48,559 bases of DNA from Gammaproteobacteria bacterium (GTDB lineage Bacteria > Pseudomonadota > Gammaproteobacteria > Pseudomonadales > Litorivicinaceae): contig PAHG01000002.1 of assembly GCA_002705795.1 (NCBI GenBank), forward strand, positions 1-48,559, written 5' to 3'. The translations under genes and the position numbers were made by a program. Within the stretch, counting starts at the first letter, position 1, and every line of letters begins with the position of its first letter. A model generated the notes under the pieces. The model was not told the DNA's origin, searched no databases, and saw only the letters and a list, made by a program, of their open reading frames with translations. Positions 1-48,559 of the stretch are shown piece after piece.

Positions 1-20
1 ACCAACTGAGCTATTCCCGC
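1..20 (-). tRNA. tRNA-Gly, 5' part only (cut by window edge)
   Basis: Read on the minus strand, these 20 bases match the acceptor 5' strand and D-arm start of a bacterial tRNA (GCGGGAATAGCTCAGTTGGT), the usual beginning of tRNA-Gly(GCC). It lies 3 bases downstream of tRNA-Glu on the same strand, so the two are probably co-transcribed. The anticodon is outside the window, so the Gly assignment rests only on resemblance of the 5' end. Confidence 0.7.
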
Positions 21-23
21 AAG

Positions 24-99
24 TGGCGTCCCGTAGGGGGTTCGAACCCCTGTTGCCGCCGTGAAAGGGCGGAGTCCTAGGCCACTAGACGAACGGGAC
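24..99 (-). tRNA. tRNA-Glu (anticodon TTC)
   Basis: The reverse complement begins GTCCCGTTCGTCTAGTGGCC and ends with ACGGGAC, a discriminator G and an encoded CCA. The anticodon stem encloses CTTTCAC, giving anticodon TTC. The T-arm has the standard GGTTCGAACC. Acceptor GTCCCGT pairs with ACGGGAC without mismatch. Length is 76 nt including CCA. It is the first gene of a short tRNA operon with the partial tRNA-Gly. Confidence 0.95.
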
Positions 100-155
100 T
101 AACCGGTTTGTTTCATACCCCCTGACCTAGACGGGACTTTATGAAACAGGCGCGC

Positions 156-183
156 ATTATGCCAGTCGAGACAAGAAAGGCAA
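156..183 (-). promoter_or_regulatory. Putative sigma-70 promoter of the tRNA-Glu/tRNA-Gly operon
   Basis: On the minus strand TTGCCT (178-183) lies 16 bases upstream of CATAAT (156-161). The bases after the -10 are GC-rich (GCGCGCC), the kind of discriminator typical of stable-RNA promoters under stringent control. The predicted start is near 149, about 50 bases before the tRNA. The boxes are seen; growth-rate control is inferred from the discriminator. Confidence 0.5.
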
Positions 184-204
184 GCCCTGGTAAATTTTTT
201 TATC

Positions 205-1146
205 TTAGGTTTGACCGTTCTGGGAGAAGACAGAGGCAGCGGCAGAAATCACCACTCCATGACGGGCCGCCACCCGTGCACGATCTTTGTCGTAGCCTCC
301 CCCGATCACGGTCGCACAAGGGATTCCTGTACCTCGGATACGCGAAATCACCCCATAGTCTCTTCTATATAGCCCGTCGGTGGTGATAGAGAGTCGCCCC
401 AGCGCGTCATCAACATGTACATCACTCCCTGCGTCGTAGATCACAAAGTCAGGGCGCCAACTTGCGACCACCGACTCCAGAGTCTCAAAGACAAGCGACA
501 GATAGTCATCATCTGTCATGCCATCGGGACAATTCACATCCAAGTCACTATCGACCTTCCGAGCCGGGAAGTTCTTCTCAGCGTGGATAGAACAGGTGAA
601 AATATGCGGATCATGCGCCAATATCGATGCAGTCCCGTCTCCCTGATGTACGTCGCAATCGAAAACCAAGACTCGCGAAGCGAGTCCCTTATTGATGAGA
701 TATCGCGACGAGACCGCGAGATCGTTGTAGATACAGAATCCCGACCCCCGATCACGGTGCGCGTGATGGGTGCCACCAGCCAAGTGGCTGGCAAGCCCAT
801 GAGCCTTTGCAAGCTCACAGGTCCGAATCGTTCCACCGAGCGCCAAGATCGTCCTGTCTCGAAGCCCCTCGCTCCATGGGAGTCCAATCTCCCGGATTAC
901 CTTCGGATCTAGGGTCCCTAACTCGAAACCACGGACATACCCGGGGTCGTGTGTCTCTACCAAGACATCGACCGGACAGGGTTTGGGAGAAAAAAGCTGT
1001 GTCGCGGGGACGTGGAGATCAACCCAATCCTTGAGGAGACGGAACTTCTTCATGGGGAACCGGTGTGACTCTGGAAACTCTGGACTGTATTTATCGTCCC
1101 AGACGATCGGCAGCCGATTCACCGACCGACACCAACCTACTCCCAT
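205..1146 (-). CDS. Histone deacetylase-like (HDAC superfamily) hydrolase
   Basis: A 313-residue protein with the Zn-dependent deacetylase fold. The His pair and active-site region GGTHHAHRDRGSGFC is at 124-138, metal ligands DCDVHQGDGT at 163-172 and DAGSDVHVDD at 238-247, and the late glycine turn GGGY at 282-285. Bacterial relatives deacetylate acetylpolyamines, acetoin-pathway proteins or other N-acetyl substrates; the substrate here is unknown. The ATG is preceded by GAGGGAG and overlaps the end of ugd by 10 bases, so it is the last gene of a galU-ugd-HDAC operon. Placement with sugar-nucleotide genes could mean a carbohydrate-related substrate, but HDAC-family genes also occur in unrelated contexts. 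Confidence 0.88.
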   Translation of the reverse strand: MGVGWCRSVNRLPIVWDDKYSPEFPESHRFPMKKFRLLKDWVDLHVPATQLFSPKPCPVDVLVETHDPGYVRGFELGTLDPKVIREIGLPWSEGLRDRTILALGGTIRTCELAKAHGLASHLAGGTHHAHRDRGSGFCIYNDLAVSSRYLINKGLASRVLVFDCDVHQGDGTASILAHDPHIFTCSIHAEKNFPARKVDSDLDVNCPDGMTDDDYLSLVFETLESVVASWRPDFVIYDAGSDVHVDDALGRLSITTDGLYRRDYGVISRIRGTGIPCATVIGGGYDKDRARVAARHGVVISAAASVFSQNGQT

Positions 1147-2447
1147 CCCTGCTCCCTCAGGCGCCTCGGATCGTACTGGTTTCGGCCATCAAAGATTGTT
1201 TTGCTCTTCATTACGCGCTCCATGGTACTAAAATCGGGCTGCCTGAAGAGGTTCCACTCGGTAACCAAAATAAGCGCGTCAGCGTTGTTGACCGCAGCAT
1301 ACTGGTGGTCACAGAGGACCAACTTGGTCCCGATCCAGTCGGAATCAATTTCGTGGAGAATAGTTTTCATGGCCGCTGGGTCGTATGCTTTAACTGTCGC
1401 GCCACGCTCAACCAACTCACGGATGATGACCGTGCTCGATGCCTCACGGACATCATCAGTCCCAGGCTTAAACGCCAGACCCCACACACCAAAAATCAAA
1501 CCACTTAAATCATCGCTGTAGGATTCTACGATCCGCTCGACCAGCCGATGCTTCTGTGACTGGTCCCGATCCTCGACCGCCTGCATCAGGATCGGAGAGA
1601 ACCCAACATCCTTGGCCATCCCGATGATCGCCTTAACATCCTTAGGGAAACAGGAGCCACCATAACCACATCCAGGAAAAATAAAACTGAAACCGATACG
1701 CGGATCCGAGCCGATCCCCCTCCGGACGTTTTCTACATCTGCGCCCAAGTACTCACAGAGATTCGCGATCTCGTTCATGAACGAGATCTTCGTCGCCAGC
1801 ATCGCGTTAGCGGCATATTTGGTCATCTCAGCGTCCCTAACACCCATGAACATAAGTTTTTCTCGGGTTCGGCTAAATGGCTCATAAAGCTCACGGAGGA
1901 CAGATCGCGCGCGTTCGGAGTCGGTACCAACAACTACCCGGTCAGGCCGCATAAAATCTTCAACTGCGGCGCCCTCCTTCAAAAATTCAGGATTACTCAC
2001 TACATCAAATGGAATCACTTCACCCCGCGCGATTAGGGCCTCCGTGACTTGCGCTACCACTTTCTCGGCCGTACCCACGGGAACAGTCGACTTGTCTGCA
2101 ATCACCAGATAGTCAGTCATATGCTCACCGAGGCTTTGCGCGACATCCAACACGTATCTAAGATCTGCGGACCCGTCTTCACCAGGCGGTGTACCTACAG
2201 CGATCATTGCGACCTGCGCGCTGTCAAGTGCCGCTTTCAAATCATCAGTGAATTCAAGCGAACCGCGATTGAAGTTCCGTTCTACTATTTGCTCGAGACC
2301 AGGCTCATAAATCGGTATCTCAACACGATTCAGACGGGCTAACTTATCTCTGTCGACATCTACACAGATCACGTGGTTGCCCATCTCAGCAAAACAGGCA
2401 CCGGTCACCAAACCGACATAACCGGTACCAATGACAACTAACTTCAT
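1137..2447 (-). CDS. ugd: UDP-glucose 6-dehydrogenase
   Basis: Oxidises UDP-glucose to UDP-glucuronate with two NAD+, in the cytoplasm. The 436-residue protein starts with an NAD-binding Rossmann motif (GTGYVGL, 7-13). It carries the family motif EFLKEGAAVEDF near 154-165 and the catalytic cysteine in GGSCFPKD (C266). Length is typical of the Ugd/TuaD/AlgD family, and the GalU neighbour 6 bases upstream makes UDP-glucose the expected substrate. UDP-glucuronate would feed the glycan locus, where an asparagine-synthase-like gene could amidate a uronic acid (inference). Confidence 0.96.
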   Translation of the reverse strand: MKLVVIGTGYVGLVTGACFAEMGNHVICVDVDRDKLARLNRVEIPIYEPGLEQIVERNFNRGSLEFTDDLKAALDSAQVAMIAVGTPPGEDGSADLRYVLDVAQSLGEHMTDYLVIADKSTVPVGTAEKVVAQVTEALIARGEVIPFDVVSNPEFLKEGAAVEDFMRPDRVVVGTDSERARSVLRELYEPFSRTREKLMFMGVRDAEMTKYAANAMLATKISFMNEIANLCEYLGADVENVRRGIGSDPRIGFSFIFPGCGYGGSCFPKDVKAIIGMAKDVGFSPILMQAVEDRDQSQKHRLVERIVESYSDDLSGLIFGVWGLAFKPGTDDVREASSTVIIRELVERGATVKAYDPAAMKTILHEIDSDWIGTKLVLCDHQYAAVNNADALILVTEWNLFRQPDFSTMERVMKSKTIFDGRNQYDPRRLREQGWE

Positions 2448-2453
2448 GCTTGA

Positions 2454-3284
2454 CTAGCTTCCAGCCTTGTAAAACTTCTCGTAACAGTGATTCGTCGCTT
2501 CAACAAATCCGTCGATCGACCCGCAATCAAACCGGCGACCCTTAAATCGGTAGGCCAAGACACAACCCTCCTGTGCCTGTGCTTTCAGAGCATCAGTTAT
2601 CTGTAGCTCGCCATTCTTCCCAGGGAGCGTATCTCGCAGCACATCAAAAATATTGGGCGTAAGAATGTACCGACCGATGATTCCAAGGTTCGAAGGGGCC
2701 TGATCCCTAGTTGGCTTCTCGACCATATCTGTGACTCGGTAAATTCCATCTTTAACCAACTCACCAGCGACCACTCCGTACTGATGGATATGATCATCAG
2801 AGACCTCCTCGACAGCTACGATCGAGCAACGGAACTGTCGGAACAACTTAACCATCTGCATCAGTACCCCCTCACCGTCGGTGATACACAAGTCATCGGC
2901 TAAAACGACTGCGAACGGTTCGTCCCCAATAAGGGTCTCGCCCGTCAGTACCGCGTTCCCCAGGCCCTTCATCTCTTTCTGACGGGTATAAGAAAACTCA
3001 CAGGCCCCTATCAATTCCCGGGTAGGATGGATCAGGTCCTCTTTGCCAGTTCCACGGATCTGGTCCTCGAGCTCGTAGTTAATGTCGAAGTGGTCCTCAA
3101 TTGCACGCTTGCCGCGGCCGGTCACGAACCCCACGCGAGTCAGGCCCGCATCAACAGCCTCCTCCACTGCATACTCAATTAATGGCTTGTTGACCACCGG
3201 GAGCATCTCTTTGGGCGACGACTTAGTCGCGGGCAAAAACCGCGTGCCATAGCCGGCTACTGGGAAAAGGCATTTTTGTATCAT
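2454..3284 (-). CDS. galU: UTP-glucose-1-phosphate uridylyltransferase
   Basis: Makes UDP-glucose from UTP and glucose-1-phosphate. The N-terminus contains the nucleotidyltransferase signature FPVAGYGTRFLPATK, followed by SSPKEMLPVVNKP. MVEKP appears mid-protein, and DCGSIDGFVEA near the end is typical of GalU. I place the start at the ATG giving MIQKCLFPVAG because AGGA lies 6 bases upstream and this matches the family start; an ATG eight codons upstream is less likely. First gene of the galU-ugd-HDAC operon. Confidence 0.95.
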   Translation of the reverse strand: MIQKCLFPVAGYGTRFLPATKSSPKEMLPVVNKPLIEYAVEEAVDAGLTRVGFVTGRGKRAIEDHFDINYELEDQIRGTGKEDLIHPTRELIGACEFSYTRQKEMKGLGNAVLTGETLIGDEPFAVVLADDLCITDGEGVLMQMVKLFRQFRCSIVAVEEVSDDHIHQYGVVAGELVKDGIYRVTDMVEKPTRDQAPSNLGIIGRYILTPNIFDVLRDTLPGKNGELQITDALKAQAQEGCVLAYRFKGRRFDCGSIDGFVEATNHCYEKFYKAGS

Positions 3285-3315
3285 TGAAAGTCCTGCGCTA
3301 TGAACCATTCACTCT

Positions 3316-3453
3316 CTAAGTGACAAAGATACCAGAATCGAAGCCACAAATCGGGTCTACCCGCAGAGCGATCTCATCACCGTATGAACCATCACTCGCT
3401 TCATCTAGATTTTTAGATAATTCTTTTCTCATTCTAACAAACCAAATGAACAA
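3316..3453 (-). CDS. Possible small protein upstream of galU (45 aa)
   Basis: An open frame begins with TTG (GAGG six bases upstream), has an in-frame ATG at 3432, and stops at 3316, 32 bases before galU. The residues look protein-like: a short hydrophobic start, then a charged stretch, ending in DPICGFDSGIFVT. I do not recognise a family. It could be a short leader gene, the tail of a decayed gene, or chance. It fills most of the gap between the acyltransferase and galU. Confidence 0.3.
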   Translation of the reverse strand: MFIWFVRMRKELSKNLDEASDGSYGDEIALRVDPICGFDSGIFVT

Positions 3454-3483
3454 GGCTCGCCTCTAGTTTTTTTGACACGCAAG

Positions 3484-5508
3484 TCAATCTCTTCGATTGA
3501 TCAAAAGCTTTTCCATACATGACTCGGCGGGATGCATTCCATCATAAAATTCATCTTCCTTACACCCAACAGCATGTCCATCGTAAGAGCCAATTATCCG
3601 AACCTTATTTTTGTAGGCAAAATCTCTATACCACTGTTCGATCTCGATGAAGACAGGTTTTTGAGTCAGCATCATTTGGTATAACTTTGGATGGTAAGGC
3701 GCTAAGACAAGATGGACAGAAACCCCATTTTTTTTTAGGTACCATACAAATTTCTCCAGAAGTTCGATGGACCTTTTATCATAATCAAAATCATCCATCG
3801 CGTAATTTAGTATGGAATTAAACCCCAACTCGATATTGTGAATATTATTAGCATAGCTTTCACTATAGATATGTGACCCATCATAGGCTTTTTTCGCATA
3901 AGGCTCTATTTTATTATCACGTGGAATTCTCGATGAGTTATCTGGCCTAATCAGATTACGGAAGGATACAAACGGATGATAGCTATCATAGTGAATCCCT
4001 CGTTGTATTTTCGAATTCAAAAACTGCCGCGGAGCATCATTTTTTTCAATTTGTCGCAACCAAAAACTTAATAATTCACCGACCGACATGTATCTATTTT
4101 GATCGTCATAAACATTAATAAGCCAAGGATCGGCTGAAATAAAAATATTTTCATACTTTAGTTTTGGTAACGCTTCTAACCCAAAAGCAATATTATCCTC
4201 CATTGACGCTCCACTTACAGTGAGGCTCTGGATGTCCTCGCCCATTATGCGGGAATTAATCTGCATAACTCTGCTCGAACCAACAACAATACTTTTTACC
4301 GTATCTAATGGATACAGAAGTCGACCTTCCACAAACTTTCTCTCGTCTTGATTTTCAAAATATACGAAATCATTTTGAGATAGTTGTTCAGCTAGCCTAT
4401 ATTCACCACCATCAACTAGCATCTTTGATGTATACCCTAATATGGATAATAGGATTAACCCGCTTATAAGAGAGAAAATTAATGTACTTTTTCCAACGCA
4501 GGCCTGATCACGGAATGGTTTCTCTATAAACCGCCAACTAAAAACTGATAGAAGAATGGTAATGCCTATTAAAGCTAGACCAACGGACGGACCCAAATCT
4601 ATTTTATTTGTATAGATTCTAAAAAACGCAAAAATAGGTTGATGCCAGAGGTAAGCTGAGTAGCTAATTAGACCAAGACCAACAAGTATTTTTGTGCCCA
4701 AAATCCCTGCAACGAACGTTTCTCTTTCACCGTAAATTACAATCAAAGCTGCTCCAACAACCGGAAGCAATGTATATAAACTTGGAAACGGCGTTTTTTT
4801 ATCAAATAAAAAAATCGAAATAATAATTAATATAAAACCGAGTGACGCAAGAATGTTATCCTTCTGTACTCCAATCCGTTTTACTATCAAGGCGGCTAAA
4901 GCGCCCATAAATAATTCCCATGCCCTGGTTGGTAACAGGTAAAAGTTTGCTGTCGCCCTGTTTCGCCAGCCCCATTCACTTAAAAGCAGACTAACTACTA
5001 CCATGCCAGTAACAATCCAAAAAACTTTATTCGTTCCAAGCCGCCATATTAGCAATAAAAATAATGGGAACAGCATGTAGTATTGCTCTTCGACAGCTAA
5101 ACTCCACGTGTGAACTATCGGATTTAGTTCTACTGAGTCATCAAAATAGCCTTGTGTTCTCCAAAAAACGACATTGGAAAGAAAAAAAGAGACCCCAATC
5201 AGACCGCTACCAAACTTTTCCAATGCCGCGTCCGATAGGAGAAACCAAGCAAATGGTACAGAAGCCATCATCACAAAGACGAGTGCTGGAAGAATCCTTC
5301 TGGCACGTCTCTCATAAAAATTTGCAATGCTCAGTTTTTTGTTTTCTAAACCTTCGATTAAGATTGTTGCAATAAGATAACCACTGATTACGAAGAAGAC
5401 ATCAACACCTACATATCCGCCACTAAACAGATCAAAGCCAGCATGGAAAAGTATCACTGGTAATATTGCTAAAGCGCGTAAGCCATCAATTTCGGCGCGA
5501 TACTGCAT
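3484..5508 (-). CDS. Acyltransferase 3 family protein with C-terminal SGNH domain (OafA-like)
   Basis: A 674-residue membrane protein likely to O-acetylate a surface glycan from the cytoplasmic or periplasmic side. The first ~350 residues are a multi-helix acyltransferase 3 domain: YRAEIDGLRALAILPVILFH (family motif, H22), GGYVGVDVFFVISGYL at 30-45, and HTWSLAVEEQYY. The last ~290 residues form an SGNH-type domain with an early GSSRV block and a late Asp-His dyad in DGMHPAESC (D656, H659). This two-domain layout is known for O-antigen acetylases. The region is visibly more A/T-rich than galU-ugd, suggesting separate acquisition. The acyl group and target sugar cannot be read from sequence. 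Confidence 0.92.
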   Translation of the reverse strand: MQYRAEIDGLRALAILPVILFHAGFDLFSGGYVGVDVFFVISGYLIATILIEGLENKKLSIANFYERRARRILPALVFVMMASVPFAWFLLSDAALEKFGSGLIGVSFFLSNVVFWRTQGYFDDSVELNPIVHTWSLAVEEQYYMLFPLFLLLIWRLGTNKVFWIVTGMVVVSLLLSEWGWRNRATANFYLLPTRAWELFMGALAALIVKRIGVQKDNILASLGFILIIISIFLFDKKTPFPSLYTLLPVVGAALIVIYGERETFVAGILGTKILVGLGLISYSAYLWHQPIFAFFRIYTNKIDLGPSVGLALIGITILLSVFSWRFIEKPFRDQACVGKSTLIFSLISGLILLSILGYTSKMLVDGGEYRLAEQLSQNDFVYFENQDERKFVEGRLLYPLDTVKSIVVGSSRVMQINSRIMGEDIQSLTVSGASMEDNIAFGLEALPKLKYENIFISADPWLINVYDDQNRYMSVGELLSFWLRQIEKNDAPRQFLNSKIQRGIHYDSYHPFVSFRNLIRPDNSSRIPRDNKIEPYAKKAYDGSHIYSESYANNIHNIELGFNSILNYAMDDFDYDKRSIELLEKFVWYLKKNGVSVHLVLAPYHPKLYQMMLTQKPVFIEIEQWYRDFAYKNKVRIIGSYDGHAVGCKEDEFYDGMHPAESCMEKLLINRRD

Positions 5509-6088
5509 CGGTTTACCTTGGGCGACAATAAAGGGGAAATAGGTCGAACCAATCTTATATCTTGAACAGCCGAACTTCTAGGCGTTTTAAATTTTTAGGC
5601 ATAACATTGCCACAGGGCAATCATTCACAAGGAGGTACTGTAGAACGACCTCCGGTTATTATTGAATATATTTCGCGTTGATTTTAGAAGACGCGTTCGA
5701 AAAAAACGGATTATGATCAACAAAAGATTATGCTTCGAAACGTTGAAGATATTCTTGAAGAAACCAGAGAGAGCTGAATATTGCGAGTCCGAGAACCAAT
5801 TAATTATATGAACACAAGACATTTTGAGTGTTACTATGACGAAAAGTGAGCTTTTTTTAATAATAAAACCTTTAAAGGTGGAGGATGTGGAATGTTGGCC
5901 AGACGGCAGGTTATAGCTTTCTCAAAGAGGATTGATAGTAACCTCTCGTGCAAAATTCTGGGCTGATCAAGTCATTCGTAGCCCTACGCTCACCAATACC
6001 CTAACCGATGTACCAAGAACATTATTAGCTGTTTCCGTATCTGTATCGAAGCACTTGTACTAATCGGGCAACAGAACTCAAATCGTTT
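5509..6088. other. 580-base stretch with no confident gene
   Basis: Holds the upstream region of the acyltransferase and the region downstream of the dehydratase, both minus-strand genes. There is no recognisable transposase end, tRNA or terminator. On the plus strand there are two overlapping short frames. One is 5836-5916 (26 codons). The other is 5892-5966 (24 codons), with a strong GGTGGAGG seven bases before its ATG. A further open plus frame runs to a stop near 6063, and part of the same DNA is also open on the minus strand. This pattern fits a decayed gene but may be chance. Confidence 0.4.
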
Positions 6089-7972
6089 TTAAAGGCTAGC
6101 CTCTCTTACATAGTTTACATTAGGACTTGATAACAATCGTTTTAATTCGGCCGGATTTTCACTGTTCATCGCCGATTCAAGAGCATTTAATAAGTCTTCG
6201 ATTTGTAATTTATTCAAATCTTTTGGCATTTCCCGCAAGACTTTAGCATTCGCTGTTGGCATTAGACTATCCTCGAGCGACAGCTCTTCATGCATCTTTT
6301 CACCCGGTCTTAATCCTGTGTAAACAATTTCGATATCACCCTCTGGATTTGACTCATTTTTCAGTGACAGGCCTGATAAACCAATCATACGCTTCGCGAG
6401 ATCGACTATCTTTACCGGTTTCCCCATATCTAGTACGAATACATCTCCGCGTGACTCAAGAGAGCTGCAGTGGATTATTAACTGCGAAGCTTCGACAATA
6501 GTCATGAAGAAGCGCGTTACTTCCGGGTCAGTGACGGTCACTGGTCCGCCTTTCGCTATCTGTGACCTAAATATCGGGATAACCGACCCTGACGAATTTA
6601 AAACATTTCCAAATCGCACGATAGCAGCGTTAGATCGCTCTGATGTACCGAATCTAGTTTGCACGATAAGTTCCGATACACGCTTAGATGCTCCCATAAT
6701 ATTTGTTGGCCTAACAGCCTTATCGGAAGATACTAAAACAAAACGTTTTACATTTTGCTTGAACGCGACATCCACGCAGTTTTTTGTGCCAATAACATTA
6801 TTTTTCATCGCTACGGCTATATTTCCCTCCACCAAAGAGACATGCTTATATGCGGCCGCGTGAAAAAACGTATCGACATCATGATCCTCGCACACCTTCT
6901 GCAAGAGCGAGCTATCGAGGATCGACCCCAGTACAGGAATAATCTCAAAAGAGTCGATATGTTTACTACGCCCTTCCAACTCACTTAATATTTTGAATAA
7001 GTTAAATTCCGATACTTCAAACAAAACCAATTTACTCAATTCTAAATCAACAAGTTGTCTGCAGAGTTCGGAACCAATCGAGCCCCCCGCTCCGGTTACT
7101 AAAACAACCGATCCAGTATAGATTTCTGCTAGATACGACGCCTCTCTCTCAACCTCATTACGACCGGTGAGATTAGCTATATCAAGCATCTCAGACTGAT
7201 GTAATCTCGCTTTTCCCGAAAGCAATTCGTCAATCCTGGGTATCGAAAGCACACCAAATCCATTGTCCACAAAAAATCTACTGATCGCCTTGAGCTCACT
7301 ATCTGATGAATTGGGAATACAAAGAATAACTTTTCTCACGTTAAGACGGTGGTATAACTCCTGTACTTTCTCCCGTGGAAATACCCTAACCCCTGATATA
7401 ACTGCCGACTTTTTTCCAATATCATCATCGACAAAGCCAACTACGGTGTATTTATAATCACTCGAGATTAAATTGCAAAGCCGTCGACCGGTTGCCCCGG
7501 CTCCGAAAATAATGACCGGCTCCTGGGTACCCAAATTGAGTCGTCTGCTAATCCCACGATAAACAAGGCGGACTGACGTTAATCCAACAATATTTAATAA
7601 GAGTTGAATAATCGGTATTGACCTCGGAATCTGAGCGGTGCCAAAGAAGTCGAAGATTGTAACTGCAACAAATCCAGATAACGAACCTATGGTTAACGGT
7701 AACAATATCGAAAAATCAAGATTTCTATTTAGGTGAGAGTATGCTCTGAGTAAAAAGAGACTGGTGATTACAACCATAGATGTCAAAATGGAACCAAACC
7801 AGAGCTTGGAAATGGAGTAATCAAAAACAATGCTAGAATCGAGATATCGTAAATCGAATGCTAACCAAAAACTATATAGTATTAAAATTAAATCCAGAAA
7901 GATGGCAACGATAGTAAAATACCGCCTTCTTCCTGAGGAAATAAAATTACTGAATAGTATTAGTTTCGACAT
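6089..7972 (-). CDS. Membrane-anchored nucleotide-sugar 4,6-dehydratase (WbpM/FlaA1/PglF family)
   Basis: A 627-residue protein. About four membrane helices (roughly 21-38, 60-77, 88-108, 118-135) are followed by a first Rossmann-like domain (IIFGAGATG, 154-162) and a C-terminal SDR domain (VTGAGGSIGSEL, 292-303). The SDR active site reads SSDKAVRPTNIMGASK (415-430), with Met replacing the usual Tyr (M426) and K430, as in UDP-GlcNAc 4,6-dehydratases WbpM and PglF. The expected product is UDP-4-keto-6-deoxy-GlcNAc (C5-retaining or epimerised cannot be told). It overlaps the upstream methyltransferase by 13 bases and is probably the first committed step of a nonulosonate or bacillosamine-type route. 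Confidence 0.92.
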   Translation of the reverse strand: MSKLILFSNFISSGRRRYFTIVAIFLDLILILYSFWLAFDLRYLDSSIVFDYSISKLWFGSILTSMVVITSLFLLRAYSHLNRNLDFSILLPLTIGSLSGFVAVTIFDFFGTAQIPRSIPIIQLLLNIVGLTSVRLVYRGISRRLNLGTQEPVIIFGAGATGRRLCNLISSDYKYTVVGFVDDDIGKKSAVISGVRVFPREKVQELYHRLNVRKVILCIPNSSDSELKAISRFFVDNGFGVLSIPRIDELLSGKARLHQSEMLDIANLTGRNEVEREASYLAEIYTGSVVLVTGAGGSIGSELCRQLVDLELSKLVLFEVSEFNLFKILSELEGRSKHIDSFEIIPVLGSILDSSLLQKVCEDHDVDTFFHAAAYKHVSLVEGNIAVAMKNNVIGTKNCVDVAFKQNVKRFVLVSSDKAVRPTNIMGASKRVSELIVQTRFGTSERSNAAIVRFGNVLNSSGSVIPIFRSQIAKGGPVTVTDPEVTRFFMTIVEASQLIIHCSSLESRGDVFVLDMGKPVKIVDLAKRMIGLSGLSLKNESNPEGDIEIVYTGLRPGEKMHEELSLEDSLMPTANAKVLREMPKDLNKLQIEDLLNALESAMNSENPAELKRLLSSPNVNYVREASL

Positions 7973-8670
7973 AGGATACTAATCTGTCCGGAATAAATTT
8001 GGGTTCCGGATGTGCCGTTGTTATAATCTATATACTCTAATTTTTCTATAACGAAACCTGATTTTTTCAACAAATTAATTATTTCAAAAGGTCTGAAAAT
8101 ATGTCCTGTACATTCTATATCTTGACTGCCTATTTTCATCCGAAAACGAAGGTCACCTGATTTGAAACTCTGGGGTGGGAAGATTTTGTCTTTTATTACG
8201 CGATAAATTACACGCAAAGGCCCGTAGCGATAGTAGTAGTAATTGTTGACATCAAGAAAAAATAGCCCATTCTTTTTTACCTTTTTTCTAATATCTTTCA
8301 AAAATTGGAGCCTCGATTCTTCGGGGACATGACCAAGCACGTTCCATAGCATCGTGACTAGGTCACGAGGTTCTCCAGAAATATCTTTGATGGTATTGAT
8401 CTGATAAAAAGAGATGTCGGATGGCCCATGAAGGTTAGCTCGCGCTTTATCTATCATTCCGGTACTTAGATCCACACCATCAGTCGAGGGACAAGATAAT
8501 TTCTCGTGTAATCTGATGGTACGTACACCATCACCACATCCAATATCGAGATAGGTAGTTACCTCGAAACCTGAGAGTGAGGTTACGAGAAATGCGTCTA
8601 CCCCATCTAAGTACTCGTTTTTACTCATCGCCAAGTCAGAGTAGAAAGGAGCGATCAAATTATAATTCAT
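7960..8670 (-). CDS. SAM-dependent class I methyltransferase
   Basis: A 236-residue protein with methyltransferase motif I (YLDIGCGDGVRT, 40-51), motif II region around DGVDLS and a motif-IV-like block (DLVTMLWNVLGH). Its ATG shares the A of the upstream synthase stop (TAATG), so the two genes are translationally coupled. The target is probably a sugar or its N-acyl group in the nonulosonate part of the glycan (inference from position). There is no membrane segment. Exact chemistry (O-, N- or C-methylation) cannot be assigned. Confidence 0.88.
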   Translation of the reverse strand: MNYNLIAPFYSDLAMSKNEYLDGVDAFLVTSLSGFEVTTYLDIGCGDGVRTIRLHEKLSCPSTDGVDLSTGMIDKARANLHGPSDISFYQINTIKDISGEPRDLVTMLWNVLGHVPEESRLQFLKDIRKKVKKNGLFFLDVNNYYYYRYGPLRVIYRVIKDKIFPPQSFKSGDLRFRMKIGSQDIECTGHIFRPFEIINLLKKSGFVIEKLEYIDYNNGTSGTQIYSGQISILCRN

Positions 8671-9740
8671 TACAAATCTTCAAAGTCACTTGCCTTGAAC
8701 GGTTCATCGATTACAAAATCTCGTCGGCATTTTTTTCCCACAAGCGAATCGAAGTAAACTGGATTTAAGCCGTTACAGGGTCTTTTAATGCCTATATCCG
8801 ATGCGTTTAACACCTCACCAGCCCTGAGATTCCTACTTGCAACCAACGACTTCCGGATTAAAGGAATATTTTTCTTCTCACAATCAGCGGGTCGCTTTAC
8901 CCCATCCCCGATAAAAAATTTAAAATCATTTAACAACGTTGCTAAGCGAGCGATTTCGTCAATTTCAGCACTAGCCTTATGATCAGGACCGATGTCATGC
9001 TTATCGAAAGTAACATGCTTCTCAATTACTCTTGCCCCAAACACACAGGCCACCAAAGCGGCCTCGATACCCTCGCTGTGATCAGAGTACCCGACAGGAA
9101 AATCTAACTCTCGGGCGAGGGTCTGAATAGCTGAAAGATTTAAGGAGTTCAGAGGCGCTGGATATTCTGACGTACAGTGCATGACCAGGGCTTGAGAACG
9201 CTTAAAAAACTTGGCCGCTTCCTTGACCTCACTTAGGGTCGAAGCTCCGGTCGATAAGATAGCCTTTAACCCATAATCTCGTATCTGTTTCAAGAAAGGG
9301 AAATTTGTTATCTCAGAAGACGCTACTTTTACAGTACTTACTGACAATTCATTTACTAGGTAATCTAAACTCGTGAAGTCAAACGGTGTACACAAGATGG
9401 GGATATTTTGCTCATCTGCGAATTCGAATAGATCACTTATGTCCGTGGGCCTCAATTCTAAGCTTTTCGCCAACTCGAGCTGCGAAGATGCACCCTCCTC
9501 TTTTTGGTAATCGGTTGCGTCAGCGTATCTACTTATTTCAGCCTCAGCATCGAATAGCTGCACTTTTACTGCGTCTGCCCCCGCATCCTTACAAGCCAAA
9601 ATTAAACTTTTCGCCTTTTCTACAGAACCGTCGTGGTTGACTCCAATTTCCGCCAAAAGAAGTGGTTTGCCCGAATAATTAGGCGAAAATAGTTGGTTAA
9701 AGTCAGACAAATTCGTACCTCGGAAAGAAAGAATCATCAT
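8670..9740 (-). CDS. Nonulosonic acid synthase (NeuB/LegI family)
   Basis: Condenses phosphoenolpyruvate with an N-acyl mannosamine-type sugar to a nine-carbon acid. The TIM-barrel part has AEIGVNHDG (30-38), DAVKVQ, ILSTGA, HCTSEYPAP and GYSDHSEG. The C-terminal SAF/antifreeze-like domain starts near 290 (RKSLVASRNLRAGEVL). Length of about 356 fits the family. NeuB, LegI and PseI are hard to separate by eye; the adjacent dehydratase and aminotransferase favour a 5,7-diamino acid such as legionaminic acid. The listed ATG overlaps the upstream gene by 38 bases; a TTG at 9710 with GAGG seven bases upstream is a credible alternative start. Confidence 0.93.
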   Translation of the reverse strand: MMILSFRGTNLSDFNQLFSPNYSGKPLLLAEIGVNHDGSVEKAKSLILACKDAGADAVKVQLFDAEAEISRYADATDYQKEEGASSQLELAKSLELRPTDISDLFEFADEQNIPILCTPFDFTSLDYLVNELSVSTVKVASSEITNFPFLKQIRDYGLKAILSTGASTLSEVKEAAKFFKRSQALVMHCTSEYPAPLNSLNLSAIQTLARELDFPVGYSDHSEGIEAALVACVFGARVIEKHVTFDKHDIGPDHKASAEIDEIARLATLLNDFKFFIGDGVKRPADCEKKNIPLIRKSLVASRNLRAGEVLNASDIGIKRPCNGLNPVYFDSLVGKKCRRDFVIDEPFKASDFEDL

Positions 9741-10710
9741 TCACCCCGCCGGCTTTCAAATATGCGTCTCCATCAATCACTAATTTTAGTAGATACAAAT
9801 CTTCCACTACGTTACTTAAAGATCGCTTAAACCGAGCCAGGGGGTTAGTTTCTAAACTATTCACACCACCCCCGAGGTGCACTCTACTTGCACCTCTTTC
9901 AAAAGCGTAATCTGAAAGACGAAAAAACGCCGCCGCACTTGCACCGCGAGTTGGCATCCCCTGCGATGCACTGAAATGATAGTAGAAGGTAGAATTAGCG
10001 CCAATAAACATCGAAACTAAACGTGGTTCACCATCTGTACTGGCAACAGCGAATTTACAATCAAACTCATTACCGGATGCACTTAAGGTTTCCCAATACT
10101 GCATTGGCCAATACCAACGATCCGCTGCTTCAACCCTATCCATAGTTTTACGATACATCTCATCAAATAGCGAGATATCCATATCGATCCCGTCAACTAA
10201 GTCAACACAACCTGTCTTAAAAAAATATCTGGCATCAGCTGCGGCTTTTTTACAAAACTTCTGTCTATTCCAGTCCATTCGAGGACCGTCCAACGAAAAA
10301 ACGCTCTTCTGCCGCGATAACCACTCGCTAGGAATATCAGCCAAAAATTGATTGAGTCGAGGATCCAACACTAACGATCCCACACAAATGTTCTCACTCT
10401 CACACCAGTTAACGAATGCCTTCATTGCATTAAGAAGCCGCGAACAGGAGATCTCGCTATCAGATAAGAACGATGTGTACCCGTATATCGACCTAACCTC
10501 TTTAACCGTTATCTGTTCCAATTTTCGATAAAAAATATAGAAGGGAAAAGCTATAAAACCGAGTGAATCTTCAATATAAAAAAATAATGCCTTGCCCCAT
10601 TGAATGCGATCGTAAATCCGAACATATTGTGGATCGCTATGAATATCGCGAAAAATGCTTTTATAAAAAATCAATTCTTGATCATTCTGGTTTTCGAGAA
10701 CCTGAAACAT
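9703..10710 (-). CDS. FemAB/GNAT-like N-acyltransferase
   Basis: A 335-residue soluble protein. The C-terminal half resembles BioF2/FemAB-like GNAT domains: FYYHFSASQGMPTRGASAAA, then DYAFERGASRVHLGGG, a block usual in FemAB-type proteins. Such enzymes transfer acetyl or aminoacyl groups to amines. The ATG directly follows the stop of the upstream aminotransferase, with GAGGGA upstream. In the canonical legionaminic route the 4-amino group is acetylated by a left-handed beta-helix enzyme (LegH/PglD); none is visible here, so this protein is the best candidate for that step. Acetyl versus aminoacyl donor is undetermined. Confidence 0.8.
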   Translation of the reverse strand: MFQVLENQNDQELIFYKSIFRDIHSDPQYVRIYDRIQWGKALFFYIEDSLGFIAFPFYIFYRKLEQITVKEVRSIYGYTSFLSDSEISCSRLLNAMKAFVNWCESENICVGSLVLDPRLNQFLADIPSEWLSRQKSVFSLDGPRMDWNRQKFCKKAAADARYFFKTGCVDLVDGIDMDISLFDEMYRKTMDRVEAADRWYWPMQYWETLSASGNEFDCKFAVASTDGEPRLVSMFIGANSTFYYHFSASQGMPTRGASAAAFFRLSDYAFERGASRVHLGGGVNSLETNPLARFKRSLSNVVEDLYLLKLVIDGDAYLKAGGVNDDSFFPRYEFV

Positions 10711-12210
10711 TTAGCGAACATCCCTCAATAACTGAGACAAAACACTGACTGCCCTGAATTGCATACCCGGAGTTATATCGAGGTTTGAAGGAAAACAAAT
10801 ACCTGACTTAAATATTTGCTCACTGACCGGGTTGTCGCTGACAGAAAATAGTCGCTTATTGACAAATACAGGTTGCATATGCAGCGGTTTCCATACATGG
10901 CGAAATTCAATTCCCTTTTGATTTAACGACCGAATGGTCTGACCGGGATACACCACATAGTTATCTAATCGACCTACCGTAAGCCAACGACAGTTTTTAG
11001 ATTCAGGTACAGTCTCCATCCAAGAAACTTGTAATCCAATGTCTGCACAAATTTTTTTATAATTCTCATATATCAGAATCTTCCGACTTACTCGATCGGC
11101 GAGGGAATTTATTTGCGCTACTCCTAGCGCAGCGAGTATGTTGGATAATCGATAGTTGAATCCAATCCGTTCATGATGGTAGTAAATTTGATCAGACTTG
11201 GCCTGGGTCGCAAGATATCTCACTGTCTTTGCACTTTCGGTATCGGGCGCTATAACCGCGCCGCCTCCCGACGTCGTAATCATCTTGTTTCCGTTGAAAG
11301 AGAGGGCCGCATATTTACCTTGTAATCCCGATGGTGTGCCTTCATACGTACTGCCAAATGCTTCCGCTGCATCCTGGACGATTGTTATTTCATATTCATC
11401 ACAAATTTTTGATACCAGGTTGTAGTCAGAAGCGCCTCCATAGATATCGGCGGTAATTAGGACCTTAGGCGCTGTTCCATATTCGTCTATCGAAAAGATG
11501 ATCGCTTTTCGTAAGCTCTCAGGGCATATTCCCCAAGTATCTGCGGTGCAATCGATGAATACCGGTATGGCACCGCAATATTCAATTGGGGCTGCCGAAG
11601 CAATAAAGGTAAACGTCGGAACAAGTACTACATCATTTCTACCGATGCCTAGTGACGCTAAAATCAGATGTATAGCTGCAGTCCCGGAGGCAACTGCCAC
11701 AACTTTTTCTGCATCGGTTTCCAACTCCGCGGCAATTTTCTCTTCAAACATCGTTATGTATGGGCCTACCGGTGCAATCCAATTCGAAGCCAGAGCATCT
11801 GATATGTGCTCTACCTCAGTTCCATTAAGTTCGGGATTCGACAATGGTATTTTTTCGAAGTAATCACTCCGGGACACTAGCGATCTCAGGCGTCCATCGT
11901 CATCCAACAATGGAATTTCCTCGATCCGGTGTTTCATTAATAACTCATAAACCACCGAATCTGTATCCTTGATATGGGCGAAGATGAATGACTTGCCGCA
12001 CTGGTTTGTCGAGCTTTCGGATACGAGCGAATTAAGGTCCTGACCTTGAAGCAAAAGGCGTCGCAAGTCACCTTCAGTGACAACAGATAAAAGCACACCG
12101 TTCGAGTCACATCTATAAAGTGTGCGTGTCTCGCCCCTTTCCATGAGCTCTAAAGCGCTAAGTATCGAGCAATCCTCGTTAATTGTGCGTTTGCAAAGAT
12201 CTCTATTCAC
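10711..12210 (-). CDS. CBS-domain / DegT-DnrJ-EryC1 aminotransferase fusion
   Basis: A 499-residue protein with two parts. Residues ~8-118 look like a CBS pair (VVTEGDLRRLL at 43-53, and a second repeat ending DDDGRLRSLVSRSDYF). Residues ~125-499 are a PLP-dependent sugar aminotransferase with SGTAAIHL near 175, PTFTFIA near 198, the PLP-ring Asp in QDAAEAFGS (D280) and the Schiff-base Lys in SFNGNKMITTSGGG (K309). LegC/PglE-type enzymes aminate the 4-keto sugar made by the dehydratase. CBS domains often bind adenine nucleotides, so allosteric control is possible (inference). The start is GTG with GAGA upstream. In known legionaminic clusters a CBS pair is fused to the nucleotidyltransferase PtmE rather than to the aminotransferase. 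Confidence 0.92.
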   Translation of the reverse strand: MNRDLCKRTINEDCSILSALELMERGETRTLYRCDSNGVLLSVVTEGDLRRLLLQGQDLNSLVSESSTNQCGKSFIFAHIKDTDSVVYELLMKHRIEEIPLLDDDGRLRSLVSRSDYFEKIPLSNPELNGTEVEHISDALASNWIAPVGPYITMFEEKIAAELETDAEKVVAVASGTAAIHLILASLGIGRNDVVLVPTFTFIASAAPIEYCGAIPVFIDCTADTWGICPESLRKAIIFSIDEYGTAPKVLITADIYGGASDYNLVSKICDEYEITIVQDAAEAFGSTYEGTPSGLQGKYAALSFNGNKMITTSGGGAVIAPDTESAKTVRYLATQAKSDQIYYHHERIGFNYRLSNILAALGVAQINSLADRVSRKILIYENYKKICADIGLQVSWMETVPESKNCRWLTVGRLDNYVVYPGQTIRSLNQKGIEFRHVWKPLHMQPVFVNKRLFSVSDNPVSEQIFKSGICFPSNLDITPGMQFRAVSVLSQLLRDVR

Positions 12211-12292
12211 AAATTAATCTCAATATCGCGCGTATCCTAATAGATTTATTTTTCGGATTGACTGCGCACTCATGCAACCAGATCAACAAATA

Positions 12293-12448
12293 TTATTCGT
12301 CGATGTCTAAAGTCGGCACAACCACTCGTTGAAAATTTTTATTCCACTCTCCCCACTCATTTTGGGCAGAAACACAGCCTCGTACTTCCACTCGTAACAA
12401 TCTGAGTCCGTTGGCAACCCGTTTAACTAGTTTCTTAGGAACTCTCCC
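12293..12448 (-). pseudogene. Possible gene remnant between the aminotransferase and the GT-B-like gene
   Basis: After the stop of the upstream minus-strand gene, one frame stays open for about 50 codons to a TAA at 12293. It reads as a plausible protein tail (ending RVVVPTLDIDE), but there is no ATG and no clear ribosome binding site; a GTG is at 12391. It may be the end of a lost gene or chance. I do not recognise a family. Confidence 0.2.
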
Positions 12449-12454
12449 CGATCA

Positions 12455-13681
12455 TCATGCTTCTACAAACAACCCTTTTCGAAGGAAATGCTGCAGTTTG
12501 ATTAAATTCTCAGGGTGCAAATTCAGGGCGTCCGCAACACGTTCATCAAAACTTGTCTCCTCGATTTCGAACATTTCGATTTTTTTCGTGGAGGTTATCA
12601 ATTTGCCTGAGGCTACACCCATTTTCACAAGCGGCATGTCGCTGTGTGTATGCGGATCAATCTGGATCAAGCTTGCACCACGCAGTAACAATTCTATCAA
12701 TGCTGTTGAATTACGCCCAACAACAAAACGATAAGATCTCGGATCAAGATCCTCGATTTGGCTAAAATCTATTGATACATCAACTCTTTCGATCCGTTCA
12801 ATAAGTTCATCTGTGGCCTGCGCCGGATGCGGACGCCATACCAATTCTAGTCCCAGCTTTTCAAAAGCCTCGCGGAGCAAATTTACCTCAGACACCGTTT
12901 CTTCAGTACTTCTAAAAATCGATTTCCGCGAAATGCAATCAAGATAAGAATGTGAATCAATGTGCAGAACTTTGCGACGGTGCAGAGAACTTCGACATAG
13001 CTCGTTATCAAAATTTAAAGCGTCAAATATCCTGATAAACAGCGGATTACCAAAAAACGTAGGTCTACTGTGTTTCTGGTCGACAAGTTTCAATCGATTA
13101 ATACATTTAAATGCTTCTCTGTTAAGAAAATTTATGTAAGTGGAAGCCATCTTGTAGTAAGGAACACCCGAAAATAAGTCTGTGAATATAACGCCAGGAG
13201 TGCAGATCTCTGATGCCACCATCTGAGCGGCTCGTTCCGCTCGAGGTGAGTTTGTCGTAATAAGTGCGGCGGGCTGAATTTCCCGGAAAATTGATTCCAT
13301 TGTATTGATGGGTAAAAAGGCCTGCCTTCCGATTTCTGAGTATTTTTTTTGCCACTTCGCCTTTCCATAAAATTGTTCTGAATCCATATAAGAGAGGCCT
13401 AGGTATCTGAGTGACTCCAACTTATCGATACCACTATGAGGATTGTGATGATCGAAGAAGATTTCACCACCAATGTTCACAGCCTCCTCAAGCTTAGATG
13501 CAGAAGTAAAGGACCAGAGATCTATTTTTTCATATTGCTCATCTTTAAATTCGTCCTTGGCCGTCAGCAGAGGCAAAATCACAACATTTTCGTTTGGTAA
13601 CAAATCGGCTAGGATTTTTATGGTTTTTGCGTGTGAGCGACCATAACAAACGAGCAAATATTTCTTTCTATTACATTTCAT
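12455..13681 (-). CDS. Probable GT-B-like glycosyltransferase, unrecognised family
   Basis: A 408-residue soluble protein. Near the end it has WRPHPAQ, then FVVGRNSTALIELLLRGASL, an arrangement seen in GT-B enzymes such as capsule poly-sialyl- and glycerophosphotransferases, where an RPHP-type block precedes a GxxS-T-x-E nucleotide/phosphate loop. I place the start at the ATG giving MKCNRKKYLLVCYG because it overlaps the cytidylyltransferase stop by only 11 bases. Lying directly after the CMP-sugar synthase gene, it is the best candidate for the nonulosonate transferase (inference). No CAZy family can be assigned by eye. Confidence 0.75.
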   Translation of the reverse strand: MKCNRKKYLLVCYGRSHAKTIKILADLLPNENVVILPLLTAKDEFKDEQYEKIDLWSFTSASKLEEAVNIGGEIFFDHHNPHSGIDKLESLRYLGLSYMDSEQFYGKAKWQKKYSEIGRQAFLPINTMESIFREIQPAALITTNSPRAERAAQMVASEICTPGVIFTDLFSGVPYYKMASTYINFLNREAFKCINRLKLVDQKHSRPTFFGNPLFIRIFDALNFDNELCRSSLHRRKVLHIDSHSYLDCISRKSIFRSTEETVSEVNLLREAFEKLGLELVWRPHPAQATDELIERIERVDVSIDFSQIEDLDPRSYRFVVGRNSTALIELLLRGASLIQIDPHTHSDMPLVKMGVASGKLITSTKKIEMFEIEETSFDERVADALNLHPENLIKLQHFLRKGLFVEA

Positions 13682-14366
13682 GACTGGAGATGCTTGAAGA
13701 GGTTGACAGCTCGATCGCCCCAGCAAGAATCAAGTCCTCCTCAGTGTCTATGTCAATTGCCTCCAGTCTTGAAACTATTATTGGCATGACCGTGCCAGAA
13801 AATGGCGTCTCACTACGAAGAATATAATCACCATTGGAAACATAAACGACTGTGGAGATACCTAATACTTTCTTCGAATCCTGCCTCCGGACGGACATCA
13901 CATCGAAGAGCGGTTTCAATACACCGTTTCCTGAAAGTTCATACATATTCAAGAAGGGATTTCGTTCCAGTTCGTAGGCCGCGCAGACAATGTCAGCCTT
14001 CGAATCACGATATAATTCGCATGCCAATTCAATCGAATCAAAACTCCGCAGAGGTGCAGTGGTCGGCAGAGACACGAAAACATCATCGGGTCCGATAGAG
14101 AGCGTCCGACAAGCGTGTTTCCATGAGAGTATTTCGGGACTGTTATCGGTCGCCAATTCGCCCGGTCTTTCAATGACTGAAGCACCGAGTAACTCGGCCT
14201 GTTTGGCAATTTCTTCAGAGTCTGTCGAAACGAAACAAACACTAGCTAAATTTAAGCCATGGCTGACAGACCGCTCTAAAAGTGAGCGCCCATTAAGCAC
14301 TCTCAGATTCTTTCCTGGCAACCCTTTTGATCCGCCTCGGCAAAATACCATTGGGAAAATATTCAC
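13671..14366 (-). CDS. CMP-nonulosonate cytidylyltransferase (NeuA/LegF family)
   Basis: Activates a nonulosonic acid with CTP. The N-terminal CTP-binding signature CRGGSKGLPGKN is at residues 9-20. VSTDSEEIAKQA and a LPTTAPLRS block follow, all typical of acylneuraminate cytidylyltransferases. Length of 231 fits the short, single-domain form. The GTG start overlaps the stop of the upstream oxidoreductase (GTGA). Together with the synthase at 8670-9740 and the 2-epimerase at 15404-16498 it completes the activation end of the pathway. Confidence 0.93.
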   Translation of the reverse strand: MNIFPMVFCRGGSKGLPGKNLRVLNGRSLLERSVSHGLNLASVCFVSTDSEEIAKQAELLGASVIERPGELATDNSPEILSWKHACRTLSIGPDDVFVSLPTTAPLRSFDSIELACELYRDSKADIVCAAYELERNPFLNMYELSGNGVLKPLFDVMSVRRQDSKKVLGISTVVYVSNGDYILRSETPFSGTVMPIIVSRLEAIDIDTEEDLILAGAIELSTSSSISSHEM

Positions 14367-15340
14367 TCTAATTCACCGCTACAGTCAAAGACTGGAACTA
14401 GCCTTTCAGCCTCGACAAAACTACATAACGGTGAACGCTCCATCAGTGCCAAGATCTGTCTTCGATAATTAATTCCCCAAGATTCAGTGCGGGGTAGTTC
14501 AAGATCGTATTCTTTGGCGTTGGCAGTTTGTGCTACGAATTGCTCTCTAATCAAGTCTCCTCTCAAAGACCCATTTGAACCCACTATTTTTAATTCCATC
14601 GAGGCTTCACGTTGCAAAAAGTCAACAGTTATCATTGTGAATACACCAGCACGCGTCTCCAGACGATAATTAACAAAATCCTCTGTTTCGATCTCCAAAT
14701 CACTCAGCTTAGCAACATATTTGTCAACCAACTCAAATTCGCCGAAAAGATATTGAGCAAGATCCAGTTCATGACTTAATTCTCGGCCCACTCCGCCCCC
14801 CAGACTCTTCAGCGCCGAGACTGTTCTCCTATAGTCCGCCTGAGGCCTCCAATCAGGCAAATACTGCCCTGTGGAAATATTGCAATATAAAAGTCGGCCT
14901 AAGGGTGAATCAGCTAACCACTCTCGCAAAGCTTTCACGCACGGCTGAGCGCGTAATACATACCCAATAGCAACCTGATTTAGATCAATCTTTTCATCTA
15001 GCGACACCTTAAGAAAACCAAGGCTTTCAGCAGAACTAACTATCGGCTTTTCTATCAAAATAAATTCACTGACTCTATCGGCCACCATGCAGGCGTGTAA
15101 TCGATAAGAAGCAGGTGTGGCAATTACTGCCACATCGTAATGCCTCGTACCCAAACTAAGACCAGCGATCGTCCGGGTGGCAAGGTGAGCCCGCTCAGAT
15201 TCACTGAAACCAAGAATTTCAGTGTCAGAGAGAAATGATCGTGAGGGTACACAGCGTATTTCAGAGAACCAACCATCTTCCGATAGCCATTGCTCGAACT
15301 TCTTACCTATACTACCTGTCCCAAATATCAGCGCCTTCAT
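14363..15340 (-). CDS. Gfo/Idh/MocA family oxidoreductase
   Basis: A 325-residue NAD(P)-dependent sugar oxidoreductase. The Rossmann start is IFGTGSIGKKF (5-15), and the conserved catalytic-region Lys is in EKP (97-99). Mid-protein GRELSHELDLAQYLFG corresponds to the family's substrate-binding His-Asp region. Members oxidise or reduce sugars, sugar acids or nucleotide sugars. In this locus it could alter a carbon of the nonulosonic acid or its precursor (inference). It is coupled to the downstream cytidylyltransferase and diverges from the 2-epimerase gene, so 15341-15403 should contain promoters for both directions. Confidence 0.88.
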   Translation of the reverse strand: MKALIFGTGSIGKKFEQWLSEDGWFSEIRCVPSRSFLSDTEILGFSESERAHLATRTIAGLSLGTRHYDVAVIATPASYRLHACMVADRVSEFILIEKPIVSSAESLGFLKVSLDEKIDLNQVAIGYVLRAQPCVKALREWLADSPLGRLLYCNISTGQYLPDWRPQADYRRTVSALKSLGGGVGRELSHELDLAQYLFGEFELVDKYVAKLSDLEIETEDFVNYRLETRAGVFTMITVDFLQREASMELKIVGSNGSLRGDLIREQFVAQTANAKEYDLELPRTESWGINYRRQILALMERSPLCSFVEAERLVPVFDCSGELE

Positions 15341-15403
15341 GAGCCTTAAATGATGTTGCTTTTGCGGGGCAATATAACAGCAATCGAGGACAGTATCCGT
15401 AAC

Positions 15404-16498
15404 ATGAATGAGAAAAATAAAATTGCGATTGTAACTACTGCAAGGAGTGACTTTAACACCGTCAAGCCTTTAGCCGAGTCACTATTGCGCGCGGGCTTCG
15501 ATTGCGGATTGATCGTTGGCGGCATGCACTTTCTTGAGACGAAGGGATTTTCAAAAAATGAAATAATTAAAACAGGGATTCCAATTTTTGCGGAGTTAGA
15601 CTTTTTCTGTGACGATCCAAATATGACCCCCTCGTTGTTTCTCGAGGGGCTATCAAAATGTCAGTCACTGGCAGCGAAAAAATTAAAAATTCTTAATTTG
15701 GATCTTCTCGTAATAACGGGAGACCGACTGGAGAATATCCCAATAATGATGTCGGCATTGCTCTACCAAATAAAAATGCTTCACGTTTGCGGGGGGGATG
15801 AGACGAAAGGCTCCCTAGACAATATAGCCCGAAACTTAATGTCTAATTTTGCGACCTATCATTGTGTGTCTATGCTGGAACATCAACAAAAGTTGATTTC
15901 TTTGGGAGTCAAACAAGATCGCGTTGTCATCACTGGAGATCCGGGCATCGATGAGCTCCACAATACGGAAATAATCGAAAAGGAAGCGCTGCGTCGTAAA
16001 CTAGGGATCAATACCCAAAACTTCTGCATCCTAATTTATCACCCCGAAACAAATCCTTACCACTATAACCTTAATTCAATCCTCTCAGGCTTGGAAATCT
16101 ATTCAACAACCAATACGGTGCTTTATGTAGAACCCAATATCGATCCCTCAGACGTCACTGTCAGCCGAGGCCCTATTGGAGAAAACTTTTCGTATATAGC
16201 CAACCTCGAACCATCTCTCTTTTACAATGCATTGCATTACTGCGACTTCATCATCGGAAACTCTTCGGCTGGAATATGGGAGTCTCCTTCTTTCGGAACG
16301 CCTGCGATCAACATAGGTAGTAGGCAGGATGGGCGAAAACGGAATAGGAACATAATTGATGTAGAAAGCTATGATCCGGATCAGATTAGACTAGCTATAG
16401 GCACACAACTGTCACGAGGCAAATACAAAAACTTAAAAAACCACTTTGGCGATGGTAGCGCGTCAAAACAGATCCTTGAGGTCATCAAAGGTATATAA
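15404..16498 (+). CDS. UDP-N-acetylglucosamine 2-epimerase, hydrolysing (NeuC/LegG family)
   Basis: Releases UDP while inverting C2, giving ManNAc or a 2,4-diacetamido-trideoxymannose. Family blocks seen are IVTTARSDFNTVKPL near the start, VITGDRLENIP, CGGDETKGSLDN, YHPETNPYH and the late IGNSSAGIWESPSFGTPAINIG. I use the ATG giving MNEKNKIAIV because the homologous proteins begin here and GAGGA lies 13 bases upstream; an in-frame ATG at 15350 would add 18 residues. It is on the plus strand with one following gene, an island within an otherwise minus-strand cluster. Confidence 0.93.
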   Translation: MNEKNKIAIVTTARSDFNTVKPLAESLLRAGFDCGLIVGGMHFLETKGFSKNEIIKTGIPIFAELDFFCDDPNMTPSLFLEGLSKCQSLAAKKLKILNLDLLVITGDRLENIPIMMSALLYQIKMLHVCGGDETKGSLDNIARNLMSNFATYHCVSMLEHQQKLISLGVKQDRVVITGDPGIDELHNTEIIEKEALRRKLGINTQNFCILIYHPETNPYHYNLNSILSGLEIYSTTNTVLYVEPNIDPSDVTVSRGPIGENFSYIANLEPSLFYNALHYCDFIIGNSSAGIWESPSFGTPAINIGSRQDGRKRNRNIIDVESYDPDQIRLAIGTQLSRGKYKNLKNHFGDGSASKQILEVIKGI

Positions 16499-17146
16499 AT
16501 GCATTGGGAAGAGCAGCATAAAACAAAACATTGGGGTACTTATCCTGAAATAGATTTGGTTCGAAAGGCTAAGCACCACATGTCTCTAATTACAGTACAG
16601 CAAGACGTCAGACCAAAATGCTTAGACCTGGGTTGCGGTGCCGGCGCCAACTCGATCATGTTAGCTGATTGTGGTTTTGACGTACTAGCGATTGATGGCT
16701 CTCAAACGGCTATAAGCCGTTTAGAAAATAGAATAGCCGGTACGGACAAAGAGCAATACATTCAATGCCGTGTCCTTGATTTCAACCAGCTCCACGTAGT
16801 GCAAGATCGCTTTGAGTTTATCGTAGATAACTTGTCCGTCTACGCTAACGCTATAGACGAAATAAGCGAATGTCTTTCTACTATCAGAACGCTTATGGGC
16901 CGTGATTGCAAATTCTATTCAAGAGTATGGGGGAAAAGAACATCTGGTCTCGCAGACCCAGAAAAGTACTTTTACTGCGATCCCCAAGAAGGGCCTTGCA
17001 AAAATACTGGAGAGACCACCGTATTTGATCGAGACTTAATTGACAGGCTATATGGCTCGCTGTTTCGGATCGAAGTCGATGAGATTGAAACGACCTATCA
17101 TGATGGCACCGTCTGGCACGAATACATTATACAATCGAGCGCCTAG
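16499..17146 (+). CDS. SAM-dependent class I methyltransferase
   Basis: A 215-residue protein with motif I CLDLGCGAGANSIML (41-55), an acidic end of beta-2 in VLAIDGSQTA and a motif-IV-like FIVDNLS. Its ATG follows the 2-epimerase stop directly (TAAATG), so it is co-transcribed and probably acts on the same sugar branch. It ends tail-to-tail with the FAD oxidoreductase, overlapping by 4 bases. The target is unknown; an O-methyl or N-methyl decoration of the glycan is the simplest inference. Confidence 0.87.
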   Translation: MHWEEQHKTKHWGTYPEIDLVRKAKHHMSLITVQQDVRPKCLDLGCGAGANSIMLADCGFDVLAIDGSQTAISRLENRIAGTDKEQYIQCRVLDFNQLHVVQDRFEFIVDNLSVYANAIDEISECLSTIRTLMGRDCKFYSRVWGKRTSGLADPEKYFYCDPQEGPCKNTGETTVFDRDLIDRLYGSLFRIEVDEIETTYHDGTVWHEYIIQSSA

Positions 17147-18513
17147 GCAAGGGCGTTCGCACTCTCCATCGATGCTGCGATTATATCTTTTTTGAAAAAC
17201 AAAGACGGATCGCATAGCGATACTTTATCGCCAAAGACCTCGTTGACTTCGGAACAAAGCTCATGGAAAGCGTCTCGAAATCCAGTGCGATACATCCTGA
17301 AGGTTTTCGCGATGTCTCGATATTCCCCCCAGATCGGCGATCCTTCCACTAAATTTAACGCGGAGATTTCATCCCATACTTTTTTCAGAAACAGCCCGTC
17401 GTCCAGATCTTCAAACCCTCCGACTGGACACTCACATGTGATAAAAGTTATCCCATTTTTTACCTGACCTGAATATTGTCCTGCATAAGCGGTTCTATAT
17501 GTCAGATCGTCCGAATTGAAATTTTGATGGTACGTAAAATCTCGAACTTGATCTAAACGAACCCCAAAAATAACAAAGCGCATGGGGGTCCCATAGGCCA
17601 AAGAGGATAGTTGATTAGTATCACGGGTAAGCAGCTCCAGAGCGCCAAAGTTATCATTTTCCCACATCAGGTTGGCCGTGGAAGCTATGGATTCACCCGA
17701 GTTTTCGAATAGTCTTAAACGAGCCCCCTGAGATTCGATTTTCCCCAATGACGTTTTCAATTTTATACTAACGCCTTGTCCTTCTAGAAAATGTTTACAC
17801 GATTTTACAAATCCATTGAATCCCTCACCGCTTGAGGGATAGTAAGTACGACTAACATTTTGCACAGATGCAAGCGACCGTTTGGATACCGCAATCACAT
17901 CATCTAGAAACTCGGTTGATCTCTTGAGTTTCCACATTTCTTCGTCAGAACCAAATTTGAGTCGGCCCAATGACGTTCTTAAGATGGCATCCGCCTCTAC
18001 TTGAGAAGCTGGCAAGCGATAAATTTGATCAAAGATACTCTCAAAAATTTGTGAAGCCCCAACGCCATAACGATACTGGAATAGTTCGGCTAGAGAAGAC
18101 AATTCGTCTATGGAGTTTGAATCCAAGGTGGCTGGCTTGCTCTTTAAATCGGACCAAATTGATTGTTTTTCGTGATCTGTTAGGGATGTGAGGTTGGGGA
18201 GCGAGAAATCCGGAGTAACAACGCCCCCGTAACTGCTACTGCTCTGGACTTCCACACAGTCCAAGGAAGTATCCATATCCGCCACAAACTCGTACAGAGG
18301 ATCACTGAAAGCGTCAAACATGTGAACGCCGGCGTCAACCAAAAAGCCATTAAGCGGGACCGAGACAACCGAACCACCAAAAAATGGTGCGGCCTCTAGC
18401 ATTAAGATATCAGAGCCACGTACTCCACGATCAAGAAGAGCTTTGGCAAGCCCGATACCCCTCAAACCAGAGCCGACTACAGTAAACTCATGATGCGTAT
18501 TTTCACTAGTCAT
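17143..18513 (-). CDS. FAD-dependent oxidoreductase (amine-oxidase / UDP-galactopyranose-mutase-like fold)
   Basis: A 456-residue protein beginning with an FAD dinucleotide-binding motif (VVGSGLRGIGLAKAL), an acidic residue at the end of the second strand (LMLEAAPFFGG) and the FLVDAGVHMF block. This is the layout of NAD(P)-binding protoporphyrinogen-oxidase-like and UDP-galactopyranose-mutase-like flavoproteins. It is too divergent to call a mutase. The ATG overlaps the upstream SDR stop (ATGA). Flavoproteins of this kind occur in glycan loci, and a redox or ring-contraction step on a sugar is possible (inference). Confidence 0.82.
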   Translation of the reverse strand: MTSENTHHEFTVVGSGLRGIGLAKALLDRGVRGSDILMLEAAPFFGGSVVSVPLNGFLVDAGVHMFDAFSDPLYEFVADMDTSLDCVEVQSSSSYGGVVTPDFSLPNLTSLTDHEKQSIWSDLKSKPATLDSNSIDELSSLAELFQYRYGVGASQIFESIFDQIYRLPASQVEADAILRTSLGRLKFGSDEEMWKLKRSTEFLDDVIAVSKRSLASVQNVSRTYYPSSGEGFNGFVKSCKHFLEGQGVSIKLKTSLGKIESQGARLRLFENSGESIASTANLMWENDNFGALELLTRDTNQLSSLAYGTPMRFVIFGVRLDQVRDFTYHQNFNSDDLTYRTAYAGQYSGQVKNGITFITCECPVGGFEDLDDGLFLKKVWDEISALNLVEGSPIWGEYRDIAKTFRMYRTGFRDAFHELCSEVNEVFGDKVSLCDPSLFFKKDIIAASMESANALA

Positions 18514-19277
18514 ACGGCAGTCCAGCCCCCGTCAACAGCTATCACTTGCCCGTTTACATACTCGCTACGTTCTGACAACAAAAAACAAATCACTTCTGCA
18601 ACATCATTCTCGGACGCCATTCTACCGCTTATGGTGCGAGAGATGTAGCGATCCTTGAAACTAATATCCTGTCCTCTCTCGATACCACCGGGAGCCACAC
18701 CGTTCACGCGAACATCCCCAGCAAACCAAGAAGCGAGCCATTTTGTGATGTGATTTAGACCAGCCTTACTCGCGCCATAAGAGGCTTCATTGGTCATTCC
18801 AGTATCGACGTACAAATCAAATTGAGGAGCAACTAAACCGGCAATTGAGGAGACATTCACGACACGACCACTATGCGCCCTTAACAGTGAAGCCATTGAC
18901 TGACAGAGGAAAAAAGGAGCAAATAAGTTTACTTTAAAGACTTGTTCCCAAGCACCAGGGGTTTCCTCTAAAAAATCTACACCCCATCCATCAATTTCCC
19001 CATAAAAAGCCGCATTATTGACTAGGCCTAAAGAAAAATTAGGGGAAACCGACAAGTCTTCACTGAGTAGGTTCCGAATATGGTCAACAGTCTTGGGAAT
19101 GTCCGCTAACAAACTCAAGTCCAGTGTAAGAAAATGATCAATATGTTCTTCAAATTTTGGCCTTACTGAATCGACCCCAATGACTACGACCGAGTCACTA
19201 GATTCTTTTAAAGAGCAGCAAATTCTGGCTCCCAGATGACCCGAACAACCCGTTACTAAAACAACACTGTCATTCAT
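18510..19277 (-). CDS. Short-chain dehydrogenase/reductase, PtmA-like
   Basis: A 255-residue SDR with cofactor motif VTGCSGHLGARI (7-18), NNAA, catalytic Ser in NVSSIAG and YGASK. The insert VAPQFDLYVDTGMTNEASYG, followed by VRVNGVAPGGI, recalls the SDR PtmA encoded in Campylobacter legionaminic-acid flagellin loci (from memory of that family, not a search). It overlaps both neighbours by four bases (ATGA). The role is probably oxidation or reduction of a sugar intermediate. Confidence 0.88.
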   Translation of the reverse strand: MNDSVVLVTGCSGHLGARICCSLKESSDSVVVIGVDSVRPKFEEHIDHFLTLDLSLLADIPKTVDHIRNLLSEDLSVSPNFSLGLVNNAAFYGEIDGWGVDFLEETPGAWEQVFKVNLFAPFFLCQSMASLLRAHSGRVVNVSSIAGLVAPQFDLYVDTGMTNEASYGASKAGLNHITKWLASWFAGDVRVNGVAPGGIERGQDISFKDRYISRTISGRMASENDVAEVICFLLSERSEYVNGQVIAVDGGWTAV

Positions 19278-20722
19278 AACTTACTCGCTCTTGCACCCCT
19301 GTAGATGTAGTAGTAGGTCAATGCGCTCACTACAAGGACCGCGCTCATTACCCGCATAATTACTAAATAGCCTTGGTGATCTGGCCCCAAAAATAGTCGC
19401 TCGATACCCAAAAGAGCCACTACACTCACCACACTGGTCAAGACCATCAAATCACTAAAAAAGGCTCGGCGGATAATTACCATCGAAAATTTTCCGTGCC
19501 AAACAATTACGATCATGAGGCTTATCACAAGACTTACTGCTGCTACAGATACGATGTCTCTTGTACCAGAAAAAGTGGTAATAATTGCGATAAAACCTAG
19601 TGCACATAAAAGGGTAACAACCGGCGTTTTCCAATCATTTCTTACTACCCATACACAACCCAAAAGCGAGCAGAACGCGCCAACTGAAAACAAACAAATA
19701 ATAGCTCCATTACCGTTCTGCATAGCGGCCTGATCAAAACCTTCTTTGAAGTATAAACCCCAGAGAAAGTTAAGGGCTGGGTCGAGGCAATATAATCCTA
19801 ACAGCACACAAATGAATGTCTGGCGCAAACCTTGGGTAAAGAGTCTGAAAAATCTCGCTGACTCTGGACGCGAACAAGCGGCTAACCTAGGGAGCCAAAC
19901 CACGGATATAAACGCTGATAAAATACCCACGAGCATATCGCTCGCCCGCAATTGATAGTGAATTTGACTAGCAAATCCTGAAATTTGATCGCTCGATAGA
20001 AATCTACACACAAGATGAAGCCCTAGCATTACAGCAGAGACGGAAAAGGCCACATATAGCACCCTCAGAATAGTCGTTAGTTCCGCTGTATCCATGAGCC
20101 TCGGGAACTCAAACAACAGTCGAGCTCTCGGCTCCAACATTATCCAAATAAATCGTCCTACATGGGCAGCCAAAAGACCGTAAAGGAAGCTTTGTATAGA
20201 ACCATTCCCAACAAAAATAGAGTAAATCAATAGTACATTTAAAACTGCAACAGAACTTTGACTAAAACCGAAACATGAATATGCATTTACACCGCCACTG
20301 ATCACTATTGATAGGTAAGATATAAATGTAATGAACGCAATCAATAGTAGATCATAGGTTCCAAGACTTGAGACTAGGTACTCATCACCCCCAACTAAAG
20401 CTAAAATACTAATCGGAAAAGTTAATAAAAGACCGGTTATCAATATATATGGTATTGAGAAAAGGCTTATTACATTAGAAAAGAGACGCGACGCTTGCTG
20501 AGTTATCGGAAGTAACTTAATTAAACTAACAGCGACGCTTGAAGCTAAGAAAATCTGAGGTATTAGCTCAGGAAATACGAGTATAGCCACCAAGGCGTCT
20601 GACAATTCGGTTAAACCAAACTCGGACGCGATAACGTAGTCGCGTCCAAAACCGGTGAGACGACCAACCAACATCCAGGATCCCGAAATAAGGGAGACCA
20701 TAAGCAGTGAATTGAGCTTCAA
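19274..20722 (-). CDS. MurJ/MVF-like lipid-linked glycan flippase
   Basis: A polytopic membrane protein of about 482 residues with some 12-14 hydrophobic segments. Near the start GRLTGFGRDYVIASEFGLTELSDA matches the MVF/MurJ family, including the conserved Arg-Asp region. It likely exports the lipid-linked repeat unit, replacing a PST-type Wzx. I choose the TTG at 20722 because TTGA overlaps the sugar-transferase stop and AGG lies 8 bases upstream; an ATG at 20701 is the alternative. An ATG at 20860 would overlap the previous gene by 142 bases and is unlikely. Confidence 0.85.
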   Translation of the reverse strand: MKLNSLLMVSLISGSWMLVGRLTGFGRDYVIASEFGLTELSDALVAILVFPELIPQIFLASSVAVSLIKLLPITQQASRLFSNVISLFSIPYILITGLLLTFPISILALVGGDEYLVSSLGTYDLLLIAFITFISYLSIVISGGVNAYSCFGFSQSSVAVLNVLLIYSIFVGNGSIQSFLYGLLAAHVGRFIWIMLEPRARLLFEFPRLMDTAELTTILRVLYVAFSVSAVMLGLHLVCRFLSSDQISGFASQIHYQLRASDMLVGILSAFISVVWLPRLAACSRPESARFFRLFTQGLRQTFICVLLGLYCLDPALNFLWGLYFKEGFDQAAMQNGNGAIICLFSVGAFCSLLGCVWVVRNDWKTPVVTLLCALGFIAIITTFSGTRDIVSVAAVSLVISLMIVIVWHGKFSMVIIRRAFFSDLMVLTSVVSVVALLGIERLFLGPDHQGYLVIMRVMSAVLVVSALTYYYIYRGARASKL

Positions 20723-21291
20723 TTCGCCGACCTGAAGGTGATCATGGTCAACAAGATCACTCGCAGATACATGCGCAGAGAACGATGCCTCACCCACTCT
20801 AAATCGGCTCGTAGTCGCTGCTCGAAGGTCGCATTCGAGCGGTACTTTATTTGAGCGCATCCGGTCAATCCAGGCCTAACACTGAGACGATCTTTAAGAT
20901 CGCTAGCGCTATACAGGCACTTCTGTTCAACTACGTCTGGTCTGGGTCCTACCAACGACATATCTCCTAAAAGTACATTAAACAGCTGTGGAATTTCGTC
21001 CAAGCTCGACCGTCGCAGGAATTTACCTAACGCTGTAACTCGAGGATCGTTGGCTGTTGTAGAGTAAGAATCGGGACGGTTCCTCAGAATCATCGTTCTA
21101 AACTTAAATATTTGAAACTCTTCTCCGAATTGACCTAATCGAGTCTGTACAAAAAAAATCGGCCGACCATTGAAAAAAAAAAGCAACAAACTGATTAACA
21201 GCAAAAAAGGAATAAATGCGACTACAAAAAACAAGCTCAGCGTTATATCGAAAACTCTGATTAGTCGATCGTCCGTCATTTGATTAGTCAT
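20719..21291 (-). CDS. Initiating phosphoglycosyl transferase (PglC/WcaJ C-domain family)
   Basis: A 190-residue small-form bacterial sugar transferase that moves a sugar-1-phosphate onto undecaprenyl phosphate. After a short cytoplasmic head there is one hydrophobic re-entrant helix (LFFVVAFIPFLLLISLLLFF). The family blocks follow: FKFRTM, then RRSSLDEIPQLFNVLLGDMS and VGPRPD, with SVRPGLTGCAQI near the end. The length equals PglC-type enzymes lacking the N-terminal WbaP domain. The start has AGGA seven bases upstream. It most likely begins assembly of the glycan in this locus, perhaps with a sugar made by the 4,6-dehydratase branch. Confidence 0.92.
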   Translation of the reverse strand: MTNQMTDDRLIRVFDITLSLFFVVAFIPFLLLISLLLFFFNGRPIFFVQTRLGQFGEEFQIFKFRTMILRNRPDSYSTTANDPRVTALGKFLRRSSLDEIPQLFNVLLGDMSLVGPRPDVVEQKCLYSASDLKDRLSVRPGLTGCAQIKYRSNATFEQRLRADLEWVRHRSLRMYLRVILLTMITFRSAN

Positions 21292-21483
21292 TCAGAGATC
21301 CTGCTCGTAGCACCCCGACTACCAATAGTTTTTAGAGCAATAACTGTGCAGATATTACATGTCTTGGTACCGTCTAAGATGTAGCAATGTATTCTTGCAT
21401 TGAAGCTACTTCCAAGTTGTCGATACGTAACCGACCAATAGCACCGCAATGCTTTTGCTCAACATACCCAATCAATAGTCAGA

Positions 21484-22761
21484 TTAGACGTCTAAGTAAC
21501 TCTCTATCTCCCAAGGTGTCACGTGGCTCCGAGATTCATCTACCTCTAGCATTTTCAAGCGGACATATTTCCCCACGAATTCGCGACCTAAAACCGTCGT
21601 AAGCTCCTCGTCTTTCTCTAAATCACGAAGAGCGTCCTCGAGTGAATTCGGAAGAGTTGCGTTTTTTGAATCGAGTTCGGTAACCACGCCCGACATATCC
21701 ATCTTATCTCTAAGACCGATCCATCCCGCAGCGCAAATAGCCGCCTGAGACAGGTATGGGTTGACAGCTCCATCTGGCTGGCGCAACTCAAATCGACCCT
21801 CCTCTGGGACTCGGATCATTACAGAACGGTCGTTCCCACCAAATGAGACGCGATTAGATGCCCATGATGATCCTGACCGTGTATTTGAACAGTATAAACG
21901 CTTATATGAATTCACTGATGGGTTCAAAAAACAACTTAATGACCTGGCATGCTTGAGTATACCCGCCACAAAGCTCTGCCCTAATTCGGAAAGACCCGAT
22001 GTCCCACCGTGAGATGGACTTGGCTCAAATAGGTTTACACCGGACGCGTCCCAAACAGAGACATGAGTGTGACAACCACTACCAGTCAAGTCGTTAAATG
22101 GCTTCGGCATAAAGGTCGCTCGGGCCCCGTAGTCTTCTGCTATCGATTTAACCGCCAGCTTGAAAAACCCATGCTTATCCGCGGTTTTCAGGGCCTCATC
22201 GTACTTCCAGTTTATCTCGAATTGGCCGTTAGCGTCCTCATGATCAGCCTGATAGCAATCCCATCCCAGCGAGTTCAAACAATCCATAACCTCTGCGATA
22301 AAGTCAAAATGAGACCACAGTACTGACTGACTATAACAAGGCTTTTCTGCAACGTCCGCGCTATCGTAGAGCTTAATCGAAGAGTCTACCTCTTTTTCCA
22401 GAAGGAAAAATTCGGCCTCTACTCCCGTTTTTACTGTCATACCTTGGTCGGAAAACAAACTCAATACTTTCTTGAGCAGTCCCCTTGGGCATTGATCTAG
22501 CGGTATTCCATCCATGTACAAATCCGAAGGCGTCCAAGAGACCTCTTTTCTCCACGGGAGCACGAACTCAGAGCCGAAATCTGGGATCGCGATTACGTCG
22601 CTATCGGCGGGCGTTAGGTCGAGCCAGCTCGCGAAGCCGGCGAACCCCACACCGTCTCTGTTCGCTGCTTCTTTAGCGTGTGCAGGAATTACCTTCGAAC
22701 GCTGGATACCTCTAAAATCACAGTAGTTGATCAATACTTGTTTTAATTCGTGCTGTGTCAC
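21484..22761 (-). CDS. Glutamine synthetase-like ligase, type III / GlnT / gamma-glutamylmethylamide synthetase-like
   Basis: A 425-residue ATP-grasp-like glutamine-synthetase-fold ligase. Metal and active-site motifs are EAEFF (115-119), HEDANGQFE (174-182), GSGCHTHVS (227-235) and GRFELRQPD (323-331). DHEDANGQFE together with MPKPFNDLTGSG is typical of the GlnT/GmaS group, whose members join ammonia or an amine such as methylamine to glutamate. I use the GTG start at 22761 because AGGTGG lies six bases upstream; a TTG at 22779 also exists. It lies 31 bases after asnB, in the same operon. Substrates are undetermined. Confidence 0.88.
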   Translation of the reverse strand: MTQHELKQVLINYCDFRGIQRSKVIPAHAKEAANRDGVGFAGFASWLDLTPADSDVIAIPDFGSEFVLPWRKEVSWTPSDLYMDGIPLDQCPRGLLKKVLSLFSDQGMTVKTGVEAEFFLLEKEVDSSIKLYDSADVAEKPCYSQSVLWSHFDFIAEVMDCLNSLGWDCYQADHEDANGQFEINWKYDEALKTADKHGFFKLAVKSIAEDYGARATFMPKPFNDLTGSGCHTHVSVWDASGVNLFEPSPSHGGTSGLSELGQSFVAGILKHARSLSCFLNPSVNSYKRLYCSNTRSGSSWASNRVSFGGNDRSVMIRVPEEGRFELRQPDGAVNPYLSQAAICAAGWIGLRDKMDMSGVVTELDSKNATLPNSLEDALRDLEKDEELTTVLGREFVGKYVRLKMLEVDESRSHVTPWEIESYLDV

Positions 22762-22792
22762 AGTAGCCCACCTTTTCAATCAGATGCTGGTG

Positions 22793-24538
22793 TCAGAGGG
22801 TGCTCGACCACTCACTCACGGCCAATAGTGTACGCAATTCCCGCGTGTAATTCTTTTCCCCTGCCACATGTTTCGATAGACAATCCAGAACGGCGGCAGT
22901 GTCATACAAATCAGGATTCAGCTTCGCCAACTTTTCTTTTGCCCATACCTTTAAGGGTCCTCGGATCCAATCTCCAATAGGTAGCGTGGGCATCGACTTC
23001 TTCCTGTACATATGTGATGTCGGGAATTCACGTAGCCCATAATCTTTTAGGAACCTCTTTCCTATTCCTTCGGATAGCTTGGCGTGGACTGGCAACCTCG
23101 ATAGAAATTCAGAGACGCGATGGTCAAGGAATGGTGAGCGACCCTCTATTGATAAGGAGGCACCCATCCGATCCCCCTTAATGAGATTGTTCCCTGGCAT
23201 CAGCCGAGTCAGTTCGTAGGCCGCGATCTGGGAAACTGGTTCAAGATCTCGGTACGGGGCGAGGAAAGCATCGAATAGATCTTCCGCCGAACCTGCGCCA
23301 AGCGCCACATCACCACGCAAAAGATAGCTACGCATCGATGGATCCATATATGTAATTGCTTGAAAATAATGACTTAGTGGAAAATTGGACCGCATTTGGT
23401 GACTAAAAAAAGCCTCGTTATGCGAGAAACCGCCCATAATTTCGTCAGGGCCGTCCCCATTAAATGCAACGATATAGCCGTCCTTATGCGCTTGTTCACA
23501 AAGCTTCCTAATCAAAATAAAAGAAAAGTCACCGTGGGGCTGGTCGGCATGGTGAACACAGGCCCTTAGCCCTTCAACTACATCCTCGGGCCCATAAGAG
23601 ACTCGCCTAAGATCAATACCGAATTGATCGGCGACACCCGTAGCCAACGAAAACTCGTCATATGCTAACACCGGGCAGGTCAAGCCATAGGCGCGAATTG
23701 GCTGGCGATCCCAACGCCGGCTAAGATGCGAAGCAATAATCGAGGAGTCTACGCCCCCCGACAAGAACATACATCCGTCGACATCAAAGTCGAGCTGAGA
23801 TGTAACTGCCTTGCCTAAAAGGACATCGAACTCATCGAAATTGGGGTCCTCGTCGCCAGACTCTAGATCCCAAGACCAGTAGCTCACCGGCTCACTAAAA
23901 CCATGCTGATCGAAAAGAATGTAGTTACCGGGGGCAAAATGGGTAATTCCTGTAAAGCATGTATTTGGCGGGGGAACGTAGTTGAACGCATGAACCAGTC
24001 CCAGCGCCTGGTAATCAATCTGATCTCCGATCCCCGGTAGGCAACGTAATGCCTTAATCTCACTAGCAAACGCCAAACCGCCCCCTCTGACCGAACTGAG
24101 ATAGCAGGGTTTGATGCCCTGCCTATCCCTCGCCAAGATGCCTGTTGATGTAGCCGAGTCCCAAATAAAAAAAACAAACATCCCCACGAGATCCTCAAGC
24201 AGTAACTCGCGCTTTTCCCGCCATAAGTGGATCAACACCTCAGTATCGCAGCGCGATTTGAAGGCGTAACCCTTGGCCTCGAGATCCTTGCGAATCGACT
24301 TGTGGTTGTAGATCTCGCCGTTAAATATCACATGCACAGATCCGTCGGCGTTTGTCATCGGTTGATGGCCATTCTCTGGGTCAACAACTGCCAGACGAAC
24401 GTGAGCCATCCAAGATGGTCCGATTTTCTCCACACCACGCTCGTCTACTCCACGGTAGCCGATACTATCGATCGCCTTATCTAGGTGATCCTTCGTATAT
24501 ACCTGACTAGGATCGAAGATCCCAACCAATCCACACAT
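22793..24538 (-). CDS. asnB: Asparagine synthase-like glutamine-dependent amidotransferase
   Basis: A 581-residue two-domain enzyme. The N-terminal class II glutaminase starts MCGLVGIF, with the nucleophile Cys2, FNGEIYNH (72-79) and RCDTE (96-100). The C-terminal synthetase domain has the PP-loop SGGVDSS (260-266). The start is excellent (TAGGAGG seven bases before ATG). Such proteins either make asparagine or, in glycan loci, amidate uronic acids or similar carboxylates (WbpS-like). Its 11-base spacing to the glycine decarboxylase and 31 to the synthetase-like gene make it part of a specialised operon. Confidence 0.93.
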   Translation of the reverse strand: MCGLVGIFDPSQVYTKDHLDKAIDSIGYRGVDERGVEKIGPSWMAHVRLAVVDPENGHQPMTNADGSVHVIFNGEIYNHKSIRKDLEAKGYAFKSRCDTEVLIHLWREKRELLLEDLVGMFVFFIWDSATSTGILARDRQGIKPCYLSSVRGGGLAFASEIKALRCLPGIGDQIDYQALGLVHAFNYVPPPNTCFTGITHFAPGNYILFDQHGFSEPVSYWSWDLESGDEDPNFDEFDVLLGKAVTSQLDFDVDGCMFLSGGVDSSIIASHLSRRWDRQPIRAYGLTCPVLAYDEFSLATGVADQFGIDLRRVSYGPEDVVEGLRACVHHADQPHGDFSFILIRKLCEQAHKDGYIVAFNGDGPDEIMGGFSHNEAFFSHQMRSNFPLSHYFQAITYMDPSMRSYLLRGDVALGAGSAEDLFDAFLAPYRDLEPVSQIAAYELTRLMPGNNLIKGDRMGASLSIEGRSPFLDHRVSEFLSRLPVHAKLSEGIGKRFLKDYGLREFPTSHMYRKKSMPTLPIGDWIRGPLKVWAKEKLAKLNPDLYDTAAVLDCLSKHVAGEKNYTRELRTLLAVSEWSSTL

Positions 24539-24549
24539 CTAAAGACCTC

Positions 24550-27240
24550 CTAGCCCAATACAATTTTTGACACTGGCATGGTATACGGCGCGGTTTCTAC
24601 AAAGGCCATATCGGCTTTGGCCTCTTCAATGATTTTCATGACTACCTCAACCAAATAGTCTAGCTCTTGTTTACTCTCTGACTCGGTAGGCTCAAATAAC
24701 ATAGCCCCGCTAAGTGAGTCGCCATAATAAACACATCCGGCGCCAACCAATGTCGGTGGATGAACTCCGTAATCAATCATCCTCTTTGCTAAATCGATCG
24801 GCTTTACACCGAGTGAAGATGCATCCATCACAAACTCATGCATACACCGACCCTCAAACGCCACTGGCAAAAACTCCTGGAGTTTCATTTTGAGATAATT
24901 AGCGTTAAGGACCGCATCCTCCGTGGCGCGTCTGAGGCCAGTACCACCCATCGTCTTTAGATAATAATACGCGCGAATCAATACCGACACGTGACCGAAA
25001 AACATCTTGATTGGCAGGATCCCAGGGTCAATCCCATCGTAAACGAGGCCCGGAGATGTAAACTTGGCAAGGAATTGTTTGACTCCGACCGGACCAGCCC
25101 CTGGCCCACCTCCACCATGTGGCGTGGAGAGGGTCTTGTGTAAATTGATATGCGCAATATCGAAGCCCATCCGGCCCGGACTGGCGTAACCCATAAGGGC
25201 ATTCATGTTTGCTCCATCATAATACGCTAGCGCACCGGCGGCGTGCGTAAGTTCTATCAGACTTTCGATCTGCGCCTCAAACACCCCAAGTGTACTTGGG
25301 TTCGTAATCATGACTACGGCGGTCGTATCATCCAGAGCAGCTTTCAGCACATCAATATCGATGAGGCCATCCGAGGTTGACGAAATAGTTTGGACAGAGA
25401 AACCACACATTGCCGCAGTGGCAGGATTCGTTCCGTGCGCCGATTCCGGAACAATTACTTTGTTACGACGCAGATGACCCTCACCTATATGATACTTCTT
25501 TGCGATCAATAGCCCTTTTAACTCACCGTGGGCACCTGCGCCAGGCGTAAGATCAATAGCATCCATACCTAACAAAAGCCCCAACATAGACTTTAACTCG
25601 TCCAAGATCGCAATCAAACCTGGCATTGATTCGGGGGATTGCAACGGGTGCAAATATTTTAACTCGGTCAACTCGGCCAGAAGGTCATTGCGCTTGGGGT
25701 TATACTTCATCGTGCAAGATCCAAGCGGATAAGAACCCGTATCGACTCCATAGTTCCGGCGGCTCAAATTAGTGAAGTGTCTTACCACCTCAATTTCTGT
25801 CGCCGCTATTGGGTGATCTTGCGCTAATCCAGTAAATTCTTCATGTATTCGATCCCGTATTTTACGAAACGTGGAGGCTCCTTGCGGACAAATTAAGTTA
25901 ACCGCAGTTATAAAAGCTACCAGATCTTCTACAGACTTGGATTCGGTAACTGAAACCAAGATCTGCCTCGCGTTGAGCCTCGTATCAGCGGCGTTCGTAA
26001 CGCCTAAGTTCACCCCTAGCTCACGACCAGCGTCAATTACAGCCAACAGGTCAGCTGCATTATCAAAAGATAACAGCAATTCAAATCCAATCGCCTTTCC
26101 GCGATCAACCGTTATCCCTTTCATTTGCGATAAAGCATCACCTAAGATTTTAGCCAACAAACATGCGCGCGTGTAACGCCATCGAATACCTCCTACCCCA
26201 TATAAGCGAAAAAAAATACAGGCTCTTAGGGCGTTTAAAGCCTGATTGGAACAAATATTAGAGGTAGCCTTGTCACGGGCCACATGCTGCTCACGATCTT
26301 CATAGACTAAAGCGAAGGCAGGCCTACCTCGAATATCGGTTACGCGACCAACTAGGCGACCAGGAAGGTAAGGTTTGAACTCATCAGACGCGGCGATCAT
26401 CCCTAAATGAGCACCACCAGCGAACATATGCAAACCCAGTGGCTGACCCTCACAGGCTACGATATCTGCGACCTTAGATACGTCAAAACCAAACTCAGAC
26501 AAACCATACGGGTGACCGGTAGCAATGATGTAGAGCTCTGGAAAGCTTTTCACCGCCCGGACATATGACTCGAAATGACTGTGTAAAGCAAGTGTCCCGG
26601 GCAACTCAAAAACAACAGACGACACATCTCCGCAAAAATCGGCTAGCAAGCCAAGCAGATCATCCACACTATCGAAGGTATGGCAGGTAGCGTCAGTGGC
26701 AAAGCAATATGTCTCCAGTACCGCCCGACTGCCGTAGGAAACTGAAGACTGAACAAATACGCGTTTTTTATTTGGCGACTTTTTAAACGTCATCAAGACC
26801 GCCTCAGCGAGAGCAGTAGCTCCATCGTAGTGTCCGCAAGTCACCACAGCGAGGCCTGTAAGCTCTTGAATTGAAGACTGAAATTCATAGAGCGCTTGCA
26901 ACAGACCCTGGCTCATCTCAGGCTGATAAGGCGTATAAGCGGTCAAAAATTCTCCACGAGAAACGATTGCATCAATCACGCTGGGCACGGCGTGGTCATA
27001 ACAGCCATTACCCAAGAAACAGGAGCTATTCAGTGCTGTGGAGTGACCGGAAACCTGACGCAGGACTTTCTTCGTAAGAGACCGCTCATCTAATCCCTCC
27101 CCGAAAAACTCAAAATCTTTGAGGACTGCCTGTCGCACATCTTCAGGAATTATGGAAAATAACTGAGACGCATCCGATAACCCCAAGTATGACAGGATGT
27201 CATCTCTATCGGAATCCAACAAACCTAATAAGTCTCGCAA
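24550..27240 (-). CDS. Fused glycine decarboxylase (GcvPA-GcvPB), orphan P-protein
   Basis: A PLP protein of about 896 residues. Residues ~1-450 match the GcvPA (subunit 1) type: FLGNGCYDHAVPSVI and TAYTPYQPEMSQG. Residues ~460-896 match GcvPB (subunit 2): GSYPLGSCTMKYNPK, ESAHGTNPATAAM, YYDGANMNAL and the Schiff-base Lys in INLHKTLSTPHGGGG (K702). The two-subunit type is normally split, so this is a natural fusion. It catalyses glycine decarboxylation with transfer to a lipoyl H-protein in the normal pathway, but no gcvT, gcvH or lpd gene is nearby. I use TTG at 27240 (AAGG eight bases upstream); a TTG at 27249 is possible. It is the first gene of the operon with asnB and the ligase. Confidence 0.92.
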   Translation of the reverse strand: MRDLLGLLDSDRDDILSYLGLSDASQLFSIIPEDVRQAVLKDFEFFGEGLDERSLTKKVLRQVSGHSTALNSSCFLGNGCYDHAVPSVIDAIVSRGEFLTAYTPYQPEMSQGLLQALYEFQSSIQELTGLAVVTCGHYDGATALAEAVLMTFKKSPNKKRVFVQSSVSYGSRAVLETYCFATDATCHTFDSVDDLLGLLADFCGDVSSVVFELPGTLALHSHFESYVRAVKSFPELYIIATGHPYGLSEFGFDVSKVADIVACEGQPLGLHMFAGGAHLGMIAASDEFKPYLPGRLVGRVTDIRGRPAFALVYEDREQHVARDKATSNICSNQALNALRACIFFRLYGVGGIRWRYTRACLLAKILGDALSQMKGITVDRGKAIGFELLLSFDNAADLLAVIDAGRELGVNLGVTNAADTRLNARQILVSVTESKSVEDLVAFITAVNLICPQGASTFRKIRDRIHEEFTGLAQDHPIAATEIEVVRHFTNLSRRNYGVDTGSYPLGSCTMKYNPKRNDLLAELTELKYLHPLQSPESMPGLIAILDELKSMLGLLLGMDAIDLTPGAGAHGELKGLLIAKKYHIGEGHLRRNKVIVPESAHGTNPATAAMCGFSVQTISSTSDGLIDIDVLKAALDDTTAVVMITNPSTLGVFEAQIESLIELTHAAGALAYYDGANMNALMGYASPGRMGFDIAHINLHKTLSTPHGGGGPGAGPVGVKQFLAKFTSPGLVYDGIDPGILPIKMFFGHVSVLIRAYYYLKTMGGTGLRRATEDAVLNANYLKMKLQEFLPVAFEGRCMHEFVMDASSLGVKPIDLAKRMIDYGVHPPTLVGAGCVYYGDSLSGAMLFEPTESESKQELDYLVEVVMKIIEEAKADMAFVETAPYTMPVSKIVLG

Positions 27241-27777
27241 ATTAAACAACCTTAAAATAATAATTACGGACGCATAAAATTTCTAAACGATCCTAACTCA
27301 CCTACCTATATTCACCGAGCAGCGGCTAGCAGGATTGCTTCAGCCCCTGTTGCCTCAAGAACTCTCGCAAAAATATCAAGATTAATCTGGCAATGTACTG
27401 AATGTTCCGGACAGTACCTCACAAATGCATACAGTTACATCCTATTCTCGCAACATTCCTCAATCGTAAGAACATAACTGAATGAAAGAAGCTTTACCCC
27501 CTCGAACATCCCGCGCAACACAAAGAGGGGCGAATTAGTGCAAGAAATGATACTAGAAAAAGTTAATTGATACCTTGACCAGTACTAGCAAACTACTGAG
27601 AAATTCCACTCATATCAGGAATCCTCCGGGTAATCTTGTTGAGGACATTGACTAGCGCTCTAAATTTTATTGGCATCCAGAGGGCGATGTGATCAAGTCT
27701 TTGGTCCTAATTAAGTAGCTCGACTGCCCAAGGAGACCGCGAGATACAAAAAAATCTTAAAGCTCTGATTACTTTGG
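27241..27777. other. 537-base gap between the aldolase and the glycine decarboxylase
   Basis: Should contain the promoter of the gcvPAB-asnB-ligase operon. I see no glycine riboswitch core, no terminator and no transposon end. One 36-codon frame (27312-27422, minus) reads like the tail of a protein and is listed separately. The rest has no recognisable content. Confidence 0.4.
27312..27422 (-). pseudogene. Short protein-like frame, possible gene remnant (36 aa)
   Basis: A GTG-led frame stops at 27312. It reads as an amphipathic protein tail (LDIFARVLEATGAEAILL, then AAAR). An in-frame stop lies four codons upstream of the GTG and no ribosome binding site is seen. The composition looks coding, so it may be the surviving end of a deleted gene next to the glycine decarboxylase. 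I do not recognise the family. Confidence 0.25.
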
Positions 27778-28611
27778 CTACTTCTGACTGCGTGCCACGA
27801 CAGCATTCACGCACTGGATCAACCGCTTATGATCAGCCTGAATTTGAACTGAATCCCTTGAGAGTAACGTTTCCTCAAACTCACGAAGGGATGCTATTTC
27901 TCGCTCGAAATTAGTCGTAGATAGTAGGTCTCCTATAGTCTTACTCCGGCGATGAAAAGTACGAGAGAGAATTACCGAGGAAGACCCTAACCGCATGTGT
28001 TCAGCCAAAACCAGAGATCCGGGCACCAATCCCTCGTCCATTCGTGCGATACCACCGAATCCGAACGGAACTTTTACTTGATCACACGCTGTTGCTAACT
28101 TCTCGACGGTTCCATCGGCCAAAAGCTCAAACATAAAGTTGAGGCCCAGGGCTAAGTGAAGATCATTTAGCCCAAAATAAAACTCGGCAATATTCTCAAC
28201 TTTGACAATGCTGTCGAAACTTTTAACCGCTCCCACAGTCTCTACCAAAGGAATGATTTTTACGCGCCCATCCACCAAAGAAACGAACTCACTCAACTCA
28301 TCTGCTGTTTCAAACATGGGTAGCATCAAAATGTCAGCGCCAGCAGAAATTGCTTCGTCCACTTCTTTTTCGGTCCCACCGAACATAGGATTAACCCGCA
28401 CCAAAAGCTCGGCGTTTCCGACCACGGCCCTCATGTGATGGACGTCTACCAGGGTATGGCGACTAACAACAGTATCCTTGTGACCCTGCCGTTCCTGTTT
28501 CCCGTTTATCTCTAAATCTACGAAAATACGATCCGTACCACACACCACGGCATGGCGAGCGAGTTCTGGGTCATTGCAAATAAACATAAGTTTTAGCTTT
28601 GTCGAACGCAC
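27778..28611 (-). CDS. HpcH/HpaI-type aldolase (citrate-lyase-beta superfamily)
   Basis: A 277-residue TIM-barrel protein. The family features are RIFVDLEINGKQERQGHKDT near the N-terminus, LVRVNP, ADILMLPMFE and IIPLVETVGAV, where the metal-binding Glu is expected. The superfamily catalyses Mg-dependent aldol or Claisen cleavage/condensation with pyruvate, oxaloacetate or malyl-CoA-like substrates. I choose the GTG start giving MRSTKLKLMFICND because an AAGAAGA purine run precedes it; a TTG at 28644 is possible. It is separated from the following operon by 537 bases. It might make a hydroxy-acid for glycan decoration, which is inference. Confidence 0.85.
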   Translation of the reverse strand: MRSTKLKLMFICNDPELARHAVVCGTDRIFVDLEINGKQERQGHKDTVVSRHTLVDVHHMRAVVGNAELLVRVNPMFGGTEKEVDEAISAGADILMLPMFETADELSEFVSLVDGRVKIIPLVETVGAVKSFDSIVKVENIAEFYFGLNDLHLALGLNFMFELLADGTVEKLATACDQVKVPFGFGGIARMDEGLVPGSLVLAEHMRLGSSSVILSRTFHRRSKTIGDLLSTTNFEREIASLREFEETLLSRDSVQIQADHKRLIQCVNAVVARSQK

Positions 28612-29108
28612 TCTTCTTCTTTGACTATCTTTTAATGTCGACAACTAACACCTCTGTCAGTATTTATTTGCTTGATCAGATCCCAATTAAGCCGCCTATA
28701 CTGAAATTCAAAACCGACGTAAAAATTTTTATAGAGCATTTGTTTAATGGATTTGTGGCTGGCCACGAATATCACACCTGAAACGAGAGTAGAGGATAAT
28801 ATTGATAACGAGGAGATAACATCGCAGAACAGATGCAATTCTCATTAATCTAAGTACGCCTGCGTTGATTAAAACCATTAATCTAATATCCTTCAGGCTT
28901 CAAGAAGATTTTCACTGCAGACGAGCACCAATGATAGATCGGACACCTAACCATTTAAATGTCTGATTATTTATCGGAATGTAGCCACGAATAACAATGC
29001 GATGTGCTTATAGCAGAATATTGAGCCTAATCCTTGAACCATTACATAAAAACTTTGAAGTCACCATTGAAGGTCAAAAGCTAGTCTCATCACTTGTCAG
29101 TCAGCCGA
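28612..29108. other. About 500-base gap downstream of the O-antigen ligase
   Basis: Contains the upstream region of the aldolase. One short minus-strand frame (28632-28838, TTG start, one hydrophobic stretch) is open but has no recognisable features. An 11-base direct repeat is listed separately. I find no tRNA, terminator or mobile-element end. Confidence 0.35.
28843..28886. repeat. Two 11-base direct repeats, 33 bases apart
   Basis: CATTAATCTAA occurs at 28843-28853 and again at 28876-28886, start to start 33 bases, about three helical turns. The second copy overlaps an imperfect dyad (GATTAA, five bases, TTAATC). This could be a regulator site upstream of the aldolase, or coincidence in A/T-rich DNA. 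Confidence 0.3.
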
Positions 29109-30362
29109 TCACTCTGGAATTTTTCCGAAAGGTGGTGTTTCCACGTATTTCATCTCATTTAATGACAATAGGAACAGTGGCGTCAAAATCCAGAAAATTC
29201 TTCCCTCGACCAGACTACTGAAGTGCCCATTGAAAAAGCTTGTAGCTGATATACCAAGAAGGATGCTCATACCAAAAATACTTATGAAGGTCAGTTTAAA
29301 TCCCAACAAAAGACTCGCCAGAAAAAGTAAAAAGATTCCTAATCCAACCAACCCGAATTCCGCAGCTATATGCAGGTATTGCTGATGCGGATCACTAGAC
29401 CGCTTTGCTCTCCAACCCGTTGCTTTTGCTTGCGCAACCTTGCCGTAGTCATCTTCGAAGGAACCGGCACCAGAGCCCAAGAGAGGCTTATCACCGATCA
29501 TATCTAAGGTGTTATCCCACATAACGATCCTTACCCCCATCGATGAAAACTCAGGATCCTGCCGACCATCGGTCACAGAAGCTATTTCAGACAGAGCATT
29601 TTCAAATCTGTCCGCGGTCGTGGGCACCAACAAAATAAGAGTGACAAAGGTCAATCCAATGGACGTGGTAAGGAAAAGCCGGTATTTGGGAATCGCTATC
29701 CAAGAAAAACAGCATAAGCCGACCATGGTAAACAAATATCCGCTACGACCAGTTGAACTGAACACGGTGACCAGGAGGAATAACGCAGCTACTGACATTA
29801 GGATTCTTGATCTGCCGGGCAGCTCTGAAAAATTAGTACCTAACAAACACAATATGGCCAAGGAGGACAGTCCAAGGTATATCCCCTGTACCACGTCACT
29901 TCTCATTATGACCGCTGGACCCTCGTACACGTCATTTAGTAAACCAATCACCCAAACCGCAACCGCGCAGGCGACCCCAAAGATAGATATCACTCGGAGC
30001 ATAACTATTTTGAAATCATCGGAGACCAATGCCATCACCAAGAAGAAAAGAAAAATTTTGCGCCATGAAACAACCTCATGTAAGCGCGCATCAACGGACG
30101 CATCGCCCCAGAAAGTGCTCAGGACTATCCAGAAAAAAAATGCTAGGAGAATCTTTGCCGGCAAATAGGTCTTACAGCTTGAAATAATTGTCTTCCTAAG
30201 ATGGGACGAGGATGCGACAACAAGTATCAAGAGAAACTCGACAAGGTTGACGAGCGCTGGCGAGAAAGTGATTACCACTAGTTCGATTAGTAGCAACACC
30301 CGCGCCGCCTCGGTGGCTGAAACACGTTCACCTATGGACCTTAGGGGGATATTAGCCCGCAC
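29109..30362 (-). CDS. O-antigen ligase / polymerase family membrane protein (WaaL/Wzy_C-like)
   Basis: A polytopic protein of 417 residues with about ten hydrophobic segments. The large periplasmic loop has GVRIVMWDNTLDMI, GSGAGSFE and SSDPHQQYLHIAAEFGLVG, the H-x-x-Y-L-type motif of O-antigen ligases. It would join the polymerised or single-unit glycan to lipid A-core, or polymerise it. The correct start is GTG at 30362: GGAGG lies six bases upstream and the GTG shares one base with the upstream stop (TAGTG). An ATG at 30425 would overlap the glycosyltransferase by 64 bases. Confidence 0.88.
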   Translation of the reverse strand: MRANIPLRSIGERVSATEAARVLLLIELVVITFSPALVNLVEFLLILVVASSSHLRKTIISSCKTYLPAKILLAFFFWIVLSTFWGDASVDARLHEVVSWRKIFLFFLVMALVSDDFKIVMLRVISIFGVACAVAVWVIGLLNDVYEGPAVIMRSDVVQGIYLGLSSLAILCLLGTNFSELPGRSRILMSVAALFLLVTVFSSTGRSGYLFTMVGLCCFSWIAIPKYRLFLTTSIGLTFVTLILLVPTTADRFENALSEIASVTDGRQDPEFSSMGVRIVMWDNTLDMIGDKPLLGSGAGSFEDDYGKVAQAKATGWRAKRSSDPHQQYLHIAAEFGLVGLGIFLLFLASLLLGFKLTFISIFGMSILLGISATSFFNGHFSSLVEGRIFWILTPLFLLSLNEMKYVETPPFGKIPE

Positions 30363-31096
30363 TAATCGCCTCCGAAAAATTTGAAAATAAATCTCGGTAG
30401 TGTCTGACGACGAAGACGGTTCCAATGATAGCGAAGTTTAAGATAAATCGTGCCATGCTTAGCTCGGCTTGCATCGAGCGCGGTATCAAACATTCCGGTA
30501 ATTGAACCCTGGGTGGCCAGTGGTCTAGAAAACCAGTAGTGCCGTATGCCTAGATCCTGATCCATTAGTTTGATCTGATGATCAGCCTGGCGATCAATTT
30601 TATGAGATCCCAGCCAATCTAGGCGACGTTCGCAACCATGACGGTCCAATAGATAGGCCTCGGCAGTGCTGAGGTACTGCTCGATGAGCTCATCGTCTTG
30701 CTTCAGAAAACGATCATCAATCTTATTATCGGCCCCGCCAAGAAAGATGAGCCAACCCGGGCTCAGGTTCTGTAGGAGCTCTAAAACTCTCCGGAAGCTC
30801 TCCTCAAACGTGTCAAATAATAGGACGTCGTCCTCGAGTACCAGACAGACATCGGCCTCTGTATCCAAGAATCGACGCTGTGCCTCGAAGTGCTTAAGAA
30901 CGTTAGAGATACTCTTGGGGGACATATCACCATCCACACCAGCACAAGCAGCTTCAGATAACTCGTCGGCATCATGATCCCAAATATATTCGAACTTAAC
31001 ACCCAGTCTTTTCTCGAGACCAGCCATATGAGCGTGCCGATCGATGAACGTTTTTACGGTCACGACGTAGACCGGGATTGATTCAAGAGAATTCAT
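30362..31096 (-). CDS. Glycosyltransferase family 25-like (LPS biosynthesis)
   Basis: A 244-residue soluble protein. The start IPVYVVTVKTFIDRHAHM and the motif VCLVLEDDVLL (EDD, metal/nucleotide binding) are typical of GT25 LPS glycosyltransferases, which usually add galactose or glucose. STAEAYLLDRHGCERRL in the middle resembles the acceptor-side block of the family. It is coupled to the ligase by a one-base overlap and follows the GT4 gene by 6 bases. Confidence 0.85.
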   Translation of the reverse strand: MNSLESIPVYVVTVKTFIDRHAHMAGLEKRLGVKFEYIWDHDADELSEAACAGVDGDMSPKSISNVLKHFEAQRRFLDTEADVCLVLEDDVLLFDTFEESFRRVLELLQNLSPGWLIFLGGADNKIDDRFLKQDDELIEQYLSTAEAYLLDRHGCERRLDWLGSHKIDRQADHQIKLMDQDLGIRHYWFSRPLATQGSITGMFDTALDASRAKHGTIYLKLRYHWNRLRRQTLPRFIFKFFGGD

Positions 31097-31102
31097 TGGA
31101 TG

Positions 31103-32143
31103 CTAAACCGAAACGTCATTATAAATTAAGGTTTCATAGTACGCCGCCACATCTGCCCATGTCTCAAATCTAGGCCACTGGCACGGGACCCGGCTTACGG
31201 ACTCCACAGCGGCATCAACCCACCGGGATACCGAGCCGTCAAGCTCCATCACAGTCAACCCATCATGGCTGCTCTCCGCTGCCCCGACCTGATCGCTGAC
31301 CAGCGCCCGACAACCGCTAGACAACGCCTCGATGACAACCATGCCAAAGGGCTCAGAGACCGCGGGGTGGATTAGCAAATCATATTCCTCGAAAGGTATG
31401 TATGTTTGGTAGCCCTTAAAGTTCACAAACGGACAGTTTAGTTGGCTTGGTACATCTGTCGACGCTACACCGAACACATCGAACTGAACTGAACATTTTC
31501 TACTGAGGCCCTCGCAAATCCTCATCGCCTTACGGAGCCCCTTACGCTCCCACTCTTTGCCCACAAATAAAAGTCTGATTACGTGGCCGCATTCCTGGAA
31601 GTCTTTCGGGATCAATGCACGCAACGCGGGGTAGGCTGGGGCCATCATACGATCCCGGCTTCTTGGGTATTGATCAAGAAGTTGCTTGCCGATCATCCTA
31701 GACACCGGGACAACCTTCTGCACGCTCGCACCACATAATTCACGGTCCTCTACATCGAGCCAATAATTAACCCTCGGGGAATATCGTTTGTACCAAGGCA
31801 AGCCGGCAGCCTTCTTCATCGGCGGTCCATGAAAGGTGGTGACGTGATGCCATGCGGTTCGTTCATGAGAGTGGATTATTGACTTGATCAGCCCGGGTCT
31901 ACTCTGGAAAACGTGATCAATCCGCCTATTAAACTCTCGCATCGCCTTCCAGCGACGCCGTTGAAACGACTTGGGAACGAGAACCAGCTCGATCGCAGGA
32001 TCAGGTTGACCCTCACATTCTTCACAAACGACGACGACCTGGTAACCCAATCGGATCAATTCGTGAGAAAGGAACCATACGTACGACTCCATTCCCCCGA
32101 CACACCCAAACCTGCGGACAACTTGGACGACCGACCTAGACAT
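31103..32143 (-). CDS. Glycosyltransferase family 4
   Basis: A 346-residue GT-B enzyme. The N-terminal acceptor domain has GGMESYVWFLSHELIRLGY, and the C-terminal Glycos_transf_1 domain has RLLFVGKEWERKGL and SEPFGMVVIEALSSGCRALV with the E-x7-E pattern. GT4 enzymes retain configuration and use UDP- or GDP-sugars. I use the ATG at 32143 rather than the TTG three bases earlier. It probably adds a residue to the outer core or repeat unit. Confidence 0.9.
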   Translation of the reverse strand: MSRSVVQVVRRFGCVGGMESYVWFLSHELIRLGYQVVVVCEECEGQPDPAIELVLVPKSFQRRRWKAMREFNRRIDHVFQSRPGLIKSIIHSHERTAWHHVTTFHGPPMKKAAGLPWYKRYSPRVNYWLDVEDRELCGASVQKVVPVSRMIGKQLLDQYPRSRDRMMAPAYPALRALIPKDFQECGHVIRLLFVGKEWERKGLRKAMRICEGLSRKCSVQFDVFGVASTDVPSQLNCPFVNFKGYQTYIPFEEYDLLIHPAVSEPFGMVVIEALSSGCRALVSDQVGAAESSHDGLTVMELDGSVSRWVDAAVESVSRVPCQWPRFETWADVAAYYETLIYNDVSV

Positions 32144-32176
32144 CAAGACCCATTTAATCTTTTTCGCTGGTTTTTT

Positions 32177-32382
32177 AGATACTTTCTGCTCTGCATCTTC
32201 TGATTCCGTTAAGTATCTGTTATCTCTTTATTCTGTTTGCCGGCTGCTCAAGGGTTCCCCAACGCATCATCGTCAGTTATGCCAAGCACAACGACGAAAT
32301 CATCCACCATTGGTCGTACAGACAAAATCAATTCTTTGAAAGGTGCCTTTCGCCGCTTGTCGAGCAGATTCTGACTCGCTAA
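32177..32382 (+). pseudogene. Open plus-strand frame with a lipobox-like segment but no start codon
   Basis: One plus frame is open for 68 codons and ends with TAA at 32380-32382, overlapping the epimerase stop by four bases. It contains a hydrophobic run ending FILFAGCS, which resembles a lipoprotein lipobox, followed by a polar, protein-like stretch (SYAKHNDEIIHHW). No ATG, GTG or TTG occurs before the hydrophobic run. Other frames over the same bases also look protein-like, so this may be a decayed gene or chance. Confidence 0.22.
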
Positions 32383-33263
32383 TTTTTATCGGTCGGGTCT
32401 ATCCAATTTCGTTCTCGCATCAACTCGATATAACGGTCAATCGACATCTGGGCGCTCCACCCGAGGGCTCTGGTTTTATCTGTAACCAAGTCGGCTGAGA
32501 GACGGTTCCCCCGTCGTTGTTCAAGCATTTCGACTTCTCCGCCAAATAGCTGGGCTATCTCTAGGACCGAATACGATTTATCGTGTCCTATACCAAACTC
32601 GTCACCGTACCCATCGGAAGCGATCCGCATTAGCGCATCAACAACGTCACCGATAAAAGTGAAATTTCGTCTCTGGGTGCCCGGACTCACAACCCCAAGG
32701 GGCTCACCGCGGCGCATTTTCTCGGTGAATAGGGCTATCAAGGTCGCATATTTTCCCGTCCGAATCTCACGCGGCCCATAAACATTATAAAAATAAGTAA
32801 TAGCGTACGTTAATCCAAACCATGATCCGTAGTTTATTACTAGCTCGGTATTCGATGCCTTTGTCCAGCCATACGGAGACTGAGAACGACCCAGTCCTCC
32901 ATCACCAAACTTTGTACTGCTTCCAGCGTACACTAACTTACAAGCGTATTTTCGGCAGAATTCTAGTACCGCAAACGTACCTACTTTGTTTGATTCCAAG
33001 ACCAACTCAATGTCAGAAAAACTCTGCTCGACACGCGAATATTCACCCAAGTGAAAAATCAGATCCGGAACATCGGGTATAAGGTCAGCTATATGGGAGG
33101 TGTCACCCTCGACGTACTTTACCCCCGGAACGTGGTTGGTTATGTTTCCTGTCGAGTAGTTATCAAGAGACGTAACCTCATTACCGGTGGCCAGCGCCTC
33201 GCAAAGGTGGCTACCGATAAATCCCGCGCCTCCCGTAACTACGATTTTTTTCCCTTCTATCAT
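32379..33263 (-). CDS. NAD-dependent nucleotide-sugar epimerase/dehydratase (extended SDR)
   Basis: A 294-residue protein with Rossmann motif VTGGAGFIGSHLCEAL near the start, a DNYSTG block (NAD ribose Asp), AGSSTKFGDGG and the catalytic YGWTK. NVYGPRE and NFTFIGDVV are typical of UDP-glucose 4-epimerase and related enzymes. It is near the short end of the family. GGGG lies about five bases before the ATG. It likely prepares a donor sugar for the neighbouring glycosyltransferases; the exact reaction is not readable. Confidence 0.88.
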   Translation of the reverse strand: MIEGKKIVVTGGAGFIGSHLCEALATGNEVTSLDNYSTGNITNHVPGVKYVEGDTSHIADLIPDVPDLIFHLGEYSRVEQSFSDIELVLESNKVGTFAVLEFCRKYACKLVYAGSSTKFGDGGLGRSQSPYGWTKASNTELVINYGSWFGLTYAITYFYNVYGPREIRTGKYATLIALFTEKMRRGEPLGVVSPGTQRRNFTFIGDVVDALMRIASDGYGDEFGIGHDKSYSVLEIAQLFGGEVEMLEQRRGNRLSADLVTDKTRALGWSAQMSIDRYIELMRERNWIDPTDKN

Positions 33264-33364
33264 ACGACCCCGACCTCACATTTTCGCATGATCAAATAAT
33301 AAGCAGAACTCACTAGCTATACTGCCTAAGGTACGGTTCGGTGAAAAAACGTTACGGGGCGACA

Positions 33365-34228
33365 TCAGTGACCGAGATCTTTGTAGTGCTTCTTGCTGAT
33401 CTCTAACCCCAATCTTTCCTCTACCCAGAAGCGCAACCGGTTGCGCAGATCTCGCCGAGTCAACCGGTACGACTCGTCTGGCTCGAAAGTTAACTCGGCT
33501 GAATTATTCAACCACTCAGCCATGATCCCCGGGTGGCTGCCCACATAAGGCCTAAGCTCTGCAACATCAATTTTTCCATACGTAGTGAACACGTCGTGCT
33601 TAGCCCCCCAAAACTTTCCGACTTGTCGTAGCTTCCGATTCGTAAACTCAATCTTCCTGCAGTGCCCGTAATGGTAAATACTCGCACCAGCATACCGAGC
33701 TCTGGGATATCGCCCCTTCTTATTCCCGTCTAGTATCACAAAAAATAACCCATCGGGCGCGATCGAGCGGACACTGTTCTTGATTATCCTCGGGGCCCTG
33801 CGGTATCCCGCGATTCCTAACTGCGAGGGTGTTCCGTAGAAATGCAGAAAATCAAAATACAGGGCCTCAACCTCAGGGTCATCTCGATACCGCTCCATGG
33901 TGCTCCTAATGTTTTGGAGATCGTCTTCGTGCAGGACCTCGTCGCCCTCAAGGTAAAACGCCCAGTCACCGTTGCAGTTGAACTGCGCGATCATCTTCTG
34001 CTGTCCGTAGACATAGCCTCGGTCCTGCATTTTCTCGTTCCAAGATGTCTCAATTACACGGATCTTCGGGTCACCGATCGCTCGGACACGCTGAAGCGTG
34101 TCATCGCCACTGGTCCCTACGGCGACTATGTACTCATCAACGATAGGCAAGAGCGACTGTATGCTCTCCTCGAACGGATAACCGTTCGATACCGCATCGC
34201 GCAGGAAGGTGAACCCGGAGACTACCAT
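33365..34228 (-). CDS. Glycosyltransferase family 2-like protein
   Basis: A 287-residue GT-A protein. FTFLRDAVSNGYPFEESI at the start, VDEYIVAVGTSGDDTL and the metal-site region WAFYLEGDEVLHEDD fit GT2-like enzymes that have a D/E-x-D variant (EGDE). A C-terminal YHYGHCRK block is seen in related LPS and hopanoid-type GT2 proteins. The start is ATG at 34228, overlapping the upstream gene by seven bases; a TTG six bases earlier is possible. Donor and acceptor are unknown. Confidence 0.82.
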   Translation of the reverse strand: MVVSGFTFLRDAVSNGYPFEESIQSLLPIVDEYIVAVGTSGDDTLQRVRAIGDPKIRVIETSWNEKMQDRGYVYGQQKMIAQFNCNGDWAFYLEGDEVLHEDDLQNIRSTMERYRDDPEVEALYFDFLHFYGTPSQLGIAGYRRAPRIIKNSVRSIAPDGLFFVILDGNKKGRYPRARYAGASIYHYGHCRKIEFTNRKLRQVGKFWGAKHDVFTTYGKIDVAELRPYVGSHPGIMAEWLNNSAELTFEPDESYRLTRRDLRNRLRFWVEERLGLEISKKHYKDLGH

Positions 34229-35025
34229 AGGCAACGTAAAACCGATTTATGGGCCACAACTGTTGTATCGTCCACCAGCGTTTCTTTAAACATTTTTTCG
34301 TTGGAGGATAACTGGGCCCTGCTATGTTTCTCATGCCAAAAATGAAGAACACAAGACGCGAATCGCCCGTTACGGATCCTACACCCTAGGTGTAGCAGTC
34401 TGACAACCAGATCACTATCCTCTCGCCCCCAGCCTCTATAACGCTCGTCAAATCCGCTGACCGCGACAAGATCTGATTTTAGTAGCCCAACATTACATGT
34501 CCTGACCAGGCGCCACCGCCGCGGTGTCAGGTCACGAATAAACCCGAGCGGCAACCCCAAAAATTTGAGGCCCCGAAACCATCTACGAGTATGGCTGAAG
34601 TCGTGCGCATCAAGAATCTCAGACGACCTCGTCCTATCAAGCAGCTGCCTTCCACCCGTCACAACCCAACCAGGCTGGGCTAGTTTCTGATGGGACTCGA
34701 TGAAATTATCAGGGACCAAGCAGTCCCCGTCGATAAAGATCAAATGGTCTCCGGTCGCCTTGAGTATGGCAAGGTTTCTGATCCTAGACGCCCTGAAACC
34801 ATTATCAGGCTGCCACACCAGCGTAATAGGTAGATGACTACTCCAGCGCTGAACCACATCGCGGCAGCCGGGATTCGAGCCATCATCAGCGACAACTATC
34901 TGAGCTGCACGGATAGTCTGTTTAGCTAGACCGCACAGAACATACTCCAGAAAATGAGGCTCGTTAAAAGTTGTTACCACTAACGTGCTCTGCGACGGCC
35001 TACTACCCAACGTGTTCAATACCAA
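34222..35025 (-). CDS. Glycosyltransferase family 2 with GT7-like C-terminal segment
   Basis: A protein of about 267 residues. The GT2 N-terminus has LVVTTFNEPHFLEYVL, VVADDGSNPG and FIDGDCLVP (metal-binding D-x-D). The later GWGREDSDLVVRLLHLG is a GT7/galactosyltransferase-associated block. No ATG is available; TTG codons at 35025, 35019 and 35010 are the only early starts and none has a strong ribosome binding site. It is the first minus-strand gene of the glycan locus at this side and faces a plus-strand gene at 35220. Confidence 0.85.
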   Translation of the reverse strand: MVLNTLGSRPSQSTLVVTTFNEPHFLEYVLCGLAKQTIRAAQIVVADDGSNPGCRDVVQRWSSHLPITLVWQPDNGFRASRIRNLAILKATGDHLIFIDGDCLVPDNFIESHQKLAQPGWVVTGGRQLLDRTRSSEILDAHDFSHTRRWFRGLKFLGLPLGFIRDLTPRRWRLVRTCNVGLLKSDLVAVSGFDERYRGWGREDSDLVVRLLHLGCRIRNGRFASCVLHFWHEKHSRAQLSSNEKMFKETLVDDTTVVAHKSVLRCLW

Positions 35026-35165
35026 TAATGCAATCTATCGAAGGGAGGATAGAACAAAATACCCCCAAACTCACTAACTCTTGCATTCATTCTGACAACG
35101 GCCCCGTTCACAAAACTTTTGGCTCACGACCGCGATTTTATTCTGTACTCACAGTTATTGACTCT

Positions 35166-35171
35166 TATAAT
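35166..35171 (+). promoter_or_regulatory. Putative -10 box for the small exported-protein gene
   Basis: A consensus TATAAT lies 48 bases before the GTG start at 35220. The -35 region 17 bases upstream (CTGTAC) is weak. The spacing to the gene is normal for a short 5' leader. Confidence 0.35.
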
Positions 35172-35219
35172 CACTTTCCGACCGGCGACAGACATGTCTG
35201 AATTAACAGGAGAAGCAGA

Positions 35220-35684
35220 GTGAATAGCAAACCTTTCTGGTTAGTAATGAGTGCATTGGCCTGGATTAGTCCGCCGGCAATCAGTGAGACAATCTCGTCT
35301 GAGGTTGATAGGTCACTGGAAACATGTTCAGCAAAACTAAAGGAAGTTGCCGCTGGCTGGCAGAGACTTCAACTACTCTTCGCGTCAAGAGATGACTGGG
35401 TTGAGATGTGCGCCGAGCAAATTCGGTCAGACTTGAGAGCGGCGGCCGACCGTGACTATGAGTCTGGAAACGCTACTGACCAAAGTTTTAGGCAACGAAT
35501 GGATGAAATAAGCAAGTACGTTTCCGATCACACAGCTATGGGTGTCTCAGGAAGCGAATACCGGAATGCGTCGGTAGAACGATTTATCGTGGTCGACGGT
35601 AAGGAAAAGTCACGACCCTCAGGTGAGTCAGCAGGGGAACCGATCATCGAGACACTCCCAGGCTACGAGGCAATCTCTAAATAA
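35220..35684 (+). CDS. Small predicted exported protein, unknown function
   Basis: A 154-residue protein with a GTG start and a good ribosome binding site (AGGAGA). Residues 1-22 form a signal-peptide-like segment (PFWLVMSALAWISPPAIS, then ETIS). The mature part is charged and mostly helical in appearance, with two cysteines (ETCSAKL and EMCAEQI) that could form a disulfide. I do not recognise a family. It stands alone on the plus strand between the glycan locus and the porin, ending at a shared terminator. Confidence 0.7.
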   Translation: MNSKPFWLVMSALAWISPPAISETISSEVDRSLETCSAKLKEVAAGWQRLQLLFASRDDWVEMCAEQIRSDLRAAADRDYESGNATDQSFRQRMDEISKYVSDHTAMGVSGSEYRNASVERFIVVDGKEKSRPSGESAGEPIIETLPGYEAISK

Positions 35685-35717
35685 AAAACCCGGCCCACTA
35701 AAGCGGACCGGGTTTTT
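35684..35717. terminator. Bidirectional intrinsic terminator
   Basis: A stem of AACCCGG-CCC against GGACCGGGTT (one C/T difference) encloses a short loop (ACTAAAGC). It is flanked by an A-run on the left and a T-run on the right, so it works in both directions: for the small exported-protein gene and for the porin gene ending at 35732. Confidence 0.9.
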
Positions 35718-35731
35718 CTTGGGTGTAGTTC

Positions 35732-36571
35732 TTAGAACTTGAACGCTATACCAACGGCAGTAGTCTCTGCTGTAGCGTCTTGCTCGTCGTCTGTGTTCTC
35801 AACGAATGCAGTCACACCACCGCCCATGCCGTAATGAATACCCATGGTTGTGACGTCTGCGCTGGTTGCACCAGCCGAAGACGTTTCCTGGGTCTCGATC
35901 GCGAGAGTGATGTCGCCCGTAGTGTAGGTCAGGGACATTGAGTCCGTGTCCGTGTCCACACCAGCGGCAGTAGTCGTTGTGTACTGCTCCGCGGCGAGAC
36001 CGATACCAGCCATGGAGTACGTCAACGCGACGTATTGCTGCTCTGTGTCGTCCTTGTTGTCCTGGATGCCGTAACGGACCGACAGATCACCCGCACTGTA
36101 CTTAGCAGAGAAGCCGTCACCCTCAGAGGCTGGGGAGGCGTAGTTGGTCTCAGAACTCATGGAGTAGTTGAGCGTCAGGCCCTCTACCAGAGTCGGGAGC
36201 GTGTACAACAGCGCCGCGTCGATGTTAGGCGTGCCACCAGTGAGGACGTAGCCCCAGTCGGTGACGTCATCGACCGCGTCGAGTGCGCTAGAGGTATCAC
36301 CAGCGTCGATCTTACCGAAAGGACCAGAAATGGTCAGTGAAGAACTGCCGTCTTCATCTCCATCGGTATCGTAGTTGATATCCGCAGACACACTAAAACC
36401 GTTAGCTGTCTCGGTTGATGCCTTGATGTTGAAGTCTCCATCCAGAGCGGAAGTTGACGCACCGTTACTATCCTGCAGGCTGAACTCCTGGTCACCAGTG
36501 ATGGTGATATCGGCAGCCAATACTGGCGCAGCAAACGCTACAGCCACTGCAGATGCGATAATTTTTTTCAT
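35732..36571 (-). CDS. Gram-negative outer-membrane porin
   Basis: A 279-residue beta-barrel protein. The signal peptide is MKKIIASAVAVAFAAPVLA, with cleavage after AxA. The mature protein is rich in Asp, Thr, Ser and Gly, shows alternating barrel strands and ends in Phe (AFKF), as porins inserted by BAM do. Length is on the short side for trimeric porins (about 300-380). The start is the ATG giving MKKIIA, with GAGGGA seven bases upstream. Strong acidity suggests a marine or saline habitat. It is transcribed alone and ends at the shared terminator. Confidence 0.9.
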   Translation of the reverse strand: MKKIIASAVAVAFAAPVLAADITITGDQEFSLQDSNGASTSALDGDFNIKASTETANGFSVSADINYDTDGDEDGSSSLTISGPFGKIDAGDTSSALDAVDDVTDWGYVLTGGTPNIDAALLYTLPTLVEGLTLNYSMSSETNYASPASEGDGFSAKYSAGDLSVRYGIQDNKDDTEQQYVALTYSMAGIGLAAEQYTTTTAAGVDTDTDSMSLTYTTGDITLAIETQETSSAGATSADVTTMGIHYGMGGGVTAFVENTDDEQDATAETTAVGIAFKF

Positions 36572-36649
36572 TTGAGATTCCCTCATTATATAAATTTAAA
36601 GGCTACTTAAGTATCCTCTTTTTTCTGGGTTCCCCCAGAGGCAGGTAAG

Positions 36650-36853
36650 CTAGACCCACCGAGGTGTGCTACCAAAAAAGGCATCACAGGCGTCAAGATA
36701 ACCAAACCTAACCGATTGGACAACCGCTACCTCCGATAGAGACCTGATTATTTCTTTGTATTTTCTTACTATCCAAACCGCAATTCTAAAAAAAATTGTG
36801 GAGTTTCCAGGGTCGAATTTGATTGTCGGGTTTCCGATTACTCCAACACGCAT
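36650..36853 (-). CDS. Possible small protein upstream of the porin (67 aa)
   Basis: The ATG has GGGGAG seven bases upstream. The frame reads as a basic, partly hydrophobic protein (MRVGVIGNP, then FFRIAVWIVRKYKEIIRSL) and stops 79 bases before the porin start. I do not recognise a family. It could be real, or a leader region of the porin transcript that happens to be open. Confidence 0.3.
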   Translation of the reverse strand: MRVGVIGNPTIKFDPGNSTIFFRIAVWIVRKYKEIIRSLSEVAVVQSVRFGYLDACDAFFGSTPRWV

Positions 36854-37419
36854 TCTTGTACTCCCCGGGAGGAACAAAAAAAGGTATATATATCAGTTAC
36901 TAAGGTATAATTTGACTTCTCCAAATCAAGTCTGAGCTCCTGGCGTGCATCAGTGAAGATTGAATATGGCTGCCTGACGCTCTTCCTCGCCGTCTTGGGT
37001 TACACGTGATATTTGTGCTATCTCTCACAGCAATATTAGACTAATGTCTAATATTGAGGACGGGAACTTTTACGAAACGACCACTATGCGTTGTCCTAAC
37101 ACACTGTCAGAAGGTTCGCCAGGAAGACCGAGCATTGCTCTAGGACAACTGATGCGCTGAGCAGCACTGGGCTATTCGGTCGGGTGCTGATTGATCGGAT
37201 GTTCAGATCACGTGCCACGTAAGACAGAAAATCGATGCTAACCAGATTAGAGCCGTCAAACCCTGTGCTCATTCGATTAGACAGGCCAGAACGACCGCGA
37301 TTATTTTCTTACTGATGGGTAGAATACAGACACATCCGGATCTAAGCATCGACTGCTAAAAGATCGTCCAGCCCAAACTTGTCAAAGACATGATATGCCC
37401 AGCGGTATACCCTCAAGAC
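36854..37419. other. About 570-base stretch with no confident gene
   Basis: Holds the far upstream region of the porin and the end of secF. It contains a perfect 11-base inverted repeat (37031-37056) and a 25-codon in-frame continuation after the secF stop (37342-37419). No tRNA, sRNA or terminator that I can recognise. Confidence 0.4.
37031..37056. repeat. Perfect 11-base inverted repeat with 4-base centre
   Basis: CAATATTAGAC, then TAAT, then GTCTAATATTG. The arms pair without mismatch and there is no T-run after it in either direction, so it is not a terminator. It looks like an operator for a dimeric regulator, or a small hairpin. It lies about 460 bases upstream of the porin start. Confidence 0.6.
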
Positions 37420-38337
37420 CTAAGGCCGACCATCGGACTCTTGGTCCTTTTCTGGGACCAGTAAATCGTCCCGAGAGATACCCATCACGAGAAGAGCCAA
37501 CGTCACAACGTAAATAGAGGAATACGTCCCCACGGCGACGCCTACCGTTAACGCGAGCGCAAAGTTATGGATCAACTCACCACCCAAAGAGAGAAGCGCC
37601 AGAAGCACAAGTAATGTCGTCACCGACGTAGCTAAGGTCCTGCTCAGCGTCTGGTTAATCGAGTCATTCAGGACCCTCAGGGGGTCATTTGTTCGCATAA
37701 TCCGGAAGTTCTCACGGATCCGGTCTGACACCACGATCGAGTCGTTCAAGGAATAGCCAATGACCGCCAAGACCGCAGCCAACACGGTCAGATCAAAATC
37801 AAGACCAAATAAGGCAAAGACGCCCAAGACGATTAACACGTCGTGAATCAACGCGACAACCGCGGCCACCGAGAATTTGAACTGGAAACGAAAAGCGACA
37901 TAGATCATCACTATACCGAGCGCCAACAGCAGACCTAAACCACCTTGCTCTCTCAGCTCCTCACCGACAGCCGAGCCGACAAACTCTGATCGCAACAGTT
38001 CGACCTCAAAACCCGCCGCTTGCAGCACTGCGAATACCTGATCACCGGCTTTTGGCGCATTATCCTGTGCCAGGCGCACGATCACATCAGTCGGTGTCCC
38101 GAAGGCCTGAACAACTGCGTCGGCAAAGCCCGCGTTCACCAGTACTTCCCGGACCGCCTCCAGCGTGGGCTCCTGAGCGAACTCAAGCTCAACCAACGAA
38201 CCGCCCGTGAAATCCAAACCGAAACTCAACCCATTTGTCGCAAGCAGAACTATCGAAACGATTACTGCCAAGATTGAGCCCGATGCCGCTATATTTCGAA
38301 CCGCCATAAAATTGAGTGATGGAATTCCCAGGCGCAT
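37420..38337 (-). CDS. secF: Protein translocase subunit SecF
   Basis: A 305-residue inner-membrane protein that with SecD uses the proton-motive force to complete export through SecYEG. The first helix is followed by the SecF signature GLDFTGGSLVELEF; later ALGIVMIYVAFRFQFKF and VIGYSLNDSIVVSDRIREN are standard. I use the ATG giving MRLGIPSLNFM, two bases after the secD stop; an upstream start would overlap secD by 91 bases. It is the last gene of queA-tgt-yajC-secD-secF. Confidence 0.96.
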   Translation of the reverse strand: MRLGIPSLNFMAVRNIAASGSILAVIVSIVLLATNGLSFGLDFTGGSLVELEFAQEPTLEAVREVLVNAGFADAVVQAFGTPTDVIVRLAQDNAPKAGDQVFAVLQAAGFEVELLRSEFVGSAVGEELREQGGLGLLLALGIVMIYVAFRFQFKFSVAAVVALIHDVLIVLGVFALFGLDFDLTVLAAVLAVIGYSLNDSIVVSDRIRENFRIMRTNDPLRVLNDSINQTLSRTLATSVTTLLVLLALLSLGGELIHNFALALTVGVAVGTYSSIYVVTLALLVMGISRDDLLVPEKDQESDGRP

Positions 38338-38339
38338 AA

Positions 38340-40187
38340 TTACACGGCCCACTTCGGCAAGCGGCGGTGACCGAACAGCCCCTCTACTAACAACCGTGTC
38401 ACCAACGTGGCGGTAAACAGCGACGTGCAAATACCAATCGCGAGCGTAATCGCAAACCCTTTCACAGGGCCCGATCCCATTCCCACGAGTATGATAGCGA
38501 CCAGGAGAGTCGTGATGTTAGCGTCTAGAATAGTTACGAACGCCCGCTCAAAGCCCACCCGGATCGCCTGCGGATCCACTAGGCCCCGGCCCCGCTCCTC
38601 ACGAATCCTAGAGAATATCAATACATTTGCGTCAACTGCCATCCCCACCGTCAACACAATGCCCGCGATTCCCGGTAGTGTCAGAACCGCCTGGAAAAGG
38701 CTCATGATCGCGACCAATAAAACCAGATTTGCTGCGAGAGCAATATTCGCGATGACGCCAAACCCCCTGTAGAACCAGATCATGAAGACCATCACCAGGA
38801 TAAAACCGATGATGACGGAGTTAAGACCCCTCTCAATATTCTCTGCACCCAGACTTGGACCGATGGTTCGCTCTTCAACGAAATAAATTGGTGCAGCCAG
38901 TGCTCCAGCCCGCAGCAATAGCGCGAGCTCGGATGCCTCTCGCGCGCTCTCAAGACCCGTGATTCGGAACTGATTACCAAGCACCGCCTGGATCGTCGCG
39001 AGTGAAATGATGCCCTGCTCTTTATAGCGAACTTGTGTAACCTCACCCGTCTGACGGCTAACCTCGTCACGCGTCCGTGACTCGATAAAAATCACAGCCA
39101 TCCGGCGACCAACCGACGTTTTGGTCACATCAGCCATCCGACGGCCGCCAGACGCGTCCAGGCTGATATTGACCTGCGGCATACCGTTTTCATCAAAGCT
39201 TGAACGCGCGTCGCTGACAGAGTTACCGGTGGTAATGATGTCGCGCTGAAGTTGAGCAACCCGATCGTTCACACGGAATTTAAACTGCTGAGTCTCACGG
39301 ATCGGCGTATCAGGCAGAGCTTCTAGACGGAACTCGAGGTTCGCTGTCGCACCGAGTACACGCTTCGCGGTTGCGGTATCCTGAACGCCTGGTAACTCAA
39401 CAACGATCCTGTTACGACCCTGGCGTTGGACCAGAGGCTCAGACACACCCAGCTCGTTGACACGGTTACGAAGAGTTGTGAGGTTCTGGCTGACAGCATA
39501 GTCTTCGATGTTCCCTCGCTCGCCCTCGGCCAACAGAAGACTAACAAACGCTCCACCGTCCGCATCTGCTTCCCGGTAAGCGAATACTCCAGCGTATTCC
39601 GCACGGATGCGCTCTATCCCCTGCGACCGGGTCTCTGTGTTTAGGAACCGGATCTCAATTTCGCCACCCGGTTTCACCTCCAGAGAACGGAAGCGGATCC
39701 GCTCCCGACGCAACATTTGCTTGATCTCAGACGCATAGGCATCCAATCGCTGAGATACAGCAGCTTCTAGGTCAACCTCCATCAGAAAATGCACACCACC
39801 GCGGAGATCGAGACCCAATTTCATAGGATGCGCACCCACCGACTGGAGCCAATCAGGGGTCGTTGGCGCAAGGTTTAGGGCGACAATAAAATCAGAACCC
39901 AGTATTTTTTGAATCGCGCTCTTGGCTTTTATCTGGGTCTCTACCGAGTCAAACCGAATCAGCGCATGGGAGTCCTCAAAAACCCTCGCGATAGGAGTAA
40001 TACCCGCATCCTTTAGGGCATCCTCAGCCCGAATCACATCCAATTCATCTAGGTTTTCTGTGGAGCGATTTGAAGTAATTTGTACAGCCGGATCATCCGG
40101 AAAACTGTTCGGTAGTCCGTAGAGAGCGCCGAGGATGAGAGAGACGACCACTACGACCGTCTTCCAGAGCGAGAAGCGTTGAATCAC
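38340..40187 (-). CDS. secD: Protein translocase subunit SecD
   Basis: A 615-residue inner-membrane protein, the usual gammaproteobacterial length, with a large periplasmic domain between helix 1 and helices 2-6. Motifs seen: MKLGLDLRGGVHFLMEVD, AVSQNLTTLRNRVNELGVSEP, VELPGVQD and VGMAVDANVLIFSRIREE. The start is GTG with GGATAGG upstream. It lies 11 bases after yajC. Confidence 0.97.
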   Translation of the reverse strand: MIQRFSLWKTVVVVVSLILGALYGLPNSFPDDPAVQITSNRSTENLDELDVIRAEDALKDAGITPIARVFEDSHALIRFDSVETQIKAKSAIQKILGSDFIVALNLAPTTPDWLQSVGAHPMKLGLDLRGGVHFLMEVDLEAAVSQRLDAYASEIKQMLRRERIRFRSLEVKPGGEIEIRFLNTETRSQGIERIRAEYAGVFAYREADADGGAFVSLLLAEGERGNIEDYAVSQNLTTLRNRVNELGVSEPLVQRQGRNRIVVELPGVQDTATAKRVLGATANLEFRLEALPDTPIRETQQFKFRVNDRVAQLQRDIITTGNSVSDARSSFDENGMPQVNISLDASGGRRMADVTKTSVGRRMAVIFIESRTRDEVSRQTGEVTQVRYKEQGIISLATIQAVLGNQFRITGLESAREASELALLLRAGALAAPIYFVEERTIGPSLGAENIERGLNSVIIGFILVMVFMIWFYRGFGVIANIALAANLVLLVAIMSLFQAVLTLPGIAGIVLTVGMAVDANVLIFSRIREERGRGLVDPQAIRVGFERAFVTILDANITTLLVAIILVGMGSGPVKGFAITLAIGICTSLFTATLVTRLLVEGLFGHRRLPKWAV

Positions 40188-40198
40188 AACCTATCCAA

Positions 40199-40522
40199 TT
40201 ATGCTTTTGAGTCTTTCAGAGTACCCTTAGGTAGCAACATGGCAACTGCTGGCTTTTGCACCAAAACTTGAACACCGTCCGCGATTTCCATGGTTACCAC
40301 GTCATCTGCCACTTTGGTGATGCGGCCCATCACCCCACCACCTGTAGCAACCTCGTCACCCTTTGCTAGGTTATCGATAAGATTCCTATGCTCTTTCGCG
40401 CGCTTCTGCTGTGGACGCCATAACAAAAAATAAAAAATCGCTATGAAACCGACCAGCATCAGAATTTGAAACATTGGGTCGGGACCGGCCGGAGCCGTGT
40501 TCGCGTATGCGTTTGAGATCAT
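40199..40522 (-). CDS. yajC: Preprotein translocase subunit YajC
   Basis: A 107-residue single-span protein. A short periplasmic head is followed by one helix (MFQILMLVGFIAIFYFLLW) and the family block RPQQKRAKEHRNLIDNLAKG, then DEVATGGGVMGRI. It associates with the SecDF complex. Position between tgt and secD is the conserved arrangement. Confidence 0.97.
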   Translation of the reverse strand: MISNAYANTAPAGPDPMFQILMLVGFIAIFYFLLWRPQQKRAKEHRNLIDNLAKGDEVATGGGVMGRITKVADDVVTMEIADGVQVLVQKPAVAMLLPKGTLKDSKA

Positions 40523-40597
40523 ATCAACATCATCCGGTGAAGTTTTTAAGTCGCGTAAAGCTACAGGTTGCCGGGCGTTTGAGCAACCGTGATTGGT

Positions 40598-42773
<2,176 letters not shown>

Positions 42774-43126
42774 CTAAATACTCGACTTAAGATGATGGGC
42801 GAAGTCTACTTTTTTTGTGCCAAAAACACAGCTTACTTGTTGAAATCACCAACCAAGATCTGCACTGAGATCTGTCTGGCAATTCAATATATAACGAGTC
42901 TTCCCCAACCGGAGTCTGCGCATGCTGTTGACTGCAATAATCTTCTTCATTAGATCGAGTTAAGTTTTCGTTGAAATTTGACCTAAACCTCGATCGATCT
43001 CCCCACCCTCGTCGATTCCTATCGTCCACGCTAAAGGCTCTTCATCTTGAGCTATCGACCGTTATTTGGCAGCGGCCAAAAGCAGGTGACAACTCAATCC
43101 CGTTTGTTTACCATTCGCGTCCCGTT
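42774..43126. other. Intergenic region between divergent queA and tRNA-Leu
   Basis: About 350 bases that must contain the promoter for the queA operon on the minus strand; I cannot pick one with confidence. A good tRNA-Leu promoter is listed separately. Open frames here are short and not convincing. Confidence 0.5.
43086..43114 (+). promoter_or_regulatory. Putative promoter of tRNA-Leu
   Basis: GTGACA (43086-43091) and TACCAT (43109-43114) are 17 bases apart. The next bases (TCGCGTCCCG) are GC-rich, as in stable-RNA promoters. Transcription would start about 6 bases before the tRNA. Confidence 0.5.
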
Positions 43127-43213
43127 GCCGAAGTGGTGGAATTGGTAGACACGACGGATTCAAAATCCGTTGCCTTTGCGGGCTTGGGGGTTCGAGTCCC
43201 CCCTTCGGTACCA
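43127..43213 (+). tRNA. tRNA-Leu (anticodon CAA)
   Basis: An 87-nt class II tRNA with a long variable arm. The acceptor GCCGAAG pairs with CTTCGGT (one G-U), the D-arm contains GAATTGGTAGACAC, the anticodon loop is TTCAAAA (CAA), and the T-arm GGTTCGAGTCC is standard. CCA is encoded. It resembles E. coli leuX. Confidence 0.96.
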
Positions 43214-43230
43214 AATCGAAACAGCCAAAG

Positions 43231-44040
43231 ATGATGCCTGTGTCAAAAGTCAGCTGCTACATCATCGCTTACAACGAGGCGACCAAGATTCGTCCCGCGA
43301 TCGAGAGCGTCGTAGAATGGGCCGACGAAGTAATCCTTTGCGACTCACATTCAACTGACGATACCGCAAAGATTGCCAGAGAACTGGGCGCTCGCGTGGT
43401 TCAAATCGACTTCAGTGGATTTGGCGCCCTCAGAAATGGGGCTATTGCCCACTGCCGACATGAGTGGATCTTTTCGCTTGACTCCGACGAGCGCTGCACG
43501 CCTGAGGCACGCGATGAGATTCTCTCAATCGTCAGACAAAATAACCAAAGTGGGCCAGTGGCGTATTTTATGCCACGTAACAATTACCTCCTCGGCCGCT
43601 GGGTCAAACACTCGGGCTGGAATCCAGACTATCGTCAGCCACAACTGTTTCGGCGGGGACTCTTGAGCTACACGCTTGAAGAAGTTCATGAAGGCTATAT
43701 CTGCGACGGCCCGGTAGGGCACTTAACCCAGCCGATTTGGCAATTCCCTTTTGAAAATCTAGAGCAAATGCTGCACAAAGCTCAACGTTACTCGTCGCTC
43801 GGTGCCCAGAAACTGCTTAAGAAAAATAAGGTTGGCGGGATGGGTCCGGCCTTGATTCACGGACTGTCTATGTTTTTGAAAATCTATCTCGTGAAAAGTG
43901 GATGGAGAGATGGTCGCGCTGGTTTAGTAATTGCTATTGGCGGATTCATTGGCGCGTTCTATAAATATGCGAAACTAGCGGAATTACAAAACGACTGGAC
44001 TGAACCAACCATGCCTAAAGTGGGCAAGCCAGACTCATGA
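43231..44040 (+). CDS. LPS-core glycosyltransferase family 2 (WaaE/KdtX-like)
   Basis: A 269-residue GT2 enzyme. SCYIIAYNEATKIRPAIESV and ADEVILCDSHSTDDT (donor site) are followed by the metal-binding SLDSDER, as in WaaE/KdtX proteins that add glucose or heptose-linked sugars to the inner LPS core. EEVHEGYI and a C-terminal helical region fit the family. It starts 17 bases after tRNA-Leu and overlaps bax by 4 bases (ATGA). Confidence 0.9.
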   Translation: MMPVSKVSCYIIAYNEATKIRPAIESVVEWADEVILCDSHSTDDTAKIARELGARVVQIDFSGFGALRNGAIAHCRHEWIFSLDSDERCTPEARDEILSIVRQNNQSGPVAYFMPRNNYLLGRWVKHSGWNPDYRQPQLFRRGLLSYTLEEVHEGYICDGPVGHLTQPIWQFPFENLEQMLHKAQRYSSLGAQKLLKKNKVGGMGPALIHGLSMFLKIYLVKSGWRDGRAGLVIAIGGFIGAFYKYAKLAELQNDWTEPTMPKVGKPDS

Positions 44041-44825
44041 TCAAACACGCGGCACTTGTGACAGTCGTCGCGACCGCCGGGTTATTGTATACAGCGCTGA
44101 CCCACGAGCCAGATTTAACTGAATTTGATCGAAAGGAACTCGAATCACTAATAAAATCTAAGCGTCCTGCATTAGCCGTGAATCTCATGATTGAAGACCA
44201 CCGCCAACAGTTTGCTCGCTTGATGATGGATTATGCTGAGCACGAAAACGAGCGCCTGGTTGCCGCCCGCGCTTTCATCCCGGGAATTATTGAGCGACAA
44301 ACAAAACAAATCGATCGCGACCCCGCTCTGAAACTGTTGATCGAGTATTTCAAGATCGATCCAAACAACTCGCTCGACCATATTGAGGCCGAACTATATC
44401 TTCGAGTGGATGGATTACCGTCCGCACTGGTCGCCACCCAAGCTGCGATTGAGTCAGCGTGGGGACAATCCCGTTTCGCAGTCACAGGAAATAACTACTT
44501 TGGTCATCAGTGCTACGCGCCAGGCTGCGGAATTAAACCCAAAAACAGAACCAATAGAACACTCGAAATTCGGAGATTCGACACGGTCGGAGATTCTGTT
44601 GCCGCCTACTATCAAAATATCAATACCCACAAAGCCTACCGAAAACTGCGTCAATTGCGGTTTGATTTACGTACAGCAAATAAGCCCCTGACTACAAAGG
44701 CGCTCATCCCGACCCTTGGAAGTTATTCAGAACTTGGGAAGAGATATTTGAAAATCCTACGATCTGTGCACCGCTCTGAATATATCCAGCTTGCACAACA
44801 AGTCGAAACCCATGCAACACAGTAG
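44037..44825 (+). CDS. Bax-like glucosaminidase-domain protein
   Basis: A 262-residue protein with an N-terminal hydrophobic segment (HAALVTVVATAGLLYTAL) and a C-terminal GH73-type domain. The catalytic Glu lies in ATQAAIESAWGQSRFA, followed by NNYFGHQCY and the late GSYSELGKRYLKIL, as in E. coli Bax. It would cleave the glycan strand of peptidoglycan at the cell envelope. It is coupled to the glycosyltransferase upstream and overlaps the RDD gene. Confidence 0.9.
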   Translation: MIKHAALVTVVATAGLLYTALTHEPDLTEFDRKELESLIKSKRPALAVNLMIEDHRQQFARLMMDYAEHENERLVAARAFIPGIIERQTKQIDRDPALKLLIEYFKIDPNNSLDHIEAELYLRVDGLPSALVATQAAIESAWGQSRFAVTGNNYFGHQCYAPGCGIKPKNRTNRTLEIRRFDTVGDSVAAYYQNINTHKAYRKLRQLRFDLRTANKPLTTKALIPTLGSYSELGKRYLKILRSVHRSEYIQLAQQVETHATQ

Positions 44826-45249
44826 CGCACCTATTTGGAAACGCTTGCTCGCATTCATATATGACGGGCTTGTAGTTACAGCCCTGATTCTTATATCAGG
44901 CCTAGTCGCCTCTGTAATCGCGCAGGGAGAGGCACCGGCCTGGCTCACGCAGATGCTGATCGCACTATCCGTGGGCGGTTATTTTTGGTGGTCTTGGTCT
45001 CATGGAGGTAAAACAGCCGGCATGCGCGCATGGCGTCTTCGTGTTGTCGGATTACGGGGTGAAGATGTCTCCAAAGACGTGGCGTTTAGGCGCTTGGTCT
45101 GTTGTGTAGTCACGATCGCGCCTGTAGGGGCAATTTTATTCACAGGCTGGCTATCACCGATCGGTCAGACAGTGTACGACCGACTCTCTAGAACTCGGGT
45201 TATCGCGGAACCTAAACCCGGCAAGTCAGCGCAACAACCTGGGCGTTAA
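44812..45249 (+). CDS. RDD family membrane protein
   Basis: A 145-residue protein with the RDD layout: WKRLLAFIYDGLVV at the start (Arg and the two Asp-type positions), two to three hydrophobic helices, GGKTAGMRAWRLRVV, and a late hydrophobic segment. The role is unknown in most cases, with transport or ion exchange proposed. I use the ATG at 44812, overlapping bax by 14 bases. It ends tail-to-tail with lptG, overlapping it by 24 bases. Confidence 0.88.
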   Translation: MQHSSAPIWKRLLAFIYDGLVVTALILISGLVASVIAQGEAPAWLTQMLIALSVGGYFWWSWSHGGKTAGMRAWRLRVVGLRGEDVSKDVAFRRLVCCVVTIAPVGAILFTGWLSPIGQTVYDRLSRTRVIAEPKPGKSAQQPGR

Positions 45250-46263
45250 TAAAAGAGGAATCAAAAGTGGGATAATAACCGCTAGCGACGGATGGCCGCC
45301 AGCGAGGAATACTGCTGGTGACACCATATCCATCGCGTACTTGAAAACGAGTCCCATCAATATCGCCAAGAAAACGCGTGTCGACATGCCCAGCAGTCGC
45401 ATCGATCCGAAGGCGCTAGCTGACGCCAACAACGCAAGGGCGATCAACGTAATTGGAAGCAACACACGTTGCCAAAAGAGCTGACTGTGCTCTCGAGCAT
45501 TCAGGCCCTCAGCCTCCAGATAACTCGCCGCATCCCAAAGTTCACTCAACGACAACGCATCCGGATCCTGCACCAACCAACGCACTTGACTATCCGTCAG
45601 TTTGGTGGCCTGTTCCAGATCAACGATTTGTTGGAGGATCTGCTTACCCTCAAATGTCAGAAGACGAGCTTGAGACAGCAGAATTCGACCCTCAGCCAAC
45701 CGAATATTCTGTGAGGTAACCAGACGCGCGATCTCGTCACGTGATTCAGCCAGTTCGATCTGCTTCCACAAATCAACCGAACCATCTGACCCACCTTCGA
45801 TAAAGATATAACGTCCTGCCTCGCGCGTCCAAACAGAGTCTCTGATACCACTCGTCACGTTAATATCTTTTAAGGCTTGGCTGAACCGCTCTGCCTCAGG
45901 CATCCCGTATTGAGCAGTCACGATCGACCCAACCAAAATGGGCGAGAGCACCAGAATAATTTTTAGGAAAATACGCCTGATGCTGAGACCAGCAGCACGA
46001 AGAATCGTCAGTTCGTTCGATTGGGCTAGGCCTCCCAGACCCGTCGCGACCGCAATCAAGACGATCAGCGGCAAATCCAGATAGAGTCGTCTCGGCATCC
46101 CAAAAATTGAAACGAGACTAATTTCTTCTGCGGTGTAGTTGGCGTGAGGAAGTTTCGCCTCATCTAGCACCCGAAACACAAGCTCAAGCCCAAAAAACAC
46201 GAAAAATACAATCGCAAAAGATATCCAGATGGCGCGCGCAAGTAACCAGGTTGAGCGGCTCAT
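45226..46263 (-). CDS. lptG: LPS export ABC transporter permease LptG
   Basis: A 345-residue inner-membrane protein (YjgP/YjgQ family) with six predicted helices and a periplasmic domain around residues 95-260. With LptF and LptB it extracts LPS from the inner membrane. LVLIAVATGLGGLAQSNELTILRAAGLS-type coupling region is clear (NELTILRAAG). It overlaps the lptF stop by four bases (ATGA), the standard lptF-lptG order. Confidence 0.95.
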   Translation of the reverse strand: MSRSTWLLARAIWISFAIVFFVFFGLELVFRVLDEAKLPHANYTAEEISLVSIFGMPRRLYLDLPLIVLIAVATGLGGLAQSNELTILRAAGLSIRRIFLKIILVLSPILVGSIVTAQYGMPEAERFSQALKDINVTSGIRDSVWTREAGRYIFIEGGSDGSVDLWKQIELAESRDEIARLVTSQNIRLAEGRILLSQARLLTFEGKQILQQIVDLEQATKLTDSQVRWLVQDPDALSLSELWDAASYLEAEGLNAREHSQLFWQRVLLPITLIALALLASASAFGSMRLLGMSTRVFLAILMGLVFKYAMDMVSPAVFLAGGHPSLAVIIPLLIPLLLTPRLLR

Positions 46264-47336
46264 AACCTACCCTTCCTGCGGGCAAATGATCCAAAGCCTA
46301 TCGCAAGGCTCACCCCGCCAAGAAATACCAAATGCACCCAAAAGAGGCCCGGCCAGGGCGCCCAATGACCAGCCGTGATCGCTTTTTGCGCGAATGAGAG
46401 CGCCGTAATGTATCCAAACTGAATCAAAATGATTGGAATCACCCATACGAATCGACCTTGCCGAGGTGACCCACGTCCAATTAAGAACGCCACGGGCAAC
46501 ATCAATAAGCATACGATCGGGAGAGAGATACGCCAGGATACGATAGCAAGTTCGGGGGCCTCACTTGACGCCAATAATGCCCTTGTTGATTTGGTATCAA
46601 GGGACTCAGGCCTATCGTCAGTTTCAGGGTCTAAGCGGATCAAGTAGCGCTCAAACTTTGAGATCTCCCATTCAAGTGAGGTATCCGTGCCAATATGACG
46701 GTATCCGTTAAGCAGTACCAGATATTTTTCACCAGCGTTGAGCTGCTGACGCGCTGTTTTACCGGTCAAGAATACTTCAGTATCTTTCTGTTTCGATGTC
46801 GATGGTTCAACGATGAACACATCAATCAACGACTCGCGATCATCAGAAATTCCCTCTGCATAGATAAGCCGGCCGGATTTGTCAGTCTGAAACCGACCAG
46901 GCACGACGGTATCAAATACTGTCAAGTTTTCTTGGGCGATTACCTGACGATCGAGCTCTCTAGCAACTTCCGGTGACAACACCAGAGATAACCATCCTAC
47001 CAGCAAGGCAATAGCCGTAGCCGGAACCAAAACAATACCGAACAGACGACGATTTGAGTATCCAGCCGCCCGAAGAATTGTAAGCTCTGATTCCAGACTC
47101 ATCCGACCTAAGACCAAGAGAACTGAGAGCGTCAGTGCAAGCGGCAAGATTAGTTCTAATGACGACGGGATTCGCCAAAGAATCATGGTGAACATGAGTT
47201 CAATTGACAGTGCTCCGCTGGCTGCCTTTTCCAAGAACTGGATAAACCGACCACTCAAAACTACTAAAAGAAGAACGAGGGAAACACCCGCGGTGGTTTC
47301 CAGAATCTCACGACTGAAGTACCTCAGAATGATCAA
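46260..47336 (-). CDS. lptF: LPS export ABC transporter permease LptF
   Basis: A 358-residue YjgP/YjgQ protein. The start MIILRYFSREILETTAGVS matches LptF and uses a TTG codon. RMSLESELTILRAAGYSNRR is the coupling helix towards LptB. Six helices and a periplasmic beta-jellyroll region (about 100-250) are expected. It diverges from pepA with 44 bases between, the common gammaproteobacterial arrangement. Confidence 0.96.
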   Translation of the reverse strand: MIILRYFSREILETTAGVSLVLLLVVLSGRFIQFLEKAASGALSIELMFTMILWRIPSSLELILPLALTLSVLLVLGRMSLESELTILRAAGYSNRRLFGIVLVPATAIALLVGWLSLVLSPEVARELDRQVIAQENLTVFDTVVPGRFQTDKSGRLIYAEGISDDRESLIDVFIVEPSTSKQKDTEVFLTGKTARQQLNAGEKYLVLLNGYRHIGTDTSLEWEISKFERYLIRLDPETDDRPESLDTKSTRALLASSEAPELAIVSWRISLPIVCLLMLPVAFLIGRGSPRQGRFVWVIPIILIQFGYITALSFAQKAITAGHWAPWPGLFWVHLVFLGGVSLAIGFGSFARRKGRL

Positions 47337-47380
47337 ATGCCCTACAATTCCACGCTTAACGAAAACTTAAGGAGTAACCC

Positions 47381-48559
47381 ATGGAGATCAGCCTCATTTC
47401 AACCACTCTCGACCAAATCGAGACTGAGTGTCTAGTAGTTGGCGTCTCCGAGGATCATAGTGTAGTGGGAAGAAGCACGGAACTCGATAAGCTGACCTCA
47501 GATTTAATCGATTCGGGTGACTTCAAGGCGAAACCGGGCTCGCAAATCATCTTGAGAAATCCCCACGGTCTTTGTGCCAAGCGACTTATTCTTGTGGGAC
47601 TCGGTAATTTGGAAACATTCGATGCGCTTGCACAAAATGACGCCTTTGTCAGCCTCGGTAAAGCACTTAAAGGCCTACCGATTACCCAAATGACCCTTGA
47701 TATGGAATCTCTAACGAGGGGAGATCAAGGCACGCTAGAGCGTCTGGGCTATGGCCTCGTTTGGGCGGCGTACGAATACACAACCACGAAACCAAAGCCC
47801 GTCGATGACGACGCCAAATTATTGACCCACGTCGCACTATTAGGATCTGAAGCTGATCAGGCTCATCTGACAACTGGCATGGCTATCGGTCACGGCGCGA
47901 ATTTGACACGCGAACTCGGCAACCTCCCAGGAAACACCTGTACACCGCGCTACCTGGCGGATCAAGCTGTGCATCTCGCTGGCCGGTTTAGCAAGCTTTC
48001 TTGTGAAGTATTTGATGAAGACGCACTCGAAGAGATTGGCATGCACTGCATGCTGTCCGTATCTCGAGGCAGTGAAGAACCCGCACGGTTTATTATCCTG
48101 AACTACCAAGGTGCGACGGACCCAGACTCCAAACCCAAAGTCCTCGTCGGTAAAGGAGTTACTTTTGATACGGGCGGTATCAGTTTGAAACCTAGCGCCG
48201 CTATGGATGAAATGAAATTCGACATGTGTGGCGCTGCCACGGTCATGGGCTGTATGCAGAGCATTTGCGAAATAGGCTTAGAGGCGAATGTGATTGGTGT
48301 CATTGGGGCAGTTGAAAACATGCCCTCAGGCAGTGCAACAAAGCCCGGTGACGTGGTCAAAACGCTCGCCGGTAAAACAGTCGAGATCCTAAACACCGAC
48401 GCTGAAGGTCGGCTGGTCCTATGCGATGCATTGACCTATGTTGAACGATTGAATCCAGAGGCTGTTGTCGATATCGCAACCCTGACCGGGGCCTGTTTGA
48501 TCGCGCTGGGTCGTCACAACACCGGACTTTTAAGTACCGATGACCAATTAGCAGATGAG
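47381..48559 (+). CDS. pepA: Leucyl aminopeptidase PepA (3' end outside window)
   Basis: An open frame of 393 codons without a stop, cut by the window edge; full family length is about 500. AAGGAG lies seven bases before the ATG. It is a cytosolic M17 metallopeptidase removing N-terminal residues. The metal and active-site blocks are VGKGVTFDTGGISLKP (near 256-271) and NTDAEGRLVL (near 337-346). The N-terminal macro-type domain covers about residues 1-160. PepA can also bind DNA in some gammaproteobacteria. Confidence 0.96.
   Translation, partial: MEISLISTTLDQIETECLVVGVSEDHSVVGRSTELDKLTSDLIDSGDFKAKPGSQIILRNPHGLCAKRLILVGLGNLETFDALAQNDAFVSLGKALKGLPITQMTLDMESLTRGDQGTLERLGYGLVWAAYEYTTTKPKPVDDDAKLLTHVALLGSEADQAHLTTGMAIGHGANLTRELGNLPGNTCTPRYLADQAVHLAGRFSKLSCEVFDEDALEEIGMHCMLSVSRGSEEPARFIILNYQGATDPDSKPKVLVGKGVTFDTGGISLKPSAAMDEMKFDMCGAATVMGCMQSICEIGLEANVIGVIGAVENMPSGSATKPGDVVKTLAGKTVEILNTDAEGRLVLCDALTYVERLNPEAVVDIATLTGACLIALGRHNTGLLSTDDQLADE

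Follow-up and report, generated by a model that had tools for sequence, protein, structure and literature searches.

A linked P-protein, AsnB-type amidotransferase and GmaS-class ligase in a surface-glycan locus: a candidate route from glycine to sugar-acid N-methylamides

Three linked genes inside a nonulosonate-type surface-glycan locus encode a glycine cleavage P-protein with fused GcvPA and GcvPB parts (GcvPA-GcvPB), an amidotransferase of the AsnB type and, by sequence, a gamma-glutamylmethylamide synthetase (GmaS). They lie in a 48,559-nucleotide stretch of gammaproteobacterial DNA (contig PAHG01000002.1), which was analysed as a whole and is referred to here as the window. Read from the observed genes, their linkage, their clades and their residue changes, the three proteins may form a relay that leads from glycine via methylamine to the N-methylamide of a sugar acid. 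We lean slightly towards this reading, in which the reactions and the acceptor are putative.

Results

The P-protein gene (24550-27249, 899 aa), the AsnB-type gene (22793-24538), which belongs to a type designated type 2, and the gene for a type III glutamine synthetase-like ligase (21484-22779) all lie on the minus strand. They form one unit, as an earlier sequence-only reading of the DNA had stated. The placement of this unit between a phosphoglycosyl transferase and an O-antigen ligase was likewise borne out, with a small phosphoglycosyl transferase (PGT) gene (20719-21291, minus strand) bounding the group on one side and the gene for a Wzy_C protein of the O-antigen ligase type (29109-30425) on the other. 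From the two spacings given in that reading, the 11 bases between GcvP and AsnB were recovered, whereas the 31 bases between AsnB and the ligase correspond to a start 18 bases further in; counted from the TTG start at 22779, this spacing is 13 bases. An HpcH/HpaI gene said to lie just upstream is present (27778-28644, minus strand, Pfam match); no credible gene was seen in the 528 bases between it and GcvP. Two gaps, including this one, were searched for a hidden or decayed gene by tblastn with PGT, HpcH, MurJ and GcvPA; all matches were at chance level, 8 to 20 residues long with E values from 0.33 to 2.2, and a hidden or decayed gene in the 528-base gap was rejected. A glycine riboswitch upstream of the unit was likewise rejected, as positions 27000-29200 matched nothing in Rfam at E values of 0.1 or below. 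Promoter-like sites numbered 12 against an expectation of 20.7 and thus showed no excess.

The surrounding locus encodes on the minus strand a WbpM-like nucleotide-sugar dehydratase (6089-7972, Polysacc_synt_2), a NeuB-type nonulosonate synthase (8670-9740), a LegC-type aminotransferase with an N-terminal CBS domain (10711-12210) and a NeuA/PseF-like cytidylyltransferase (13671-14366), and on the plus strand a NeuC-type epimerase (15350-16498). A UDP-glucose-type dehydrogenase (1137-2447, minus strand) might supply a uronic acid as acceptor. The core cassette comprises a MurJ-like flippase (19274-20860, minus strand; the open reading frame overlaps the PGT gene and its true start probably lies inside the frame), the HpcH protein, the PGT, AsnB and a glycosyltransferase-like protein (12455-13726, minus strand). 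The latter recurs in the cassettes and its window copy has no Pfam or NCBIfam match; its predicted structure reached a mean pLDDT of 60, for which reason its fold was set aside. The HpcH protein has the fold and the conserved residues of an HpcH/HpaI aldolase and is a putative pyruvate or acyl-CoA aldolase: the top Foldseek match was 3qz6 (E 1.7e-11), and R83, E135 and D161, which are invariant in 10 homologues, presumably act as the active-site Arg, Glu and Asp.

The gene set was found in five loci from two bacterial families, namely the window and the loci L128, L260, L261 and L262, four of them in one family. Scattered, unlinked genes in relatives had been named as a sign against the sequence-only reading, and linkage was found to be kept in all five loci. 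The genes follow the tight order GcvPA-GcvPB-AsnB-GmaS, and type-2 AsnB, GcvPB and GmaS co-occur in every one of the loci; among related cassettes with a type-1 AsnB, GmaS or GcvPB was seen in 0 of 25 within the DNA stretch compared. Since five loci in two families share it, this grouping exceeds chance. In a scan of 84,980 species, the best 80 matches held at least one module locus. The type-2 AsnB or HpcH core was rare in the genomes sampled: HpcH occurred in 7 of 369 genomes from the class and in 4 of 398 from the phylum, counts that include the window's own genome, and AsnB at E<=1e-85 was detected in 3 of 300 genomes in the order of genome G828, that genome included. The full module was also looked for on plasmids. 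Among the matches listed (12 of 160, 20 of 482 and 8 of 539 records), GcvP identity was at most 42%, and plasmid AsnBs from two queries reached at most 35% among the matches listed. Both values fall under the 51% or more that AsnB and GcvPB share between module members, and plasmid copies of the full module were discarded for the matches listed. The plasmid search with HpcH yielded three records, two of which carry the HpcH-AsnB core.

The ligase scored 523.7 bits against TIGR03105 (cut-off 469.6), and its best solved relatives are the GmaS-like structure 7cql and the glutamate--methylamine ligase 9qur. Ten diagnostic GmaS residues, taken from PMC7948447, were examined, and both the window ligase and that of L128 have all of them. 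In both proteins the amine-pocket and catalytic residues of GmaS are retained, and Ala48 and Trp300 replace the ammonia-handling Asp50 and the Glu-flap Glu of glutamine synthetase. In the tree the two ligases fall inside two different GmaS clades (support 98/96 for the window, 100/98 for L128), both on long end branches. By sequence, the ligase is thus a gamma-glutamylmethylamide synthetase; of the proposed GlnT/GmaS type, the ten residues and the clade position retain the methylamine-specific GmaS class and drop the general GlnT class. MgsA, MgsB and MgsC adjoin all ten ordinary GmaS genes examined, whereas none of the five module loci has them. A PF01645 search of genomes G000 and G828 returned GltB and remote relatives, with no MgsC-like gene.

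The AsnB-type protein scored 335.4 bits against TIGR01536 (cut-off 267.1), begins with MCG, which provides the Cys2 nucleophile, and contains both the GATase and the synthase domain. Its best solved relative is the hydroxyamidotransferase 7ylz, which we take to be TsnB9 of trichostatin biosynthesis. The 7ylz enzyme takes its nucleophile from a gamma-glutamyl carrier. The top NCBIfam match was TIGR03108 (eps_aminotran_1), with 349.7 bits far under the cut-off of 816.9. Differences on the glutaminase side of type-2 AsnBs are modest and not strict. The motif YRGVD was considered as a mark of a changed donor and lost weight, as L262 and the type-1 AsnB L183 have YRGPD and MgsA, which acts on gamma-glutamylmethylamide, retains RGPD.

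In the fused P-protein, the NCBIfam models for GcvPA and GcvPB both scored above their cut-offs. The PLP lysine and the glycine-site motifs are kept, as in a functional member, and around PLP and substrate the conserved motifs match those that ordinary, glycine-specific P-proteins have. Two changes set the module proteins apart. Ala324 (codon 26278-26280, minus strand) aligns with Arg373 of human GLDC, an H-protein contact predicted by a docking model (PMC7259800); this position is Ala in 4 of 4 module GcvPAs, and among 56 other P-proteins it is Arg in 55 and Lys in one. At a second predicted contact, Lys376, three of the four module GcvPAs have Lys and L261 has Arg. In addition, an insert LVGAGC (residues 834-839; 24733-24750, minus strand) is present in all five module P-proteins and in none of 107 others. 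Given the lost predicted H-protein contact and the new insert, the module P-protein probably loads no lipoyl carrier, contrary to the transfer onto such a carrier on which the earlier reading drew. P-protein without H-protein is very slow, which speaks against a decarboxylase that works independently of it. No gcvT or gcvH partners were seen within the cassettes. The window genome carries gcvT, gcvH and a 943-aa gcvP together in a separate operon on another contig (C11), so the window P-protein is not the housekeeping copy; that it might be, with gcvTHL but no second P-protein elsewhere, had been raised as an objection. In G000 and G828 the three genes lie together away from the module, and a second P-protein is encoded in G1181. 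No P-protein beyond the module copy was found in the possibly incomplete assemblies of G1133 and G1231, where the module protein might also serve glycine cleavage.

Discussion

In the proposed mechanism, GcvPA-GcvPB, GmaS and a dedicated AsnB replace the ordinary amidotransferase of a nonulosonate-type cassette. The remodelled P-protein would decarboxylate glycine without lipoylated H-protein and release free methylamine. Very plausibly, GmaS would then use ATP to join methylamine to glutamate, and the resulting gamma-glutamylmethylamide would carry the amine as glutamine carries ammonia. As AsnB is accompanied by GmaS and by a putative amine source of its own, its nitrogen donor is probably gamma-glutamylmethylamide. 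The glutaminase-like half of AsnB would hydrolyse this donor and hand methylamine to the synthetase half, where it would be coupled to the activated carboxylate of a sugar. In place of a plain amide, the glycan would then contain a uronic or nonulosonic acid in N-methylamide form. The unusual nitrogenous substituent suggested earlier is upheld in general and may be narrowed to an N-methylamide, and an amidine is not needed to explain the gene set.

Other readings of these genes were weighed against the methylamine relay. The same relay might handle another amine, with alanine or serine, for example, decarboxylated and an ethylamide or ethanolamide placed on the glycan. GmaS-type enzymes accept ethylamine and the P-protein is remodelled, but its glycine-specific motifs make this unlikely. 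It is just as unlikely that the P-protein and a genomic H-protein supply an aminomethyl group to some other step while GmaS and AsnB use extracellular methylamine. Aminomethyl-lipoyl-H-protein does serve beyond glycine cleavage, in [FeFe]-hydrogenase maturation (accessible part of PMC11736057), and G000 and G828 possess GcvH; against this stand the missing gcvH and gcvT in the cassettes, the lost contact with the new insert, and the tight gene order, which suggests a single pathway. Somewhat less likely again is an AsnB that uses glutamine to form an ordinary uronamide, with GcvP and GmaS serving a separate decoration of the same glycan. AsnBs of glycan loci make plain amides, as described in the accessible part of PMC7468200, and the modest glutaminase-side differences would fit, yet GcvP and GmaS accompany only type-2 AsnB and none of the 25 type-1 cassettes in the stretch compared.

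Assimilation of environmental methylamine, with the position beside AsnB incidental, appears very unlikely. Methylamine use starts with GmaS (PMC7948447) and ordinary GmaS genes adjoin mgsABC, but MgsABC is missing from the five loci, G000 and G828 lack an MgsC-like gene by the PF01645 search, and linkage with type-2 AsnB is complete. Least likely of all is a module P-protein that acts as the glycine-cleavage enzyme of these bacteria; the lack of another P-protein in G1133 and G1231 would agree with it, and the gcvT, gcvH and gcvP genes elsewhere in G000 and G828 and the second P-protein of G1181 speak against it.

We consider the chances evenly balanced that the preferred relay amounts to dedicated methylamine biosynthesis, in which a free-standing P-protein decarboxylase feeds GmaS and AsnB, and glycan cassettes that otherwise resemble each other exchange their ordinary amidotransferase for a four-gene module. 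A literature search, covering mostly top-ranked titles and abstract openings and few subscription journals, found no description of such a system. Methylamine in bacteria has been studied mainly as a substrate taken in by GmaS, and this pathway, if true, would make it on purpose. The P-protein of glycine cleavage would gain a use without H-protein, the gamma-glutamyl-carrier logic of AsnB enzymes would extend to methylamine, and a definite, NMR-visible glycan modification would be predicted. The accessible part of PMC7948447 calls gmaS a validated marker of methylamine-using bacteria; if the relay is true, gmaS would not always be catabolic and its use as a marker would call for caution.

The module P-protein shares its fold and its PLP and glycine motifs with the P-protein of the glycine cleavage system and differs by the absence of adjoining gcvT and gcvH, the loss of the predicted H-protein contact and the added LVGAGC. 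A similar logic is known from theanine synthesis in tea, where a decarboxylase converts alanine to ethylamine and a glutamine synthetase-like ligase joins this small amine to glutamate; there, the gamma-glutamylamide is the end product. An AsnB-type enzyme is common to the module and to 7ylz, which acts with hydroxylamine on a natural product, whereas methylamine and a glycan are proposed here. By sequence, the module ligase is the same as the GmaS that serves in the N-methylglutamate pathway and shares its diagnostic residues, but it has no MgsABC alongside and its proposed use is anabolic, not catabolic. A further parallel is offered by the AsnB-type enzymes WbpS and WbqG of the TIGR03108 family, which are likewise encoded in glycan loci and turn a sugar carboxylate into an amide, as described in the accessible part of PMC7468200; in contrast to these, the module AsnB lies below the TIGR03108 cut-off and is accompanied by a dedicated putative amine source and GmaS.

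Organization of the glycan locus

The operon genes were found where the sequence-only reading had placed them. In transcription order on the minus strand, these encode an HpcH/HpaI-like protein (27778-28644), a fused P-protein GcvPA-GcvPB of 899 aa (24550-27249), an AsnB-type enzyme (22793-24538), a type III glutamine synthetase-like ligase (21484-22779), a small phosphoglycosyl transferase (PGT, 20719-21291) and a MurJ-like flippase (19274-20860). Of the two intergenic gaps proposed earlier, 11 bases held, while the claimed 31 bases measure 13 unless a later ligase start is assumed. The HpcH/HpaI fold was recovered from the predicted structure (pLDDT 88; Foldseek). The 528 bases between the HpcH and P-protein genes (27250-27777) are without a credible gene; in the betaproteobacterial loci this interval is occupied by the PGT gene, and no PGT remnant was found there in the window. 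Elsewhere in the window lie a UDP-glucose-type dehydrogenase gene (1137-2447) and the nonulosonate genes for WbpM-like, NeuB, LegC-type aminotransferase, NeuA/PseF-like and NeuC proteins. A CBS domain is present at the N-terminus of the LegC-type aminotransferase (10711-12210). Directly downstream of the MurJ-like gene, 17143-19277 encodes a flavin amine-oxidase-like protein and an SDR.

Distribution and linkage of the module

The window P-protein was searched against 84,980 species, and the partner genes were present at one of the best 80 loci. This locus, L128 from an uncultured beta proteobacterium (CAIQOO010000083.1, genome G828), encodes MurJ-like, HpcH, PGT, GcvPA, GcvPB, AsnB and GmaS (gamma-glutamylmethylamide synthetase) proteins; here GcvPA and GcvPB come from two genes that overlap, instead of the fusion seen in the window. 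A search with the L128 AsnB in 180 genomes of the G828 family identified 22 genomes at E<=1e-85, and a close AsnB type (79-100%) occurs in four of them: G828 (L128), G1181 (L260), G1231 (L261) and G1133 (L262). All four loci contain GcvPB and GmaS and three contain GcvPA; L260 ends at a contig edge. The set is linked, not scattered, at L128, L260, L261 and L262, in keeping with the proposal that the operon might build an unusual nitrogen substituent on the glycan. From the remaining 18 genomes, 17 loci were retrieved (G1272 was left out). Their AsnBs share just 33-37% identity with the L128 enzyme; HpcH, PGT, AsnB and a glycosyltransferase-like gene (GT) are present in all 17, NeuB in 16, MurJ-like was seen in 14 and GmaS in none. 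In one of them, L278, a GcvPA of the ordinary type (REQHIR) lies about 7 kb off.

Co-occurrence was counted in 30 distinct AsnB cassettes, including L183, whose AsnB runs into the contig end, and excluding L219, which shares a contig with L268. The retrieved stretches mostly covered 7-10 kb on either side and were shorter in L183 and L184. All five loci with the module's AsnB type (type-2) contain GcvPB and GmaS, and GcvPA was seen in four, a co-occurrence of GcvP, AsnB and GlnT-like genes beside sugar transferases of the kind that the sequence-only reading proposed to look for. Within the retrieved stretches of the 25 cassettes with the other type (type-1), neither GmaS nor GcvPB was found, and HpcH and PGT accompany AsnB in 25, GT in 24 and NeuB in 18. 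Plain counting gives a chance of 7e-6, which is no true probability since the loci are related. HpcH is a core member alongside both AsnB types.

The wider HpcH-PGT-AsnB-GT core, mostly with MurJ-like and nonulosonate genes, was observed in L182, L184, L196, L197 and L263-L279 and could be matched to no described system. Three further HpcH loci (L185, L186 and L220) showed no AsnB within the retrieved stretch; in L185 (9427-13051) HpcH adjoins a class IV aminotransferase, an Orn/DAP/Arg-type PLP decarboxylase and PGT, perhaps another amine-making variant. Behind HpcH-PGT in L183 (983-3641) come genes for a deacetylase, a formyltransferase-like protein and a sulfotransferase; here the core bears another set of decoration genes. 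The interval between GmaS and the glycosyltransferase in L262 (4687-8110) encodes a methyltransferase, a weak arginine-deiminase-like protein and a polysaccharide deacetylase. The HpcH-AsnB core is also located on a Pseudohalocynthiibacter plasmid typed as conjugative (L180, NZ_CP049039.1 98425-131126), and HpcH and AsnB matches adjoin on a Roseovarius plasmid; such plasmids provide a route for spread.

A ligase of GmaS-type sequence

By its sequence, the window ligase is a GmaS. Among solved structures it is nearest to 7cql (E 1.2e-121) and to the glutamate--methylamine ligase 9qur, which is also the best solved relative of the L128 ligase (E 4.9e-144). The description of RhGmaS (PMC7948447) sets GmaS apart from glutamine synthetase by Ala48 for Asp50, Trp300 for the Glu-flap glutamate, the catalytic Arg312 and an amine pocket (Lys30, Tyr147, Gln175, Asp177, Glu179, Glu186 and Asn188). 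The 7cql structure appears to be RhGmaS because its chain fits this numbering at an offset of 20. In a 60-row alignment, both the window ligase and its L128 counterpart retain all ten of these residues. The other main branch (20 rows), presumably putrescine-type synthetases, carries Ile at 177 and one of Ser, Ala and Asn at 300, and L060, the sole row resembling glutamine synthetase, shows Asp and Glu. The window and L128 ligases fall inside different GmaS clades (98/96 and 100/98), both on long end branches. Two distinct GmaS lineages in the same slot speak for a need of GmaS activity.

The P-protein is altered at a putative contact site

Comparison with other P-proteins, from which 107 GcvPB and 56 GcvPA halves were long enough to use, revealed changes common to the window and L128: Glu317 (Gln in 54 of 56 other GcvPAs), Val323 (Ile in all 56), Ala324 (Arg in 55, Lys in one) and a GcvPB insert, LVGAGC, found in none of the other 107. 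REQHVA also occurs in L261 and L262, the insert also in L260, L261 and L262, and the five module GcvPBs form one clade (99/93). In PMC7259800, docking predicts salt bridges between H-protein and two residues of human GLDC, Arg373 and Lys376, and disease-causing mutations are known at both. Human Arg373 aligns to window Ala324 (the PLP lysine, 711 in the chain and 754 in human, served as a check on the alignment); Lys376 corresponds to window Lys327, and of the four module GcvPAs that of L261 alone departs from Lys here, with Arg. By this docking prediction, the module P-protein is altered at a putative H-protein contact site. Its glycine and PLP motifs are retained, as would be expected, together with the changed contact, for a P-protein that decarboxylates glycine without aminomethyl handover to the lipoyl arm. 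Counting against this, the module P-protein is the only one found in G1133 and G1231, assemblies of unstated completeness.

Housekeeping and catabolic alternatives

The window P-protein is not the housekeeping copy: the window's own genome (1.79 Mb, 31 contigs, 91% complete) carries another P-protein gene (943 aa) on contig C11, lined up with gcvT and gcvH. In 21 further genomes of the genus, P-protein matches over the full length share no more than 37% identity with the window protein, and partial ones reach 44%; for the ligase, 19 of these genomes gave only matches as weak as those of ordinary glutamine synthetase (E 1e-30 to 1e-35) and two gave none. The set is therefore an addition in this genome. 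GmaS might also serve methylamine catabolism, of which the module loci give no sign. MgsA, MgsB and MgsC adjoin GmaS in all ten ordinary GmaS neighbourhoods retrieved, but the five module loci lack them. Weak MgsA matches in the window and L260 (32-35%, ~145 aa) fit the AsnB glutaminase half. A PF01645 search of the window genome and G828 returned GltB and remote relatives, and the proteins tested have 26-36% identity to MgsC, compared with at least 68% among MgsC genes.

AsnB and the proposed pathway

The best solved relative of the window AsnB is the hydroxyamidotransferase 7ylz, for which a gamma-glutamyl compound serves as the hydroxylamine donor. The type-2 AsnBs group together (100/100), separate from 25 type-1 enzymes (100/99) and ten other AsnBs, with a program warning of long branches. 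Near the nucleophile, HRGPD is replaced by YRGVD in four of five type-2 AsnBs and by YRGPD in L262; 26 of 27 other AsnBs have P and none Y at these positions, and YRGPD was also seen in one type-1 AsnB (L183). MgsA, whose substrate in the known pathway is gamma-glutamylmethylamide, retains RGPD. YRGVD is taken as no more than suggestive of a change of donor. By E-value the best NCBIfam match of the window AsnB is TIGR03108, though far under cut-off; this family takes in WbpS and WbqG, makers of uronamides in glycans (PMC7468200).

In the proposed pathway, glycine would be converted to methylamine, as the aminomethyl intermediate of P-protein yields methylamine on taking up a proton. Methylamine and glutamate would very likely be joined to gamma-glutamylmethylamide, and AsnB would perform the transfer to a sugar carboxylate, for which a uronic or nonulosonic acid may be the acceptor. 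Among the leading matches of the literature searches, no title or abstract start described an N-methylamide glycan, a methylamine-forming P-protein or a glycan use of gamma-glutamylmethylamide. In one candidate paper (PMC7281560), N-methyl refers to a methylation-analysis derivative. The module is real, rare and conserved. Type-1 cassettes would produce a plain amide and the module an N-methylamide, and the module represents a new form of glycan amidotransfer whose nitrogen donor has probably changed from glutamine to gamma-glutamylmethylamide and which probably brings its own methylamine source.
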